From Patescibacteria group bacterium (lineage in GTDB: Bacteria > Patescibacteriota > Microgenomatia > JAMCYU01), in NCBI GenBank assembly GCA_023473585.1, contig JAMCYU010000003.1:1-59014 (forward strand): a stretch of DNA of 59,014 nt. The letters run 5' to 3'. Of the stretch, positions 1-59,014 are shown piece by piece (position 1 is the first letter of the stretch; every line of letters starts with the position of its first letter). Position numbers and translations under genes: made by a program. The notes under the pieces are model-generated. The model was not told the DNA's origin, made no database searches, and saw nothing but the letters and a program-made list of their open reading frames with translations.

Positions 1-100
1 ACAATCCATCCTTCTGTTTCTAAAATCCTCAGAGACTATACGTCGGATCCCGACTAGGTCGGGAAAGATATAGTCCAATACCGATTTAATCGGTAATTAG
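1..100 (+). ncRNA. 3' end of a group I intron in 23S rRNA (5' part outside window)
   Basis: The segment holds the two core strings of group I introns: a CAGAGACTATA motif near 30-41 (R element, P7/P3 region) and AAGATATAGTCC near 65-76 (S element). A short P9-like hairpin, CCGATTTAATCGG (81-93), follows, and the segment ends in a G directly before 23S exon sequence AGCGAAG. The exon context matches the conserved 23S region near E. coli 1920-1930, a known intron site in other bacteria. No ORF is visible in the part seen. Confidence 0.8.
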
Positions 101-109
101 AGCGAAGCC

Positions 110-142
<33 letters not shown>

Positions 143-218
143 TAGAACGAGCAAGCGACTGTCTTGAGCCTTTGCCCGGCGAAATTGAAGTGGCTGTGAA
201 GATGCGGCCTACTTGCAC

Positions 219-251
<33 letters not shown>

Positions 252-334
252 ACTTGGCACTGAGGAGATATTTTCAACTGTCGAGTGTAGGAGGGAGCTT
301 GTGCGTAGCACAAGGGAAGCAAGATATGGATATT

Positions 335-385
335 AGTTATTGGGAATTGGTAATAAACTAATTCCTAATTTCTATATCTGATTTC
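335..385 (+). repeat. degenerate-word hairpin inside the 23S L1-stalk region
   Basis: The left arm, starting GATATTAGTTATTGGG, is an imperfect inverted copy of the right arm, ending CCTAATTTCTATATC. The arms consist of slightly varied short words, as in other spacer hairpins in this window. It lies in the variable 23S region corresponding to helices 76-79 and probably extends one of these helices. Confidence 0.55.
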
Positions 386-680
386 TGGTTTCTCTCGCGC
401 TGCGCGCGAGCACTAATGGAACACCTCTCTTTGGGAATATCAATTCTAATCTCCAAGCCACATAAAAATCTGGCGGAGAGACAATGTCTAGCGGGCAGTT
501 TAACTGGGGAGGTTGCCTCCTAAATGGTAACGGAGGCGTACAAAGGTACTCTTAACACGGATGGAAATCGTGTTGGACGCGCAAAGGCGAAAGAGTGCTT
601 GACTGCGAGACGGACATGTCGAGCAGGGACGAAAGTCGGTCTTAGTGATCCTCGGATACCTCGTGGGAGGGTCCGAGCTT

Positions 681-713
<33 letters not shown>

Positions 714-984
714 GATCGCATCCGAGAGTCCATATCGACGATGCGGTTTGGCACCTCGATGTCGGCTCATCCTATCCTGGGGCTGAAGAAGGTCCCAAGG
801 GTCCGGCTGTTCGCCGGTTAAAAGGGTACGCGAGCTGGGTTCAGAACGTCGTAAGACAGTAAAAATTGACCGTTGCTGTCTATAAATCTGGTTAATTGCT
901 GGAAAATCCCGTTAGTATCTTCCAATACCTCAATAAGGTAAAAATTTGAAAGTGGGGATAATCAGCAAGCAAGCTCTTTATTAG

Positions 985-1470
985 GAAATGAGAAAAGAGA
1001 AGTGGGAAGCTGGATGAAGAAGTGAGAAGTGTGATAAGATAAAAATATGGCGATTCAAAGCTTTCTTGACCTTGATGTTTACAAAGAATCATTTCAATTA
1101 AGTGTCGAAATAGACGATCTTTTAAAGAAATTTCCTCCAGAAGAAAAATTTCTTTTAGTAGATCAAATGAAAAGAGCGTCAAGATCAATTCCTGCATTAA
1201 TTGCAGAAGGATATTCAAAGCGAGAATTCCAGAAAGAATTCAAAAAATTCTTAAGAGATGCATTGGCTGAAGCTAACGAAATGATGTGCCATTTAGCTTT
1301 TGCTAAAAGCAGAAAATATATAAATTATGCTTATGCAGATCAATTGATTCGTCGATATGATATTTTAGGTAAAAAATTGACGAATCTTAGAGAAAAGTGG
1401 ATCAATTTCAAGTAATCACATTTCCCATGTCAGTATCCAGTTTCCCATTTCACACCTCACATTTCTAAAA
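985..1470 (+). repeat. long imperfect inverted repeat enclosing the intron ORF
   Basis: About 50 bases before the ORF (985-1042, with AGTGGGAAGCTGGAT and AAGTGTGATAAG) are an imperfect inverted copy of about 50 bases after it (1419-1470, with ATCCAGTTTCCCATTT and TCACATTTC). The transcript could form a long P6 stem that presents the ORF as its loop. This resembles intervening sequences in Leptospira and Coxiella 23S genes, where an IVP ORF sits on a stem. Confidence 0.6.
1047..1415 (+). CDS. four-helix-bundle protein (S23 / 23S rRNA IVP family) inside the group I intron
   Basis: The 122-residue product has hallmarks of the S23/IVP four-helix-bundle family: an early LDVYKESFQLSVEI helix, the RASRSIPALIAEGYSKR motif near residues 45-61 (usual form R(A)xxSIxxNIAEG), then FKKFLRDALAEANEM and a last helix ending with LREKW. 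Family members are encoded in 23S intervening sequences of Leptospira and Coxiella and are free-standing in many CPR genomes; the molecular role is unsettled. Here the ORF replaces the homing endonuclease normally found in a group I intron. No clear Shine-Dalgarno sequence precedes the ATG. Codon use is AT-rich compared with neighbours. Confidence 0.85.
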   Translation: MAIQSFLDLDVYKESFQLSVEIDDLLKKFPPEEKFLLVDQMKRASRSIPALIAEGYSKREFQKEFKKFLRDALAEANEMMCHLAFAKSRKYINYAYADQLIRRYDILGKKLTNLREKWINFK

Positions 1471-2043
1471 GAGAAGCCTCAGAGACTATACGCCAGACCC
1501 TAAGTGAGAAACGAAGGGAAGATATAGTCCGAACTGCATGGCAACATGCAGAATACAACAGAAATGTTGTATCTCCCGATTTAATCGGGATGTAACATGA
1601 TTGTCGGTCTCTATCCGGTGCAAGCGATTAGAACTTGAAGGGATTTCCGCCTAGTACGAGAGGACTGGTGGGAACAGATCCCTGGTATACCAGTTGTAAC
1701 GTCAGTTGCATTGCTGGGTAGCTACATCTGGACGGGATAAGCGCTGAAAGCATATCAAGCGCCAAGCCCACCCTAAGATTAAGTTCTGTTACGGTCCCCC
1801 GAAGATGACGGGGTCGCCGCAAGGCGAACCTCGCCGAAGCCGCAAGGCGGAGGCGGGTTGATAGGTGGCAGGTGTAAGGCCCGTAAGGGTTTTAGCCGAG
1901 CCATACTAATAGACCAACCAAGCAAATTTTTAAATCACCCGTTTGAAACTTTTCTCTTGCCTTAGTAGATTTCTACTGCGGCTCGGGGAGCGTTTCTTAA
2001 CGGGCAAGAGAGACTCTCTTTACCTTTTAAGGTATAATAATTT

Positions 2044-2163
2044 TACCGGTCTTTGAAGCGGAGTGGAACTACTTCTTCCCATACCGAACAGAATCGTAAA
2101 ACACTCCAGCACCGACGATAGTTGTGACGCAAGTTACCGCGAAAATAGGTCGAGGCCGGTATT
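2044..2163 (+). rRNA. 5S ribosomal RNA
   Basis: The conserved loop CCCATACCGAACAGAATCG and the following CACTCCAGCACCGACGATAG are 5S signatures. The 5' end TACCGGTCTT pairs with the 3' end GAGGCCGGTA to form helix I. It lies about 115 bases after the 23S gene, as expected for an rRNA operon. Confidence 0.9.
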
Positions 2164-2277
2164 TTTATGGCTAAAACTCTCCATGAAGTTGACCGCAAAA
2201 AAACGCCCCGCCAATAGGCGTGGCTACTCCCTCCTTTTGTCGGGAGATGGTCGAGGCCGGTATTTTTATGGCTAAAT
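2150..2277 (+). repeat. direct duplication of the 5S 3' end
   Basis: The 5S 3' end and its flank (GGTCGAGGCCGGTA then TTTTTATGGCTAAA) occur at 2150-2175 and again at 2251-2276, about 98 bases apart. Between them lie CTCCC/GGGAG and other short hairpins. The second copy looks like a duplicated 5S 3' half or a relic of a second 5S gene. Confidence 0.7.
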
Positions 2278-2348
2278 TTCCCCCTTGCCTAAAAAGGGAG
2301 AAAAGGCTATAATTTTATTACTTTGCAATGAAAGGATGTGTATGATTT

Positions 2349-3476
2349 TTGGCAAACAAAACACTCAGCACCAGACACTCAACACCAAAAGAATTAAAAA
2401 GTCTTAAGTCTTCAGTCTTAAGTACTAAGTCCTCTAAAGAACCTCAAACCATGGAGGAGCTTTTGAATAACACCGGCTATCAACTTCGTGGTTTTAAGAA
2501 GGGTGATACGGTGACAGGGAAAGTGATTTCGATTAAGCCTTCGGAAATTTTAATTGACATCGGTTATAAAAGTTTAGGGATCATCTCCGAAAGAGAAATT
2601 GATTTAGTCGCCGGTCTTTTTCCCAATCTTAAAGTTGGTGATGAGATTTTGGTCCAAATCGTTTCTCCCGAAACCGACGCCGGTCAGATCGTTTTGTCAA
2701 TTCGCCGGGCCGGTTTGGATAAAAAATGGCAGGAATTACTGGAAAAAAAGGAAAAAGGAGAAGCCGTTGAGGTTTCCAACCTTGAATCGGCCAGGGGAGG
2801 ACTTCTGGTTGACTGGCAGGGAGTCAGGGGATTTTTACCGGCTTCGCAATTAGCCTCCGCTTTAGGCCAAAAATCTTTAGGTGAGAAGATTAGGGTTATT
2901 GTTTTGGATATTGACAAAACAACCAATCGTTTGGTTTTTTCCGAAAAAAGGGCACAGGGAGAAAAAAGGAATCCTGAGGCCTTAGCCAAAATCAAAATTG
3001 CCCAAACTTATAAAGGGACCGTTTCAGGCATCGTCCCTTTCGGGGTTTTTGTCAACGTTGAAGGGGTTGAGGGTTTGGTGCATATTTCCGAAATGGCCTG
3101 GGAAAAAGTCGGCAACCCCAGTGACTACTATAAAATCGGCGATAAAATCAAAGTTCTGGTTATCTCAACAAATACCTTAACCGGACGCCTTAATTTATCA
3201 GTCAAGCAGTTGACTGCCGATCCCTGGCAGGAATTGGTGAAAAAATACAATCCGGAACAGCAAATTACCGGTAAAGTTAAAAAAATCTCCAGTTTCGGCG
3301 TTTTTGTCGAATTGGAAAAGGGGATCGAGGGTCTTATCCATATCTCCAAAATTCCGCCCGAGGTTGAACTTAAGGAAAATGAAAAAATCACCTGTGTCAT
3401 CGAAGGCATTGATTATCAAAAAAGAAAGATTTCCTTAACCTTGGTTTTAAAAGAAAAACCAGTGGGGTACCGGTAG
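2349..3476 (+). CDS. rpsA: 30S ribosomal protein S1
   Basis: The protein carries four S1 RNA-binding (OB-fold) repeats at roughly residues 51-115, 125-195, 221-290 and 305-370, including GTVSGIVPFGVFVNVEGVEG and GKVKKISSFGVFVELEKGIE. This is a short S1 type (E. coli has six repeats). S1 helps mRNA bind the 30S subunit. The start is uncertain. Frame opens at TTG 2349, but the first 34 codons run through degenerate-word repeats, and a family-like start MEELL lies at ATG 2451. The best Shine-Dalgarno (AAAGGA, 2330) points to ATG 2342 in another frame, which closes after 21 codons. Confidence 0.9.
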   Translation: MANKTLSTRHSTPKELKSLKSSVLSTKSSKEPQTMEELLNNTGYQLRGFKKGDTVTGKVISIKPSEILIDIGYKSLGIISEREIDLVAGLFPNLKVGDEILVQIVSPETDAGQIVLSIRRAGLDKKWQELLEKKEKGEAVEVSNLESARGGLLVDWQGVRGFLPASQLASALGQKSLGEKIRVIVLDIDKTTNRLVFSEKRAQGEKRNPEALAKIKIAQTYKGTVSGIVPFGVFVNVEGVEGLVHISEMAWEKVGNPSDYYKIGDKIKVLVISTNTLTGRLNLSVKQLTADPWQELVKKYNPEQQITGKVKKISSFGVFVELEKGIEGLIHISKIPPEVELKENEKITCVIEGIDYQKRKISLTLVLKEKPVGYR

Positions 3477-3481
3477 GTGGC

Positions 3482-3620
3482 GAGGCTGGCGGTAACGAAT
3501 TTTCTCACCTCGCATTGTCCTTGGTAGATTATTGTGCTAGTGCACTAGCACGTAGTTTTACTACAAGAATTGGCAGGAGCGTAAGTGCGGGGTTGTCGAA
3601 AATTGTTACGCGCCATCCTC
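3482..3620 (+). repeat. AGCACG-core palindromic element, copy 1
   Basis: Outer inverted ends GGCGGTAACGAATTTTC and GAAAATTGTTACGCGCC flank a conserved TTGTC, a central CTAGCACGTAG and a GCGTAAG string. It fills the whole spacer between rpsA and radA. Related copies lie at 9876, 10093, 31628, 31778 and 45423. Confidence 0.8.
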
Positions 3621-3627
3621 TCAAAAA

Positions 3628-4929
3628 ATGAAGACTTACTCTAAATTCATCTGTCAGCAGTGCGGGTATGAATCGGCTTCGTGGTTGGGGAAATGTCCCA
3701 ATTGCGGTACCTGGAATTCACTCGTCGAAACCGCCGTTATGGAACCTGCGTCTTCTAAAAGGACTACTTTAAGAGAAGGCAAGATAAACCCGCAAAAACT
3801 TTCCGAAATCAAAAGTCTTTCCCAAAAAAGAATTTTAACCGGTCTTGAGGAATTGGATCGGGTTTTAGGCGGGGGAATTGTCCCCGGGAGTGTTGTTCTT
3901 CTGGCGGGTAATCCCGGTATCGGTAAATCAACTTTGCTTTTACAAATTTGTGCCAAGTTAGGGGGTCTTTATGTTTGCGGCGAAGAGTCCCCGGAGCAAG
4001 TAAAAATCCGCGCCGAGCGCTTAAAAATTAAGACCGATAGTCTTTTACTATTTCCGGAGATTGATGCGGATATAATTTGTACCCAAATACAAGAATTAAA
4101 GCCGTTAATGGTTATTATTGATTCTATTCAAACTTTAGAAACTTCCGACCTAACCGGGGCCAGCGGTTCTGTTGGACAAATCCGAGAGTGCGCAACACGA
4201 TTGACGCGGGTGGCCAAACAATTAGGGGTGCCGATTTTTTTAATCGGTCATGTGACCAAAGAAGGAGCCATTGCCGGACCAATGGTTTTGGAACACTTAG
4301 TGGATACGGTTTTAATTTTGGAAGGCGAAAAATTTTATCCGGGTCGGACTTTACATTCTTTGAAAAACCGTTTTGGCCCAACGGATGAGGTCGGTATTTT
4401 CCAAATCGAGGACGGAGGGATGGTCGAAATTAAAAACCCCTCGGCTTTATTTTTACAGGAAAGAGAAAAAGAGGTTCCCGGTTCGGTCGTTGTCCCTCTT
4501 TTAGAAGGAACAAGACCAATCCTGGTCGAAATTCAGGCCCTCGCGGTGCCGACAAACTTAGCTTTTCCCCGCCGTATCGCCAGTGGTTTTGATCAGGGTC
4601 GTTTAACGATTTTGGCCGCCATTATTAATCGCCGCTTGGGTTTGCCCCTCCAATCATGGGATATTTTTGTCAATATTCCCGGCGGCTTGGTCGTGCACGA
4701 GCCGGCGGCTGATTTAGGCGTGGCCTTGGCGATTATTTCCAGTTTTAAAGGTAAAGCCCTACCTTCAAAAAGTTTTGTTTTTGGTGAAGTCGGGCTTTTG
4801 GGCGAAATAAGAAAAGTCATCGGCGAAGAAAAAAGGGTCAAAGAGGCTAGGCGCTTAGGTTTCACCATACCCATTACCCCCACCAATGTTAAGACACTCG
4901 TCAGTGTCAGTCAAAAAATCCTCCGTTAA
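3628..4929 (+). CDS. radA: DNA repair protein RadA (Sms)
   Basis: The 433-residue protein has the RadA layout: a four-cysteine zinc finger (C9, C12, C23, C26), a RecA-like ATPase with Walker A GNPGIGKST at 94-102, the RadA-specific KNRFG motif near 246-250, and a C-terminal Lon-protease-like domain (GGLVVHEPAADLGVALAI). RadA is a DnaB-like branch-migration helicase that processes recombination intermediates and supports natural transformation, which fits the competence genes at 30-33 kb. Its ATG lies 7 bases after a palindromic element, with no Shine-Dalgarno sequence. Confidence 0.95.
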   Translation: MKTYSKFICQQCGYESASWLGKCPNCGTWNSLVETAVMEPASSKRTTLREGKINPQKLSEIKSLSQKRILTGLEELDRVLGGGIVPGSVVLLAGNPGIGKSTLLLQICAKLGGLYVCGEESPEQVKIRAERLKIKTDSLLLFPEIDADIICTQIQELKPLMVIIDSIQTLETSDLTGASGSVGQIRECATRLTRVAKQLGVPIFLIGHVTKEGAIAGPMVLEHLVDTVLILEGEKFYPGRTLHSLKNRFGPTDEVGIFQIEDGGMVEIKNPSALFLQEREKEVPGSVVVPLLEGTRPILVEIQALAVPTNLAFPRRIASGFDQGRLTILAAIINRRLGLPLQSWDIFVNIPGGLVVHEPAADLGVALAIISSFKGKALPSKSFVFGEVGLLGEIRKVIGEEKRVKEARRLGFTIPITPTNVKTLVSVSQKILR

Positions 4930-5073
4930 AAGAGCCTCTTTTTGACAGGTTTTTCTATCCCCAAATTATCAACAAGGAATTAGTGTATCTTAAAAGATTG
5001 TTACAACGCTCTATAACTATTATCTAAAATTATAGGATATCAACTATTTTAAGTTTAAAATACTATGGGGTCT

Positions 5074-5101
5074 TGACAAAGGTTTTTTGATGTGCTATAG
5101 C
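5074..5101 (+). promoter_or_regulatory. sigma-70-type promoter for the 5.1-5.5 kb unit
   Basis: TTGACA (5074-5079), a 16-base spacer and TATAGC (5096-5101) precede the small ORF at 5121. Confidence 0.6.
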
Positions 5102-5120
5102 TTAAATAAGGCTTTATTTT

Positions 5121-5276
5121 ATGCACAAAATACTTGATAAAATTTTAGGCAGGAACAAGAAAAGAATGAATAAGGTGGGTGCTGATTTTGAAAATGAGGC
5201 GGTTTTAAAAGTCGCCCAGGAACAATTAAGAGAATTGGCACGTAAAGGTTTATCGATTCCGGTTTTTACATTGTGA
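5121..5276 (+). CDS. small hypothetical protein (51 aa)
   Basis: The ATG follows a good promoter by about 20 bases and opens a 51-residue ORF: a basic start (MHKILDKILGRNKKRMNK), an acidic/hydrophobic helix (GADFENEAVLKVAQEQLREL) and a C-terminal GLSIPVFTL. I do not recognise a named family. No signal peptide or membrane segment is visible. A structured RNA segment and a terminator follow, so this is a short independent unit between radA and the divergent gene at 5545. A spurious ORF is possible, but composition and promoter favour a real gene. Confidence 0.5.
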   Translation: MHKILDKILGRNKKRMNKVGADFENEAVLKVAQEQLRELARKGLSIPVFTL

Positions 5277-5290
5277 GGGAACAAAAAAGA

Positions 5291-5376
5291 GCATCACTAC
5301 CGCAAGCCGCACGCCTCGAGTAGTAATGCCCTTTGTGTTGGCAATCGGTCACTAGGCAGAGGTGACCGAATGCCTA
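5291..5376 (+). ncRNA. candidate structured RNA: hairpin plus H-type pseudoknot
   Basis: A 10-bp hairpin with one mismatch (GCATCACTAC with GTAGTAATGC, 5291-5330) is followed by CGGTCAC (5346-5352), TAGGCA (5353-5358), GTGACCG (5362-5368) and TGCCTA (5371-5376). The first and third pair, and the second and fourth pair, giving an H-type pseudoknot with 7-bp and 6-bp stems. I do not recognise it as tmRNA, SRP RNA, RNase P or a known riboswitch. It is in the same predicted transcript as the small ORF. Confidence 0.45.
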
Positions 5377-5484
5377 TGTCTTATGAATTAACATTAAATA
5401 AAAAGTTTGTCAAGTAAAATTCTTGAGGCAAAATCTTAAAATTTAGCGGATAAAAACAACTTTAATTTAGAAGAAATATTTTTA

Positions 5485-5522
5485 GGGAGTAGTGTGTAGG
5501 GCAGGCATACTACTCCCTTTTT
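5485..5522 (+). terminator. rho-independent terminator
   Basis: GGGAGTAGT (5485-5493) pairs perfectly with ACTACTCCC (5509-5517) and is followed by five T. It ends the unit that starts at the 5074 promoter. Confidence 0.85.
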
Positions 5523-5544
5523 AATTCTACTTGGACTTATATCT

Positions 5545-6705
5545 TTAAAAACTTACCCAGCCGAATTTGTTAATCCAGATAACTCCCCAAAGATTAACGA
5601 TGATACCCGAAAGGAGCAGCAGCCAATGATGCCATTTCAAACCACTTCGAGCCACACCCTTAATGGTTAAAAAAAGCAAAAAAGGGTAGAAATCGACGGC
5701 ATAACGATAGCCAAACTGGGTCCACCCCGTACCTCCTCGTAAACCAACTAATAAAAAAATTAAAAAAATTGCCAACCAGGCAAATTTGACAACGGTTTCT
5801 TTAATATTAGCCGTCAAGCTATAAATAAAGGCTGGCGTGGTGATCCAAATAGCTAAACCATACCAGGAGGGCTGCACGAAGGGAAAATAATCCAACCTTT
5901 TGGGCATTTCTAAAAACATGATCCGCAAGTGCTCTAGAAGATAAACAGGGTTGAGCATGCCCTGAGTAAACCAAGGCTCGTTAAGAATTCCCGGGATAAG
6001 ATAGTAACCCTTGTCGTAAAAAACTCCGAACCTGACAAAATTATAAACGGCATTAAAGCCCAGAAAGATGACGATGGGAAAACTGAAAAGAAAGATATTT
6101 TTAAGGGTCAGAATCTTCTCTTTCAATAAGTACAAAAAGAAAGGTATGGCTAAAATTGTATGGATCCTTGAGAGGTAGGCGGCGCCGATGAAAACTCCGA
6201 CTAGCGACAATCTTCTTTGGCCCACCGCTTCTCTGACAGCGGCTAAAAGGAAGAAACAGGCAGTCAGCTGGCCAAGATACCAAACGGAACCGGTAGCGGA
6301 AAGATACCAAATAATTGAGCTAAAACCGGATAGAATGGCTGACCACAAAGCAATTTTTCGGTTATGAGTCACTGTCTGCGCTAAAAGAAAGGTCATAACG
6401 ACAATACCGGCTCCGATTAAATGGGCCAGAATTTGTTGAGGAAAATTTTTACCAAAAAAAGCCACAAAAGGAAGAGCTATGATGGCGGCCATGGGTGGTT
6501 GGATAACATAAAATTTTCCCGGACCAGCGGGCACGAGTTCGCTTAACCAGCTTGGTTGTTCGGTCAGCCAATAGCGTCCCTGCAAAAAGGCATCGGCCAG
6601 TCTCACAAAATAATTATAGGGAGTTGTGCCTCCGGACGTTAACCAATAGATGAAAGCGGAAAGACTAAATAATAAAAATAAACCGAGAGAAGATTTTTTT
6701 CCCAT
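5545..6705 (-). CDS. polytopic membrane protein, glycosyltransferase-like (GT-C type)
   Basis: The 386-residue protein has about ten hydrophobic segments. It begins with a membrane helix (LGLFLLFSLSAFIYWL), followed by an extracytoplasmic loop with aromatic and acidic residues (RLADAFLQGRYWLTE), a layout common to GT-C glycosyltransferases that use lipid-linked sugars. I see no diagnostic motif naming its substrate. It is divergent from the DUF2723 gene at 6748 across a 42-base AT-rich spacer, and the neighbouring genes are also GT-C-like, so a role in cell-surface glycosylation is likely but inferred. Confidence 0.7.
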   Translation of the reverse strand: MGKKSSLGLFLLFSLSAFIYWLTSGGTTPYNYFVRLADAFLQGRYWLTEQPSWLSELVPAGPGKFYVIQPPMAAIIALPFVAFFGKNFPQQILAHLIGAGIVVMTFLLAQTVTHNRKIALWSAILSGFSSIIWYLSATGSVWYLGQLTACFFLLAAVREAVGQRRLSLVGVFIGAAYLSRIHTILAIPFFLYLLKEKILTLKNIFLFSFPIVIFLGFNAVYNFVRFGVFYDKGYYLIPGILNEPWFTQGMLNPVYLLEHLRIMFLEMPKRLDYFPFVQPSWYGLAIWITTPAFIYSLTANIKETVVKFAWLAIFLIFLLVGLRGGTGWTQFGYRYAVDFYPFLLFLTIKGVARSGLKWHHWLLLLSGIIVNLWGVIWINKFGWVSF

Positions 6706-6747
6706 AATTATTTGTAAATATTTCTTATTAATTGTATCATTTTTCTG

Positions 6748-8148
6748 ATGGCTAAGGGAAAACTAACCGTTGGTATGGGTTTTTTGCTTGTTTTTTCAGT
6801 TTTAATGGTTTTCTATTTGAAAACTTTATTACCAACAGTCGGTTTTTGGGACACCGGTGAATTACAAACAATTGCCTCTACTTTTGATATCGGTCATCCG
6901 ACCGGTTACCCGACCTATATCGTCCTTGGTAAAATTTGGTTGACCATTTTTCCTTTTGGCTCAGTCGCTTGGCGCATGAATCTCTTTTCCGCCATCTGTG
7001 TTTCTTTATCCTCTGGCTTTTTATTTTTATTAATAAAAAAGATCACTAAAGATTCGGCCGTCTCTTTCTTGGCGGGGTTAGTTTTCGGCTTGGGCAAACC
7101 AATCTGGGACATGGCGGTAAGAGCGGAAGTCCATAGCCTTCATTTGTTATTGACGACGATGGTGATTTTTCTTTTTTATAAAATAATCGTTGAAAAACAA
7201 GCGGAATTATTATCCGTTGTCTCCTTACTTATTGGTTTATCAATTGGCAACCATATGCTTTCGATTTTTTTTCTGCCTCTTTTGGGCTTGACGTTTCTTC
7301 TAAAAATTAAATCGCTTAACCTTAAATTATTAATTAATTCGTTGCTTTTATTTTTGCTGGGGCTTTCGGTTTATCTTTTATTACCGATCCTGTCTTTAGT
7401 TAAGGAGCCGTTAGTCATTAATTATAAAATTGACAATTTGACTAATTTTTACCGTCACGTTTTCGGCAGCGATTTTTCCGGGTTCATGCACGCATGGACG
7501 AAGAACAGTTTTAAGGAGACAATGCTTTATTATTATTCGAGCCTTGGGACCTTCTTGCCCTCGTTTTTTTTGATACCGGCAGCCATCGGCTTCTTCTTTG
7601 GATTAAAAAAACTTTCTCAATTTACAATTCTGACTCTTATTTTATTCCTTTCGACCCTCTACTTTAGCCTTCATTATCAGAACGCGATTTTGGAACGTTA
7701 TTTTATCTCTTCTTTTTTAATCATTATCATCTGGGGTTTTAGTAGTTTTTCCTTTATTAACCAGACAATCGGTCGTCTTTCTTTCTTAATTTTATTTTTA
7801 CTGATTTTTATGTTGTTTGGGGAGATAAAAACCAATTATCCTTTAGTTGACCAAAGCCAAAACTACCAGGCGCTAATTTATGCCGAAAACACCCTAAAGA
7901 TTGTTCCCAAAGATAGCGTTATTTTTGCGTGGTGGAGTTATTCCACACCGCTTTGGTATTTAACTAAAGTTGAAAAAATAAGAAACGACGTGACCATCAT
8001 TAATGATGGGCCGGAGAAGTGGCTGGAATTGGCTAAAAAATTTAATGGAATCAGGCCGGTTTATTTTATCGAAAAAATACCCCTTCAAGATCAAGATTAT
8101 GAACTTGAAGCGGCGAAGACAATCTTTCGGCTTAAAAAGAAAAATTAA
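6748..8148 (+). CDS. DUF2723-family membrane protein (predicted protein O-mannosyltransferase-like)
   Basis: The N-terminal segment with LPTVGFWDTGELQTIAS and GHPTGYPTY matches the DUF2723 family, GT-C-fold proteins with an acidic residue in the first extracytoplasmic loop. About ten to eleven membrane segments are visible across 466 residues, followed by a soluble tail of about 90 residues from near 375. By family analogy it transfers a sugar from a lipid carrier to protein or glycan outside the membrane. It is followed by another GT-C gene at 8208. Confidence 0.75.
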   Translation: MAKGKLTVGMGFLLVFSVLMVFYLKTLLPTVGFWDTGELQTIASTFDIGHPTGYPTYIVLGKIWLTIFPFGSVAWRMNLFSAICVSLSSGFLFLLIKKITKDSAVSFLAGLVFGLGKPIWDMAVRAEVHSLHLLLTTMVIFLFYKIIVEKQAELLSVVSLLIGLSIGNHMLSIFFLPLLGLTFLLKIKSLNLKLLINSLLLFLLGLSVYLLLPILSLVKEPLVINYKIDNLTNFYRHVFGSDFSGFMHAWTKNSFKETMLYYYSSLGTFLPSFFLIPAAIGFFFGLKKLSQFTILTLILFLSTLYFSLHYQNAILERYFISSFLIIIIWGFSSFSFINQTIGRLSFLILFLLIFMLFGEIKTNYPLVDQSQNYQALIYAENTLKIVPKDSVIFAWWSYSTPLWYLTKVEKIRNDVTIINDGPEKWLELAKKFNGIRPVYFIEKIPLQDQDYELEAAKTIFRLKKKN

Positions 8149-8207
8149 AACGAGTATCTTTGATATAATGAATTGAATTTGGTTTATAAGTCCTAAGACT
8201 CTGCAAT

Positions 8208-10886
8208 ATGCCCTTATTATTGTTTCTGGCCTTTTTAGGAAGATTGTTTCTCTTGCCGTTGCCTGGCTTTGGCATTGATATCAATGATTGGATGGCCTGG
8301 GCCAACCATCTTTTAGCGGTCGGGCCGGCGCGATTTTATGGCACGATTTGGTGCGATTATTTACCGGCCTATCTTTATGTTCTTTGGTTTTTGGCAGATC
8401 TCCATAGGTTTATTCCCAATCTTCCTTATGAAATTTTAATGAAAATTCCGGCGGTTTTGGCTGATTTGGGGATTGGTTTTTTTATTTATCAGACAGTCAA
8501 AGAAAACCGCTCTTCCAGGCTGGCTCTTTTAACCGCCGGTTTATTTTTATTTAATCCGTTCACTTTTTTTAACAGCGCTATCTGGGGACAAATTGATTCG
8601 GTTTTTAGTTTGTCGCTTCTTTCAAGCGTTTTTCTCTTGTTAAAAAAAAGAGAAAAGCTAAGCTTTGTCGTTTTGGGAGTCTCATGTCTTTTGAAGCCGC
8701 AGGCCATCTTTTTCCTCCCTTTATTTCTTTTATGGATGGTTACCAAAAAAGCAACGGTAGGCGAGATTGTCATTAATCTTTTCGCTTTTGCGGGCAGTAT
8801 TTTCTTGATCAGCCTGCCGTTTTTTCCTCAAAATCCGCTTTCCGGATTAATGCAGCTTACCATCAAAAGCAGTAATACCTATCCTTATACCTCGCTCTTT
8901 GCCGTAAATTTATGGGGTCTTTTGGGGACCTGGGAACCAGACAATTTAAATTTTATGGGCTTGTCTTATCAGTTTTGGGGTTTTCTTCTTTTAGCCTCGG
9001 GTTTGCTTTTTACCTATTTTCTTTATTGGCAAAAGAAAAACGTCATGTTTTTCTTTTTTTCGGCAGCCCTGATCGTTTTAATGTTTTTTATGTTGCCGAC
9101 GCGCGTGCACGAGCGCTGGTTTTATGCTTTTTTTCCTTTTTTTCTCATTACGGCGGCTTTGACTAACAAAAGAAAAATCTGGTTTGGTTACGGGACATTA
9201 TCGGTTCTTCATTTTCTAAATCTTTATTACGTTTACACTTATTACAATCAGAATTTTCTGAAAATTACCCAATTGACAGATTTTATCGGTAACAACTTCA
9301 AATTTTTAAGTTTTCTTTCGGTGACAATTTTTGGCTTAATTTTAGTTTGGGGAATAAGGGGATTGGGGAAATTAGAGAAATTTGTCTGGGAGAAAAAGAT
9401 AAAAAGAGAAATGATTTTAGTTATTTTCCTGTTTTTTGTAAGCTTTCTTATTAGAGTGATACGTTTAGATATTCCAAAGACTTACATATTTGATGAAGTT
9501 TACCACGCTTTTACGGCCGTGGAAATGGAAAAGGGAAATTTAGCGGCCTGGGAGTGGTGGAATACGCCGCCTAAGGGTTTTGCCTATGAATGGACGCATC
9601 CGCCTTTGGCCAAGGAAATGATGATTTTGGGGATTAAGATTTTTGGGGAAAATTCTTTTGCCTGGCGTTTTCCGGTGGCGCTTTTCGGCGCCGGGGTTAT
9701 CGTCCTGGGTTATCTTTTGGGTAAACAGCTTTTTAATCAGCGTGTCGGTTTAATCACGGCCTTTCTTTTAAACTTTGACGGTTTGGTTTTTGTCCAGTCG
9801 AGAATCGGCATGAACGACACCTTTTTTCTTTTCTTTATGCTTTTGGCGTTTTATCTGTTTACCAGGTATCGATCAGAAGCTGGGTCCTCACTTTTTCAAC
9901 CCGCACCCGGGTCTGCCTCCATTCAAAGACCTGGGCATAGCACGTTGTTCTTTCCGATGGGTGGCGTCAGGGGTGCTCTTGAAAAAGGAGATACCCATCT
10001 TCTCTTTATGAGTATAAGCCTGGGTTTGGCTCTGGCTTCCAAATGGACAGCCATGTACGCGATCGGGATTTTGGGAGGTTTATTTCTTTTCAGAGCCGTC
10101 GCCAACGAATTTTTTCGCTCCACCTTGTCAACCCTGATAAAGAAATCAAGTGATAGCACGCAGTCAGATTTAGGTCAAGACGAAGCCGTAAGCTGTGAAG
10201 CTACAAAAATTGTTGGACGCCATCTCTTGCGGGGATTTTTTAAGTTTCTTTTAATTTTTCTTGCTATTCCGCTTCTCGTTTATCTTTTTACTTATCTGCC
10301 TTTCTTTGCCGGCGGGCATACCTGGCAGCAGTTTGACGGACTCCAGCACCAAATGTGGTGGTATCATACCGGGCTTAAAGCGACTCATCCGTTTACCTCA
10401 TCCTGGTACTCCTGGCCGTTTATGTTTAGGCCGGTTTGGTATTATGTTGACTATGGTAAAGAGACGATTGCCAATATTTACGCCATGGGCAATCCGGCGA
10501 TCTGGTGGTTTGGTCTTTTGGCGGTCGGCTACACTTTAGTATTAAGTATTAAGTATTTAGTATTAAGTATAAAACGAAAATACTTTATACCTGATACTTT
10601 CTACTTAATACTTATTGTTGTGGGTTATTTTGGTTTCTTTCTTCCCTGGGCTTTGTCGCCGCGGATTATGTTTCTTTATCATTATCTGCCCTCCATTCCC
10701 TTTATGTGTTTAGCCCTGGGGTATAGTTTAGACAAACTCTGGCAAAGTCCTCGGTTTAAAATACTTGCTATTTACTACTTAATACTTGTTATTTTGGTCT
10801 TTGTCTATTTTTATCCTCATCTTTCGGCCCTGCCGATTCTTAAAGAATTAAACGAAACCTATTTTTGGTTTCCCAGCTGGCGCTGA
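8208..10886 (+). CDS. fused GT-C glycosyltransferase; C-terminal half of the PMT (GT39) type
   Basis: The 892-residue ORF holds two multi-pass units. Residues 1-400 begin with a first loop GFGIDINDWMAWANHLL and resemble mannosyltransferase-like GT-C proteins (HERWFYAFFPFF near 305). Residues 405-892 resemble dolichyl-phosphate-mannose protein mannosyltransferases: FDEVYHAFTAVEME (acidic loop), WTHPPLAKEMM, GMNDTFFLFF and a late HYLPSIPFM. Three repeat-derived stretches interrupt the second unit without breaking the frame: residues about 557-598, 629-673 and 775-803. They fall between membrane segments, where a loop could tolerate them. TATAAT at 8163 may be the promoter. Confidence 0.8.
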   Translation: MPLLLFLAFLGRLFLLPLPGFGIDINDWMAWANHLLAVGPARFYGTIWCDYLPAYLYVLWFLADLHRFIPNLPYEILMKIPAVLADLGIGFFIYQTVKENRSSRLALLTAGLFLFNPFTFFNSAIWGQIDSVFSLSLLSSVFLLLKKREKLSFVVLGVSCLLKPQAIFFLPLFLLWMVTKKATVGEIVINLFAFAGSIFLISLPFFPQNPLSGLMQLTIKSSNTYPYTSLFAVNLWGLLGTWEPDNLNFMGLSYQFWGFLLLASGLLFTYFLYWQKKNVMFFFFSAALIVLMFFMLPTRVHERWFYAFFPFFLITAALTNKRKIWFGYGTLSVLHFLNLYYVYTYYNQNFLKITQLTDFIGNNFKFLSFLSVTIFGLILVWGIRGLGKLEKFVWEKKIKREMILVIFLFFVSFLIRVIRLDIPKTYIFDEVYHAFTAVEMEKGNLAAWEWWNTPPKGFAYEWTHPPLAKEMMILGIKIFGENSFAWRFPVALFGAGVIVLGYLLGKQLFNQRVGLITAFLLNFDGLVFVQSRIGMNDTFFLFFMLLAFYLFTRYRSEAGSSLFQPAPGSASIQRPGHSTLFFPMGGVRGALEKGDTHLLFMSISLGLALASKWTAMYAIGILGGLFLFRAVANEFFRSTLSTLIKKSSDSTQSDLGQDEAVSCEATKIVGRHLLRGFFKFLLIFLAIPLLVYLFTYLPFFAGGHTWQQFDGLQHQMWWYHTGLKATHPFTSSWYSWPFMFRPVWYYVDYGKETIANIYAMGNPAIWWFGLLAVGYTLVLSIKYLVLSIKRKYFIPDTFYLILIVVGYFGFFLPWALSPRIMFLYHYLPSIPFMCLALGYSLDKLWQSPRFKILAIYYLILVILVFVYFYPHLSALPILKELNETYFWFPSWR
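9876..10002 (+). repeat. AGCACG-core palindromic element, copy 2 (inside a CDS)
   Basis: Outer arms GAAGCTGGGTCC..CTTTTTCAA and TTGAAAAAGGAG..ACCCATCTTC are inverted; inner arms GCACCC and GGGGTGC pair; the centre reads CATAGCACGTTG. The element is translated in frame in the GT-C gene. Confidence 0.7.
10093..10227 (+). repeat. AGCACG-core palindromic element, copy 3 (inside a CDS)
   Basis: The left end CCAACGAATTTTTTC and the right end AAAAATTGTTGGACG are inverted. TTGTC, TAGCACG and GCCGTAAG strings are present as in the other copies. The element spans 135 bases (45 codons), so the frame of the GT-C gene is kept. Confidence 0.8.
10530..10617 (+). repeat. degenerate-word hairpin inside the GT-C gene
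   Basis: The left arm is a run of near copies of AGTATTAAGTATT. The right arm is an inverted run (ATACTTTCTACTTAATACTT). Translation gives a strange SIKYLVLSIKRKYF insert between membrane segments. A related fragment lies at about 10760-10790. Confidence 0.7.
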
Positions 10887-10968
10887 CCTGACAAACAAAA
10901 AAAAGAATCATAAAATAAGCGTCGTTATCAATCTTTTCTGCTCTTCTTGCCCGGAAAGGTAAATTTTT

Positions 10969-11532
10969 ATGTCACCATCATCAGATAAACTTGAAAAGAC
11001 TTTGGGATTGGCGGATTTAAGACAAGCCAATAGAGTTGCGGAAGCAAAGATTATAAAAAGATTAGATTTTTTAGCCCCTAGTTACCAAACATACGTTTTA
11101 AAAGGCTTTGTTTTTGACAGAGACGGAGGAGAATTATACATCCACCCACTTTACCAAGGAGAAGATCAAAGGTTTCGAGTTTTAGGAGGAGCAGGGTTTG
11201 ACAAGGAATTTGAAGTCTTTCCCACAAAAGTAACCGATACGAATGTTGCCTGGAGGTCAGGTTTACAAAAGGCATATCCTTGGAGCGACACGATGTTTCG
11301 TCTTTTTTTAGACGAAAACGGAAGACTTGGTCTTGAGTCTCCAAACAACCCTCCACAAATAGAAGCCGTTGTCCTTATGAGGGGCTATAATGGAGACAAT
11401 CTTATTGACCAATTGACAACAGACGAGGCTGATTGTTCCACACTGGTATCAGAACTTGATCGTCAATCTTTAATCTCTCAGTTTGAACAAGGTTTGGAAA
11501 GAGCAAGCGGTTGGTCTACAGACGAGATTTGA
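10969..11532 (+). CDS. hypothetical protein (187 aa)
   Basis: I do not recognise this protein. It is soluble, with no signal peptide or membrane segment. An N-terminal helical part (about 1-40) is followed by a beta-rich middle (KGFVFDRDGGELYIHPLYQG) and a helical C-terminus (STLVSELDRQSLISQFEQGLE). The start is supported by AAAGGT spaced about 8 bases before the ATG. It lies between the GT-C gene and rho, each with separate signals, so it may be its own unit. Codon use is more AT-rich than that of rho. Confidence 0.65.
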   Translation: MSPSSDKLEKTLGLADLRQANRVAEAKIIKRLDFLAPSYQTYVLKGFVFDRDGGELYIHPLYQGEDQRFRVLGGAGFDKEFEVFPTKVTDTNVAWRSGLQKAYPWSDTMFRLFLDENGRLGLESPNNPPQIEAVVLMRGYNGDNLIDQLTTDEADCSTLVSELDRQSLISQFEQGLERASGWSTDEI

Positions 11533-11557
11533 TTTAAAGATCAAAAAAATCTGGTTC

Positions 11558-11586
11558 TTGACAAGAGATTAGAGTCATGGTATAAA
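11558..11586 (+). promoter_or_regulatory. promoter of rho
   Basis: TTGACA (11558-11563), a 17-base spacer and TATAAA (11581-11586) lie about 75 bases before the rho start. Confidence 0.75.
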
Positions 11587-11660
11587 TGTCTTTGGATTGA
11601 TACCTCAAGTACTTTCTATTATTTAATTCCAAAGTTTGTGTCCAATTTATTTTTAATTTC

Positions 11661-12941
11661 ATGGTAACGAAACTAACAGCTCCCTCTTTTACGGTTGAGG
11701 ATTTGGTGGGGAATCAAGAAGTCAAACCCGAAGTTAATCAGCCCAAACCTCTGCCGATCGTCAATAACAACCATACCCCGGTGGTTTCTCCTTTTAATGG
11801 TCGTTTTCCTGATCGAGCCGATGATTTGGCCAGCGCGACCTACATGGAAGGGATTTTGGACATGCAAGCGGAGGGGCACGGTTTTTTACGGCCGAAATTT
11901 ATTCCCGGAAACTCCGACATCTACATTTCCCAATCACAAATCAGAAAATTTATGCTTCGTCCCGGTGACATGGTCGGCGGGCAGGCGAGACCGCCTAAGG
12001 ACAACGAACGCTATTTTGGTCTTTTAAAGGTCGAAAAAATCAACGGCGAAGAAGCGGAAAAGACCATGAATCGGGCTAAATTTGACGATTTAGTCGCCAT
12101 TTATCCTAAAGAAAAAATTAAACTGGAAACGGAAAAATTGCCGTTATCCACCAGAATGATTGATCTTTTGTCGCCGATCGGCCGGGGGCAAAGAGGCTTA
12201 ATCGTTTCCCCGCCTAAAGCCGGCAAAACAACAATCTTAAAAGAGATTGCCAACGGGATTACCGCTAATGATCCGAAAATTCATTTGATGGCGGCTTTAA
12301 TCGGCGAACGGCCGGAAGAAGTGACAGACATCCAAAGAAACATTAAAGGCGAAGTCATTTCCTCCAATTTTGACGAACCGCCGGAAAATCAAACCAGAGT
12401 TGCCGAAATTGCCCTGGAGCGGGCCAAGAGACTGGTGGAGATGGGTAAGGATGTGGTTATTTTGCTTGATTCGATTACCAGACTGGCCAGGGCTTACAAT
12501 CTTTGCATGCCTTCGTCAGGAAGAACTCTGTCAGGAGGTTTTGATCCGACCGCCCTCTATCCGGCGAAAAAATTCTTAGGCGCCGCCCGTTGTTTTGAAA
12601 ACGGCGGCAGTTTGACGATTATCGGGACTTGTCTTGTTGATACCGGATCCCGGATGGACGATTTAATTTATGAAGAATTTAAAGGCACCGGCAATATGGA
12701 ATTACATTTAAACAGAGACTTGGCCAACAAAAGAATTTTCCCGGCCATTGACGTCATTCTTTCCGGGACCCGTCAGGAAGAGATCCTGTTTGACGAGGTA
12801 ACTTTGAAAAGAGTCGTCACCTTAAGACGCATGCTGGGACTTTTAGGGGACGAAGCCGCTGTCCAAACCGAAGCCTTGGTTGATAAATTAGGGAAAACCT
12901 CTTCGAACAAAGAATTCTTAGAGAGTTTAAATAAGGGTTAA
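11661..12941 (+). CDS. rho: transcription termination factor Rho
   Basis: The 426-residue protein has the Rho order: an N-terminal RNA-binding OB fold (EGHGFLRPKFIPGNSDIYIS, about 73-125), Walker A in VSPPKAGKTTIL (about 188-199), Walker B VVILLDSITRLARAY, the Q-loop/arginine region near GTGNMELHLNRDLA, and the C-terminal helicase RR motif region KRVVTLRRMLGLL. It forms a hexameric ATP-dependent RNA translocase that ends transcription. It lacks the long N-terminal insertion seen in some high-GC bacteria. It has its own promoter; a degenerate-word hairpin follows the stop. Confidence 0.97.
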   Translation: MVTKLTAPSFTVEDLVGNQEVKPEVNQPKPLPIVNNNHTPVVSPFNGRFPDRADDLASATYMEGILDMQAEGHGFLRPKFIPGNSDIYISQSQIRKFMLRPGDMVGGQARPPKDNERYFGLLKVEKINGEEAEKTMNRAKFDDLVAIYPKEKIKLETEKLPLSTRMIDLLSPIGRGQRGLIVSPPKAGKTTILKEIANGITANDPKIHLMAALIGERPEEVTDIQRNIKGEVISSNFDEPPENQTRVAEIALERAKRLVEMGKDVVILLDSITRLARAYNLCMPSSGRTLSGGFDPTALYPAKKFLGAARCFENGGSLTIIGTCLVDTGSRMDDLIYEEFKGTGNMELHLNRDLANKRIFPAIDVILSGTRQEEILFDEVTLKRVVTLRRMLGLLGDEAAVQTEALVDKLGKTSSNKEFLESLNKG

Positions 12942-13033
12942 GGAGAATTTCTAATTATTCTAATTTCTAATTAATCTAAAAAATCCCCAATTTCCAATCT
13001 TAGAAATTAGGTTAATTAGGTTAATTAGGAATT
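12942..13033 (+). repeat. degenerate-word hairpin after rho
   Basis: The left arm repeats variants of TTCTAATTATTCTAATT. The right arm repeats inverted variants (GAAATTAGGTTAATTAGG). The two can fold back on each other. Confidence 0.75.
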
Positions 13034-13097
13034 GTTATAGTTTTGTAGTCTTTTGACATCTTTACAATGAGTTTTTTATTTGCTATGGTGAGTTTCC

Positions 13098-14177
13098 ATG
13101 AAACCCGATTTGCTTTGGGAAGATTTTTGTTTATTTCTAAGGTGTGTTCGTTACTCTTTACAAACAAGATTAAACTCTTGGTTGGCGAGATTTGAAATCG
13201 GTAAGGGTTTTTTGGTTGATTTTCTCCTGGCGCGGCGTGGCACTTACTCCAGACCTTTTTTACACCTCTCTTTGGCGGTTTTAATTGGGGTGGGACTGGT
13301 GGTCGCGCCGGTCGTTGCCACGGCTTACCCCGGGGTGCAGGATGAAATCTCGACCTTTACGCCGCCCTCGGCCGTTTTGGGCGCTTTAACGACAGCGACC
13401 AACGAAACCTCAACCTTAATCTCCGATAAACCCAGAGATCAAGTGATTTCTTATAAAGTCCAAAAAGGGGATACCTTAGGCGCGATTGCCGAAAAATTCG
13501 GCGTTTCGATTGACACCATCAAATGGGCGAATCTGAATTTAACCGGCGGGGTGGAGCATTTATCAATCGGTCAGGAAATTAAAATTCCGCCGGTCACCGG
13601 CATTGTTCATAAAGTTAGGGCCGGGGAAACGATCTACAGTCTGGCCAAATATTACAAAACCGACGCCCAGAAAATTCTTAACTTTCCTTTTAACGATTTT
13701 GCCGATCTGGACACTTTTGCTTTAAATATCGGCCAAAGTTTAATTATTCCCGACGGGGTTATGCCTGAGGCGCGGCCGATTGCGACCTCAATGCCGGCGA
13801 AGGAGTATGCCGGCGGGACAGGCGAGTTGATCTGGCCGGTTGGCGGCAGCATTACGCAAAGACCCGTTTGGTACCATATGGCTTTGGACATTGCCGACTC
13901 GTCGGCGCCGGGGATTGCCGCGGCCTCTTCGGGTAAAGTTATTCTGGTCGAACGCCAAAGGTACGCTTACGGTTGGCACATCATTGTTGACCACGGTTTG
14001 GGTTTGTCAACCCTTTACGCTCATTTATCGGATATTTACGTTGAGGCGGGCCAGACCGTCAGTCGCGGGCAAATCATCGGGAAGATGGGTTCAACCGGAA
14101 GATCAACAGGGACACATCTGCACTTTGAAGTCCACAAAAACGGCGTGGCCGTTAATCCTTTCTCCTTCCTCAAGTAA
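13098..14177 (+). CDS. LysM-domain M23 family metallopeptidase
   Basis: The 359-residue protein has a cytoplasmic N-terminus, one membrane segment at about 54-76, two LysM peptidoglycan-binding motifs (about 119-163 and 170-217) and an M23 (LytM/lysostaphin-type) domain at about 245-355. Zinc ligands of the family are visible: H260 and D264 (YHMALDIAD), and H340/H342 in GTHLHFEV, with H309 in YAHLS. It likely cleaves peptide crosslinks in peptidoglycan or directs such cleavage during division. It is membrane-anchored rather than secreted. Confidence 0.92.
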   Translation: MKPDLLWEDFCLFLRCVRYSLQTRLNSWLARFEIGKGFLVDFLLARRGTYSRPFLHLSLAVLIGVGLVVAPVVATAYPGVQDEISTFTPPSAVLGALTTATNETSTLISDKPRDQVISYKVQKGDTLGAIAEKFGVSIDTIKWANLNLTGGVEHLSIGQEIKIPPVTGIVHKVRAGETIYSLAKYYKTDAQKILNFPFNDFADLDTFALNIGQSLIIPDGVMPEARPIATSMPAKEYAGGTGELIWPVGGSITQRPVWYHMALDIADSSAPGIAAASSGKVILVERQRYAYGWHIIVDHGLGLSTLYAHLSDIYVEAGQTVSRGQIIGKMGSTGRSTGTHLHFEVHKNGVAVNPFSFLK

Positions 14178-14192
14178 CACTCTTCCTGCCAT

Positions 14193-14269
14193 AAGCAGAG
14201 CTTTTACTTCGTAAAAAGCAGAGCTTTTACTTCGTAAAAAATTGCGAGGTATTCTTGAAGCGCCGAATA
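14193..14269 (+). repeat. tandem small hairpins and CTTGAAGCGCCGAAT tail element
   Basis: Two tandem copies of a 23-base unit (GCAGAGCTTTTAC then TTCGTAAAAA) each form a TTTTAC/GTAAAA hairpin. They are followed by GCGAGGTATTCTTGAAGC, a string that recurs at 46477-46505 and, inverted, at 25335-25353. Confidence 0.7.
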
Positions 14270-14278
14270 ACAACCCTT

Positions 14279-16234
14279 TTAAGAAGCAGATGGAGATGGA
14301 GAGGGGGACTTCTCTTTCTTTGTTCCCGAAGAAGTGGCGACCGGGGGAGCGGCATTTTCCGGCAGTTTGAGGGGCGGGTTAAGAACGGCCGAAGAAGTGG
14401 CCGGTTCGGTTAAGGTTTCCGGCTGGCCCGAAGGCGCTTCTTTGGTTTCTTCTTTAGGCAGTTTGGTTCGTAAATCATCAAGTTCCTTTTTAGCTTTCCG
14501 ATAATCGTTGGAATTTGGCTCAACCAAGCCGAGTACCCGCTCCATGGCCGCCACTGCCTCTTTAATTTTACCGGTCTCTTTTAAGGCGGCCGCTAAATTA
14601 TAATAAGCGTTGGCGAAATCAGGCTTGAGGTTTATGGAAAGATTAAATTGGCGGATGGCCTCGTCATAATTTTTAGCCGAGAAAAAGAGGCTGCCCAAGT
14701 TAAGACGAAGTAAAGGATTGGTGGGATCCAAAGCGATGGTCTGATTATAAGCGGCCAGCGTCCACTGATCCGCGCCCTGGGCGGCATTAACAAGCGCCTG
14801 GTAAATGCTGGTCAGATTTTCCCAGTTGTTGATGCGGTTTGGTCCGAGGTTAACGGCGGCCTTAGCTTCCGCAATCGCCTGCTGAATCAGACCGGAGATA
14901 TCTTGCCGATCCTGATCGGTTAAATCTTTTTTTGCGGATAAAGCGTTAGCCAGGGCTAAATTGGTTTGAGAATAAGTCAAACGATAATTTTCGCTTTGGG
15001 GATTCAAATTAATCGCCTTAATCTGCAGATTGTAAGCATCCGTGCCTCGGTTTTGCGCCAGGGCGGAAAGCGATTGACGGAAATAATAATCGGCCAGCCA
15101 AAACCGGCCGAGGCCGTAAAGAGAGACGGCTGAAAGAAGAATCACCACGGTCAGCAAAATTTGCGTGGCGGTTTTGGATCCAAACTTCACCTCGGTTGTG
15201 ACGGTTTGATTTGCCAATAAGCCTAAAAATAAATAAAGAACGAATAAAAGAAGAGAAACGGCCGGGACAAAGAAAAGAAAAAGAAAGGAGAAGAGAAGGG
15301 GCAGAAAAACAAGGTATTTATTTTTGGTCAGGCGGACGGTTCTTAGGATCAAAAAGAGCCAGGCGAAAAGACCAAGAAGCCCGGTTGTCGTTAGGACATA
15401 AAAATAATGATTGGAGGACAGACCGAAACGGACATTCCAAAGATTGGTCGAATTGAGGCTTATCGGCCGGCCGGCGGTAAAAGCGGCCAGATAATTATCC
15501 AAACCGACGCCTAGAAAGGGAAACCGCTTCAGGGCCTCGACCGCCACAAACCAGCCCGCGGAAAAAGGCAGAAATAAAGGTTTGGCGGTTGTCAATAATT
15601 GATAAAAAGTGACCCCAAGACCGCAAAGGATTAAAAGCAGAGCGAAATATTCAAGCGGTTGTTTCTTTTCCCATTCATGCCAAAATTGGGGGAGATAGAA
15701 ACTTAAAACCAAAGCCAAAAAGAGACCCAAGGATAAAGGATTACCGGCCGGGGTAAAGGTCGTGGCCCGCATAAAGGCAAAGAAGCTTTTTTCGGGAATC
15801 AAAGTTTCGCCGACGCCGATAAACTGATAAATGGCGGCAAACGAGAGTAAACTGGCGCTGCCGACAAGGGCTAAGGATATGCCTTTTGTTAAGGAAGTTT
15901 CCTTGACCAGAAAATAGAGGACGGTTAGGGCTAGAATCAGGCCGAGACCTTGGGGCATGATTAAAGCCTCGATTTTATTGGTTGAAACTAAAAAATAAAC
16001 CAAAGCATAGACCAAAAGAATTAAAACTACGGGTAAATCCAAAGAAGACCGCGTGAAGGCAATCTCCTGTTTTTGGTAAGCGCGAAAAGCCCAAGTCACC
16101 ATCAGGATCAAAAGATAAAAGGACAGAAAGATAAATTTATTAAAATCGTAAAATTCCGTGGTTAAGGGCAAAAAAAAGAGCGGCAGGAAAAAGACTAAAC
16201 CCAAAATGCCTCTTTCTAAGATTTTATCAAGCAT
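14279..16234 (-). CDS. O-antigen ligase/polymerase-like membrane protein with C-terminal TPR domain
   Basis: About eleven membrane segments fill the N-terminal two thirds, with a Wzy/O-antigen-ligase-type loop before GLDNYLAAF and ending in HYFYVLTTTGLLGL. The C-terminal third contains TPR-like repeats (NPLLRLNLGSLFFSAKNYDE, DFANAYYNLAAALKETGKIK) and a low-complexity Pro/Ser-rich tail. Family proteins join glycan chains at the outer face of the membrane, and the TPR part may bind partners. I choose ATG 16234, which overlaps the stop of the upstream coiled-coil gene in ATGCTTGA, instead of TTG 16267; this implies translational coupling. Confidence 0.85.
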   Translation of the reverse strand: MLDKILERGILGLVFFLPLFFLPLTTEFYDFNKFIFLSFYLLILMVTWAFRAYQKQEIAFTRSSLDLPVVLILLVYALVYFLVSTNKIEALIMPQGLGLILALTVLYFLVKETSLTKGISLALVGSASLLSFAAIYQFIGVGETLIPEKSFFAFMRATTFTPAGNPLSLGLFLALVLSFYLPQFWHEWEKKQPLEYFALLLILCGLGVTFYQLLTTAKPLFLPFSAGWFVAVEALKRFPFLGVGLDNYLAAFTAGRPISLNSTNLWNVRFGLSSNHYFYVLTTTGLLGLFAWLFLILRTVRLTKNKYLVFLPLLFSFLFLFFVPAVSLLLFVLYLFLGLLANQTVTTEVKFGSKTATQILLTVVILLSAVSLYGLGRFWLADYYFRQSLSALAQNRGTDAYNLQIKAINLNPQSENYRLTYSQTNLALANALSAKKDLTDQDRQDISGLIQQAIAEAKAAVNLGPNRINNWENLTSIYQALVNAAQGADQWTLAAYNQTIALDPTNPLLRLNLGSLFFSAKNYDEAIRQFNLSINLKPDFANAYYNLAAALKETGKIKEAVAAMERVLGLVEPNSNDYRKAKKELDDLRTKLPKEETKEAPSGQPETLTEPATSSAVLNPPLKLPENAAPPVATSSGTKKEKSPSPSPSAS

Positions 16235-16541
16235 AAGCGGCCAGTTCCTTTCGGTGAATTTCTTCAAGTTTTTTTAAATTTTTAAAATCATCTTTGGTTG
16301 GCATATCAGCCTTAATGTCCTGAACATCTCTTTTAATATCAAGAACATCTGTTTCCACCTTGTCCAGCCGGCCATCCACCTTGTCAGCCCGATCCTCAAG
16401 CCTCTCGAGTCGTTTATTAACCGCAGAAAATTCTTTTTCCAAATAGGGACCGGCTAAGTCTGCCCAAAAATCACCCAAAGCTTTGATGATTTTTTTATCA
16501 ACAAGACTACCGATATTTTCAAGGTCTTTTTTAGTGAGCAT
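16227..16541 (-). CDS. small coiled-coil protein
   Basis: The 104-residue product starts at ATG 16541 (an upstream TTG at 16562 is less likely). The centre shows heptad-like repeats rich in Leu, Val and charged residues (VNKRLERLEDRADKVDGRLD and KVETDVLDIKRDVQDIKADM), so a parallel coiled coil is expected. Similar small proteins of unknown function are frequent in CPR genomes. Its stop overlaps the start of the O-antigen-ligase-like gene by 8 bases, so the two are likely translated together. Confidence 0.7.
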   Translation of the reverse strand: MLTKKDLENIGSLVDKKIIKALGDFWADLAGPYLEKEFSAVNKRLERLEDRADKVDGRLDKVETDVLDIKRDVQDIKADMPTKDDFKNLKKLEEIHRKELAAYA

Positions 16542-16591
16542 CTTTTTAATTTTAAAGTCCAACCTTTATTTAGTCAAGATATCAAACTAGG

Positions 16592-19500
16592 TTAATTTCC
16601 GACAATGAACCAGTCGAATTTAATATCGGCGGAACTGGTGGCCGAAACGCCAACGGCAAATTCGCCGCTTCTTTTTTCGGTCACGGTCAGGACCTTGTCG
16701 GTTAAGGTCGTCGGGGTCAATAAAATCCGGGCGGAGGCGGTGGCGGCCTCGGCCGAGATCGTGGCGACAAGCTGGCCGGCCAAAAGACTGGCCGAGCCGG
16801 CGGTTTTGGCGCCCAGAACCTTAAATTCTTCGGTTTCCACCTTTTTGGCGGTAAGCGTGCCTTCAACCTTGACGTTGCCTTTTTGATCAATCACGATTTT
16901 TTGCCCCATCATTTCAATGTTGCCCAATGCTGTGGCCTGCAATTTCAAGGGGAGTGCTAAAGTTTCGATGGAACCTTCAAGACCGTTAACGACCAAAAGG
17001 CCGTTGGTGATTTTGCCGGTGAGACCCAGGTCGGAAAGAAGCGTCCGGCCCAAAACCGTTAATTGGCCGGACAAAGTCGCGTCTTTGCCGGTGAGATTTA
17101 CCAGACTGGCCGAAATCGTGGCTTGGGTACTTAAGCCGAGGGTCAAAAGAGAAATTTGGTTTTTAAGCTCGGCGGTTATCGAAGCCAGCCTCGCCTCAGA
17201 CGAGGCCAGAGTCGAGTCTAGGCGGGCATATTTATTGTCCAAATTCGAAATCCGAAAATCTAAATCCGAAACTTTTGTTTCGAAATTCGAGTTTAGTGCT
17301 TCGAATTTTTGCTTGGTGAGATTGCCGTTTTCGTCGAGTTTGACAGAAAGGGAAGTTAAACTACCGCTTTGTGTGGCGATTTGCCCTTGTTGTTCCTTGA
17401 TGGCGTTGACGGTAAGCGCCACGACTGATGTCGTGTCCAAGCTCCAATAACCGCTATCCTGCAAAGCACTGGCTTCAGGAAGGACACTTTTGACATTCTG
17501 TGCCGAGAAGCCGACATGAACAAAGTCTTCGCCTTTATAAGAAAAGCGTATCGGATTGAGTGCCGAGAGCGCGCTAAGGCCTCCCTGATAATAGCCATAA
17601 ATGTTTTTCAGGTTCTCATCTGACGTGCAGATAATATCTCCTGAAGTGTTAGCCGAGAGGGTGCCGGCGGTTTTACAACCTGCTTGGCGGATGGTGCCGT
17701 TGACATCTAATTTCTGCCCCGGCCCTGTCGTCCCGATGCCGACGTTGCCAGAAAGAATTGCTGAAGCTCCCATTGTTTCTTGAGCAGGGTCAATATAGTA
17801 GTTTCCATTCTGGTCGGCAAAAACAGTCGCCCTGACCTTGCCGTTCACGTCGAGTTTTTCTGCTGGCGCTGTCGTCCCGATGCCGACATTGCCGCCGTTT
17901 GTTATAGTCATGCGTACCGTATTATTCGTCTGTAGTTCAATGAGACCATTTGTAGCATCAGTGCCACCTATTAGCTGAAGTTTATAAAAACTACTGTTTA
18001 TCGCCAGTCCACCGGCACTATTATCTTTAATAGTCTGACCGTTTGCGAAACCTATCTGTACAGGCTGGTCAAGACTAAGGTTGCCAGCGTAATGAGACGT
18101 ACCGTTTACATCTAACTTTGCCCCCGGCACCGTTGTCCCAATACCGACGTTGCCGCTACCATTCCAGGTTAAAACTGGCGTTCCGATTGTACTACTAACG
18201 GCTGCTTGATAACCTAGAGACCAAGCGCCTGTACCACCATAACTTTCTGTTTGAATGGTTCCATACTTACTTCCGTTAGAAGTGAAGGAAATATCGGTTG
18301 CATTGATAGAACCGTCAGTGGCCATGTTAAGATAGGGAGTTTGAACGGAAGTAGAAAACTTAGAATTTCCAACAACGTCTAATTTATATCCCGGCCCCGT
18401 CGTTCCTATACCGACATTGCCGCCCCATGGATTAAGAGCCAGATTTTTTGCTGCAGTTCCTGCATCGAAAGTCTGGATTTCTCCAAAATCCGCAGTGTCA
18501 TCATAGCCAATAAATAAAGCCTTCAGTGGATGAGAAGTCCCAGATATGCGCAATTGGGTGTTCTGATAGGTGGAAGCTATATCCACATTTTTAGAAAGAT
18601 GGAGTAGGGCTGCAGGTGCCGTCGTCCCGATGCCGACGTTGCCGGTTGATTTTATGACAATCGCGTTTGTATCAAGCGACCCAGCATTGCTAACCCTAAG
18701 ATAAGTATCTACGCCAGTGGCTGAGTTATCCACGAAGAAATTTTGAGTTCCATTAGAGCGGATATAATTTGACCCTAATTGTGTATAAAGAGCGGTTGTG
18801 TTTGAAGAACGAATGGTGCCATATACATCCAATTTTTCGCTCGGTGCTGTCGTTCCAATACCCACGTTCCCCCCGAAGTAATTGGTTCCTCCGGCGGAGT
18901 AGAGAGCAAAGTTGTTGGTGCCCGCAGATTGAGTGTTGACATACAAGCCATAATTATTGGTCAAGGAGGAACCGGCATTGACGGTGGGATTGTCAACGTA
19001 AAGTCCATAAAGATTGGTGATTGAAGAGGTGGTGCCCACCCCAATGTTACCAGAGACATAATCAACAAAAAGATTGGTCAGTTGGGGAGAAGTGCCTCCT
19101 ATGCCGATGTTTGGCCGGTTGTACATGCCGTAGATTGAAGTCACCGGTGTCGCCGAGTTCATGGTTCCCGTGTAAGTGTTATCCAACTTTGTTTGGTAGT
19201 AAGTCCCGGCCGAAGCCGCGGTGACTGTTTGAGCCACCTCTAAACTTCCTCCCGGACTGGTGGTGCCAATACCGACGTTGCCAGTAAATATTCCATTGCC
19301 CACTACATGGAGCGGAGCAGCCGCTGTTCCATCTGCGGTTGACCCTCCAATCCATAAACTTCCATCTGAAGTTTTAAAAACGAACTTGTTATTACCGCCC
19401 GTATTTTTGATTGCTAAGGTATCGGAATTCACTTTAACATCGACAGCATTAATAATCGATTGCGCACTCATATCCAACGTCCCTGCTAGTTTAAGATTGC

Positions 19501-22500
19501 TCGCTGTCAGCCAAGTGCCGTCATCACCAAACTTTCTTGTGGTTTGGAGAGTTGCGTTGCCGGGATAAAATCCTCCGTGGGAATAAACACTATCTGTGAA
19601 CCTTCCGAGTCCAGAGACATCAAGTTTGTATCCTGGCCCCGTCGTCCCGATGCCGACATTGCCGCCCGGCATTAAGGCCAGATTTTGCGAGGCGGCAGTG
19701 ATAATTTGGTTAGGACCGGTACCGGTAAAGGTCATGCCGGAACCGTTGCCGGTTAAATTCAAAGCGGCACTGTTGGCGTAAGAATTGGTGAGTTGATTAT
19801 TCATGGAAAGGGTCGTTATGCCCGAGACGGCACCAGTCGTTGTTAGATTGAAGGCGTTTGAGACTAAAGAAAGATTGCCGGTGGCGTTGCCGATGGCGGT
19901 CGCCGAGGTTCCCGTGGCGTTGAGATTGGTGGTGCCGGTGACGGTTAAGCCGCCGGTTCCCTGAATTAGACCTGATCCGGAATTAACACCAACCGCCGTG
20001 ACCGCGCCGGCCGAGGAAACCTGAAACTGGGAAGTAGCGCCGACCGACAAAGGAGCCGAGGGAGACGTGGTGCCAATACCGACAGAATCTCCAATGGTGG
20101 CCGGAGCCAGATTTGTCCCGTTTCTTTGCCAGTAGCCTAAAGACCCGGTGGTGGGAATGGTTGAGGTTAGGTTTTTTGAAGCATCGGTGTAAACTCCAGA
20201 GGAGGCGGTTAAGGTTGCGACATTCACCAAAGAGGTGAAGGAGGCGGTGGAGCCTACGCCTAAAGTCCCGTTGACTTCCAGTTTGTAGGCCGGACTGGTG
20301 GTGCCAATGCCAACGTTGCCGCCCGGCATTAAGGCCAGATTTTGCGAGGCGGCAGTGATAATTTGGTTAGGACCGGTACCGGTAAAGGTCATGCCGGAAC
20401 CGTTGCCGGTTAAATTCAAAGCGGCACTGTTGGCGTAAGAATTGGTGAGTTGATTATTCATGGAAAGGGTCGTTATGCCCGAGACGGCACCAGTCGTTGT
20501 TAGATTGAAGGCGTTTGAGACTAAAGAAAGATTGCCGGTGGCGTTGCCGATGGCGGTCGCCGAGGTTCCCGTGGCGTTGAGATTGGTGGTGCCGGTGACG
20601 GTTAAGCCGCCGGTTCCCTGAATTAGACCTGATCCGGAATTAACACCAACCGCCGTGACCGCGCCGGCCGAGGAAACCTGAAACTGGGAAGTAGCGCCGA
20701 CCGACAAAGGAGCCGAGGGAGACGTGGTGCCAATACCGACAGAATCTCCAATGGTGGCCGGAGCCAGATTTGTCCCGTTTCTTTGCCAGTAGCCTAAAGA
20801 CCCGGTGGTGGGAATGGTTGAGGTTAGGTTTTTTGAAGCATCGGTGTAAACTCCAGAGGAGGCGGTTAAGGTTGCGACATTCACCAAAGAGGTGAAGGAG
20901 GCGGTGGAGCCTACGCCTAAAGTCCCGTTGACTTCCAGTTTGTAGGCCGGACTGGTGGTGCCAATGCCAACGTTGCCCGAATTGGCGATGACAAACTTCG
21001 GCGTGCCCGAGGCCGAGGCGGTAAAAAGATCCTGATTTTGGATTTGGTTAACAATTAGGGCCGCCTTGCCGGAGGCGGTAATCCCGGAATCGGGATTGAT
21101 GAAAAAAGTGGGCGCGTTCGTCGAGAGCCATTTCGAGGTTGAATTCCAGCGTATCTCGGCATTAGTGGCCGGCACACCTCGTTCAAAGGTTAAGGTAATG
21201 TCTTGGGTGTCAGTGGTGGCGTTAGCCGAACCAATCAGCCAATCGTAAGCAGAAGTCGCTCCGGTAACAACCGTGCCTGATAAATTTGTCGCCGTCACGG
21301 TATCGGCCCAAACATTAAGCCACCGGCGGGTGTTTGAGCCAAGATTGTAGTTAGAGCCGGGATTAGGAACTAAATCACTGTTAACATAACCGTTAACCGT
21401 TAAGCTGTCAGAAGTTGTCGCTCCCAAGATGACGGAACCGTTTAAATAAGTCGCTCCCGCCACTTGCAAAGCGTAAGCACCGGGGTTGGTTGTGCCTATA
21501 CCCACATTGCCTTCAACGATCAATCCTGAAGTAGGAGCGGCAATGTTCCCGTAGGAAGCACCAATAGAAACATTGCTTAAGACCCCAAGCTTTGATCCGG
21601 GAGTGGTTGTGCCGATGCCCAAATTACCGGTAAGATCAGCATTCCCAGAAACGGTGAGTTTATTCGCCGGAGTGGTTGTGCCGATGCCGACGCGGGAGTT
21701 TTGCGTATCTAAGGAAAGAAGCGAAGTTTCAAAACTTAAGGCATTGACAGTGGTGTTTTTCAAGTCAACATTTGTCGCTTGAGTCGAAAGATCTAAAGTC
21801 GGGGAATCAATCTTGACGGCGGTTGAGCCGGAAAGTTTGATGGTCGGTTCGGTTAAGGTGATGATTCCGTCGGTGGTATTGTCAATGGTGGCGTTGTTAA
21901 CCAAGGTCAAAAGTCCGGTGTTGGCCACGGTCAGCCGTGAGCCGATGGTAAAAATACCACTGCCCAGAAAGGTAAAAGCATTATTGTCGGTGGCACTGCC
22001 GAATTCTAAAAGATTAGTGCTGCCGGTTAATTTAAAAATATTATTTAAGCCGTCATCGCGGAGAGTAAAATTGGAGCCATCTCCATATTGGATGATTCCG
22101 GCGCCGTTAAAATCCAAAGTGGCCGCGCCTAAGTTTAAGGCCGTCGTCGAAACGGAATTGATGGTCGGCGCGTTGATAACCAAAGTGGGATTAATGGAAG
22201 TACTGCCCAGGGTAATTTTCTCGCTTGAGTTAGTCGTATCTATATTGATATAGTCATTGGTGCCCTCTTGAAGATCAAAAGCATTGATGGTGTTGTCAGG
22301 GAGATTGATGGTGGTGGTTCCGGAAACCGTCAGCGTATCAGTGGTTGAATCGCCCAAGATACTGTTGCCGCCAACGGTTAAATTACCACTCGTTTCAATA
22401 TTGCCGGTGGTCGCTAAAGTTGTTCCCTGGACCGTGAGGGAACCGCCGATACTGACCGCATTGGAAAAATCCGCATCCTTAGACCAAATCTTAAGCCAAC

Positions 22501-24085
22501 GTAAGGGCGTTGTGCCGTCGCCTAAATTATATTTATTGTTTTCCGCGGGGTTAAGATCCGACCCAAGTTGGCTGGCGGACAAAATCAGTTTGGCATTATC
22601 AATTTTTAAATTACCGGAAATGGTTGCCGCTCCGAGAAATTCTGCCTGGCCGCCGACTTTGAGCGTGTTTTTCAGGTTGGCGTCATTGACAAAGAGGGTG
22701 GCAAAACGTTTACTCGTTAGACCAAGCGAACCCAGGCTGTCGTCGGCAGGATAAAAGTTGGCGCTGTTGTCGCCTTTGATCGAGCCGGCGCCTGAAAAAA
22801 GGTTGGCGCTGGGAAAGCCCGCGGCCACCAACACTCCGGCCCCAGACCCCTTAAAGGCCGAAGACGAACCGGCGGCAAGTTCCGAGCCAAGTTGAGATTC
22901 TGAAGAAATTTCCACCAAACTCGCGTCGTCCAGATAAATCACGCCGCCCTGATAATCAATAATTTCCAAAAAAGGGTACTTTCCTAAAGCCGCGTTTTCG
23001 TAAGTGAAAGTGAAAGGCGTCCAACCCGAAACGCCGGCAATCTCAACCGGCGCCGAAGCCGCAACCTCATCTTTGGCCAGACGAGGATAGTTGGGATCAT
23101 CTTTTGCGACTTGGCCCATAAACCCAAGACGTAATTTGGGGTGGCCGAGCAAATCTTTGCTTCTTAAAAAAACCGAGAAAGAATAATGGCGGCCGTTGAC
23201 TGTCGTCGTTTCCGTCTGACTAATTCCCAATGACATTCGATCGTTGCCAGTTCGATTCCCGGAATTTAGGGCGTTTAATTCCGGGAATCGGGAATCCCAA
23301 ACTTTCATGGCCAAGGTTCCGCTTCTGACCGAGTCATTGCTGACATAGAAGTTTCCTTTATGAGCCATTTCGAGATAGCCCCAGCGCCAAGCCTGGCCGA
23401 ATTTCGTTTTGCCCTGACCGTCGGTTCCCACCGTGTTTAGAGGATTTTCAAAGGAAGGATTAGCTAAAAGATTTTCCGAAAGGACTTGCGGTTTTAAGCC
23501 CAAGGTGGTCTCTTCGGGAATTTTAACACCGGCGACCTCCGGAAAATATAAAGAGGGTCTGATTAAATTGGCTAATTGTTGAGAAAAATAAGCGGTTAAA
23601 CGCTGAAGATAATCTTTACCGTAAGGAGTTACGGCCAGTCCCACAAGGATGCCGGTTAATAAAATGATTCCCGCCAGCGTGTAGACAAATTTTCTTTGGA
23701 TTCGAAAGCCAAAATTCCAAAGCCGAAAGCCGAAGGTGGGGGGTGGCGTTTTGAGACTTAAATCCTGTCCAAGAGTTTGTCCGGTAGTTTGGACTTCATA
23801 CTTGAGTTTTTCCGCGGTCATGATTCTGCCAATTTCGGCCATTGTTTTGCCGGCCTTTTTTAATTCCTGGATTTTTTCCAGAAGTTGCAGGGTGTAGAAA
23901 GGGTAGTGACCTTCGGTGAAAGCATTCACTCCGACCTGTTTTCTTTGGGCATGGGGGATGAGGCCGATTTTAGTAAAATAACGCAGACGGTTATTGGGGT
24001 TCCCGCGACCAAGACCAATACCTTGTTTTTGACAAAGCAGAATTAAGTCTTTGGCGGTAATTAATCTCTCTCGGGCAGGCGTCAT
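16592..24085 (-). CDS. giant tail-fibre-like surface protein: MerR-like N-terminus, membrane anchor, VGIGTT stalk, S74 chaperone domain
   Basis: The 2497-residue protein starts with a MerR-type helix-turn-helix-like region (about 1-110, with NRLRYFTKIGLIPHAQR) and then a single membrane helix (FVYTLAGIILLTGILVGLAV, about 131-152). A carbohydrate-binding-like segment follows (LLANPSFENPLNTVG, about 205-395), then a long beta stalk with about fifteen VGIGTT-P motifs, as in phage tail fibres. Near 2200-2290 lies a peptidase S74 intramolecular chaperone domain (TSDENLKN then FVHVGFSAQNVKSVLPEA). A coiled-coil and beta tail end the protein. In other S74 proteins the domain helps trimer folding and cuts itself off. 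The N-terminus inside and stalk outside suggest a cell-anchored adhesin. Confidence 0.85.
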   Translation of the reverse strand: MTPARERLITAKDLILLCQKQGIGLGRGNPNNRLRYFTKIGLIPHAQRKQVGVNAFTEGHYPFYTLQLLEKIQELKKAGKTMAEIGRIMTAEKLKYEVQTTGQTLGQDLSLKTPPPTFGFRLWNFGFRIQRKFVYTLAGIILLTGILVGLAVTPYGKDYLQRLTAYFSQQLANLIRPSLYFPEVAGVKIPEETTLGLKPQVLSENLLANPSFENPLNTVGTDGQGKTKFGQAWRWGYLEMAHKGNFYVSNDSVRSGTLAMKVWDSRFPELNALNSGNRTGNDRMSLGISQTETTTVNGRHYSFSVFLRSKDLLGHPKLRLGFMGQVAKDDPNYPRLAKDEVAASAPVEIAGVSGWTPFTFTYENAALGKYPFLEIIDYQGGVIYLDDASLVEISSESQLGSELAAGSSSAFKGSGAGVLVAAGFPSANLFSGAGSIKGDNSANFYPADDSLGSLGLTSKRFATLFVNDANLKNTLKVGGQAEFLGAATISGNLKIDNAKLILSASQLGSDLNPAENNKYNLGDGTTPLRWLKIWSKDADFSNAVSIGGSLTVQGTTLATTGNIETSGNLTVGGNSILGDSTTDTLTVSGTTTINLPDNTINAFDLQEGTNDYINIDTTNSSEKITLGSTSINPTLVINAPTINSVSTTALNLGAATLDFNGAGIIQYGDGSNFTLRDDGLNNIFKLTGSTNLLEFGSATDNNAFTFLGSGIFTIGSRLTVANTGLLTLVNNATIDNTTDGIITLTEPTIKLSGSTAVKIDSPTLDLSTQATNVDLKNTTVNALSFETSLLSLDTQNSRVGIGTTTPANKLTVSGNADLTGNLGIGTTTPGSKLGVLSNVSIGASYGNIAAPTSGLIVEGNVGIGTTNPGAYALQVAGATYLNGSVILGATTSDSLTVNGYVNSDLVPNPGSNYNLGSNTRRWLNVWADTVTATNLSGTVVTGATSAYDWLIGSANATTDTQDITLTFERGVPATNAEIRWNSTSKWLSTNAPTFFINPDSGITASGKAALIVNQIQNQDLFTASASGTPKFVIANSGNVGIGTTSPAYKLEVNGTLGVGSTASFTSLVNVATLTASSGVYTDASKNLTSTIPTTGSLGYWQRNGTNLAPATIGDSVGIGTTSPSAPLSVGATSQFQVSSAGAVTAVGVNSGSGLIQGTGGLTVTGTTNLNATGTSATAIGNATGNLSLVSNAFNLTTTGAVSGITTLSMNNQLTNSYANSAALNLTGNGSGMTFTGTGPNQIITAASQNLALMPGGNVGIGTTSPAYKLEVNGTLGVGSTASFTSLVNVATLTASSGVYTDASKNLTSTIPTTGSLGYWQRNGTNLAPATIGDSVGIGTTSPSAPLSVGATSQFQVSSAGAVTAVGVNSGSGLIQGTGGLTVTGTTNLNATGTSATAIGNATGNLSLVSNAFNLTTTGAVSGITTLSMNNQLTNSYANSAALNLTGNGSGMTFTGTGPNQIITAASQNLALMPGGNVGIGTTGPGYKLDVSGLGRFTDSVYSHGGFYPGNATLQTTRKFGDDGTWLTASNLKLAGTLDMSAQSIINAVDVKVNSDTLAIKNTGGNNKFVFKTSDGSLWIGGSTADGTAAAPLHVVGNGIFTGNVGIGTTSPGGSLEVAQTVTAASAGTYYQTKLDNTYTGTMNSATPVTSIYGMYNRPNIGIGGTSPQLTNLFVDYVSGNIGVGTTSSITNLYGLYVDNPTVNAGSSLTNNYGLYVNTQSAGTNNFALYSAGGTNYFGGNVGIGTTAPSEKLDVYGTIRSSNTTALYTQLGSNYIRSNGTQNFFVDNSATGVDTYLRVSNAGSLDTNAIVIKSTGNVGIGTTAPAALLHLSKNVDIASTYQNTQLRISGTSHPLKALFIGYDDTADFGEIQTFDAGTAAKNLALNPWGGNVGIGTTGPGYKLDVVGNSKFSTSVQTPYLNMATDGSINATDISFTSNGSKYGTIQTESYGGTGAWSLGYQAAVSSTIGTPVLTWNGSGNVGIGTTVPGAKLDVNGTSHYAGNLSLDQPVQIGFANGQTIKDNSAGGLAINSSFYKLQLIGGTDATNGLIELQTNNTVRMTITNGGNVGIGTTAPAEKLDVNGKVRATVFADQNGNYYIDPAQETMGASAILSGNVGIGTTGPGQKLDVNGTIRQAGCKTAGTLSANTSGDIICTSDENLKNIYGYYQGGLSALSALNPIRFSYKGEDFVHVGFSAQNVKSVLPEASALQDSGYWSLDTTSVVALTVNAIKEQQGQIATQSGSLTSLSVKLDENGNLTKQKFEALNSNFETKVSDLDFRISNLDNKYARLDSTLASSEARLASITAELKNQISLLTLGLSTQATISASLVNLTGKDATLSGQLTVLGRTLLSDLGLTGKITNGLLVVNGLEGSIETLALPLKLQATALGNIEMMGQKIVIDQKGNVKVEGTLTAKKVETEEFKVLGAKTAGSASLLAGQLVATISAEAATASARILLTPTTLTDKVLTVTEKRSGEFAVGVSATSSADIKFDWFIVGN
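19661..20977 (-). repeat. 657-bp in-frame tandem duplication in the giant gene
   Basis: Bases 19661-20320 recur at 20318-20977 with an offset of 657 bases. By eye the copies are identical, and so are the two encoded 219-residue blocks from GNVGIGTTSPAYKLEVNG to NLALMPG. The lack of divergence indicates a recent duplication, or an assembly artefact. Confidence 0.9.
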
Positions 24086-24135
24086 TTGAACTTCAATTTC
24101 TCGTTACGGCAAGGAAAATCTCTTGCCATAACTTA

Positions 24136-24165
24136 ACTATAATAATAAAAAAGAGGTCTTGTCAA
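24136..24165 (-). promoter_or_regulatory. promoter of the giant surface protein gene
   Basis: On the minus strand TTGACA (24165-24160), an 18-base spacer and TATAGT (24141-24136) lie about 50 bases upstream of the ATG at 24085. Confidence 0.7.
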
Positions 24166-24377
24166 GAGGGAGCTTGAGGCTAAATTGATATGGTTAGGTA
24201 GTAAAAAGAACATGATAAAAAGAGACATGAATTTTAATTCCCGCATTTTCCCAAGATAATTTTTAGCCTTTGGGAGGCGGTAAGTTGCTATTGGTAGGGT
24301 CGGAAGAATTAGGTAGGACCAGGTCTTGGAAGAAGAATCTTGTGGTAAAAAAGTTTTATGATATAATAAATAAGTTT

Positions 24378-24430
24378 GGCGAGGGCCATTAGCACAGTGG
24401 TAATGCGCCGCATTCGCACCCGCCTGCCGA
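24378..24430 (+). pseudogene. tRNA-Ala-like 5' half, truncated
   Basis: A GGGCC start, a D-arm-like AGCACAGTGGTAATGC and an anticodon-loop-like ATTCGCA are present, but no 3' anticodon strand follows. Instead the GC-rich string CCGCCTGCCGAAGCGCATGA runs into the complete tRNA-Ala. TATAAT at 24362-24367 lies just upstream. Confidence 0.5.
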
Positions 24431-24439
24431 AGCGCATGA

Positions 24440-24512
24440 GGGCTGGTAGCTCATTTGGTAGAGCGCTGCATTCGCATTGCAGAGGTGGGGAGTTCGAATC
24501 TCCTCCAGTCCA
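24440..24512 (+). tRNA. tRNA-Ala (CGC)
   Basis: The acceptor stem GGGCTGG/CCAGTCC contains the G3-U70 pair that identifies alanine tRNAs. The D-arm is AGCTCATTTGGTAGAGC, the anticodon arm CTGCA-TTCGCAT-TGCAG gives anticodon CGC, and the T-arm has GTTCGAAT. CCA is not encoded. Confidence 0.9.
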
Positions 24513-24573
24513 CAAGAGCGGCGGGCAGGTTGAGGGAGGCACTAAAAAATCTGTCGATTTTTCAGTGTAAATA

Positions 24574-24598
24574 AGCGGTTCGAGTCCGCTCGAGTCCA
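24574..24598 (+). pseudogene. tRNA 3' fragment (T-arm and acceptor strand)
   Basis: GCGGTTCGAGTCCGC forms a T-arm and is followed by an acceptor-like CGAGTCC and A. No matching 5' acceptor (GGGCTCG-like) exists upstream. Together with the 5' half at 24378 it brackets the intact tRNA-Ala. Confidence 0.5.
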
Positions 24599-24644
24599 CT
24601 TGAAAAGACTATTCGAAGAATAAGGCTTCGCAGGTCTTTTCAAG
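24599..24644 (+). terminator. perfect inverted repeat between the tRNA genes
   Basis: CTTGAAAAGAC pairs with GTCTTTTCAAG around a 24-base loop. There is no T-run, so it may be a processing or pausing hairpin, not a classical terminator. Confidence 0.45.
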
Positions 24645-24716
24645 TGCAAGCACCTTTTATTAAGAGTAAACTCTTTTGACAATGGGTTTACCCTGAAAAA
24701 AGCATAGCTTTTTTTA

Positions 24717-24790
24717 GGGCCCGTGGTATACCGGTAGCATGCCTCCATGGCATGGAGGAGAAGGGGGTTCGATTCCCCCCGGGTCCACCA
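24717..24790 (+). tRNA. tRNA-Ala (GGC)
   Basis: The acceptor stem GGGCCCG/CGGGTCC has G3-U70. The anticodon arm CCTCC-ATGGCAT-GGAGG gives anticodon GGC. The T-arm GGGGGTTCGATTCCCCC is intact, and the 3' CCA is encoded. Confidence 0.93.
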
Positions 24791-24812
24791 TAAAAAGCTA
24801 AGCTTTTTATGG
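24788..24812 (+). terminator. hairpin at the tRNA-Ala 3' end
   Basis: CCATAAAAAGCT pairs perfectly with AGCTTTTTATGG around a single A. It starts within the CCA end, so folding as a terminator competes with tRNA maturation. Confidence 0.5.
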
Positions 24813-24905
24813 TGTAAACACAATCAAAGTAGGACTTTTGCTTTTTTAGATTTTTTGTGTTACAATACGTCAAGTACATGTACCCGGATCATCGGTGTTC
24901 ACCAT

Positions 24906-24980
24906 CTCTCTGGTCCGCCAGTTGGCGGCTTTTCCCAGGAGCATGGAGGAAACGAAGCTTCTGGGAATTTAACCAGGGAG
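24906..24980 (+). promoter_or_regulatory. structured leader (three-way junction) before the zinc-ribbon gene
   Basis: CTCTCTGGT (24906-24914) pairs with ACCAGGGAG (24972-24980). It encloses hairpin CCGCCA/TGGCGG and hairpin TTCCCAG/CTGGGAA. The outer helix ends immediately before the GGAGGTG Shine-Dalgarno sequence, so folding could control translation of the gene at 24997. Confidence 0.5.
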
Positions 24981-24996
24981 GGAGGTGAAATAAAAA

Positions 24997-25275
24997 ATGG
25001 CTTTCCAAGATCAAACTTTAAAGTGCCGCGATTGTGGCGCTGATTTTGTTTGGACTTCCGGTGAACAAGAGTTTTATCAACAAAAAGGATTCAATAACGC
25101 TCCTGTTCGTTGCCCGGCTTGTCGTCAAACAAAACGCAGCCAAATGCAAGGCACAAGACAGATGACGAAGATTACCTGCAGCCAATGTGGTCGGGAAGAC
25201 GAAGTTCCTTTCGTTCCCCGAGGTGATCGTCCCGTTCTTTGTCGTGAATGCTTTAGTAAAAGCAAGGGAATGTAA
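24997..25275 (+). CDS. CxxC zinc-ribbon protein
   Basis: The 92-residue protein has four CxxC pairs: CRDC (about 11-14), CPAC (about 39-42), CSQC (about 62-65) and CREC (about 83-86), which suits two four-cysteine zinc ribbons. The N-terminal half (LKCRDCGADFVWTSGEQEFY) matches the family of probable zinc-binding proteins common in CPR and Chloroflexi. The C-terminal half is a second ribbon of the CxxC-x17-CxxC type. Its function is unknown; nucleic-acid binding is plausible. The start is set by a strong GGAGGTG spaced 9 bases from ATG, and a terminator follows. Confidence 0.88.
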   Translation: MAFQDQTLKCRDCGADFVWTSGEQEFYQQKGFNNAPVRCPACRQTKRSQMQGTRQMTKITCSQCGREDEVPFVPRGDRPVLCRECFSKSKGM

Positions 25276-25305
25276 TTTTGAATTATTCAAAATAAATTTC
25301 TGAAA

Positions 25306-25334
25306 AGTTACCCCCGCAAGGGGGTAATTTTTTA
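25306..25334 (+). terminator. rho-independent terminator
   Basis: GTTACCCCC and GGGGGTAA form a stem with loop GCAA, followed by a run of T. It ends the zinc-ribbon gene. Confidence 0.9.
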
Positions 25335-25376
25335 TTCGGCACTTCAAGAATACATTCACCCTTAAGGGAGAATGTT
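25333..25376 (+). repeat. hairpin element sharing CTTCAAGAATAC and CCCTTAAGGGAGAATGTT
   Basis: TTCGGCACTTCAAGAATAC is the inverse of the tail at 14250-14269 and 46485-46505. CACCCTTAAGGGAGAATGTT also occurs at 46427-46446. The three loci therefore share pieces of one palindromic repeat. Confidence 0.65.
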
Positions 25377-26160
25377 ATCCGCCCTGAGGCTAAATTTCCC
25401 GCAAAAATAGTTGCGGAAAAAAGACAAGAAAGCAAGATAAAAGACAAAGCCGGTCATAATTAACGCAAGGGCTTCAGGTTTAGCCGGAGAGGTCTAAAAG
25501 CGACAGAACCCTGCTTTTAGCAGACAAAAGACATGGCTGCTTGACTCTGTTTTAATTTATCCCTTACGCAAAAGACTCATTCTTAAGAATTAAAAAAGAT
25601 TGATTTTTGCAGCGGTATTTTTGCCCAAAAAGAGAGAAGATGGAGTATAAGAATATCTCTTTGCGGGGATTATTAGGAAGGTTAATTGAAAATTTAATAA
25701 ATTCTGCAAAATAAAGAGAATTAATTTTTGGTTTTATTTTAATTACTTTTTCTTCATTTAACTATCTATTATCTATATCAAAAGGTCTTAACTTTACCAA
25801 ACAGAACAACTTTTGTTTCAAATGGTTGTAATTTTATACATATTTAATTATGCTTATGATGTTATTTGATAACTTGTCTGTGTGAAAACTTTCTCTTGTT
25901 TTTGTTTTTATCTCGTCTTTTTTAGTCTTTTAATAAGTTTTTAAATTAACTTTTTTCCCAACGGTATATGTCCCATAGTCATTGTCTCTAAGAATGGTTT
26001 ACTTTAGTTTTGCCTAAATATTTTTCTTTCCCTCTTTTTCTTTTTAAGAGAAGTTATCGTTTAGCAGTCTGAAACTTACTTTGCCAGAGAACTTTTTGTT
26101 CGAATTAAGATTGTTCTGTGGCCTTATTTTTTGACAAATTTTTTTTGCAGGTTTTTGTGT
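25377..26160. other. AT-rich intergenic region with possible structured RNA at 25380-25560
   Basis: No convincing ORF is present. The first part contains pairing segments: GGCTAAA with TTTAGCC (enclosing about 90 bases), CCGC/GCGG, and CTAAAAGC with GCTTTTAG. This may be a structured RNA, but no tRNA-like 3' end is present, so tmRNA is not supported. From 25560 to 26160 the sequence is very AT-rich and T-biased on this strand, and I see nothing specific in it. Confidence 0.4.
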
Positions 26161-26167
26161 TTTTCCG

Positions 26168-26197
26168 GTTGCATGTTGGACGAGCCTGATTTATAAT
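26168..26197 (+). promoter_or_regulatory. leuS promoter with shared initial-transcribed motif
   Basis: TTGCAT (26168-26173), an 18-base spacer and TATAAT (26192-26197) are followed by GAGTAAAACGAATTA, which overlaps the start codon region. The same downstream motif follows TATAAT-like boxes at argS, glgA, tRNA-Pro and 53309. Confidence 0.7.
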
Positions 26198-26211
26198 GAG
26201 TAAAACGAATT

Positions 26212-28737
26212 ATGAAAACAAAAGATCAACCACAAATAATTGAAAAAAAATGGCCCCTCGGTAAAACTTCGGGGAAACAGTCTTATCATCCAGGTGAAAT
26301 TGAGATTAAATGGCAAGAAAAGTGGGAAAAGGAAAAACTTTATCGGGCCGTTGATTTTGACAAAAGACCTAAAAAATATCTTCTCGTTGAGTTTCCTTAT
26401 CCTTCCGGCGAAAGATTACATGTTGGTCATGGTCGCAGCTTTACGGCCATTGATGCTTTAGCCCGTAAATACAGGATGATGGGTTTTAATGTTTTATATC
26501 CTTTTGGCTGGGACGCTTTCGGTTTGCCGGCCGAAAACTACGCGATCAAAACCGGGATTAATCCGGCCGTAACGACGACTCAAAACATTGCTAATTCTAA
26601 AAAACAAGCCAAGACTTGGGCCCTGTCTTTTGACTGGGAAAGAGAAGTCAATACCACCGACCCTGATTATTATAAATGGACGCAATGGATCTTTTTAAAA
26701 CTTTTAGAAAAAGGCTTGGCCTATAGAGCGGACGTCCCGGTTAATTGGTGTCCGTCCTGCAAGACCAATTTGGCCCAGGAGGAAGTTTTAGCTGACGGGA
26801 CGCACGAACGCTGCGGTTGTCAGACCGAACGGAGGATGCAGAAACAATGGCTTTTAAAAATTACCGCCTACGCCCAAAGGCTTTTGGATGACCTGAAGAT
26901 TGTCAATTATTTACCCCGCATCCGTATCCAGCAGGAAAACTGGATCGGTCGAAGCGAAGGGGCCAAGATAAAATTTCCAATTTCTAATCTTGCCATTGAG
27001 GTTTTTACAACTCGTCCGGACACTTTATTCGGGGCCGTCGCTTTGGTTTTGGCGCCGGAACACCCTCTTTTAAAAATGCCGGAAATCAAAAAGAAGATGC
27101 CCAAGGAAGTGGCGGTCTATCTTGAGCGATCTCAAAAAAAGTCGGAGCTGGAAAGAACGGATCTTAGCAAAGAGAAAACCGGAGTTTTTACCGGTCTTTA
27201 CGCTCTAAATCCCCTCAATAAGGAGAAACTACCCGTTTGGGTTGGTGATTACGTGATTGGCTGGTATGGAGAGGGAGCGGTGATGGTTGTTCCGGCTCAT
27301 GACCGAAGAGACTATCAATTTGCGAAAAAATATCACCTGAAGATCAAAGAGGTTGTTTCCGGCGGAGAAATTCAGAAAGAAGCCTATGAAGGAGAAGGGA
27401 AGTTAATTAATTCGGGAGAATTTTCCGGTTTGTCCTCATTGGCGGCCAGAAAGAAAATTACCGACTGGTTGACTAAACGTCAGTTGGGAGAGAGAACCGT
27501 GCAATATAAGCTTCGCGATTGGGTTTTTTCGCGTCAGCATTACTGGGGCGAACCGATCCCGATTGTTTATTGTCAGAAATGCGGGACGGTTTCGGTACCG
27601 GAAAAAGATTTACCCGTTAAATTGCCTTACATGGAAAAATATCAGCCGACGGAAACCGGAGAATCACCCCTGGCAAACATTAAGGAATGGGTTGAGGTGG
27701 CTTGTCCTGAGTGCGGCGGGCCAGCACGAAGGGAGACGGACACCATGCCAAACTGGGCTGGATCAAACTGGTATTTTCTAAGATATTGTGATGCAAAAAA
27801 CCAGAAAAAATTCGCCGACCGTCAAAAACTTGATTACTGGATGCCGGTTGATCTATATAACGGAGGCATGGAGCATACGACCCTGCACCTTCTTTACTCG
27901 CGTTTCATTTATAAGTTTTTAGCCGATTTGGGCGTTGTCCCAGGGCAAGAGCCTTACGCTCGCCGGCATTCGCATGGTGTTGTTTTGGGACCTGACAATC
28001 AGAAAATGAGCAAAAGCAAGGGCAATGTCATTAATCCCGACGAGATTGTTAAAGCTTACGGCGTTGATGCCTACCGGCTTTATGAGTCATTTATGGGGCC
28101 GTTTGAACAAATGATTGCCTGGAGTGACGAGGGAGTCGAGGGTTGTTACCGTTTCCTCAAAAGGGTTTGGCAATTAACCATGGGCAAAACTTCTCGCGAG
28201 AAAACCAATCCGGAATTACTTAAAGCGTTGCACAAGACGATCAAGAAAGTCGGAGAGGATTTGGAAAACTTAAAATTTAATACCGCGGTTGCCGCGATGA
28301 TGGAATTTATTAATGTCTGGCAGGTTGATTTAAGGGGTTTGAACAAAAGCGATTTAGAGAAATTTTTACTGATCCTGGCGCCTTTTGCTCCTTATTTAAC
28401 CGAGGAACTCTGGCAGAGAATAAACGGACAAAATCATGCGCGATCGCGCGTCAATTTATCCATTTTTAGCCATGAGGAAAGGTGGTCTATCCATCAGCAA
28501 CCGTGGCCAAAATACGACCCCAGGGTAATTCAAGAAAAAACGGTAACGATGCTTATTGAGGTAAATGGAACAGTGAGAGAGAAGCTAGATATCGGGTATC
28601 AGATATCAGGCGTCAGGAAGGAAGTAGAGAAGTTAGCAGAGGCAAGCGAAAAAACCACTAAATATTTAGCCGGCAAAAAAGTTAAGCAGGTAGTTTTTAT
28701 TCCCGGGAAATTAATTAACTTTGTTACCAATTGTTAA
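26212..28737 (+). CDS. leuS: leucyl-tRNA synthetase
   Basis: The 841-residue class I synthetase charges tRNA-Leu. Visible parts: the HIGH-type motif HVGHG in FPYPSGERLHVGHGRSF (about 61-77), zinc-type cysteines NWCPSCKTN, the CP1 editing domain with FTTRPDTLFGAV, a second zinc-like site (CQKCG, CPECGG), the KMSKS motif KMSKSKGN, and a C-terminal anticodon-binding domain. Within that last domain a stretch at about 739-758 (ARSRVNLSIFSHEERW) is encoded by a dispersed repeat and interrupts the usual LW..(S)IHxQPWP segment. The predicted 5' leader is only about 8 bases. Confidence 0.96.
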   Translation: MKTKDQPQIIEKKWPLGKTSGKQSYHPGEIEIKWQEKWEKEKLYRAVDFDKRPKKYLLVEFPYPSGERLHVGHGRSFTAIDALARKYRMMGFNVLYPFGWDAFGLPAENYAIKTGINPAVTTTQNIANSKKQAKTWALSFDWEREVNTTDPDYYKWTQWIFLKLLEKGLAYRADVPVNWCPSCKTNLAQEEVLADGTHERCGCQTERRMQKQWLLKITAYAQRLLDDLKIVNYLPRIRIQQENWIGRSEGAKIKFPISNLAIEVFTTRPDTLFGAVALVLAPEHPLLKMPEIKKKMPKEVAVYLERSQKKSELERTDLSKEKTGVFTGLYALNPLNKEKLPVWVGDYVIGWYGEGAVMVVPAHDRRDYQFAKKYHLKIKEVVSGGEIQKEAYEGEGKLINSGEFSGLSSLAARKKITDWLTKRQLGERTVQYKLRDWVFSRQHYWGEPIPIVYCQKCGTVSVPEKDLPVKLPYMEKYQPTETGESPLANIKEWVEVACPECGGPARRETDTMPNWAGSNWYFLRYCDAKNQKKFADRQKLDYWMPVDLYNGGMEHTTLHLLYSRFIYKFLADLGVVPGQEPYARRHSHGVVLGPDNQKMSKSKGNVINPDEIVKAYGVDAYRLYESFMGPFEQMIAWSDEGVEGCYRFLKRVWQLTMGKTSREKTNPELLKALHKTIKKVGEDLENLKFNTAVAAMMEFINVWQVDLRGLNKSDLEKFLLILAPFAPYLTEELWQRINGQNHARSRVNLSIFSHEERWSIHQQPWPKYDPRVIQEKTVTMLIEVNGTVREKLDIGYQISGVRKEVEKLAEASEKTTKYLAGKKVKQVVFIPGKLINFVTNC
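28430..28476 (+). repeat. GCGATCGC repeat, copy 1 (inside leuS)
   Basis: AAAATCATGCGCGATCGCGC followed by GTCAATTTATCCATTTTTAG and CCATGAG. It shares about 45 bases with the copy at 29892 and 39 with the copy at 29109. The repeat includes the palindrome GCGCGATCGCGC. Confidence 0.9.
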
Positions 28738-29029
28738 GATCGCTTAGGGATTGGTTTCACCACCACCGCATGATAACCCTCTGCTTGGTTACCATTTAAA
28801 TCAAAAGCCTGTGGAATAATCCTGACACTTTGATAATCACCGGTTTTTTTAATTCAGCGGCAATTTCCTCTACAGGTTTAGAAAAGAGGTGTGGTGTCGG
28901 TGTTTTGCCGTCCCAGGAATTTGTAAAAAATACTTCTCCTGGTTTCATAAAATTTCGTAATTTTATTAGCCCCTCATTTTCTTCCTCTTTTGGTTTAATT
29001 TCTAGTATTTTGTCTATGTTATCTTCCAC
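28734..29029 (-). CDS. small hypothetical protein with an apparent -1 frameshift at an A7 tract
   Basis: GTG at 29029 follows AAGGAGGT by 7 bases and opens a frame through MEDNIDKILEIKPKEEENEG and NSWDGKTPTPHLFSKPVEEI. At ELKK the DNA is TTA-AAA-AAA-CC (A7 at 28844-28850 complement). Staying in frame gives a short odd tail; slipping back one base gives TGDYQSVRIIPQAFDLNG and a plausible C-terminus ending VVVKPIPKRS, stop at 28734. The total is 98 residues. An A7 slippery site can support programmed -1 frameshifting; a sequencing or inactivating indel is the alternative. I do not recognise the family. The end overlaps the leuS stop. Confidence 0.55.
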
Positions 29030-29056
29030 AATACTTACCTCCTTTTCTATCCTATT

Positions 29057-29078
29057 CTCTCTCTCTCTCTCTCTCTGC
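29057..29078 (-). repeat. (CT)11 dinucleotide tract upstream of the small gene
   Basis: Eleven CT units separate a minus-strand TTGACA (29094-29089) from a TAGGAT-like box (29054-29049) and the GTG start. The spacer is now about 34 bases, far from the usual 17. Unit loss could bring it into range, which would make this a phase-variable promoter. Confidence 0.55.
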
Positions 29079-29108
29079 TTTCTTTTTGTCAAGTTTAGCG
29101 TAAAGTTT

Positions 29109-29147
29109 GCGCGATCGCGCGTCAATTTATCCATTTTTAGGCATGAG
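29109..29147 (+). repeat. GCGATCGC repeat, copy 2
   Basis: GCGCGATCGCGCGTCAATTT then ATCCATTTTTAGGCATGAG. It lies between the small minus-strand gene and the PaaX-like gene. Confidence 0.9.
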
Positions 29148-29191
29148 AAAAGAGTTGACAAATTTAATAGAGAGACTTAATAATAAAGTTA

Positions 29192-29893
29192 ATGCGTAGT
29201 TTGACTAAAAAAATACTTCTTCTTTTAGCCGCAGGTTTAGATGAGATAGCTGATTGGGATAAGACGTTGACCAGTCCATATCTTTCTCTTAAATTCATCT
29301 CATATAAAGACGATTATTTTCAAAAAATAATCAGACAAATGCTTAAAGCAGGTCAGATAGAGAGAATTGTTAAAAGAGGAGAACCTTTTTTTAGAGTTAC
29401 TTCCAGAGGGAAAATTAAACTGGTTTATGACATTCCTTTGGCCAAAAGATTTGGGCAAAAATGGGATGGAAAATGGCGGATGGTGATTTTTGATATTCCG
29501 GAGATTTCCAAAACCAAAAGAGACGGACTGCGCAGAAAGCTTAAGGAACTTGGTTTTGCACAGTGGCAAAAGAGCGTTTATATTACCCCTTTTGACGTGG
29601 CAGTGGAATTAGCAGAACATCTTGGAGTTAATAATTTATCGGATAACGCCATTGCTTTGGAAGCCAAAAAAATCTTCGTTGGCGACGAAAAGGAGATGGC
29701 CAATAGGCTTTGGCGTCTTGATGATCTAAATTTGAAATATCAAAATTTTGTAGAAAAATACCAAAAAGAGAAAGACAAAAAGTCGTGGGAAGAGGAATAT
29801 TTGGCGATTTTAGAAGTTGATCCATGTTTACCAAGCGATCTTTTACCACAACCATGGTGGAAAAATCAAGCAAAAAAATTGGTCTATGGATAA
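29192..29893 (+). CDS. PaaX-like transcriptional regulator with a Cas2-like central domain
   Basis: The 233-residue protein has an N-terminal winged-helix part (about 1-80, ending FRVTSRGKIKLVYDIPLA) and a central segment WRMVIFDIPEISKTKRDGLR plus LKELGFAQWQKSVYITPFDV (about 93-135), the ferredoxin-like fold shared by PaaX and Cas2. A helical PaaX-type C-terminus follows. Relatives in CPR genomes are often labelled Cas2, but no CRISPR array or cas1 is present here, so a regulatory role is more likely. It precedes the competence genes, though a repeat separates them. Confidence 0.75.
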   Translation: MRSLTKKILLLLAAGLDEIADWDKTLTSPYLSLKFISYKDDYFQKIIRQMLKAGQIERIVKRGEPFFRVTSRGKIKLVYDIPLAKRFGQKWDGKWRMVIFDIPEISKTKRDGLRRKLKELGFAQWQKSVYITPFDVAVELAEHLGVNNLSDNAIALEAKKIFVGDEKEMANRLWRLDDLNLKYQNFVEKYQKEKDKKSWEEEYLAILEVDPCLPSDLLPQPWWKNQAKKLVYG

Positions 29894-29938
29894 AATCATG
29901 CGCGATCGCGCGTCAATTTATCCATTTTTAGCCTTGAG
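29892..29938 (+). repeat. GCGATCGC repeat, copy 3
   Basis: AAAATCATGCGCGATCGCGC then GTCAATTTATCCATTTTTAG and CCTTGAG. It begins inside the TAA stop codon of the PaaX-like gene and is nearly identical to the copy in leuS. Confidence 0.9.
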
Positions 29939-29949
29939 ATTTAAGAGTA

Positions 29950-30030
29950 AAAACTAGTTAAATTGACACAAGGAATATACGAATAATTAAGAATAATAGA
30001 ATAAAGAATGAGACATAATGGACAATAAGT
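29950..30030 (+). repeat. degenerate-word spacer before comEA
   Basis: The spacer consists of variants of GAATAATTAAGAATAATAGA and GACATAATGGACAATAAG. No clear promoter can be separated from the repeats. Confidence 0.5.
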
Positions 30031-30033
30031 GAT

Positions 30034-30684
30034 ATGACCGACAAAGAGACAGAATTTACTGATCCCGAAGCGGAAGAGAGAATTATTAACACCAGTAAAA
30101 TTTATGAGTTTATTGCCTTTTATAAAATCCCACTTGTTTTCGCTTTGCTGGCAGTTTTTCTTTTAGTCGGAGCGGTTCTTCTTTGGCAATCAAATAAGGA
30201 AAGTGCCAGGGTTATTTTTACTCGGGAAAATGAAGCTAATCTAGGGGCATCCGTTAGCGCCCAAATTAAAGTTGACGTTGAAGGCGCCATTGTCAGCCCC
30301 GGCGTTTATGAACTTGTCTCTGGCAGTCGTATTCAGGATCTGCTAATTAGGGCCGGTGGTTTAAGTGGTGAGGCGGACAGAGAGTGGATTAGTCAGAATT
30401 TAAACCTAGCGGCCAAGCTTATTGACGGAGGTAAAGTTTATGTTCCCAAGATGGGGGAGAGGAAGACGGGAGAAGCGATATTAGGATATGAAGATATAGC
30501 GAATAAAATCAATATCAATAACGCCAGTTCAAGCGACTTGGATAAACTTTCCGGGGTTGGTCCGGTTACGGCGCAAAAAATTATTGACGGCCGACCCTAC
30601 CAGGCGATTGAAGACCTGTTAAGCAGAAAAATTATTAACAAGTCAACTTTTGAAAAAATCAAAGACAAAATCAGCGTCTATTAA
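30034..30684 (+). CDS. comEA: ComEA-type competence protein (SLBB plus helix-hairpin-helix)
   Basis: The 216-residue protein has a short cytoplasmic N-terminus, one membrane segment (VFALLAVFLLVGAVLLW, about 35-51), an SLBB domain (IKVDVEGAIVSPGVYELVSG, about 77-135) and a C-terminal helix-hairpin-helix DNA-binding domain (ININNASSSDLDKLSGVGPV, about 157-216). ComEA binds incoming double-stranded DNA at the outer face of the membrane during natural transformation. It lies directly upstream of the two comEC parts, the classical order. Confidence 0.93.
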   Translation: MTDKETEFTDPEAEERIINTSKIYEFIAFYKIPLVFALLAVFLLVGAVLLWQSNKESARVIFTRENEANLGASVSAQIKVDVEGAIVSPGVYELVSGSRIQDLLIRAGGLSGEADREWISQNLNLAAKLIDGGKVYVPKMGERKTGEAILGYEDIANKININNASSSDLDKLSGVGPVTAQKIIDGRPYQAIEDLLSRKIINKSTFEKIKDKISVY

Positions 30685-30701
30685 ATTCTTAAAAGCAATT
30701 T

Positions 30702-31616
30702 TTGAAAAACATACTCATTCCCATTTTTCTTGTCTCTATTTTCTTTTCTTGTCAAAATTTTTGGCCTGTTTTTGGTGAAACTCGATCAAAATATAGATTA
30801 ACTAATACAAAAACGACGAATATTTTCAGCCAGAAGACCAATAAGCTTTTACCGGAGCCCCAGGCCGCTCTTTTAAACGGAATTTTGTGGGGGACGAAAG
30901 AGACGATGCCTCGTGATTTTTACGAGGCGCTCCGTCGAACCGGAACCCTGCATGTCATTGCTCTCTCGGGGATGAATATCACGATTTTAGTTGCCCTGAT
31001 AGGCAAATTAACTCTTTTTTTGGGCCGGAAAAAATCCATTTTCATTACTCTTTTAAGTATTTTTGTCTTTATTGGCTTCGTCGGCCCTTCGGCTTCGGTT
31101 GTTCGGGCCGGTATCATGGGTTCTTTGACGCTTATTGCCGTTTATTTTGGCAGACGGGACTGGAGTTTGCTAAGTTTGGTTTTGGCCGCCGGAATCATGT
31201 TAATTTTTTTTGCAAACTGGCTGACCGATGTCGGTTTCCAACTTTCCTTTTTGGCGACATTGGGCATTATTCTTTTTGCTTCGAAACCGGAAAGCCAAAA
31301 GACAAGGGGAGTAGGGCAAGAAATTTTGAAAAAGACGAAGGATAATTTACAAACGACTCTGGCTGCTCAAGTTTTTACTTTGCCGGTAATGTTAATTACT
31401 TTTAAGCAGCTTTCGCTGATTGCGCCGGTCACGAATGTCTTGGTTTTATGGATTGTCCAGCCGATTATGGTTTTGGGCTTTATCTTAAGTCTTCTGTCTT
31501 TAGTTTTTTGGCCTTTAGCTTATCCTTTGGCCTGGATTATTTGGTTGCCTTTGACTTATTTTATCGAAGTCGTTGAGTTGACAGCCAGAATACCCTTTGC
31601 GGCCATAAATTTTTAG
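30702..31616 (+). CDS. comEC: ComEC/Rec2 channel domain (N-terminal part of split comEC)
   Basis: The 304-residue multi-pass protein holds the Competence domain: the motif GTLHVIALSGMNITILVALI (about 85-105), several membrane helices and LTDVGFQLSFLATLGIILF. ComEC forms the pore that takes single-stranded DNA into the cytoplasm. The usual N-terminal DUF4131 region is missing or reduced. The frame opens at TTG 30702 without a Shine-Dalgarno sequence, 17 bases after comEA. It ends at IPFAAINF, where normal ComEC proteins continue into a further helix and the metallo-beta-lactamase domain; that part is now a separate ORF at 31928. Confidence 0.88.
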   Translation: MKNILIPIFLVSIFFSCQNFWPVFGETRSKYRLTNTKTTNIFSQKTNKLLPEPQAALLNGILWGTKETMPRDFYEALRRTGTLHVIALSGMNITILVALIGKLTLFLGRKKSIFITLLSIFVFIGFVGPSASVVRAGIMGSLTLIAVYFGRRDWSLLSLVLAAGIMLIFFANWLTDVGFQLSFLATLGIILFASKPESQKTRGVGQEILKKTKDNLQTTLAAQVFTLPVMLITFKQLSLIAPVTNVLVLWIVQPIMVLGFILSLLSLVFWPLAYPLAWIIWLPLTYFIEVVELTARIPFAAINF

Positions 31617-31627
31617 GCGAGCGAAAG

Positions 31628-31764
31628 CGGCCGCCGGTTATGAATTTTTTCACTCCACGTTGTCTTGTTTAGATTAATGTTTTAGCGCACTAGCACGTTA
31701 GCAATTTTAAAACGATGGCGCAGCCGTAATGAGTGGAGATGTCAAAAATTATAACCTGGCGTCC
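31628..31764 (+). repeat. AGCACG-core palindromic element, copy 4
   Basis: The left end GCCGCCGGTTATGAATTTTT and the right end AAAAATTATAACCTGGCGTC are inverted. Inner TCCAC/GTGGA pair, TTGTC follows the left arm, the centre is CTAGCACGTTAG, and GCCGTAATG precedes the right arm. Confidence 0.8.
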
Positions 31765-31777
31765 TTGTGTTTATTGA

Positions 31778-31914
31778 GGGGCCGGCGGTCAACAATTTTA
31801 GAGGAGTCACACTTACCTTTAATGGATATTAAATTCAGCAATACTTGAATCTAAGACTAGGCTATAATTGACTTGAGCAGAAGTGGCGACGGAAAAATTC
31901 GTTGCCGCCAGCCC
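31778..31914 (+). repeat. palindromic element, copy 5 (same ends, no AGCACG core)
   Basis: The left end GGCCGGCGGTCAACAATTTT and the right end AAAAATTCGTTGCCGCCAGC are inverted, and inner GTCACACTT pairs with AAGTGGCGAC. It directly follows copy 4. It contains TATAAT at 31863-31868, a possible promoter for the downstream ORF. Confidence 0.7.
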
Positions 31915-31927
31915 ATTTTAAAAAACC

Positions 31928-32782
31928 ATGAAAATTTCCCTTAAATATTTACTTGGGGGAGCATTAATAGGCTTTGTTTTGCTTCTGGCGGCTTTTTCTT
32001 CTTGGCCGGACGGCAAGCTCCATTTGGTTTTTTGCGATGTCGGCCAGGGAGACGCGATTTATGTAAGAACCCCAAACGGAGAGGATATTTTGGTTGACGG
32101 CGGGCCGAATGAAAAGGTGCTCGGTTGCCTGGGCAAACATATGCCCTTTTACGATCGGAAGATCGAGCTGGTCTTTTTGTCTCATCCCCAGGCCGACCAT
32201 TTAAACGGTCTAAATTCTGTATTAGAAAGATATAATGTAGATTACTTTATTAGTAGCGGGACGGAAGGAAAAGGAGAAGAATATAAAAAATTAATGGATT
32301 TAATCAAAAACAATAAAATTCCTCTGAAAAAAGAAGCCGCGGGTGAAAAAATTCTTTTGGATAATTTAAGTTTTTTGGTGCTTTGGCCCTCAACTCAAGT
32401 TCTGGGCGCCCAAACGAGTCAAACCGACTTAAACGAGCTGTCTTTGGTTTTGGAACTTACCTATAACCAATTTAACGCTTTATTAACCGGAGATGCGGGC
32501 CAAGACGTGCAACAAGAAATAAGAAATCAGGAATCAGGAATTAGTGATATAAAAGTCATAAAAGTACCGCATCATGGGAGTAAAACCAGTCTCTTGTCTT
32601 CATTTCTTGAGCAAATCAAACCAAAGCTGGCGATTATTTCCGTAGGTAAAAATTCTTACGGCCATCCGACTAAGGAGACTCTAGGGATATTACGAGACAA
32701 GGATATTAGGATCTTGCGAACGGACGAAGACGGAGAAATAGAGATTGTCTCGGATGGGGAAAAATGGTGGAGAAAAAACTAG
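31928..32782 (+). CDS. comEC: ComEC C-terminal metallo-beta-lactamase domain (split gene)
   Basis: The 284-residue protein has one N-terminal membrane helix (LLGGALIGFVLLLAAF) and a ComEC-type metallo-beta-lactamase domain: LVFCDVGQGDAIYVRTP, LVDGGP, LSHPQADHLNGL (HxxxDH site), LLTGDAG and VPHHGSKTS. In full-length ComEC this domain probably degrades the non-transported strand. It follows the channel ORF by 311 bases containing two palindromic elements. The new N-terminus corresponds to the last helix of the channel region, so the split falls inside the ancestral gene. Confidence 0.9.
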   Translation: MKISLKYLLGGALIGFVLLLAAFSSWPDGKLHLVFCDVGQGDAIYVRTPNGEDILVDGGPNEKVLGCLGKHMPFYDRKIELVFLSHPQADHLNGLNSVLERYNVDYFISSGTEGKGEEYKKLMDLIKNNKIPLKKEAAGEKILLDNLSFLVLWPSTQVLGAQTSQTDLNELSLVLELTYNQFNALLTGDAGQDVQQEIRNQESGISDIKVIKVPHHGSKTSLLSSFLEQIKPKLAIISVGKNSYGHPTKETLGILRDKDIRILRTDEDGEIEIVSDGEKWWRKN

Positions 32783-33333
32783 AGAGTTCTTTTAAAATCG
32801 TGGCGCTTTTTAAAAAGATTTTCCCGGAAACCACCCTCTCTAATAAATTTTTCCTCGATGGCTTTTAGAAGACGATCAAGAAGAAAACTTTGTTTATAGC
32901 AAAGAGTAATAAGAAGATTAGCCAATCCTTCGGGATTACGCGTATAGGTCATATAAGACAAATAAGACGTATAAGACTTATTTGGTAAATCTTTCGTTCG
33001 ACGGATTTCTAAATTTTGCGGATTGTCTTTGTCCCAAAGGAGAAGATTTCTCTGACGAAGGAAGTCTTTAAAATCTTCCAAAAGTTCTCCAAAGCTGGCT
33101 CGGGCTATTCCGGTTAGCTTGAGATTTCCTTCAACGCTTTTCTCCAAAGATCCCTCGACGATATTTTGCTTGCCCGATCTGGCCGCTTGAACCATTTGGT
33201 CAAAGGTTCTTGATTTTTTATCAATATAGTTTTGGCAGAAAATAACCGTTAAGTCGTGGATAGTTGTGGCCAACCAATAAACAACCAAACTTTCGTATCC
33301 GCCCCTATTGGTCTTATGGGTCATATTAGTCAT
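32779..33333 (-). CDS. four-helix-bundle suffix domain protein
   Basis: The 184-residue protein is related to the S23/IVP fold: LATTIHDLTVIFCQNYIDKK, AARSGKQNIVEGSLEKS (about 51-67) and IARASFGELLEDFKDFLRQR, then a last helix SFLLDRLLKAIEEKF. This matches the family named four helix bundle suffix domain, frequent in CPR genomes and of unknown function. Residues about 118-132 (SYTSYLSYMTYTR) come from a degenerate-word repeat read in frame, and the first residues (MTNMTHKTNRGG) look repeat-derived too. It is convergent with the ComEC gene, overlapping by 4 bases. Confidence 0.8.
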   Translation of the reverse strand: MTNMTHKTNRGGYESLVVYWLATTIHDLTVIFCQNYIDKKSRTFDQMVQAARSGKQNIVEGSLEKSVEGNLKLTGIARASFGELLEDFKDFLRQRNLLLWDKDNPQNLEIRRTKDLPNKSYTSYLSYMTYTRNPEGLANLLITLCYKQSFLLDRLLKAIEEKFIREGGFRENLFKKRHDFKRTL

Positions 33334-33388
33334 ATTTTCGTCTTTGTCTTATCTTATTGTAGTTCTTTCCGAAAGGTAATGGAAGTTG

Positions 33389-33442
33389 TATAATGAGTGA
33401 AACGAATTAATCGAAGAACAGTAATAAAATCACTCAATAATT
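33389..33442 (+). promoter_or_regulatory. argS promoter and leader motif
   Basis: TATAAT (33389-33394) is followed by GAGTGAAACGAATTAATCG. GAGTGA can pair with TCACTC (33436-33441). It is the same motif as at leuS, glgA, tRNA-Pro and 53309. Confidence 0.65.
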
Positions 33443-33450
33443 TAGCCTAT

Positions 33451-35190
33451 ATGATCCGTGATCAAATAATTGCCGATTTAAAAGAAACCCTGGAGAAAAT
33501 TGGCGTTATGGGTTTTGAGCCAACCTTGGAACATCCGGTCCAAATGGAACATGGAGACTACTCTACAAACATAGCGATGGTGGCCTTTGGAGTAAAGACG
33601 GGTCTTTTAGATAAACGCGAGACCGCAATTCATAGTCCCTTCGACCTCGCTCAACTTATTGTTAATGAATATAAGAAGATTAAGCGAGATTATCTTGAGG
33701 AGATTGAACCAGTTAAACCGGGTTTTATTAATCTGTGGCTTAAAACTGACTATCTTAGCACTGAGCTTGCCGAAGTGCTAAAGGCAAAAGAGAGCTACGG
33801 TTCCGCAAAAATTGGTCAGGGGAAAACCGTTATTATTGACTATTCTTCTCCGAATATCGCCAAGCCGTTCGGCATCGGCCATTTGCGCTCCACCGTTATC
33901 GGTCAAGCCCTTTACAATCTTTATCGGTTTTTAGGTTGGAAAACGATCGGCGATAACCATTTAGGCGATTGGGGGACTCAATTTGGAAAATTGATCGTGG
34001 CGATTAAAAAATGGCACCAAGGAGAAACGCAGGGTTTGCAGATAGAAGATTTAGAAAAATTATACGTGCGGTTTCATGAGGAAGCGGAAAAAGATCCGAC
34101 CCTGGAGGAAGAGGCGAGAACCTGGTTTAAAAAACTTGAAGACAAAGACAAGGAAGCCCAAAAAATCTGGCAGGATTGTATTGCGCTTTCCTTGCGGGAA
34201 TTTAATCGTCTTTATCAGCTTTTAGACGTCAAGATTGATTTTGCTTATGGTGAAAGTTTCTACCAAGACAAGATGGAGGCAGTCATTAACGAAGCCAAGA
34301 AACAAAAACTGGCAGTTTTAAGCGATGGCGCCTTAATTATTGACTTGACTAACTTGAAGATGCCGCCTTTTATGCTTCTTAAATCAGATGGCGGGACGAC
34401 CTACCAAACCCGGGACCTGGCCTGCATCGCCTTTAGAAAAGAAAATTGGCACCCGGATTTATATCTTTATGAAGTTGGGGCAGATCAGACGCTTCATTTC
34501 CGCCAGCTCTTTAGCGTGGCTTCAAAACTTGGTTTAGGAAAGCCGGAGCAGTTTGTTCATATAGGACATGGTTTGATACGTTTGCCTAGTGGAAAAATGA
34601 GTACCCGGCAGGGGAAAACCGTGCATTTGGAAGAAGTCCTAGACGAAGCCGTTTCCCGATCAGAAAAAATTATTGACCAGGGAGAAACAGGTCGGGGTTT
34701 AACGCCGGAGGAGAAAAAAGAGGTCAGCTTGGCGGTGGGAATCGGCGCCATTAAATATTTTGATCTTGGCCATCATTTCTCGACCGATATTCTTTTTGAC
34801 TGGGAGAAAATGTTTCAGCTGGAGGGCAATTCCGGACCGTATCTACAATATACCTATGCCAGATGTATGAGTGTTTTGAAAAAAGCGGCCATCGGCCATG
34901 AATTTTTTCAAAAGGCTCCCCGCGCGCCAGAGGAAATTGCCATTTTGCGGACTCTTTATAAGTTTCCAGAAATCGTTATTTTGGCGGCGCAGACCTATTC
35001 GCCCAATCTCCTTTGCAATTTCCTTTTTGATCTGGCGCAAAAATATAATTTGTTTTATAATAAGCTTTCCATTCTCAAGGCAGAGAACCCCAAGCTTAGG
35101 GCGCAAAGGCTGGTCTTAACCGCGGCCACAAGTCAGATCATCAAAAACGGGCTGAATTTACTGGGGATAAAAGCCTTAGAGAAAATGTAA
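33451..35190 (+). CDS. argS: arginyl-tRNA synthetase
   Basis: The class I synthetase has the N-terminal tRNA-binding domain starting MIRDQIIADLKETLEK, the HIGH-type motif FGIGHLRSTVIGQ, GDNHLGDWGTQFGK, the KMSK-type motif KMSTRQG and a DALR anticodon-binding C-terminus (NLLCNFLFDLAQKYNLFYNK). The frame is open from GTG 33397, but that codon lies only 2 bases after the TATAAT box, so upstream of the likely transcription start. ATG 33451 gives the family-typical N-terminus and a 579-residue protein. Confidence 0.94.
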   Translation: MIRDQIIADLKETLEKIGVMGFEPTLEHPVQMEHGDYSTNIAMVAFGVKTGLLDKRETAIHSPFDLAQLIVNEYKKIKRDYLEEIEPVKPGFINLWLKTDYLSTELAEVLKAKESYGSAKIGQGKTVIIDYSSPNIAKPFGIGHLRSTVIGQALYNLYRFLGWKTIGDNHLGDWGTQFGKLIVAIKKWHQGETQGLQIEDLEKLYVRFHEEAEKDPTLEEEARTWFKKLEDKDKEAQKIWQDCIALSLREFNRLYQLLDVKIDFAYGESFYQDKMEAVINEAKKQKLAVLSDGALIIDLTNLKMPPFMLLKSDGGTTYQTRDLACIAFRKENWHPDLYLYEVGADQTLHFRQLFSVASKLGLGKPEQFVHIGHGLIRLPSGKMSTRQGKTVHLEEVLDEAVSRSEKIIDQGETGRGLTPEEKKEVSLAVGIGAIKYFDLGHHFSTDILFDWEKMFQLEGNSGPYLQYTYARCMSVLKKAAIGHEFFQKAPRAPEEIAILRTLYKFPEIVILAAQTYSPNLLCNFLFDLAQKYNLFYNKLSILKAENPKLRAQRLVLTAATSQIIKNGLNLLGIKALEKM

Positions 35191-35194
35191 GCTT

Positions 35195-36472
35195 ATGGAA
35201 TATAAAAAAATATTATTACCTAACGGTCTCCGCTTGATTACCGTTCCGATGGAGCATGTCCAGTCGGTGACGGTCATGATCTTAGTCGGTGCCGGCAGCC
35301 GTTATGAGAAAAGGCCGATTTCCGGCCTGTCACATTTTTTGGAACACATGGCTTTTAAGGGAACGGAAAAAAGACCTTCGGCTTTTGCCATTTCTTCCGA
35401 AATCGAAGGGATTGGCGGTGAATTTAACGCCTTTACCTCTAAAGACCAAACCGCTTTTTACGTTAAAGCGGCCAGCCCAAACTTACCCGTCTTAATTGAT
35501 GTTTTATCGGACATGCTTCTTAATTCTCAATTTGACAAAGAAGAGATTGATCGCGAAAAAGGCGTCATTATTGAAGAGATTAATCTTTATGAGGACACGC
35601 CATCAAGAAAGATCGGCGAGATTTTTGAAGAACTTTTATATGGCGATACGCCTTTGGGTTGGGATATTGCCGGTCGTAAAGAAACGATTGCCCAAATTCA
35701 AAGAGCCGATTTTATGGAATACATTAACGGTTTATACGCGCCGGAGAACACAGTAGTGGTTATCGCGGGCGGGATCAGCCGGCAAGAGCCAAAAATTAAG
35801 GATTTAGTCGTTAAGAGTCTTGGGGGCTGGCAGAACAAAAAAACCTGGACTTTTCTGCCTGCCTTAGACAAGCAAGATAAAGCCCAAGCCAAAATCGTTT
35901 ATAAAAAAACCGAACAGGCTCATTTGGTTTTAGGCGTTCGGGGTTACAATCTTTTTCATGCCGATCGTTATGCTTTGGGAATTTTGGCCACGATTTTAGG
36001 CGGGGGCATGAGTTCGCGGCTTTTTATTCAGGTTCGCGAAAGACGGGGTTTGGCCTATTATGTTCATTCCGTGGCCGAACATTACGCTGATGTGGGGCAT
36101 CTGGTGACTTTAGCCGGAGTTGATTTGGAGAAAATTGAAGAAGCGATCAGGGTTATTCTAGAAGAATATCGAAAAGTATCAAAAGCAAAAGATATATCTC
36201 AAAAAGAGCTTATTAAAGCCAAGGAATTCTTAAAAGGCCGTTTGATTTTGGAACTGGAGGATAGCCGTTTTACGGCTTCAATCTTCGGTTCGGGCGAGAT
36301 TTTGGAAAATCGTGTGAAAACGCCGGAGGAAATGATGGAAAAGATCGATCGGGTTAAAAAAGAAGATATCCAAAGGGTGGCCGATGATGTTTTCAGAGAG
36401 GCAAAGCTTAATTTGGCGGTGATCGGTCCTTTTAAGGATGGACAAAAATTTAAGAATTTGCTAAAGTTGTAA
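35195..36472 (+). CDS. M16 family zinc peptidase
   Basis: The 425-residue protein has the inverted zinc motif HFLEHMAFKGT (HxxEH, about 48-52) with a distal glutamate in EEINLYEDTPS, and the C-terminal M16 domain with GGGMSSRLFIQVRERRGLAY. The size matches the mitochondrial-processing-peptidase-like (YmxG/PqqL) type. It likely degrades peptides or processes exported proteins. It starts 4 bases after argS and is followed at 5 bases by ndk, suggesting one transcript argS, M16, ndk. Confidence 0.93.
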   Translation: MEYKKILLPNGLRLITVPMEHVQSVTVMILVGAGSRYEKRPISGLSHFLEHMAFKGTEKRPSAFAISSEIEGIGGEFNAFTSKDQTAFYVKAASPNLPVLIDVLSDMLLNSQFDKEEIDREKGVIIEEINLYEDTPSRKIGEIFEELLYGDTPLGWDIAGRKETIAQIQRADFMEYINGLYAPENTVVVIAGGISRQEPKIKDLVVKSLGGWQNKKTWTFLPALDKQDKAQAKIVYKKTEQAHLVLGVRGYNLFHADRYALGILATILGGGMSSRLFIQVRERRGLAYYVHSVAEHYADVGHLVTLAGVDLEKIEEAIRVILEEYRKVSKAKDISQKELIKAKEFLKGRLILELEDSRFTASIFGSGEILENRVKTPEEMMEKIDRVKKEDIQRVADDVFREAKLNLAVIGPFKDGQKFKNLLKL

Positions 36473-36477
36473 ATTAG

Positions 36478-36897
36478 ATGGAAAAAACCGTTATTTTAGT
36501 TAAACCGGATGGTGTGCAAAGAGGCTTAATCGGCCAAATTATGGCCCGTTTTGAAAAGGCCGGTTTTAAGATGATTGCCGCCAAATTAGTTTGGCTGAAC
36601 GATGAACTCCTGAATCAATGGTACGCGCATCATCTGGACAAACCTTTTTTTCCGGCCCTCGCGGCTTTTATGAATGAAACGCCGGTTATGGCTATGGTTT
36701 GGCAGGGTGAAGACGTTGTTAGTCAAGTTAGGAGAATGAGCGGGGCGACTGATCCGGCGAAAGCCGAAAAGGGAACGATTCGTGCCGACTTAGGCACTGA
36801 AATTCAAAGAAATGTCGTCCATATCTCTGATAGCCCGGAATCGGCAGCCAAAGAAATAAAGCTAATGTTCTCTCCGGAAGAAATCCTTGAGTATTGA
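36478..36897 (+). CDS. ndk: nucleoside diphosphate kinase
   Basis: The 139-residue protein shows the family pattern: TVILVKPDGVQRGLIGQIMA at the start, MAMVWQGEDVV, RxMxGATDPAKAEKGTIRAD and the phospho-accepting histidine in NVVHISDS (usual NVVHGSDS, so Ile replaces Gly). It balances NTP and dNTP pools. The 3' end overlaps the convergent maf gene by 36 bases. Confidence 0.96.
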   Translation: MEKTVILVKPDGVQRGLIGQIMARFEKAGFKMIAAKLVWLNDELLNQWYAHHLDKPFFPALAAFMNETPVMAMVWQGEDVVSQVRRMSGATDPAKAEKGTIRADLGTEIQRNVVHISDSPESAAKEIKLMFSPEEILEY

Positions 36898-37488
36898 ACC
36901 TTTAAAGAGGATTTTTTCTTTCCTCAAGATCGGTAATAAAACCTCTAAGGGTAGACCAACGACATTTGTTTCTGAACCGATAAGCTTAAATTTTCCTTTC
37001 ATCATCGCATCACCGATCGAATAAGCTCCAGCGTGGGTCGTCACCGCGGCCGTTTGGACATACTCGTTAATCCATTTTTGGGTAAACTGACGGAAAATTA
37101 CGGTTGTTTTAACGGCTTTTTGATACACTTTTTTTGATTTTGTATTAAAAATATAGACTCCGGTAATAAATTCATGAGTTTGTCCGGCAAGAAGCTGTAA
37201 AATTTTCTTGGCTTCGCTTTTTGATTTTGGTTTGCCAAAGGTTTTGCCCCGGAAATAAACCATGGAGTCCGCCGCAATGATCAACTTTAGTTTCTTAATC
37301 TCCTTATCTCTTAATATCTTGACCACGGCCATGGTCTTGGCTTTGGCAATTTTTTGCACTAATTGGAGCGGATCTGGGTCTTGATATTTTTCTTCGTCGA
37401 TGTGAGCCGGAATAACCGTAAAAGAAGGTCCCAGTTTTTCCAGGAGCATTTTTCTTCCCGTCGAAGCTGAAGCCAGGATGATTTTCAT
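36862..37488 (-). CDS. maf: Maf-family nucleotide pyrophosphatase
   Basis: The 208-residue protein has the Maf signatures ILASASTGRKMLLEKLG, PAHIDEEKY, AKAKTMAVVK, IAADSMVY, TGVYIF and GAYSIGDAM. Maf proteins hydrolyse noncanonical or modified nucleoside triphosphates. The ATG lies only 3 bases after the CCA end of tRNA-Pro, so tRNA 3' processing would produce a nearly leaderless maf mRNA. The gene has no Shine-Dalgarno sequence of its own. The 3' end overlaps ndk. Confidence 0.93.
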   Translation of the reverse strand: MKIILASASTGRKMLLEKLGPSFTVIPAHIDEEKYQDPDPLQLVQKIAKAKTMAVVKILRDKEIKKLKLIIAADSMVYFRGKTFGKPKSKSEAKKILQLLAGQTHEFITGVYIFNTKSKKVYQKAVKTTVIFRQFTQKWINEYVQTAAVTTHAGAYSIGDAMMKGKFKLIGSETNVVGLPLEVLLPILRKEKILFKGSILKDFFRREH

Positions 37489-37491
37489 TTT

Positions 37492-37566
37492 TGGTCGGGG
37501 TGGAGGGAATCGAACCCTCTATCTCACGGTCCCGAACCGTGCATGTTACCGGTACACTACACCCCG
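37492..37566 (-). tRNA. tRNA-Pro (CGG)
   Basis: The acceptor stem CGGGGTG/CACCCCG starts with C1, as in proline tRNAs. The anticodon arm CACGG-TTCGGGA-CCGTG gives anticodon CGG. The T-arm is GAGGGTTCGATTCCCTC and CCA is encoded. It is joined to maf downstream. Confidence 0.93.
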
Positions 37567-37579
37567 AATTAAGCAAATA

Positions 37580-37604
37580 ACTTATAATTCGTTTTGCTCA
37601 TTAT
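37580..37604 (-). promoter_or_regulatory. tRNA-Pro/maf promoter with shared motif
   Basis: On the minus strand TATAAT is followed by GAGCAAAACGAATTA, the motif seen at leuS and argS. The tRNA starts about 15 bases further on. Confidence 0.6.
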
Positions 37605-37635
37605 ATGGCAATTTATGTTAGAATACAAACAGTAT

Positions 37636-37861
37636 GTTCCCGTAGCTCAACTGGAGAAGAACCTGGCTTTCGCCAGAACCTTGAAATATTTGCGCCCTTG
37701 TAGCTCAACTGGACAGAGCAGTCCCGTCCTAAGGGAAAGATTGCAAGTTCGATTCTTGCCAAGGGCGCAAATATTTTAGAGCAGTCGCGTCCTACTTGTC
37801 TCGCCGTAGCCTTAGCGAAGGCGGAAGGGAAAGATTGGCTGTTCAACTCAGCCCGGGGATG
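37636..37861 (+). pseudogene. second tRNA-Arg-like gene, interrupted twice
   Basis: A 5' half (GTTCCCGTAGCTCAACTGG, 37636-37654) and a 3' half (GAGCAGTCGCGTCCTA at about 37779-37794, then AGGGAAAGATTGGCTGTTCA to CGGGGAT) could form acceptor, D and T stems. They are split in the D-loop by the complete tRNA-Arg with flanks, and in the anticodon loop by a palindrome (37797-37826) containing CGCC..CCTTAGCGAAGG..GGCG. The halves resemble the inner tRNA-Arg, so duplication followed by repeat insertion is likely. Confidence 0.55.
37692..37769 (+). tRNA. tRNA-Arg (CCT)
   Basis: Acceptor stem GCGCCCT/AGGGCGC, D-arm AGCTCAACTGGACAGAGC, anticodon loop GTCCTAA with anticodon CCT, and T-arm GCAAGTTCGATTCTTGC. 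CCA is not encoded. Pairing continues outside the acceptor stem (AAATATTT on both sides), giving an unusually long end helix in the precursor. Confidence 0.88.
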
Positions 37862-37866
37862 TCCTT

Positions 37867-39063
37867 TCAGCGTAAATTAATGGAGTAAAGATTAGCCATG
37901 CCGCTAAATTGCGGGCCTGTCGGTCGGTTGTATGAGGTTAAAACCAAGAGTTTGCTGCCCGAAGGCGAAGGACCGACAAATTTTTCAAAAGGGCCGTTGT
38001 AGACCGTTGATTTATTCGTTCCGTCATATTCCATAAGCGAAATCTTATCCGACTCGACGGCAATTAAGTGTCTCGAGCTGGGGAACCACGACAATAAAGC
38101 TCCGTCTTTTTGGATTTCAAAATTTTTATCTTCTTTCAGGTCGTAGATATAGGTTGCTCCCGGTTTAAGAATTCTGACTTCCGGCGTAGAGTTAGTCGCG
38201 ATTGGGGCTGGTGTTAAAAATTGGGCTAGAGTCGCCGAAGCCGTGGCTTGATAGAGAAGTTTCGTTTCGTCAGGCGAAAAAGCGAAAATCTTCGCGCTTT
38301 CGGTGGCTATTTTGGCCATCTCCGGAGGTAAAAGAATCATTTTCTCGGTTTCTTTTTCTTTTTCCAAAAGAGCCCAATCTTTTAAAAGGTTTTTCCAGCC
38401 ATCCCAGCTTAGAGGCACGGCCGTGCTCGTTTTTTCACCCTCTAAAAGATAACGGTTCGCACCGATGGAGACTAGGATTTGTTTGGAATCCGGTGACCAG
38501 GCAAATGTTCCCTGAGCAAAATCCAAGCCGGAGCTTGATTTGGCTAAAAGCAGGGGATCACGCGAAAAACCCAAGGGCTGTGAATTTAAATTAAACACCC
38601 AAAGTCCCGCCTTCACTGAAATTTCGTTGGTTGAACCGGTTTTAAGAGGTATGGCGTAGACGATTTTCGTGCCGTCCGGAGAAAGAACCGGCGCAATCAC
38701 GCCGCTGGTTGTTAAGGGTGAAAGGGAAGGGGTGCTTGGGAAAAGCATGGTTTGCGTTTCGGTTACAACTTCACCCTGAACGCGCAATTTTTTCTCCCAG
38801 GACAAAAACCCCTCTTTCGTGATTTTTACCTGATACCAGCCGGGAGAAAGAGCCAGAGTGTTATTGGTGGCCGTTTTAAGATTACCATCAAGCCAAACCT
38901 GGGCGCCGGTCGGATCGGAACTGACGACCAAAAGGCCGGTTGAGGAAAGGTTTTTTTGGCCAGGATTAAAACGGTAACCGCGGCCAAAAGCAATCACGGC
39001 CAAGGTCGTGGCGATCAGGGCCAAAATTAAGAAAATTGTTGTTATGGCTCTTTTCATAAACAT
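37867..39063 (-). CDS. PEGA-domain protein with WD40/TolB-like region
   Basis: The 398-residue protein has an N-terminal signal anchor (TTIFLILALIATTLAVIAFG), then a PEGA domain (GLLVVSSDPTGAQVWLDGNL and SPGWYQVKITKEGFLSWEKK, about 42-105). Beta-propeller-like repeats follow with SPDGTKIVYAIPL, WSPDSKQILVS and FSPDETKLLYQ motifs. It is probably anchored to the membrane and exposed outside; its function is unknown. A minus-strand TATAAT at 39073-39068 lies so close that ATG 39057 may be the true leaderless start. It shares an overlapping divergent promoter region with mreB. Confidence 0.85.
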   Translation of the reverse strand: MFMKRAITTIFLILALIATTLAVIAFGRGYRFNPGQKNLSSTGLLVVSSDPTGAQVWLDGNLKTATNNTLALSPGWYQVKITKEGFLSWEKKLRVQGEVVTETQTMLFPSTPSLSPLTTSGVIAPVLSPDGTKIVYAIPLKTGSTNEISVKAGLWVFNLNSQPLGFSRDPLLLAKSSSGLDFAQGTFAWSPDSKQILVSIGANRYLLEGEKTSTAVPLSWDGWKNLLKDWALLEKEKETEKMILLPPEMAKIATESAKIFAFSPDETKLLYQATASATLAQFLTPAPIATNSTPEVRILKPGATYIYDLKEDKNFEIQKDGALLSWFPSSRHLIAVESDKISLMEYDGTNKSTVYNGPFEKFVGPSPSGSKLLVLTSYNRPTGPQFSGMANLYSINLR

Positions 39064-39091
39064 TGAAATTATATCATAAAAAGGATATAAT
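39063..39091 (+). promoter_or_regulatory. mreB promoter
   Basis: TTGAAA (39063-39068), a 17-base spacer and TATAAT (39086-39091) leave a leader of about 5 bases before ATG 39103. The -35 box lies over the start region of the divergent PEGA gene. Confidence 0.65.
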
Positions 39092-39102
39092 TGACCTTAA
39101 TT

Positions 39103-40107
39103 ATGTTTTTTAAACGCCTCGGTATTGATTTGGGCACCGCCAATTCTTTAGTTTGGTTAGCCGGGCAGGGGGTTGTTTTAAATGAACCAACCGTCGTGGC
39201 GGTCGCCATGCCTGACAATCGCGTTGTCGCCGTTGGCAACGAAGCCAAAGAAATGCTTGGTCGGACGCCCGGCTATATTACCGCTTCAAGACCGATGCGT
39301 GATGGGGTGATTGCTGATTATGTTGTGACCGAGGCCATGCTGCGTTATTTTCTTGATAAGGTTTGCGGTCATCACCAGCTTTTCAAACCCGAAGTCATGA
39401 TTTCCGTGCCGACCGGCTGTACGCAAGTTGAACATCGGGCGGTTGAAGACGCGACCTTAGCGGCCGGAGCCAGAAATGTTTATATTATTTTTGAACCCCT
39501 AGCGGCGGCTATTGGCGCCAAAATCCCCATTGCTCAACCTTCGGGAAACATGATTGTTGATATTGGCGGCGGCTCGACGGAAACAGCCGTCATTTCGCTG
39601 GGCGGGGTCGTTGTTCACAGATCAGCCCGAGTTGCCGGCAATAAAATCGACGAATCAATATCAAACTATATAAAAAAGCATTATAATTTAATCATTGGTG
39701 AACGGATGAGTGAAGAGATCAAAATTCAAATCGGGTCGGCCGTCCCTTTGGACCAGGAGTTGAAAATGGAAGTTCGCGGACGTGACGCTTTTTCCGGTTT
39801 GCCGCGAATGATTGAAGTTAATTCAAGCGAGGTTACGGCGGCTATTCAACTCCCCTTGGTGTCAATGATTGCCTGTATCAAGGGTGTTTTAGAAGAAACG
39901 CCCCCAGAACTGGCTTCGGATATTATTGACAAAGGCATGGTTTTAGCCGGCGGAACTTCGCTTTTACGTCATCTGGACCGTTTTATTACGGAATCGACCG
40001 GTGTTCCGGCTCACGTGGCTGAAGATCCTTTGCTTTGTGTGGTTCGGGGAACGGGCGTCGCGATTGAAAATCTTGAACTTTACAAACGGTCAATCGTTAA
40101 AAGATAA
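39103..40107 (+). CDS. mreB: rod shape-determining protein MreB
   Basis: The 334-residue actin homologue has phosphate 1 LGIDLGTANSLVW, connect 1 and MISVPTGCTQVE, phosphate 2 MIVDIGGGSTETAVI, and the adenosine motif MVLAGGTSLLRHLD. It polymerises under the membrane and guides cell-wall growth. ATG 39103 is preferred over TTG 39091, because it gives the usual MFFKRLGIDLGT start and the promoter lies just upstream. No mreC or mreD is adjacent. Confidence 0.95.
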   Translation: MFFKRLGIDLGTANSLVWLAGQGVVLNEPTVVAVAMPDNRVVAVGNEAKEMLGRTPGYITASRPMRDGVIADYVVTEAMLRYFLDKVCGHHQLFKPEVMISVPTGCTQVEHRAVEDATLAAGARNVYIIFEPLAAAIGAKIPIAQPSGNMIVDIGGGSTETAVISLGGVVVHRSARVAGNKIDESISNYIKKHYNLIIGERMSEEIKIQIGSAVPLDQELKMEVRGRDAFSGLPRMIEVNSSEVTAAIQLPLVSMIACIKGVLEETPPELASDIIDKGMVLAGGTSLLRHLDRFITESTGVPAHVAEDPLLCVVRGTGVAIENLELYKRSIVKR

Positions 40108-40352
40108 TAAGCTGATAGTTATATCTATAAGCCAAATGGCAAATTGTTTCCGCTTAAAAAAGAGTTTTAGAAGCTGTATAAAGTTATATCTTATAGTAAG
40201 TCAACAGAAAAAGCTAGCTTATTTTGAATATAAATAAAAATAATAAAAAGAATTCCTTTAGATATTGATTATTCTTTGAAAGACAAAAAGTGTTCAATTT
40301 TTATCAAGAGGGAAAACAGCAAATCTTTTAAAAAGACCCAGAACATTATGTT

Positions 40353-41165
40353 ATGAGTGAAAATAAGATTGATATCGGTGGGATTGGTCTTTCTAATCTT
40401 AATTGGCATCAGGTCCTAGAGGAAATTGAAAAATACCTTTTAGAAGACCAAAGACTAAAGACGAATGACCACTTAAAAAGTTTTCGACCCTTAGTTATTT
40501 TTACGCCCAATCCGGAAATTATTGTTTACGCCCAAAAGGACAAACAGTTTAAAGAGATTGTCAATTCAGCCCAAATAACGGTGGCCGATGGTTGGGGGGT
40601 TATTTGGGCAAGTCGTCTCGAAGGTAAAAAGCTTCCCGAAAGAATTACCGGAACGGATTTGGCCAAAAAACTGATAGAACTGGCCGCGGAAAAGGGCTTA
40701 CCTATCGGACTTATTGGCGGATCGCCTCTTTTGGCACTCCAGGCGATAGATTGCTTGAAAAGAGAATATCCTCAACTTAAAGCCTGGGGGGAAGAAGGGC
40801 CAAGGATGGAAAGAGTCGGCAATCAATGGGCAATGGAAAGCGGTTATAATTTAGACCTCTTAACAGAGAAGATTAATAAAACGGAGACGCAGATTATTTT
40901 GGTAGGTATGGGTGCCCCAAAACAAGAGATTTTTATCAATCAACTTATTCATCGACGATCATTTTTTATTCATCGGCCCCTCGTTTTTCTTTCTGTCGGT
41001 GGAGCTTTTGATTATTTTGCCGGGAAGTTGCCGCGGGCGCCAAAATGGGGGCAAAAGATAGGGCTAGAATGGTTATTTCGTTTAATCTTTCAACCCTGGA
41101 GAATTAAAAGGCAGCTTGCCTTGCTTAAGTTTATCTTTTTGGTTTGCAAAGCGAAACTGAGTTAG
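40353..41165 (+). CDS. WecG/TagA/CpsF family glycosyltransferase (GT26)
   Basis: The 270-residue protein matches GT26: FTPNPEIIVYAQKDKQF, VADGWGVIWASRL, RITGTDLAKKLI, IGLIGGSPLLALQA, ILVGMGAPKQEIFI and a C-terminal LPRAPKWGQKIGLEWLFRLI membrane-associating tail. Relatives add N-acetylmannosaminuronate or N-acetylmannosamine to lipid-linked sugars for cell-surface polymers. A polysaccharide gene cluster follows directly. Confidence 0.92.
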   Translation: MSENKIDIGGIGLSNLNWHQVLEEIEKYLLEDQRLKTNDHLKSFRPLVIFTPNPEIIVYAQKDKQFKEIVNSAQITVADGWGVIWASRLEGKKLPERITGTDLAKKLIELAAEKGLPIGLIGGSPLLALQAIDCLKREYPQLKAWGEEGPRMERVGNQWAMESGYNLDLLTEKINKTETQIILVGMGAPKQEIFINQLIHRRSFFIHRPLVFLSVGGAFDYFAGKLPRAPKWGQKIGLEWLFRLIFQPWRIKRQLALLKFIFLVCKAKLS

Positions 41166-41166
41166 A

Positions 41167-41236
41167 TATAATGAGTGTAACGAATTAATCGAAGATATAT
41201 CAATAATTACACTCATTTATCTTCGATATAATGAGG
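41167..41236 (+). promoter_or_regulatory. double TATAAT region with possible pseudoknot before glgA
   Basis: TATAAT (41167-41172) is followed by GAGTGTAACGAATTA. GAGTGTAA pairs with TTACACTC, and the enclosed ATCGAAGATA pairs with the downstream TATCTTCGAT, giving interleaved stems. A second TATAAT (41227-41232) lies 8 bases before the glgA start. Confidence 0.65.
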
Positions 41237-41240
41237 TTAT

Positions 41241-42770
41241 ATGTTTGGCAATAAACCCCTTAAAGTTTTATTCGTCGCGACCGAAGTGGCGCCCTTTGCC
41301 TCAATCGGCGGGCTTTCGCAGGTGATGTTTTTTCTTCCCCGAGCTTTAAAAAGACTGGGAGTTGATGTGAGAATTTTTCTTCCCAAATTCGGTTCCATTG
41401 ATGAGAAAAAATACGGGATCAAGATGCTTTATCAGGGATTAAGAGTCCCGACCGGTGAAAAAGAGGGAATGAGAGAACTAATCTGCAATGTCAAGACCTG
41501 GGAAGGCGGGGCCAAAGAACCAATCGTTTATTTTTTAGAAAATATGGAGTATTACGAAATGAGGGCCAACGTTTATGGTTATACTGACGACCCGATTCGT
41601 TTTGCTCTTCTTTCCCGAGGCGCCCTGGAGTTTTTAAAAGTCTTTGACTGGACGCCTGACGTTATTAATTGCAACGACTGGCATACCGGTTTTTTGGTTA
41701 ATTATCTGCGAACCGTTTATAAAAGTGAACCTAAATTAAGGAAGATCGCGACGGTTTTTTCGATTCATAATTTAACCCATCAGGGGACTTTTGATCATCG
41801 TTTTATTTCTGAACTGGAGATTGATGATGGACGGAGCCAAATTGCCTCGTTTTTCAACGAGAGGCTGGGAAAACAAAATTTTATGAAACGGGGCATTCTC
41901 TACGCTGATATTGTCAATACCGTTTCTGAAAACTACGCCAAGGAAATCTTAACTCCGGAATACGGCGAGGGGTTGGATATGCTCCTTAAAGAGGTAAGGA
42001 CTAAAGTTTTTGGTGTCTTAAACGGTCTGGATTATGACGATTTCAATCCGTTAACCGATAAAATTATTAAAACCAATTTTTCCCTAAAAAATATTGCGAA
42101 AAGGCAGGAAAATAAACTTGACCTGCAAAAAGAGTTTGGTTTACCTCAATCATTAGAAACGCCAATTTTAGCGATTGCCGGAAGACTGACGGAACAAAAG
42201 GGGCTTGATCTTTTCCCGCGCATTTTACCCTTTTTGCTTTCCGAATACCCGATTCAATTTATTGCGATGGGCGGTGGCGACAACAAATATCGCGGTTTCT
42301 TTACCGAGATTGAGAAAAAATTTCCCCGACAAATCGGGACCCATCTTTTACCAAACTGGACCTTACCGCGGAAAATCTTTGCCGGCACCGATATGTTTTT
42401 GGCTCCTTCTAAATGGGAACCGGGAGGCATCACGGTTATTGAAGCCATGCGCTACGGAAGTATTCCGATTGTGCGGGCAACCGGAGGTTTGGCTGACACC
42501 GTGATTGATTATGATCCCGACAAACATGAAGGTACAGGTTTTTCCTTTAAAAATTATAATGATCTTTCTTTCTTTGCCACGATTATTCGAGCCTTAGAGT
42601 CTTATAAAGACAAATCGGAATGGCAAGGACTGGTCAGAAGAGCGATGAAAAAAGATTACTCCTGGCGTGCTTCAGCTCAAAAATATTTAGGTCTTTACGA
42701 AAGAGCTATCATTTTTCGTCAGGGAAGTCTTTCTTCTAATCCGCCACGGGCCTTTAGAATGGAGGAGTGA
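41241..42770 (+). CDS. glgA: glycogen/starch synthase-like glycosyltransferase (GT5), paralogue 1
   Basis: The 509-residue protein has the GT-B fold of glycogen synthases: VLFVATEVAPFASIGGLSQV at the start, CNDWHTGFLVNYL, TVFSIHNLTHQG, NTVSENYAKEILTPEYGEGLD, and the C-terminal donor-site region SKWEPGGITVIEAMRYGSIP with TGGLADTV. The usual KxGGL lysine, which contacts the donor sugar nucleotide, is replaced: the motif reads ASIGGL. Donor or acceptor may therefore differ from classical ADP-glucose/glycogen. The start codon lies 8 bases after TATAAT (leaderless). The stop overlaps the next start in TGATG. Confidence 0.88.
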   Translation: MFGNKPLKVLFVATEVAPFASIGGLSQVMFFLPRALKRLGVDVRIFLPKFGSIDEKKYGIKMLYQGLRVPTGEKEGMRELICNVKTWEGGAKEPIVYFLENMEYYEMRANVYGYTDDPIRFALLSRGALEFLKVFDWTPDVINCNDWHTGFLVNYLRTVYKSEPKLRKIATVFSIHNLTHQGTFDHRFISELEIDDGRSQIASFFNERLGKQNFMKRGILYADIVNTVSENYAKEILTPEYGEGLDMLLKEVRTKVFGVLNGLDYDDFNPLTDKIIKTNFSLKNIAKRQENKLDLQKEFGLPQSLETPILAIAGRLTEQKGLDLFPRILPFLLSEYPIQFIAMGGGDNKYRGFFTEIEKKFPRQIGTHLLPNWTLPRKIFAGTDMFLAPSKWEPGGITVIEAMRYGSIPIVRATGGLADTVIDYDPDKHEGTGFSFKNYNDLSFFATIIRALESYKDKSEWQGLVRRAMKKDYSWRASAQKYLGLYERAIIFRQGSLSSNPPRAFRMEE

Positions 42771-43918
42771 TGCTTAAGCTTGCCCTCTTTCTCCATCTGT
42801 ATCAACCGCCGACACAATTTCCGGAAATTACCAAAAAAATTAGTCAAGAAAGCTACCAAAAAATTCTGGAGAGTCTTGTCAAGGCTTCAAACGGTCATTT
42901 GACGGTTAACTTCTCGGTTTCTTTAGCCGAGCAACTAGAGAGAGTTGGTTTGGAAAAAATCGTGGCCGGTTTTAGAAATTTAGCCGAGCAGAAAAAGATT
43001 GAGCTGACGGCTTCGGCGGCCTACCATCCTCTTTTAACCAAAATTCCCGACGAGGAAATAAAACGACAAATAAAGGTAAATGACGAACTTAGCCAAAAAT
43101 ATTTTGGGCCGGTTTGGATAAGTCAAAACTTAGGGTTTTTCCCGCCGGAAATGGCCTATTCACCCCAGGTCGGCAAGATCCTGGAGGAAAGAGGCTTTAA
43201 GTGGGTAATTCTTGAGGAGTCGGCGCAGTCTTTCAAGCAAATGATTGGTTCCCAAAAGACAATTTACCAAAAAAAAGGAAGCGACCATTTATCTTTCTTT
43301 TTTCGAGACAGAAAACTCTCCTTAGCCGTGGCTTTTGCAACCATAACCAATCTCCATGAACTTTTTAGGTTTTTTGAGACACAAAGATATAATTTAGATG
43401 AGGATAGTTATCTTGTCATAGCCATGGATGGCGAGACTTTCGGCCATCATCAGCCTCAGCAGCTCTCATTTTTAGAAGAATTATTAAACGGTTCAAGTAA
43501 GGATCAAAGATTGAAGTTAGTGACAATTTCAGACCTTTTTAATTTCTTTCCGGTGGCTGGGGAAATTGAACCTAAGTTTTCAACTTGGGGAGAATCTTTT
43601 GACCGTTGGGATAATCCGCAAAATCCGATTCATAGGCTTCAATGGCAACTTTTCAATTTAGCCTTAAAGGTGGGTGAGCAGGCAACCGAGGAAGTCCACG
43701 TGCTTCTTGATCGGGCGATCCATTCGGATCAGTTCTGGTGGGCTTCGCATCATCCTTGCTGGCACCCCAAAATGGTCGAAAGGGGAGCCAAAATGCTTCA
43801 GGACGTCGTCTTAAAAAGCTCAACTTCCGAATTAGAGAAAAATCAGGCCGTTTCTTTATATAAGGAAATTATCTTAAACGGACGCCAACTTTACGGTGAA
43901 GAAATGGTGCCATGTTAA
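42770..43918 (+). CDS. glycoside hydrolase family 57 protein, paralogue 1
   Basis: The 382-residue protein shows GH57 features: LALFLHLYQPP at the N-terminus, LTASAAYHPLL, a nucleophile-region motif GFFPPEMAYSPQ, and MDGETFGHHQPQ carrying the likely acid/base aspartate. GH57 enzymes act on alpha-glucans (amylases, branching enzymes, 4-alpha-glucanotransferases). Start ATG 42770 is set by GGAGG 5 bases upstream and overlaps the glgA stop, so the two are translationally coupled. The activity cannot be told from the sequence. Confidence 0.85.
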   Translation: MLKLALFLHLYQPPTQFPEITKKISQESYQKILESLVKASNGHLTVNFSVSLAEQLERVGLEKIVAGFRNLAEQKKIELTASAAYHPLLTKIPDEEIKRQIKVNDELSQKYFGPVWISQNLGFFPPEMAYSPQVGKILEERGFKWVILEESAQSFKQMIGSQKTIYQKKGSDHLSFFFRDRKLSLAVAFATITNLHELFRFFETQRYNLDEDSYLVIAMDGETFGHHQPQQLSFLEELLNGSSKDQRLKLVTISDLFNFFPVAGEIEPKFSTWGESFDRWDNPQNPIHRLQWQLFNLALKVGEQATEEVHVLLDRAIHSDQFWWASHHPCWHPKMVERGAKMLQDVVLKSSTSELEKNQAVSLYKEIILNGRQLYGEEMVPC

Positions 43919-43962
43919 ATGAGGAAATTGGTATTTATTGGTAATTATTGGTAGTATTAACT
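43918..43962 (+). repeat. degenerate-word spacer between the GH57 genes
   Basis: Variants of GAAATTGGTATTTATTGGTA and ATTGGTAGTATT fill the spacer. Confidence 0.55.
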
Positions 43963-43963
43963 T

Positions 43964-45412
43964 ATGGTCTGGGCAATTTTTTTACATTTTTATCAGCCGC
44001 CGAATCAACGGCCGGAAATTCTGCAAAAAATTATTGATGAGAGTTACCGACCCCTCATTAACGGCTTCTTAAAAAATCCCCAAGCCCGTCTGACGATAAA
44101 TATCAATGCCTGTTTGACCGAATTGCTGGCCTTAAACGGGGCCAACGACGTGATTGACGGCTTACGTCACTTAGCGGAAAATAAACAGTTGGAGTTGACG
44201 GGCAGCGGTAAATATCATCCCTTTTTGCCGATTTTGCCCGAAAGCGAGATTGAACGTCAAATAAAACTGAATGATGAGACGAACCGAAAATATTTCGGGC
44301 CGGTTTGGAAGCCTAAGGGGTTTTTTCCGCCGGAAATGGGATATGACCGCAAGGTTGCCGAAGTGGTTTCCTCCTTGGGTTTTAACTGGATTATGTTAGA
44401 CGAAATTGCCGGCCAAGAGAAAATAAAAACAGAAGACTTTAAAAAGATCTACCAAATTAAAGATTTACCTCTGCGGGTTATTTTCCGGGAACGCCGGGCT
44501 TCAAATTTAATTATGGGAGCTCAAGTTTGGACAATTGAGTCGACTTACGAAGCTTTAAAACCGGAACTTCTCAAGGAAAGATATTTGTTGACCGCGATGG
44601 ACGGCGAAACCTTCGGTCATCACCGTCCGGGACTGGAAAACCTGCTTTTTAATCTTTTCGCTTCGGATAAATTCGAGTTTGTGACGGTTTCAGAGGCAAG
44701 AGAAAAGTTTAAGGATAAAGGGGAACAGTTTGATCCTGTCCCTTGTTCTTGGGCTTCAAGCCAGGAAGAAATTGACAAAAACGAACCTTTTTATCTTTAC
44801 TATCGCCAGAAAAACAGAATCCATGTTCTTTTAAAACAATTACTTGACTTGGCGATTAAAGTGGCTGGGGAAGCGAGAGGAGAGGAAAGAATCATGCTGG
44901 ATCGGGCAGAATCGTGTAACGCTTTTTGGTGGGCTAACCCTGATGCCTGGTGGAGTATTGAGGAAATCGAGGTCGGCGCTTTTAATTTAAAAAATGTTGT
45001 TGAAAAGACGCCAAGTGCTGATGCTTCTAAAAAAGAAGAGGCGATCCGTCTTTATCAGGACATCATGGCCCAGGCTTTTTCTTGGCAAAGAGAAGGCGTC
45101 GTGCACAAGCTTCACGCTGAAAAACAGGCCTGGATTAAAATTCCTTTTAAGAAAAGAGCCAAGCCCGGAGAATACGAAGCGATTATTGAGATTTTGAAAA
45201 AAGAAATGGCTAAGGCTATCTCCAGGCAGGAATTTGAACAGGCGATCAGGTGGCGTGATTCGCTTTATAAGCTGGAACACGGTTTGGATATTTATAATCT
45301 GATTCATGTCGTTGATCAATTGCGGGCCGAAGGCAGGTTGGGAGAATACGCGAAATTAGCGGAAAAATATAAGAAAAAATATCAGAAAATCGCTCCCGGA
45401 CAACCGGAATAG
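43964..45412 (+). CDS. glycoside hydrolase family 57 protein, paralogue 2
   Basis: The 482-residue protein repeats the motifs of its neighbour: IFLHFYQPPNQRPE, LTGSGKYHPFLP, KGFFPPEMGYDRK and MDGETFGHHRPG. It is 100 residues longer; the extra C-terminus has a UvrB/C-like helical segment (FEQAIRWRDSLYKLEHGLD) and an alanine/lysine-rich tail. It is probably an alpha-glucan-active enzyme acting together with paralogue 1, from which it seems to derive by duplication. Confidence 0.85.
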   Translation: MVWAIFLHFYQPPNQRPEILQKIIDESYRPLINGFLKNPQARLTININACLTELLALNGANDVIDGLRHLAENKQLELTGSGKYHPFLPILPESEIERQIKLNDETNRKYFGPVWKPKGFFPPEMGYDRKVAEVVSSLGFNWIMLDEIAGQEKIKTEDFKKIYQIKDLPLRVIFRERRASNLIMGAQVWTIESTYEALKPELLKERYLLTAMDGETFGHHRPGLENLLFNLFASDKFEFVTVSEAREKFKDKGEQFDPVPCSWASSQEEIDKNEPFYLYYRQKNRIHVLLKQLLDLAIKVAGEARGEERIMLDRAESCNAFWWANPDAWWSIEEIEVGAFNLKNVVEKTPSADASKKEEAIRLYQDIMAQAFSWQREGVVHKLHAEKQAWIKIPFKKRAKPGEYEAIIEILKKEMAKAISRQEFEQAIRWRDSLYKLEHGLDIYNLIHVVDQLRAEGRLGEYAKLAEKYKKKYQKIAPGQPE

Positions 45413-45422
45413 AGATGTTTTT

Positions 45423-45555
45423 GAGTCGGCGGTAACGAATTTTTCCATAACCGCGACTCAGTCTATTCCTAAAAGCTATGGCAGAGCACGTAATTGAGAT
45501 TGATAATATAGTTATTGCCATAAGGCGGTATTTCAAAATTGTTACGCGTCGCCTC
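45423..45555 (+). repeat. palindromic element, copy 6
   Basis: The left end GTCGGCGGTAACGAATTTTT and the right end CAAAATTGTTACGCGTCGCC are inverted. Inner ATAACCGC pairs with GCGGTAT, and the centre has GAGCACGTAATTG with GCCATAAG before the right arm. Confidence 0.8.
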
Positions 45556-45574
45556 TTTACTATATTAATTTAGA

Positions 45575-46414
45575 ATGTTAGATTTTTCGAAACTTGGTTT
45601 TACGAAAATCAAAGACCTTAAAGCCGGCAGCGTTTTTTTAGTCAAAAACGAAAAGGGTGAGCTTTTTGCGCTCAAACAAAACCCCGCGGCCGAAAGGATT
45701 GTTAAATTCTCCAAGCGGGTTCATCAGGACGGCGGCGCTTTGGCTGATATCGTCCCGCAATTTTGGGCAAAAGACGGTTGGTTTTGGCTGGAATTTCTGC
45801 CTTGGCCTTTGGCCGGCGACACGGTTAAAACTCATGGCCTAAGTCAAGAAGCGTTGAATTTGATTAATCCCGAGAAGCTTGCCAGAGCCGAAAGCCAATT
45901 ACAGAAAATGACTTTTAAGGAAGAAGGGATGGAAACGCGGTCGGCCGATTTTTACCTCGGAAATATCATTGAGACCAAAGAAGCCCTGGATCAGGAGTTC
46001 GGCCGGGGATTTTTCGACAAGGTCCTAAACTTTCTTCTTGCCCAAAAAGAAATTATTGATAAATATAGCCTGTTTTTAGCCAATGGTGATCCTCATCCGC
46101 AAAACATTATGTATAAAGAGCAAAATTTTGTCCTGATTGACTGGGACCTTCTTCATTTTAATAATCCGGCGTGGGATTTGACGGATTTTTATCTTTGGGG
46201 CTGGCGCCGTAGCAATTGGGGAGATAGACTGCTAAAAGAGTATAAAAAGAGCATATCGATGCCGATTTCTGATTTTGAAACGATTTTTGGTTTTGATCTG
46301 GTTTACCTAGCCAGTCAGCTGGTAAAACACGCTCTTCTTATTAAGGCTCCTGTCGAATTTATGGAGGCGCAAAAGAAAATTTTGCTTGAGAAAATAACAT
46401 TCTCCCTGCCATAA
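45575..46414 (+). CDS. aminoglycoside phosphotransferase-fold kinase
   Basis: The 279-residue protein has the APH/choline-kinase fold: an N-lobe with VFLVKNEKGELFALKQ (ATP-site lysine), a catalytic loop LANGDPHPQNIMY (usual HGDxHxxN, first H replaced by N) and the metal-binding IDWDLLHFNNPAWDLTDFY. The substrate is unknown. Being inside a glycan cluster, a sugar kinase role (for example maltokinase-like) is possible but only inferred from position. Confidence 0.75.
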   Translation: MLDFSKLGFTKIKDLKAGSVFLVKNEKGELFALKQNPAAERIVKFSKRVHQDGGALADIVPQFWAKDGWFWLEFLPWPLAGDTVKTHGLSQEALNLINPEKLARAESQLQKMTFKEEGMETRSADFYLGNIIETKEALDQEFGRGFFDKVLNFLLAQKEIIDKYSLFLANGDPHPQNIMYKEQNFVLIDWDLLHFNNPAWDLTDFYLWGWRRSNWGDRLLKEYKKSISMPISDFETIFGFDLVYLASQLVKHALLIKAPVEFMEAQKKILLEKITFSLP

Positions 46415-46505
46415 ATTGCAGGGTTTCACCCTTAAGGGAGAATGTTTTCTTTGCTTCAATTCATCCTCGCAATAAATTGCGAGGTATTCTTGAAGCGCCG
46501 AATAA
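46388..46505 (+). repeat. composite palindromic repeat before glgA paralogue 2
   Basis: ACATTCTCCC pairs with GGGAGAATGT. Then GCTTCAA..CTCGCAAT and ATTGCGAG..TTGAAGC form a second long hairpin. Pieces recur at 14193-14269 and 25333-25376. The first arm overlaps the 3' end of the kinase gene. Confidence 0.75.
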
Positions 46506-46506
46506 A

Positions 46507-47955
46507 ATGAAAGTCTTATATTGTGCTTCTGAAGTCGCGCCGCTTATTAAAGTTGGCGGTTTGGGTGACGTGGCCGGGAGTCTGCCCAAAGCTTTGGCAA
46601 AACTGGGCGTCGAAATAAAAATTATGGTTCCCCGCTACGAAGATGTCAAAATCCCCGGCTCTCAAGAGATTAAAGTGGCGAATCTTGTGGTTTCCTTTGC
46701 TGGCCAGGCGGAACAAGTTTTTGTTTGGCAGATAAATTTGCCGAAAACCACGATTCCGGTTCTGCTCTTGGAAAATAATCAATATCTTTCTAAAGACGGT
46801 CATCAGGCCTTTACCGGAACGGTAAGTGAAGTTACCCGTTTTGCTTTTTTCTCAAGGGCGATTGCCGAATATGTTAAATTACAAATGGGAGAGACAAATA
46901 ATCGTTTTAATCTCCTTCATCTTAATGACTGGCATACGTCTTTGGTTCCGCTTCTATTATCCGGTTCCTGTCCGCCCCCAACCGATCATCTCCCGTCTCT
47001 TTTAACCATTCATAATCTTTCTTATCAGGGAATTGCGCGGGTTGATCTTTTACAAAAGCTTGATCTTCAGGCTGATGCCTGTGAGTTTCTTAAATGGGAC
47101 GCGCAAAACAGCGACATTGACCTTTTAATGGAGGGGATCAATCACGCTGATTATGTGAATACGGTTTCGCCAACGTACGCTCAAGAAATTTTAACGCCAG
47201 AGTTCGGCTGGGGGATTGAGGGAGTTTTGCAGAAAAAGACTTCGAAACTGAGCGGCATTTTAAACGGTATTGATACGGAAGTTTGGGATCCGTCACGGGA
47301 TCAGCTCATTAACAAGCAATATGATCAATCTAATTATCAAATGGCAAGAATCGGCAATAAAAAAGCTCTTCAAAAAGAATTGGGGTTGTGGGTAGATGAA
47401 AGAATTCCCGTTTTGGCTTTTGTCGGCAGATTAGAACCGCGCCAAAAAGGGCTGGATATTCTTTACCAAGCTTTGGAAAAACTGCTGGAGCGGGAAAATC
47501 TGCACTTTATTCTTTTAGGTACCGGTGACCAGAGTTGGCAAAAAAAATTTCAAGCCCTAGCCGCTAATTCCGGTAATAAAATGGTTATGGTTGATCGCTT
47601 TGATGAACGTTTGGCACACGAGATCTACGCCGGAACGGATTTAATTTTGGTTCCTTCTAAATTTGAACCCTGTGGTTTACCCCAAATGATTGCCATGCGC
47701 TATGGCGGTTTACCCATCGTGCGGAAAACCGGTGGTCTAGCCGACAGTGTTCTGGATAAGCAAACCGGTTTTGTTTTTGAAGAATATTCTGCTTCGGCGC
47801 TGCTTACGACGATAAGACGAGCCCTTTTAACTTATTTTAAACCCAAAGAATGGGAACAAATGGTTACTTCGGCGATGAATCAGGACTTTTCCTGGGATAA
47901 AAGTGCCAAATCTTATTTAGAGCTTTATCATAAAGTAGCGGCTGCAAATAAATAG
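46507..47955 (+). CDS. glgA: glycogen synthase (GT5), paralogue 2
   Basis: The 482-residue protein (from ATG 46507) has the canonical LIKVGGLGDVAGSLPKAL motif (KxGGL lysine present), LNDWHTSLVPLLL, TIHNLSYQG, NTVSPTYAQEILTPEFGWGI and the C-terminal SKFEPCGLPQMIAMRYGGLP with KTGGLADSV. It should transfer glucose from ADP-glucose or UDP-glucose to an alpha-glucan. The frame extends upstream to 46477, but this part is repeat sequence. No ADP-glucose pyrophosphorylase (glgC) is seen in the window; galU at 52365 could provide UDP-glucose. Confidence 0.92.
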   Translation: MKVLYCASEVAPLIKVGGLGDVAGSLPKALAKLGVEIKIMVPRYEDVKIPGSQEIKVANLVVSFAGQAEQVFVWQINLPKTTIPVLLLENNQYLSKDGHQAFTGTVSEVTRFAFFSRAIAEYVKLQMGETNNRFNLLHLNDWHTSLVPLLLSGSCPPPTDHLPSLLTIHNLSYQGIARVDLLQKLDLQADACEFLKWDAQNSDIDLLMEGINHADYVNTVSPTYAQEILTPEFGWGIEGVLQKKTSKLSGILNGIDTEVWDPSRDQLINKQYDQSNYQMARIGNKKALQKELGLWVDERIPVLAFVGRLEPRQKGLDILYQALEKLLERENLHFILLGTGDQSWQKKFQALAANSGNKMVMVDRFDERLAHEIYAGTDLILVPSKFEPCGLPQMIAMRYGGLPIVRKTGGLADSVLDKQTGFVFEEYSASALLTTIRRALLTYFKPKEWEQMVTSAMNQDFSWDKSAKSYLELYHKVAAANK

Positions 47956-47958
47956 ACG

Positions 47959-47987
47959 TTGCATCGTTAAAAATCTTTAGCTATTAT
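47959..47987 (+). promoter_or_regulatory. promoter of the galT-like gene
   Basis: TTGCAT (47959-47964), a 17-base spacer and TATTAT (47982-47987) lie 6 bases before ATG 47994, so the transcript is probably leaderless. Confidence 0.7.
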
Positions 47988-47993
47988 TAAGGT

Positions 47994-48875
47994 ATGGCTA
48001 AATTTGTTCCTGACGTCAAAACACAACGGTGGGTTGTTATTGCCCCGAGTCGGGCCTCGCGGCCTTCTCAAATTCGTGAAGAAGAAAAAGCCAGCCAAGT
48101 TGTCAAAAAAGGTGACTATTTTTGGCGTGGTGATTGTCCCTTTTGCTATGGTAATGAAGGAATGACACCACCGGAGATTTACCGTTGGGGGAAAAGCACC
48201 CCTAACGATAACCAGTGGCTGGTCAGAGTCGTCCCTAATAAATATCCGATTACCGATACCCACGAAGTGATTATTCATTCTCCCGATCATAAATTTGATT
48301 TAAATGATTTACCTTTGGAGCAAGTAAAAATTATTTTAAAAGTTTATCGTGAGCGCTACCGTCGTTTAACGCAAACCGGACAGGTTTTAATCTTTAATAA
48401 TAAGGGTTTAAGATCAGGAGAATCCTTGCTTCATCCCCATTCACAGGTTGTGGTTTTTCCCAGACAGATAAGACTTGACGTTTTACCCTTGGAACCGGTC
48501 CGCAATATCATTCTTGATAATTCTCATTTTGTGACGTATTGCCCCGATTTTTCTCAGTGGCCGTATGAGGTTTGGATTGCCCAGAAAGAATGCATTCAGT
48601 CGGAACGGAAAAACGGTTACACCTTTGGTGATTTATCTGACGCTTGCCTTGATGATTTGGCGAAAATTTTGCAGGATGTTTTGAAAAAATTGCTATTTCT
48701 CTTTCCCGATCTTTCCTATAACTTCTATATCGCTCCAGCGGAAAATTGGTATTTACGGATTATTCCCAGATTAGCCGAGAGGGCGGGACTTGAATTGGGA
48801 ACGGGTCTTCATGTTAATACCATTGACCCCAGCCAGGCGGCGGAAGACTTAAAAAACATCAAAGATCTAATTTAG
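47994..48875 (+). CDS. galT: galactose-1-phosphate uridylyltransferase-like protein
   Basis: The 293-residue HIT-superfamily protein has GalT features: RWVVIAPSRASRP at the start, zinc-type CPFC (C51, C54), VVPNKYP, and a catalytic motif HPHSQVV in which the nucleophile histidine is kept, while the usual HPHGQ glycine is serine. The C-terminal half repeats the HIT fold. GalT exchanges UMP between UDP-glucose and galactose 1-phosphate; ADP-glucose:phosphate or other hexose-1-phosphate activity is possible in this subgroup. It completes the sugar-nucleotide part of the cluster with galU. Confidence 0.82.
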   Translation: MAKFVPDVKTQRWVVIAPSRASRPSQIREEEKASQVVKKGDYFWRGDCPFCYGNEGMTPPEIYRWGKSTPNDNQWLVRVVPNKYPITDTHEVIIHSPDHKFDLNDLPLEQVKIILKVYRERYRRLTQTGQVLIFNNKGLRSGESLLHPHSQVVVFPRQIRLDVLPLEPVRNIILDNSHFVTYCPDFSQWPYEVWIAQKECIQSERKNGYTFGDLSDACLDDLAKILQDVLKKLLFLFPDLSYNFYIAPAENWYLRIIPRLAERAGLELGTGLHVNTIDPSQAAEDLKNIKDLI

Positions 48876-49069
48876 GCCGACTTTTGTTGAATTCCCAGGA
48901 GCCACAAGACTGCCTCTTTTTTATAGCGTCTGTCTCCTCGGGAATTAATTCTGATGGCTGGAAGTTTACCTCTTTTGCCCCAGCGCTTAATCGTTAAAGG
49001 AGAAACGCGTAAGATTTTGGCGACTTCTCGGACAGTTAGAAGATCGGGCCATTCTTCACCAAGTGCCAT
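48872..49069 (-). CDS. excisionase-type helix-turn-helix protein
   Basis: The 65-residue protein is a MerR/BldC/excisionase-type winged helix: LLTVREVAKILRVSPLTIKR (helix-turn-helix) then WGKRGKLPAIRINSRGDRRY (wing). It is a small DNA-binding protein, probably a regulator. Its strong promoter and GGAGGT site (9 bases before ATG) make it independent of the ribosomal genes upstream. It overlaps the 3' end of the galT-like gene by 4 bases. Confidence 0.82.
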   Translation of the reverse strand: MALGEEWPDLLTVREVAKILRVSPLTIKRWGKRGKLPAIRINSRGDRRYKKEAVLWLLGIQQKSA

Positions 49070-49092
49070 ATAATAGATACCTCCGCGAGTTA

Positions 49093-49121
49093 ATGTATCA
49101 CAAGGTATAGAGGTGTGTCAA
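49093..49121 (-). promoter_or_regulatory. promoter of the helix-turn-helix gene
   Basis: On the minus strand TTGACA (49121-49116), a 17-base spacer and ATACAT (49098-49093) lie between rplL and the gene at 49069. Confidence 0.7.
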
Positions 49122-49129
49122 TACCTATT

Positions 49130-49525
49130 TTACTTCAACTCAACGGTAGCACCGGCGGTTTCTAGCTTTTTCTTCGCTTCTTCAGCTGTCGCTTTATTGA
49201 CGGCGGTCAGGACGTCTTTGGGAGCGGCCTCGACTAAATCTTTAGCCTCTTTAAGACCCAAAGCCTGATTAATCTCACGAACGACCTTAATCACGCCGAT
49301 TTTGTTGGCGCCCGCAGTGGCTAAAACGACATTGAAAACCGTTTGTCCTTCGTCCTTTGCCTCGCCAGAAGCCGCGTCAGACGCGGCGGAGGCGGGAGCT
49401 GCGGGAGCCGCGGTAACTGCCGCCACCCCGAATTTTTCTTCTAAAGCCTTAACCAAATCGTTAAGCTCTAAAACCGACAATTTTTCGATTTCTTCTAAAA
49501 TTTTATTAACCTTTTCTTCAGCCAT
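49130..49525 (-). CDS. rplL: 50S ribosomal protein L7/L12
   Basis: The protein has an N-terminal dimerisation helix ([20 protein letters not shown]), an Ala-rich hinge and the conserved C-terminal domain [20 protein letters not shown] plus [15 protein letters not shown]. It forms the flexible stalk that recruits translation GTPases. ATG 49525 follows AAGGAGG by 8 bases; GTG 49534 is less likely. It overlaps the rplJ stop by 8 bases. The rpoBC genes that often follow are not here. Confidence 0.96.
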
Positions 49526-50063
49526 GATTTTCACCTCCTTTACCTGCCGCGATCGAAGTCGAAGCGGCTTTTAAAACTAAAGTTAATTTATTGATATTCC
49601 AATGCAGTGCATAACGAAGACCATAAAGGGGCGATTTAAGTCTGGCAACCAAAGTCGCTCTTAAGATCTCGCGAGAGGGGAGAGCAGCGATTTTAAGAAT
49701 CTCGTCGCTTTTTAAAATTTTCTCGCCCAAAATCCCGATTTTAATTTGCGGCAAGCCAAAATTTTTCATAAATTTGGCCAAAACCGACAAAGGAGCAATT
49801 TCGTCTTCGTAAGAAAAAAGGGAAGCGGTTGGACCTTCAAAACTTGAAAATTCCAATTTTTCGCCCAATTCCTTCTTTATGGCCAATTTTAAAAGCCGAT
49901 TTTTTGTCACTAAAAATTCCGCACCGCTTTCCCGCATCGCCCGTTTCATTTCTTCAAGCTGTCGATGGGTTAAGCCACGGTAGTCAGTTAAAACAAGAGA
50001 CTTTGCTCTCTCTAGTTTGTCTTTTAATTCGCTGACGGCTTGGATCTTCTGATTTTTATTCAT
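49518..50063 (-). CDS. rplJ: 50S ribosomal protein L10
   Basis: The 181-residue protein has the L10 N-terminal RNA-binding domain ([46 protein letters not shown]) and a C-terminal helix that anchors L7/L12 dimers. It is preceded by the L10 leader and attenuator, through which L10-L12 probably controls this pair of genes. Confidence 0.96.
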
Positions 50064-50077
50064 CCTTTGTTTTTCTT

Positions 50078-50200
50078 AAATAAAAAAAAGCACTCTCACC
50101 GAGTGCTTAAGTTACTAATAACCAAATTACTAATAACTAATTTCTCCTCGGTAGGTCTTATGGATGCCTACTGTCTTAGGACAGGTCATTTATAACAAAA
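50078..50200 (-). promoter_or_regulatory. L10 (rplJ) leader with attenuator hairpin
   Basis: Reading the minus strand, CCTAAGACAGTAGGC and CCTACCGAGGAGAAA match the conserved L10-binding leader. A terminator-like hairpin follows: GCACTC, loop, GAGTGC and a run of T just before the rplJ start. Between the two lies a degenerate-word insert (TTAGTTATTAGTAATTTGG and similar). The arrangement suggests autogenous control by termination. Confidence 0.85.
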
Positions 50201-50226
50201 AACCAACAAGATGTCAAGTAAAAATT

Positions 50227-51048
50227 TTAAGCAAAGTTGACCTTAACGGCCGGGCTCATGGTGGTTTTAAGATAGGCCGTTTTTATCTTAAGCGAACCGA
50301 TGGTTGCAATTAAGGCTTTAAAATTATCTTCCAAATCTTTGTCGGAAAAACTTGTCTTGCCGATGACCAGATGAATAATAGGGGCTTCGGTTTCGGTTTT
50401 AAATTGAATTTGACCGCTGGAAAGACTTTTGGCCAGTTTTTCCGGGTCCTGACTGATGGTGCCGCTTTTCGGATTCGGCATAAGACCCTTAGGGCCTAAG
50501 ATTTTTGCCACCTTGGCTAACTTGGCCATCATGGTCGGGCTGGAAACTAAAATATCAAAATTGATTTTGCCTTTTTCAATTTCCGCCAAAAGCTCGTCAT
50601 CGGCGATCGCGACCCTGATTTGTTTACCGGTACCGTGCGGTAAACTGACCTGACCGCGAATGCCCTTTTCGGTCGTATTAAGATGGACTTCGACGGCACC
50701 GTCAAAACGGCTAAGATTGGTTTTTTTGATTAAAGATAAGGCTTCGCTAAGGGAATAAAGCTTTCCCGGATCAATTAATTTCTTCGCTTCAAGATAACGG
50801 GTTGAACGTTTTTTTTCTTTAATTTTAGCTTTCTTTTTTGTTTCTTCCGGAGTCGTTGGAGCTTCTTCTTCTATTTCCGTTTCTGGAGTTGGGGTTGACA
50901 AATCAGTCATGTCAACCAGTTTTTGGCCGCCCTTAAGATTGGCAAGATGAACCAGCCGTTTTTTCTTTTCCTCACGGCGGGTTTTATCATGTTCTTTCTG
51001 CGCTTTTTCGGCATCGCTGCCTAAGGTTTTGATTCTGATTTTTCCCAT
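50227..51048 (-). CDS. rplA: 50S ribosomal protein L1 with charged N-terminal extension
   Basis: The L1 fold spans about residues 80-273, with the signature GPKGLMPNPKSGT and TETEAPIIHLVIGK. About 75 extra residues precede it, rich in Lys, Glu, Thr and Pro (EEEAPTTPEETKKKAKIKEK), so the protein is longer than the usual 230. Such extensions are known in CPR relatives; the role is unclear. It follows rplK after 3 bases. Confidence 0.95.
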   Translation of the reverse strand: MGKIRIKTLGSDAEKAQKEHDKTRREEKKKRLVHLANLKGGQKLVDMTDLSTPTPETEIEEEAPTTPEETKKKAKIKEKKRSTRYLEAKKLIDPGKLYSLSEALSLIKKTNLSRFDGAVEVHLNTTEKGIRGQVSLPHGTGKQIRVAIADDELLAEIEKGKINFDILVSSPTMMAKLAKVAKILGPKGLMPNPKSGTISQDPEKLAKSLSSGQIQFKTETEAPIIHLVIGKTSFSDKDLEDNFKALIATIGSLKIKTAYLKTTMSPAVKVNFA

Positions 51049-51051
51049 AGA

Positions 51052-51474
51052 TTATTCGGTATCTATGCCCATGCTTCTGGCGGTGCCGGCGACAATTTTT
51101 TCCGCCGCCGCAAGATCATTGGCGTTTAAATCTTTAATTTTCTTATTAGCGATTTCTTCAATTTGAGTTTTATTTAATTTGGCAACCTTTTCCTGTCCGG
51201 CTTTGCTGGCGCCCTTTTCTAAACCCAGGGCCTTTTTAATCATTTCTGCAACCGGCGGCAGTTTGGTCACAAAAGAAAAAGTCCGGTCTTCATAAACCGT
51301 AATGACCGCCGGAATAACCTGTCCTTTAAGCTCAGTGGTTTTTTCATTATAAGCCCTGACAAATTCCATGATTGGCAGGCCGTGTTGACCTAAAGCCGGG
51401 CCAACCGGTGGTGCCGGCGTGGCTTCGCCCGCCGGTAAATTTAATTTAATAATGGTTTTAACTTTTTTAGCCAT
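51052..51474 (-). CDS. rplK: 50S ribosomal protein L11
   Basis: The 140-residue protein shows [39 protein letters not shown] and the C-terminal GTARSMGID motif. L11 forms the GTPase-associated centre with 23S rRNA. A degenerate-word hairpin separates it from nusG. Confidence 0.97.
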
Positions 51475-51477
51475 AAT

Positions 51478-51556
51478 TAGTTATGAGTTATGAGTCATGG
51501 GTTATGAGTTATGATACAGAGTAAAATACTCCGAACTCAAAACCCCGAACTCATAA
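51478..51556 (-). repeat. degenerate-word hairpin between nusG and rplK
   Basis: Plus-strand arms: TAGTTATGAGTTATGAGTC and variants on one side, AACTCAAAACCCCGAACTCA then TAACTAT on the other. They are inverted runs of GAGTTATGA-like words. Confidence 0.75.
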
Positions 51557-52105
51557 CTATATTTTCGCTACCTGTAAAAAGTCAAGCTCAACCGGTGTTT
51601 CCCGGCCGAAAATCGAAACCAAAACTCTGATTTTGCCTTTTTCTTCATCAATGGCCTCAATGGAGCCTAAAAAATCAGCAAACGGGCCGTCAATAATTTT
51701 GACCGCTTCGCCAACAGAAAACGCCGTTTTATATTTGGGCGCTTCCATCTCCATGAATTTTTTAATGGCCTCAACTTCAGAAGGAGAGATGGGGGTGGGT
51801 TTATCACCGGTCCCGACAAAAGCCGTGACGCCCTGTGTCGTCCTTACGGCCAACCAGCTGTCATCGTCCAAAATCATTTTGACTAAAAGATAGCCGGGGA
51901 AAATTTTCTCTTTAACGTCTTCTTTTTTGCCGGCGCGGACCGTGACCACATTTCTGGTGGGGACGATAATGTCCAAAATCTTATTTTCCAGTTTCATTGA
52001 GGCAATGCGCTGTTTGAGGGCCTGGGCGACCTTAACCTCATGACCGGAATAGGTATGGACAACATACCAGGCAGCCTCAACAACTTTTTGTTCGTTACTT
52101 TTCAT
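51557..52105 (-). CDS. nusG: transcription termination/antitermination protein NusG
   Basis: The 182-residue protein has the NGN domain (AWYVVHTYSGHEVKVAQAL, PGYLLVKM) and the KOW domain (FSVGEAVKIIDGPFADFLGS). It links RNA polymerase to Rho or the ribosome; rho is at 11661. Its start overlaps the secE stop. Confidence 0.97.
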   Translation of the reverse strand: MKSNEQKVVEAAWYVVHTYSGHEVKVAQALKQRIASMKLENKILDIIVPTRNVVTVRAGKKEDVKEKIFPGYLLVKMILDDDSWLAVRTTQGVTAFVGTGDKPTPISPSEVEAIKKFMEMEAPKYKTAFSVGEAVKIIDGPFADFLGSIEAIDEEKGKIRVLVSIFGRETPVELDFLQVAKI

Positions 52106-52287
52106 TTTTGTAAAATAATTTCCATGATTTTGGTTAAAAGATAATCAATCGCGCCTAAAAATAAACCAACGCTGACGCTGATTCCAACCACCACGGTTGT
52201 CAATCTGATGGTTTCTTTTTTCGTTGGCCAAACAACCTTGGCCAGTTCGGTTTTAACCTCTTTTAAAAAAACAACGGGACTTTGCAT
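52102..52287 (-). CDS. secE: preprotein translocase subunit SecE
   Basis: The 61-residue protein has the SecE pattern: FLKEVKTELAKVVWPTKKET followed by one membrane helix (VVVGISVSVGLFLGAIDYLL). It is the single-helix type. It heads the nusG-rplKAJL unit and is divergent from galU with a 77-base gap. Confidence 0.95.
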   Translation of the reverse strand: MQSPVVFLKEVKTELAKVVWPTKKETIRLTTVVVGISVSVGLFLGAIDYLLTKIMEIILQK

Positions 52288-52327
52288 CCTGCTCTCGATC
52301 TTTTCCCCAATTTAAAAATTATTTTGT

Positions 52328-52357
52328 TTGACTTTGGGGGAATACGGGAGATATAAT
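52328..52357 (+). promoter_or_regulatory. galU promoter (leaderless transcript)
   Basis: TTGACT (52328-52333), an 18-base spacer and TATAAT (52352-52357) lie 7 bases before ATG 52365, so transcription should begin at or next to the start codon. Confidence 0.75.
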
Positions 52358-52364
52358 AACATAG

Positions 52365-53243
52365 ATGAAAAAAATTCGCAAGGCCGTTATTCCGGCTGCC
52401 GGTTTCGGAACCCGTTTCCTTCCTCAAACCAAAGCTATGCCTAAAGAAATGCTGCCCGTGGTTGACAAACCGGTAATTCAATACGTGGTTGAGGAAGCGG
52501 TGGTCAGCGGCATTGAGGATGTCGTCATCGTCACCGGTGCTGCAAAAAGAGCGATTGAGGACCATTTTGATATACCTAATGCTGATTTGGTAAATAATCT
52601 TTTACAGGGTAAAAAAGAAACAATGCTTGAGGAATTGAAGAAAATTGCGGAAATGGCAAATTTTATTTACGTTCGCCAAAAAGGGCTTTATGGGAACGGG
52701 ACGCCGGTTTTGTCAGCCGAACCGATTATCGGCAATGAAAGTTTTGCCGTCATGTGGGGCGATGAATTCATTAAAGCCGATCCGCCAAGATTAAAGCAAA
52801 TGATTGAAGTTTGGCAGGAATACGGGGGCGTTGTCATTTCGGGCGTGCGGATTGAAACAAAGGATCATTTATCCCGATACGGGATTGCCGAACTGGAACC
52901 GGTAAAAGGCCCGGTTTATAAAATTAAAAAAATTGTCGAAAAACCCTTGCCGGATGAGGCGCCTTCCAATTTAGCCACCCACGGCGCTTATATTCTGCCG
53001 CCGGAGATTTTTCCGGCCTTAAAAAGCCTAAAACCGGCCAAGGGCGGCGAAATTTGGCTGGTTGACGCGATTAATATTTTACGCGATCAGGGAATTCCGG
53101 TTTACGCCTGCGAAATCCAAAACGGGAAATACTATGATACTGGCAACAAACTGGAATATTTAAAAACCGTGATCGAATTTGCCCTGGCTCGGTCGGACAT
53201 CAACGGCGAATTCCGCGCCTACCTCAAAACCCTCAAGTTATAG
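52365..53243 (+). CDS. galU: UTP-glucose-1-phosphate uridylyltransferase
   Basis: The 292-residue protein has the GalU N-terminus KAVIPAAGFGTRFLPQTKAM with the PKEMLPVVDKPVIQYVVEEA block, then KGLYGNGTPVL, MWGDEF and GEIWLVDAI. It makes UDP-glucose from UTP and glucose 1-phosphate and can feed the glycogen-type enzymes and surface glycosyltransferases in the window. It is the first of four plus-strand genes inside a minus-strand ribosomal region. Confidence 0.95.
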   Translation: MKKIRKAVIPAAGFGTRFLPQTKAMPKEMLPVVDKPVIQYVVEEAVVSGIEDVVIVTGAAKRAIEDHFDIPNADLVNNLLQGKKETMLEELKKIAEMANFIYVRQKGLYGNGTPVLSAEPIIGNESFAVMWGDEFIKADPPRLKQMIEVWQEYGGVVISGVRIETKDHLSRYGIAELEPVKGPVYKIKKIVEKPLPDEAPSNLATHGAYILPPEIFPALKSLKPAKGGEIWLVDAINILRDQGIPVYACEIQNGKYYDTGNKLEYLKTVIEFALARSDINGEFRAYLKTLKL

Positions 53244-53308
53244 CCTCCGATTCCGGGAATCAATATATCATAATAGATCAATTGATAAAAAAGCAACTTT
53301 CAAGTGGT

Positions 53309-53398
53309 ATAGTGAGCGAAACGAATTAATCAAAGAAATATCAATAAGCAAAGCTTTTACGTTGTAATAATTTCACTCATTTATCTTTGATATAATGT
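53309..53398 (+). promoter_or_regulatory. leader element with possible pseudoknot before the gene at 53421
   Basis: TATAGT is followed by GAGCGAAACGAATTA. GAGCGAAA pairs with TTTCACTC (one mismatch) and ATCAAAGA pairs with TCTTTGAT. The loop contains an extra AGCAAAGCTTTTACGTTG hairpin, similar to the unit at 14193. A second TATAAT ends the element. Confidence 0.6.
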
Positions 53399-53420
53399 TC
53401 TTTTGCTTAAGGAAAAGCTT

Positions 53421-54524
53421 ATGGGAGTTGTACTACAGGAAAGAAAAGAACCTCGACAGCCGGAAGTTGCTTTGTCAGGAATCGTCCCTCCCGAGAGGCT
53501 TAAGGTTCGAGAAAGGGTCCGCGGAAGTTTGCCTCTTTTTATTATCCAAAGAACGGAAAGAAATACACAAATTGCCAAAATGTGGCGTCTTCCCGGAACT
53601 TCGGTTAGGGTTTCTCCCCAAGGTGATATTTTCTATCCGGTCTGGCGAGAGCGATCTTTTATTATCAAGCCCGAGCTTTATTTTCCTCTTTCAAAATTAC
53701 CCTGGGGTTGGACTTTTGCAAGGCTGCTAGATTCAAAAAGAAGGCCGATTTCCGAGGTGATTTTTCATCAGGTTAAAAAAGACGGAGGAGCGGTTGAGGC
53801 AGGGATAAGGAATATGGATCATGTCATAAAAAGATATAGAGATGAAGGGAAAGAGCTAGAACAGATAGGGTTAATTAGAGAACAAATTGACAAAGTTACG
53901 AATGCCTTACAAGAAACCAGGGGTATTCCCCGCGAAGATTTTGAAGAGATCTTTAGGAATCTTTACCAACAGACCTTGGAATTAATGGAAAAATCGGGGA
54001 TGAGGCGGGCACGGTCAGCCTTAAAAAGAGATATGGATTTACTTTTGGAAGAAGCAAGCAAGGGTAAAGACAAAGGTGATCGCCGCAACCCCGGAGCAAT
54101 GATGAAAAAACTTGAGGCCGTGGTTAAAAGAATTGAATATCGTTTTCATGAGACTGGTTTTATCGTTGGTAAATTTGAAGCCATGAGGATAGGACTTATT
54201 GATCAGAGGATGAAAGACAGGGACATTTTAAAAAGGACAAGAGATGAACTTAAGCTTGCCCTTATTCATGAAGCCTTTAAGTTTCCGGAAAAGGGTACTG
54301 ACAAAAGACAAAAAGGAATGATCATGGGAAAAACAGGCACGTTTATTTATCGTCTTGGGTTAACCAGAATAAAAGGCTACCGGCCAATAGCCGTTGCCGC
54401 AGTTGACAAGCTTGAGAGAGCAAAAGAAATGGTCGGAAAAGAAAATTATCAGGAAGCAAAAAAAATCTTCAAGGAGGTTTTAAACGAAGTTTCTTCTGGA
54501 TTAGATAAATTTCAAGAAAAGTGA
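53421..54524 (+). CDS. hypothetical protein (367 aa)
   Basis: I do not recognise this protein. The N-terminal part (about 1-130) is a mix of strands with basic residues (VSPQGDIFYPVWRERSFIIK); the rest is long helices rich in Arg, Lys and Glu (EAGIRNMDHVIKRYRDEGKE, KKLEAVVKRIEYRFHETGF). The C-terminus has a TPR-like helical pair (LERAKEMVGKENYQEAKKIF). There is no signal peptide. ATG 53421 follows AAGGA by about 9 bases; TTG 53403 is less likely. It is paired with the unknown gene at 54558, 33 bases downstream. Confidence 0.65.
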   Translation: MGVVLQERKEPRQPEVALSGIVPPERLKVRERVRGSLPLFIIQRTERNTQIAKMWRLPGTSVRVSPQGDIFYPVWRERSFIIKPELYFPLSKLPWGWTFARLLDSKRRPISEVIFHQVKKDGGAVEAGIRNMDHVIKRYRDEGKELEQIGLIREQIDKVTNALQETRGIPREDFEEIFRNLYQQTLELMEKSGMRRARSALKRDMDLLLEEASKGKDKGDRRNPGAMMKKLEAVVKRIEYRFHETGFIVGKFEAMRIGLIDQRMKDRDILKRTRDELKLALIHEAFKFPEKGTDKRQKGMIMGKTGTFIYRLGLTRIKGYRPIAVAAVDKLERAKEMVGKENYQEAKKIFKEVLNEVSSGLDKFQEK

Positions 54525-54557
54525 TAAGATAAGCCCCGTTTATTCCCTTTTTTCCTT

Positions 54558-55676
54558 ATGGTTAATAAGCTAGAAAAAAATTTAGGAGAGTTGACCTGTT
54601 GGGGCGGAGTTGATAAACAACTTATACATTTTCGTCTGCTGGCTCCCCAGACTGTTTCGGATTTCTTTTGTTTGGAAAAAGACCTTAACCCCCATTTTCT
54701 TTTACGAGAAGTTAGGCCATCGCCCCTAAGAGACCGCACCAACTTAATGATTCGCTTAATGCCACAAACCGGTGAAATTCGGGCATTGACATTGGGTATT
54801 AATTCGGATTGGGGCGAAACCATTGTTAGGACCGATGATCCCCAAAGAGTCTTCGACCAAACTCCAAGACCAAAAGAGCTTGGCGGTGCGACTATTTATG
54901 TTGATAATGCGGTTAAAGATGAAGTCAAACTTTCTGGTTTGCTAGGAGTTTTAAGTCAGGAACTTAGAAGCGAGGCGAAGATTTTGATTCTGGACAGTCA
55001 GGCGTTAAATCTGACTCAAGATGGAAAAATTACCGAAGAAGACATCGCCGTACGTTCCGCTTTTTTAGAAAGCTATGGTTTTGTCGCTCGTCATTTTGGT
55101 TTGACACGAACAGGAGCTGTCAATTATTGGTCAGCCAGAAAAAGCAAAGAAGCCCACGGACGAAACGAGTGTGATTTAACTGCCAAGCCCTGGTATCAAT
55201 ACGTTAAGCAGAGAGCCATTAATGACTATCAAGGCTATAGATCGGTTGATACGAGCTTGATTGACGAAAGATGTCGGCACAGTAAATTTGCCTTAAGAGA
55301 TTATCAGGCTCTAAAAAACGGTTATGGTGTTCGATTGACAAGTTTTTGTGGTTGCGTTTTTGAGATTTCCCTGGACGGGTCAACGGCTTTGGTTGCCAAT
55401 TGTCCCAACGAAGATTGTCCCCATGATGGCGGACCAGTTATTAAAAAAGAACCATTAGAGCTGGGGATTTTTCTTAAACCCGATGCTAGTAGTCAGGTTT
55501 GTGAGAGATGCGGCTGTCCGAGCGTTTATCTTAATAGAGGCGTTCTTGGAAAAGGAAAAAGAGGCGATCTTTTGGTTCAAGAAGAAGTTTGTTGTAGTCA
55601 CTGCGGGGATTTAGATAGTTTTACATACTGGATACCTAAAAACACTGTTGATTGTAATCGTAAAGTTGTAGACTAA
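54558..55676 (+). CDS. hypothetical cysteine-rich protein (372 aa)
   Basis: I do not recognise this protein. The N-terminal 240 residues look globular and soluble; the C-terminal 110 residues contain several cysteine pairs: FCGCVFE, CPNEDCPHDGG, CERCGCP and CCSHCGD. At least one zinc ribbon is likely. The C-terminal ribbon could bind nucleic acid, but nothing proves it. It stands between another unknown gene and a GT2 gene that starts 5 bases later, so it is probably co-transcribed with both. Confidence 0.6.
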   Translation: MVNKLEKNLGELTCWGGVDKQLIHFRLLAPQTVSDFFCLEKDLNPHFLLREVRPSPLRDRTNLMIRLMPQTGEIRALTLGINSDWGETIVRTDDPQRVFDQTPRPKELGGATIYVDNAVKDEVKLSGLLGVLSQELRSEAKILILDSQALNLTQDGKITEEDIAVRSAFLESYGFVARHFGLTRTGAVNYWSARKSKEAHGRNECDLTAKPWYQYVKQRAINDYQGYRSVDTSLIDERCRHSKFALRDYQALKNGYGVRLTSFCGCVFEISLDGSTALVANCPNEDCPHDGGPVIKKEPLELGIFLKPDASSQVCERCGCPSVYLNRGVLGKGKRGDLLVQEEVCCSHCGDLDSFTYWIPKNTVDCNRKVVD

Positions 55677-55681
55677 AGATT

Positions 55682-56545
55682 ATGGCTAATAATAAATTAC
55701 CATCGGTTTCCATCATTATTCCGACTCTAAACGAGGCCGATTATCTCGGTTACCTTCTTTTTTCTCTCTCCCGGCAAACCTACCGGGATTTTGAAGTGAT
55801 TGTTTCCGATGGTTCCTCTCAAGATAAAACTTTGGTCATTGCCGAAAGCTTTAGGGCTTATTTGCCGGCCTTAAAGATTGTCGTTTCCGAAAAGCGCTCA
55901 CCGGCCATCCAAAGAAATCGGGGAGCGGAAAAAGCGCAGTTTAAGCAGTTGCTTTTTTTGGACGCCGATACGATCTTACCGAATGATTTTTTAGAAAAGA
56001 GTCTAAAGGAAATTAAAAAAGAAAAACTGGATTTAGCTAATCCCATCAGCGCTCCTTTAACTAAGAAAGTTATTGATCAATATTATTATTTGGTTACCAA
56101 CTGGGGTATGGATATTATGCAAAATATCTTTCCTCTGGCTTATGGCTGGACAATTTTTTCCAAAAAAAGCCTACATTGGAAAATCGGCGGTTTTGATGAA
56201 AAATTGGCAAAAATTGCCGAAGATACTGATTATATTCAAAGAGCCGTTAAAAATGGGAGCAAATTCGGAATTATCAAAAGCAGTTCGCCGTTTGTTTCCG
56301 TTCGCCGGCTGGATTTGGAGGGCAGGGGAGGACTAATTAAAAATATGTTAGTACAGGGTCTCTACTTTAGTCTTTTTGGGAAATACAAAGCCCAGGATTT
56401 AATTCAAAGACCCTACGGCAATTATCATAAGTTAAAGCAGATTTTGGTTAAAAGAAGGACGACGAGCCAATTTTTACGCCATTTAAAACCTCAACAATTA
56501 ACGAAATTCCTAAAAAGTCTCAAAAAACTTCTCGAGGAGATTTAA
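55682..56545 (+). CDS. family 2 glycosyltransferase
   Basis: The 287-residue protein has the GT-A fold start VSIIIPTLNEADYLGYLLFS, DFEVIVSDGSSQDKT (nucleotide-binding), RNRGAEKAQFKQLLFLDADT (DxD-type metal site) and a later EDTDYIQRA catalytic-type motif. No C-terminal membrane segment is obvious. It probably transfers a sugar onto a surface glycan or lipid. It ends 8 bases before the convergent tRNA-Trp. Confidence 0.88.
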   Translation: MANNKLPSVSIIIPTLNEADYLGYLLFSLSRQTYRDFEVIVSDGSSQDKTLVIAESFRAYLPALKIVVSEKRSPAIQRNRGAEKAQFKQLLFLDADTILPNDFLEKSLKEIKKEKLDLANPISAPLTKKVIDQYYYLVTNWGMDIMQNIFPLAYGWTIFSKKSLHWKIGGFDEKLAKIAEDTDYIQRAVKNGSKFGIIKSSSPFVSVRRLDLEGRGGLIKNMLVQGLYFSLFGKYKAQDLIQRPYGNYHKLKQILVKRRTTSQFLRHLKPQQLTKFLKSLKKLLEEI

Positions 56546-56553
56546 AAAGAGGG

Positions 56554-56626
56554 CAGGGGTGGCAGGACTCGAACCTGCGACCGCTCGTTTTGGAGACGAG
56601 AGCTCTACCAACTAAGCTACACCCCT
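56554..56626 (-). tRNA. tRNA-Trp (CCA)
   Basis: Acceptor stem AGGGGTG/CACCCCT, D-arm AGCTTAGTTGGTAGAGCT, anticodon loop CTCCAAA with anticodon CCA, and T-arm CAGGTTCGAGTCCTG. The 3' CCA is not encoded. The first 10 bases also encode the end of the upstream ORF. Confidence 0.92.
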
Positions 56627-57282
56627 AAGTGTTTGCTTAGTGTATTATATAAGGCTTTTAGCTCTTTTGCAATTTTAGCGTCGTAATAGACTATTGATAC
56701 ACAACCTTGATAATTTTTTCTGATTCTTTTTCCAGTATTAGGTTTTCGATAGCTTCGGTTAAATTGAGTGAGCGGAATTTTAGTAATTTTCGACCAAAAA
56801 GTCTTTTGTTTTTTATCATTATGATATTCATGAATATGAACTAAAGCCCGAAATTTAGCCTCATTAAGATCAAAAGATTTTCTTAAAAGCTCTAAAAAGA
56901 CAGCAATCATTGCTGGGTCGGAATTAGTAAACTTAAGACTGGTTCTATTTATTTTTGTTCCCTCACACCAATAAAGCAAAGAGCAGAAAAATCGACAAAG
57001 ATGTCTATTGAATCTAACATGCCTCAACTCCTTAATCGCCCTTCTATTTAATTCGTTTAGAACCTTTTCCCTTTTTGTTCGAGCGATTAGTTGACTTTTA
57101 TATTGTCCCAAAATACTTCTTTTCTTAAGTCTTTCTTGAGCCTTTTTATTTAAAACGACAGTAGAAAGCCAGACAGAAGTTGTACTTTTGGCTATCTTTA
57201 ACTCATCAGCAACTTCCTTAAGAGAGAATCCTTGTTTTCTCAAGTTTAACGCTTTAGTTTTAATTTCAAGAGAATAGCTCAT
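56617..57282 (-). CDS. helix-turn-helix protein with LAGLIDADG-like C-terminal domain
   Basis: The 221-residue protein starts with a helix-turn-helix (ALNLRKQGFSLKEVADELKI then AKSTTSVWLS, about 11-40). The C-terminal part has CSLLYWCEGTKINRTSLKFT and NSDPAMIAVFLELLRKSFDL, which resembles LAGLIDADG-type folds of a family common in CPR and archaea. No catalytic activity can be claimed: the acidic residue of the LAGLIDADG helix appears as E in YWCEG. It has its own promoter with a GTTC/GAAC inverted repeat. Its stop codon lies inside the tRNA-Trp gene. Confidence 0.7.
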   Translation of the reverse strand: MSYSLEIKTKALNLRKQGFSLKEVADELKIAKSTTSVWLSTVVLNKKAQERLKKRSILGQYKSQLIARTKREKVLNELNRRAIKELRHVRFNRHLCRFFCSLLYWCEGTKINRTSLKFTNSDPAMIAVFLELLRKSFDLNEAKFRALVHIHEYHNDKKQKTFWSKITKIPLTQFNRSYRKPNTGKRIRKNYQGCVSIVYYDAKIAKELKALYNTLSKHLGV

Positions 57283-57313
57283 TAATTAAACCACCGATAG
57301 ATGTTATATAACC

Positions 57314-57343
57314 ATATTAGTATGTTCGAAAAGAACCTGTCAA
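57314..57343 (-). promoter_or_regulatory. promoter with operator-like inverted repeat
   Basis: On the minus strand TTGACA (57343-57338) and TAATAT (57319-57314) are separated by 18 bases. The spacer contains GTTC-TTTTC-GAAC, an inverted repeat that could be an autoregulatory site for the helix-turn-helix protein. Confidence 0.5.
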
Positions 57344-57477
57344 GAAGAGAAAGTTTTTCTACTATAATTTGATTTTTCCTTTAAAAGCTTGGTAGAGCTG
57401 ATAGTTTCTTATCTATATTAATAGTATTAAAGTAAAGTAAGATAGCTATTGATAGTTATTAACCTATTTAATCTCTC

Positions 57478-57505
57478 TTGACAGTTCCTCTTAAAGAGTT
57501 AAAAT
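57478..57505 (+). promoter_or_regulatory. promoter of the small membrane protein
   Basis: TTGACA (57478-57483), a 16-base spacer and TAAAAT (57500-57505) precede ATG 57549. Confidence 0.55.
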
Positions 57506-57548
57506 TAAGCCAAATTTCTGCACCGCACCTACTCTAAAAAGGTCTTTT

Positions 57549-57722
57549 ATGATGTTATATTGGGGAATCTTTACCGTCGGTTTTTATTTGGGGATCATCT
57601 TTAATCTTGCGTTGTGGTCCAAAAAAGACAACGAAGAATTTGGGATGGGTCAAAACCTAAAACAGGAACTTCCCTCAATGAGTTCGGAAAAAGAAGAAAA
57701 ATACCTAATACCTAATACCTAA
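57549..57722 (+). CDS. small single-pass membrane protein (57 aa)
   Basis: MMLYWGIFTVGFYLGIIFNL gives one membrane helix (about 3-22), followed by a charged tail with Lys and Glu. AAGG lies about 8 bases before the ATG. The last residues (YLIPNT) come from the degenerate-word repeat at 57700, which has probably replaced the original end. I do not recognise the family. Confidence 0.5.
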   Translation: MMLYWGIFTVGFYLGIIFNLALWSKKDNEEFGMGQNLKQELPSMSSEKEEKYLIPNT

Positions 57723-57735
57723 TACCTACTTCAGT
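57700..57735 (+). repeat. short tandem words ATACCTA between two genes
   Basis: Four near-identical words (ATACCTAATACCTA...) lie between the small membrane ORF and the end of rpmG. Confidence 0.7.
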
Positions 57736-57902
57736 TTTTCCGTTTCCTTGTGCTCCGTGACCTTGCGACAGTGGTGGCAGAATTTGCGTAAGACCAATTT
57801 TTCTGGCCGATTAAGCTTGTTTTTGGTTGTAATGTAATTTTGCGATTTGCACTCGGAACAGACAAGGGCAATTTTAACGCGATGCTCACCTTTCTTAGCC
57901 AT
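57726..57902 (-). CDS. rpmG: 50S ribosomal protein L33
   Basis: The 58-residue protein has the L33 pattern with zinc cysteines: IALVCSECKSQNYITTKNK (CxxC), then LRKFCHHCRKVTEHKETE (CxxC), the four-cysteine zinc-binding form. The start is fixed by AAGGAGGT before the ATG. It lies downstream of tRNA-Thr and upstream of tRNA-Trp in the same direction, the ancestral order that elsewhere leads into secE. Confidence 0.92.
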   Translation of the reverse strand: MAKKGEHRVKIALVCSECKSQNYITTKNKLNRPEKLVLRKFCHHCRKVTEHKETEKLK

Positions 57903-58039
57903 AGTACCTCCTTAATTCATATAGCTTTTAGTTTGAAACATGAAACATTATATCATAATCTCTTTAGTTGAGCCCAAAGTGGGAATCCTCCTTCTCCCTC
58001 GACTAGCTCGGGATTCGGCAGGACAGGTCGAACCCTTTT

Positions 58040-58115
58040 TGGAGCCTGAGTCGGGAATTGAACCCGAGACCTCGTCTTTACCAAAGACGTGCTCTACCAA
58101 CTGAGCTACCCAGGC
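58040..58115 (-). tRNA. tRNA-Thr (GGT)
   Basis: Acceptor stem GCCTGGG/CTCAGGC, D-arm AGCTCAGTTGGTAGAGC, anticodon loop TTGGTAA with anticodon GGT, and T-arm CGGGTTCAATTCCCG. CCA is encoded. Confidence 0.92.
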
Positions 58116-58184
58116 AAGTCAGGTGAACAGTCTATCACTTTAAACCGTTCGGCTTGCGGTTTATTATATAATATAGACAAAGAG

Positions 58185-58475
58185 ATGACAAATCATCATT
58201 TCGGTCACTTTCTTTTTTCAGCGTTAATGATTTTTATTTCTGCTTTACCTTTGATTGGTTCCGGCATTGTCATTTTCTTAATCGGATTTTTAATCTTTAC
58301 CAAGGCCGGTTCACCCTACGAAACCATCCTTGGTATCCCCGTTATCTTAGTCGGATTAAGTATCATTCTAATTAATCTCTACGAGGTTTTGGCTGGTATT
58401 CTTGACAGAAGATATAATTTAAGACGCTGTTTGCTTTGTCGCTCAAAGACAGAAAAGGTCGATGGGGGACTTTAA
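58185..58475 (+). CDS. small two-helix membrane protein (96 aa)
   Basis: Two hydrophobic segments are visible (SALMIFISALPLIGSGIVIF and ILGIPVILVGLSIILINLYE), followed by a basic tail with CLLC. The family is unknown. ATG 58185 is preferred, because the upstream open frame is only antisense of tRNA-Thr. AAAGAG lies directly upstream. Confidence 0.6.
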   Translation: MTNHHFGHFLFSALMIFISALPLIGSGIVIFLIGFLIFTKAGSPYETILGIPVILVGLSIILINLYEVLAGILDRRYNLRRCLLCRSKTEKVDGGL

Positions 58476-58497
58476 AGTAAAATGATATAATGGGGAC

Positions 58498-59014
58498 ATG
58501 ATTTTTCCGGCGCAAACCTCTTTAATTCCTGTCCAAATTGCCCTTACCCGCTTTCTCGAAACTAATGGTTTAGGAGCCGTTTTTACTAATTACCCGTTCT
58601 GGTATTTAGGGACGATACCTTTCCGCTTTTTAACCGGGCCGGTTTTACCCTTACTTTTGTTGACGTTACACCGTTTTTTGCCGAATTTTTCCCTTTTTGA
58701 ATTGATGTTTTTCGTGATGGGTTTTGCGTGGCTATTTGGTTCAATTGGTTTTTATAAGTTTATTAAGGCCTTAGGTTTAGAAAGTAAAACGGCTTTTTTG
58801 GCCGCGATTTTCTTTTTTTTCGGTCCTTTTGTGCCTTTTCTTTTCCGCTTTAGCGACGGTTTATATTTTTTTGCCTTTGCTTTCTTACCTTGGATATTTC
58901 TTTTATACTTAAAATTCTTGCAAAGAGAAACGAAAAGAATTCGAGTTTTTTTGATTATTTTGATATCTTTTGTCTTACTTATAGATACTCTTATTTTACC
59001 CTCTTTAATTTTCG
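58498..59014 (+). CDS. polytopic membrane protein, N-terminal part (runs off window)
   Basis: The 172 visible codons start MIFPAQTSLIPVQIALTRFL and contain at least four hydrophobic segments (LPLLLLTLHRF, FFVMGFAWLFGSIGF, TAFLAAIFFFFGPFVPFLF, YFFAFAFLPWIFLLYL). The style is that of GT-C or YfhO-like membrane glycosyltransferases, but no diagnostic motif is visible. TATAAT (58486-58491) ends 6 bases before the ATG, so the mRNA is probably leaderless. Confidence 0.65.
   Translation, partial: MIFPAQTSLIPVQIALTRFLETNGLGAVFTNYPFWYLGTIPFRFLTGPVLPLLLLTLHRFLPNFSLFELMFFVMGFAWLFGSIGFYKFIKALGLESKTAFLAAIFFFFGPFVPFLFRFSDGLYFFAFAFLPWIFLLYLKFLQRETKRIRVFLIILISFVLLIDTLILPSLIF

Follow-up and report, generated by a model that had tools for sequence, protein, structure and literature searches.

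Copies of a palindromic element in and around the window

The genome analyzed here comprises 809,578 bp in 12 contigs and is 95% complete; the window, a stretch of 59 kb, is contig C3. The source is probably a member of the Patescibacteria (Microgenomates), as suggested by the genome size, the rRNA introns, and the sequence-only reading described below. Within it lie six copies of a palindromic element about 135 bp long (range over the copies, 127 to 141 bp). The best-formed copy, at 3482..3620 on the plus strand, is located between the gene of an S1-domain protein (stop codon at 3474-3476) and a radA-like gene (ATG at 3628). Its left arm spans 3482-3504 and its right arm 3598-3620, an inner stem joins 3507-3512 to 3588-3593, and the core TAGCACG is found at 3546-3552. 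Copies 2 (9876..10002, plus strand; divergent arms) and 3 (10092..10227, plus strand) are in-frame insertions of approximately 42 and 45 codons in a single plus-strand gene, 8208..10886, encoding a GT87/PMT-type mannosyltransferase of 892 amino acids. Copy 4 (31627..31766, plus strand) begins 10 bp 3' of the stop of a comEC-like gene (30702-31616), and copy 5 (31778..31915, minus strand), which has a poor inner stem, is immediately upstream of a metallo-beta-lactamase (MBL) gene (31928-32782); the two copies make up almost the entire 311-bp spacer (31617..31927) between these genes. Copy 6 (45422..45556, plus strand) lies 9 bp 3' of the stop of a GH57-type gene (45412), with 18 bp to the next ATG (45575). 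Two further copies are on the minus strand of contig C9, one at 23648-23788 and the other, at 4946-5081, an in-frame insertion in a glutamate dehydrogenase (GDH) gene.

The copies were defined by profile and covariance searches. An nhmmer profile trained on copies 3482, 10092, 31627, 31778 (minus strand), and 45422 returned the same five and the two on C9, all with E values of 1e-18 or better. The covariance model R1, built from those five window copies and the two C9 copies, recovered copy 9876-10002 without having been trained on it (E = 8.6e-4, whole genome); 9876 is a divergent true copy. A second covariance model, R2, built from nine sequences (the eight genomic copies and one from another genome, G055), gave eight significant matches genome-wide, six in the window and two on C9. 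The definition of the family required neither the C9 copies nor 9876. Left-end matches at 34884 (argS) and at C11:32321 were below significance. No flanking sequence was shared between copies in a copy-against-genome comparison with about 2 bp of flank and by inspection of the flanks by eye.

A sequence-only reading of the window had listed the same six copies, and all of them are real, although the one at 31778 is on the minus strand. As that reading stated, AGCACG is present in five of the six, the exception being 31778. The CGTAA-like string that it placed before the right arm is found in most copies and is degenerate in 9876 (GGCGTCAG) and 31778 (GGTAAG). Neither of the outcomes that it named as refuting, a lack of further genomic copies or a lack of covariation, came about: two more copies are on C9, and pair counts against controls (below) show covarying arms.

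Other repeats were observed in the same DNA. A 40-bp dispersed repeat (TATAATGAGTGTAACGAATTAATCGAAGA...) occurs at 18 places on nine contigs, including 41167-41206, 33389-33428, and 53308-53347 of the window. A repeat of 40 to 55 bp around the palindrome GCGCGATCGCGC is found at 28422-28476, 29097-29147, and 29888-29938 and nowhere else in the genome. A dispersed repeat of 22 to 25 bp, GTATTCTTGAAGCGCCGAATAACAA, is present in both orientations at window positions 14249-14273, 25332-25353, and 46484-46505 and at C4:98616 and C8:60968. An ORF of 2,497 amino acids on the minus strand (window 16592-24085) contains at least 16 imperfect GTCGTCCCGATGCCGACGTTGCC-like repeats of about 31 bp, as well as a nearly exact internal duplication of 300 bp (19616/20273).

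Pairing is kept while the arm sequences change

Each copy can be folded into a single long hairpin with an outer stem of about 20 bp, and in most copies an inner stem encloses a conserved core, left unpaired, with TTGTC, TAGCACG, and GCCGTAA. The consensus outer stem pairs GGGCTGGCGGTAACGAATTTT against AAAATTGTTACNCGCCATCCC, and in the best copies a second stem is formed by TCACTCCAC and GTGGAGT. Of 176 outer-stem cells, 164 are Watson-Crick, 4 are wobble, and 8 are unpaired (95% paired). The same arm compared between copies shows a mean identity of 62%, and 33 to 61% for the two most divergent copies. In the copy at 9876, all 18 of the 18 aligned outer-stem pairs are Watson-Crick while the same-arm identity to other copies is only 34 to 61%. 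With arm identity low and Watson-Crick pairing high, the arm sequences turn over and the pairing is kept.

Covariation was judged by pair counts against shuffled and slid controls. With seven copies aligned by MAFFT alone, 90% of cells were paired compared to 81.5% in shuffles, and both sides had changed in 12 pairs compared to 6.2 in shuffles (0/500 shuffles) and 2 to 5 in slid controls. In a nine-sequence alignment, which was fitted to the structure, 91% of cells were paired against 74% in controls, and both-side change was seen in 18 pairs against 9.1. The suggestion that compensatory change in the arms reflects selection on a folded structure is thus supported, with both-side changes and pair counts well above the controls.

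The helix also carries recurrent defects, which we read directly from the copies: a C/T mismatch and a single additional base in each of the two arms. These recur even between copies with wholly different arms. One example is left GGCTGGCG-GTAAC-G-AATTTT versus right (reverse complement) GGATGGCG-C-GTAAC-AATTTT; copy 9876 has left GCTGGGT-CCTC-A-CTTTTTC versus right (reverse complement) GATGGGT-AT-CTC-CTTTTTC, and the G055 copy has left GATCTAGCCG-TAAGAT-G-TTTTTC versus right (reverse complement) GAGATAGACG-A-TAAGAT-TTTTTC. Wobble pairs account for 2.4% of paired outer-stem cells versus 6.1% in tRNA stems of the same genome, a small deficit over nine sequences. Since wobble is rarer than in tRNA stems, there is a weak lean, from a small sample, toward a DNA hairpin or arm-to-arm correction over RNA.

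A structure more conserved than its sequence, with extrahelical bases, is also found in integron attC sites, and two tyrosine-recombinase genes are present in the genome. We nonetheless consider attC-like recombination sites a highly improbable explanation. The core pair RYYYAAC...GTTRRRY is absent from the ends of the element, as read directly from the arm ends, and the attC reading was ruled out on these core sites; moreover, there is no cassette array, and the inserted unit is the element itself, inside genes. The likeness to attC is one of working only, a palindrome recognized by its folded shape, and the element, lacking attC core sites and cassettes, is not a member of that class.

In-frame insertions and occupied spacers

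The three copies within genes (9876 and 10092 in the PMT-type gene and C9:5081-4946 in the GDH gene) are in-frame insertions of approximately 42 to 46 codons, and all three are translated in the same frame of the element (frame 0). Copy 3482 is open over its full length in that frame; the others have stops. The earlier description of the element as having no ORF therefore does not hold. In the PMT-type protein, the approximately 42 and 45 extra residues each occupy a loop that connects conserved transmembrane segments, and they are missing from about 20 clear homologues in an alignment with class relatives; the foot of this alignment includes some distant GT87-type paralogues, on which the argument does not rest. 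The GDH insert of about 45 residues (RAGGHEF...VAHHPL) stands between DEYGKYI and the TFTGKPL motif, at a position where 24 aligned class relatives show a short variable loop only.

The other five copies are in gene-gene spacers, and those other than copies 4 and 5 start 1 to 10 bp 3' of a stop codon. The comEC-like and MBL genes abut or overlap in most relatives, typically with a 4-bp overlap. Spacers of 78 to 226 bp occur at this junction in four relatives (L171, L172, L178, and L180), all of family f8, and none of these f8 spacers matches the element. A split of a comEC gene by copies 4 and 5 was considered and dropped because the MBL part is encoded by a gene of its own throughout the class. 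Relatives with empty sites, for which the sequence-only reading had advised a search, were thus found, in the form of insert-free GDH and PMT homologues and of comEC/MBL pairs that mostly abut or overlap. The nearest relatives compared are of the same class only, so these empty sites are comparisons between distant genomes.

Separately, the left end of copy 5 shares about 50 bp, with 84% identity (E = 2e-9), with the tgt gene at C4:159500-159549 (minus strand). This segment is in frame, in a variable loop of the tRNA-guanine transglycosylase. We did not accept it as a clear insertion because the loop is no longer than in relatives; it may be a remnant or the product of an exchange.

Distribution in other genomes

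A search of 374 genomes of the class with R1 gave one further match, a single copy in G055 (E = 4.1e-6), which is 10 bp 3' of the stop of a cation-ATPase gene and on the same strand. R2 found nothing outside the element's own genome in 380 genomes of the phylum, a draw that overlaps the class set. Overall, about 700 genomes were searched, none of them a relative nearer than class level, and these yielded one probable divergent copy, in another genus. The G055 sequence is a probable, not a certain, relative of the element because so many genomes were searched; its score of 86 bits with R2 is circular, the G055 copy being among the training sequences. Searches of more than 40 genomes used stricter filters and scored few candidates in each, which means that families with weak or divergent sequences could escape them. 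The comparison with related genomes that had been advised thus returned almost nothing beyond this one probable relative. The viral-contig, plasmid, and phage collections contained no match to the element, and a pattern scan of the genome-contig collection gave 7 matches in unrelated taxa, near the number expected by chance, none of which scored with R2. Searches of the open-access literature turned up no description of elements like these from CPR bacteria. The best reading of this distribution is a lineage-restricted family.

G055 also contains a different palindromic element (L054:3002-3107, minus strand), reading HSRAGGNL in frame inside a cation-ATPase ORF. It has weak similarity to Rfam FtrB, under the cut-off of that family, and we take it to resemble a CGTC-type REP. 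A search of G055 for a second copy of the L054 element found none.

The sequence-only reading had also entertained a structured RNA family, and a cis-acting or small RNA (a regulatory leader, an mRNA stabilizer, or a terminator) multiplied in the genome would account for the conserved unpaired core motifs and covarying stems, for the sense orientation of 7/8 copies relative to the surrounding genes, and for the several copies about 10 bp or less after a stop codon. We consider this account improbable. Three copies are within ORFs and translated, one is on the opposite strand, and the genes adjoining the copies are mutually unrelated by the Pfam assignments of the neighbors. In addition, no copy has an Rfam match above the gathering threshold, no T-run is found 3' of the stem, G-U pairs are few, and the family is restricted to one genome and one probable copy elsewhere.

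Clustering and orientation of the copies

The 5' ends of C9 and C3 overlap by 126 bp; this overlap falls at an intron-like insert within the 23S rRNA gene. The 3' ends of C3 and C8 have 127 bp in common. When the contigs are joined by these overlaps, a region of approximately 69 kb around the rRNA operon contains all eight copies. An error of about 15 bp in the joined length, at the junction, is immaterial for the clustering estimate. The chance of eight random sites lying so close is about 3e-7, or about 3e-5 if the two close pairs count once each. Because the window was chosen on account of the finding, the grouping of its six copies is in part a selection effect; the two C9 copies are unselected. 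In the joined order, seven of the eight copies are co-oriented, following the strand whose GC skew is positive. Such local, oriented spread is compatible with a replication-linked process, which it fits without proving.

The 23S rRNA gene itself is interrupted (window 1-2161, C9:1-127) by a sequence with group-I-intron-like ends, CTATACG...GATATAGTCC. A gene for a 23S rRNA intervening-sequence (four-helix bundle) protein is found at 1047-1415, and the break between C9 and C3 is at such an insert.

Low copy number and strong local clustering would also fit chance palindromes or old segmental duplications devoid of mobility, but we give this explanation almost no credence. The seven main copies have profile E values of 1e-23 to 1e-32 (with a profile trained on those same copies), 9876 was recovered independently, the ends of the element are precise with flanks not common to the copies, and the insertions are in homologous loops.

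Search for a mobilizing enzyme

One Y1 (IS200-like, RAYT-like) transposase gene is present in the genome, at C10:13523-14131, and it is flanked by short direct repeats (TGATATAGTYTGAC). The element is absent from beside it, and R2 gave no significant match on C10. A genome-wide search that covered Y1 transposases and tyrosine recombinases found no cognate transposase, and there was none among the annotated genes of the window. The copy-against-genome comparison revealed no insertion sequence with the element's ends, and no consistent target-site duplication was visible by eye at the 8 sites.

The element might be an unusually long REP/TIR family moved by the RAYT/Y1 transposase of this genome, a reading that we consider unlikely. 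In its favor, a Y1 gene is present, and Y1 enzymes act on imperfect single-stranded DNA hairpins, with some RAYT genes having long TIRs on their flanks that make up repeat families of their own (PMC3733652). The element shares with REPs an imperfect hairpin with mismatches and bulges, dispersal, and an occasional location in genes. However, REPs are units of 20 to 40 bp with a GTAG (or CGTC) tetranucleotide outside the stem (PMC3733652), whereas the element is 127 to 141 bp long with neither tag, and at the sole Y1 gene the flanks are direct repeats in place of the palindrome. The REP-like label of the sequence-only reading consequently found no support.

A candidate family of mobile palindromic elements

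The non-autonomous mobile element that was also proposed there is supported. Because there are eight dispersed copies, three inserts absent from aligned homologues, and a comEC/MBL spacer made of two copies, we conclude that these palindromes (approximately 127 to 141 bp) very probably form a new non-autonomous family of mobile elements that would work like the Rickettsia palindromic elements (RPEs), with mobility inferred from the patterns of insertion.

Protein-coding palindromic elements have been described chiefly from Rickettsia and Wolbachia; to our knowledge, their mechanism of movement is not known. RPEs are 105 to 146 bp, form long stem-loops, and are located in intergenic DNA as well as, in frame, within conserved genes (PMC2229807, PMC3767692, PMC10969869); a Rickettsia guanylate kinase is active with its palindromic-element insert (PMC2229807). 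The present element resembles RPEs and WPEs (approximately 100 to 150 bp, with terminal inverted repeats and a long stem-loop) in its length and its outer stem. It is likewise found both between genes and in in-frame fusions within conserved genes (5 spacer and 3 in-gene copies here), its in-gene copies share one element frame (3/3), and its host has a small, compact genome with no known transposase for it. It differs in its unrelated host lineage, its fewer copies, its conserved internal core, the turnover of its arms with fixed helix defects, and the confinement of all copies to one region. The comparison is one of features as a kind, with no sequence alignment behind it, and kinship by descent with RPEs is unlikely. 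MITEs such as Correia/NEMIS, ERIC, RUP, and YPAL are similar in being non-autonomous, with terminal inverted repeats, lengths of 100 to 200 bp, and some in-frame ORF fusions; here, in contrast, no consistent target-site duplications or TA ends were seen by eye, the copy-against-genome comparison showed no parent IS with these ends, and the arms covary between copies.

As to mechanism, the folded hairpin may be the mobile form, recognized by its shape and core and not by the sequence of its arms, and it would most likely move as single-stranded DNA that becomes accessible at the replication fork. The mover would be an enzyme encoded elsewhere, for which an HUH/Y1 type is a tentative first choice; a Y1-like enzyme acting on folded single-stranded DNA is favored because the hairpin is imperfect with fixed defects and the copies show an orientation bias. 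The copies occupy gene-gene spacers or loops of functional-looking proteins, and those seen today may be the survivors of selection in a compact genome, in which an insertion would persist only if it fell between genes or kept the frame in a surface loop. More speculatively, and with considerable doubt on our part, the element could be recognized by the shape of the folded strand and not by its end sequence, its arms being freely rewritten while the helix persists together with its constant mismatch and bulges. It could spread locally in one orientation and insert into protein-coding sequence, which would make it the RPE counterpart of this lineage, mobilized by a system that has yet to be described.

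The conserved helix defects, combined with free arm sequence, provide a testable clue to shape-specific recognition of single-stranded DNA, one for which we know of no description in RPEs. If a family of this kind did arise independently, in a small-genome lineage unrelated to Rickettsia and Wolbachia, it would suggest that compact genomes repeatedly acquire selfish insertions in functioning genes and that such insertions can add new loops to enzymes.
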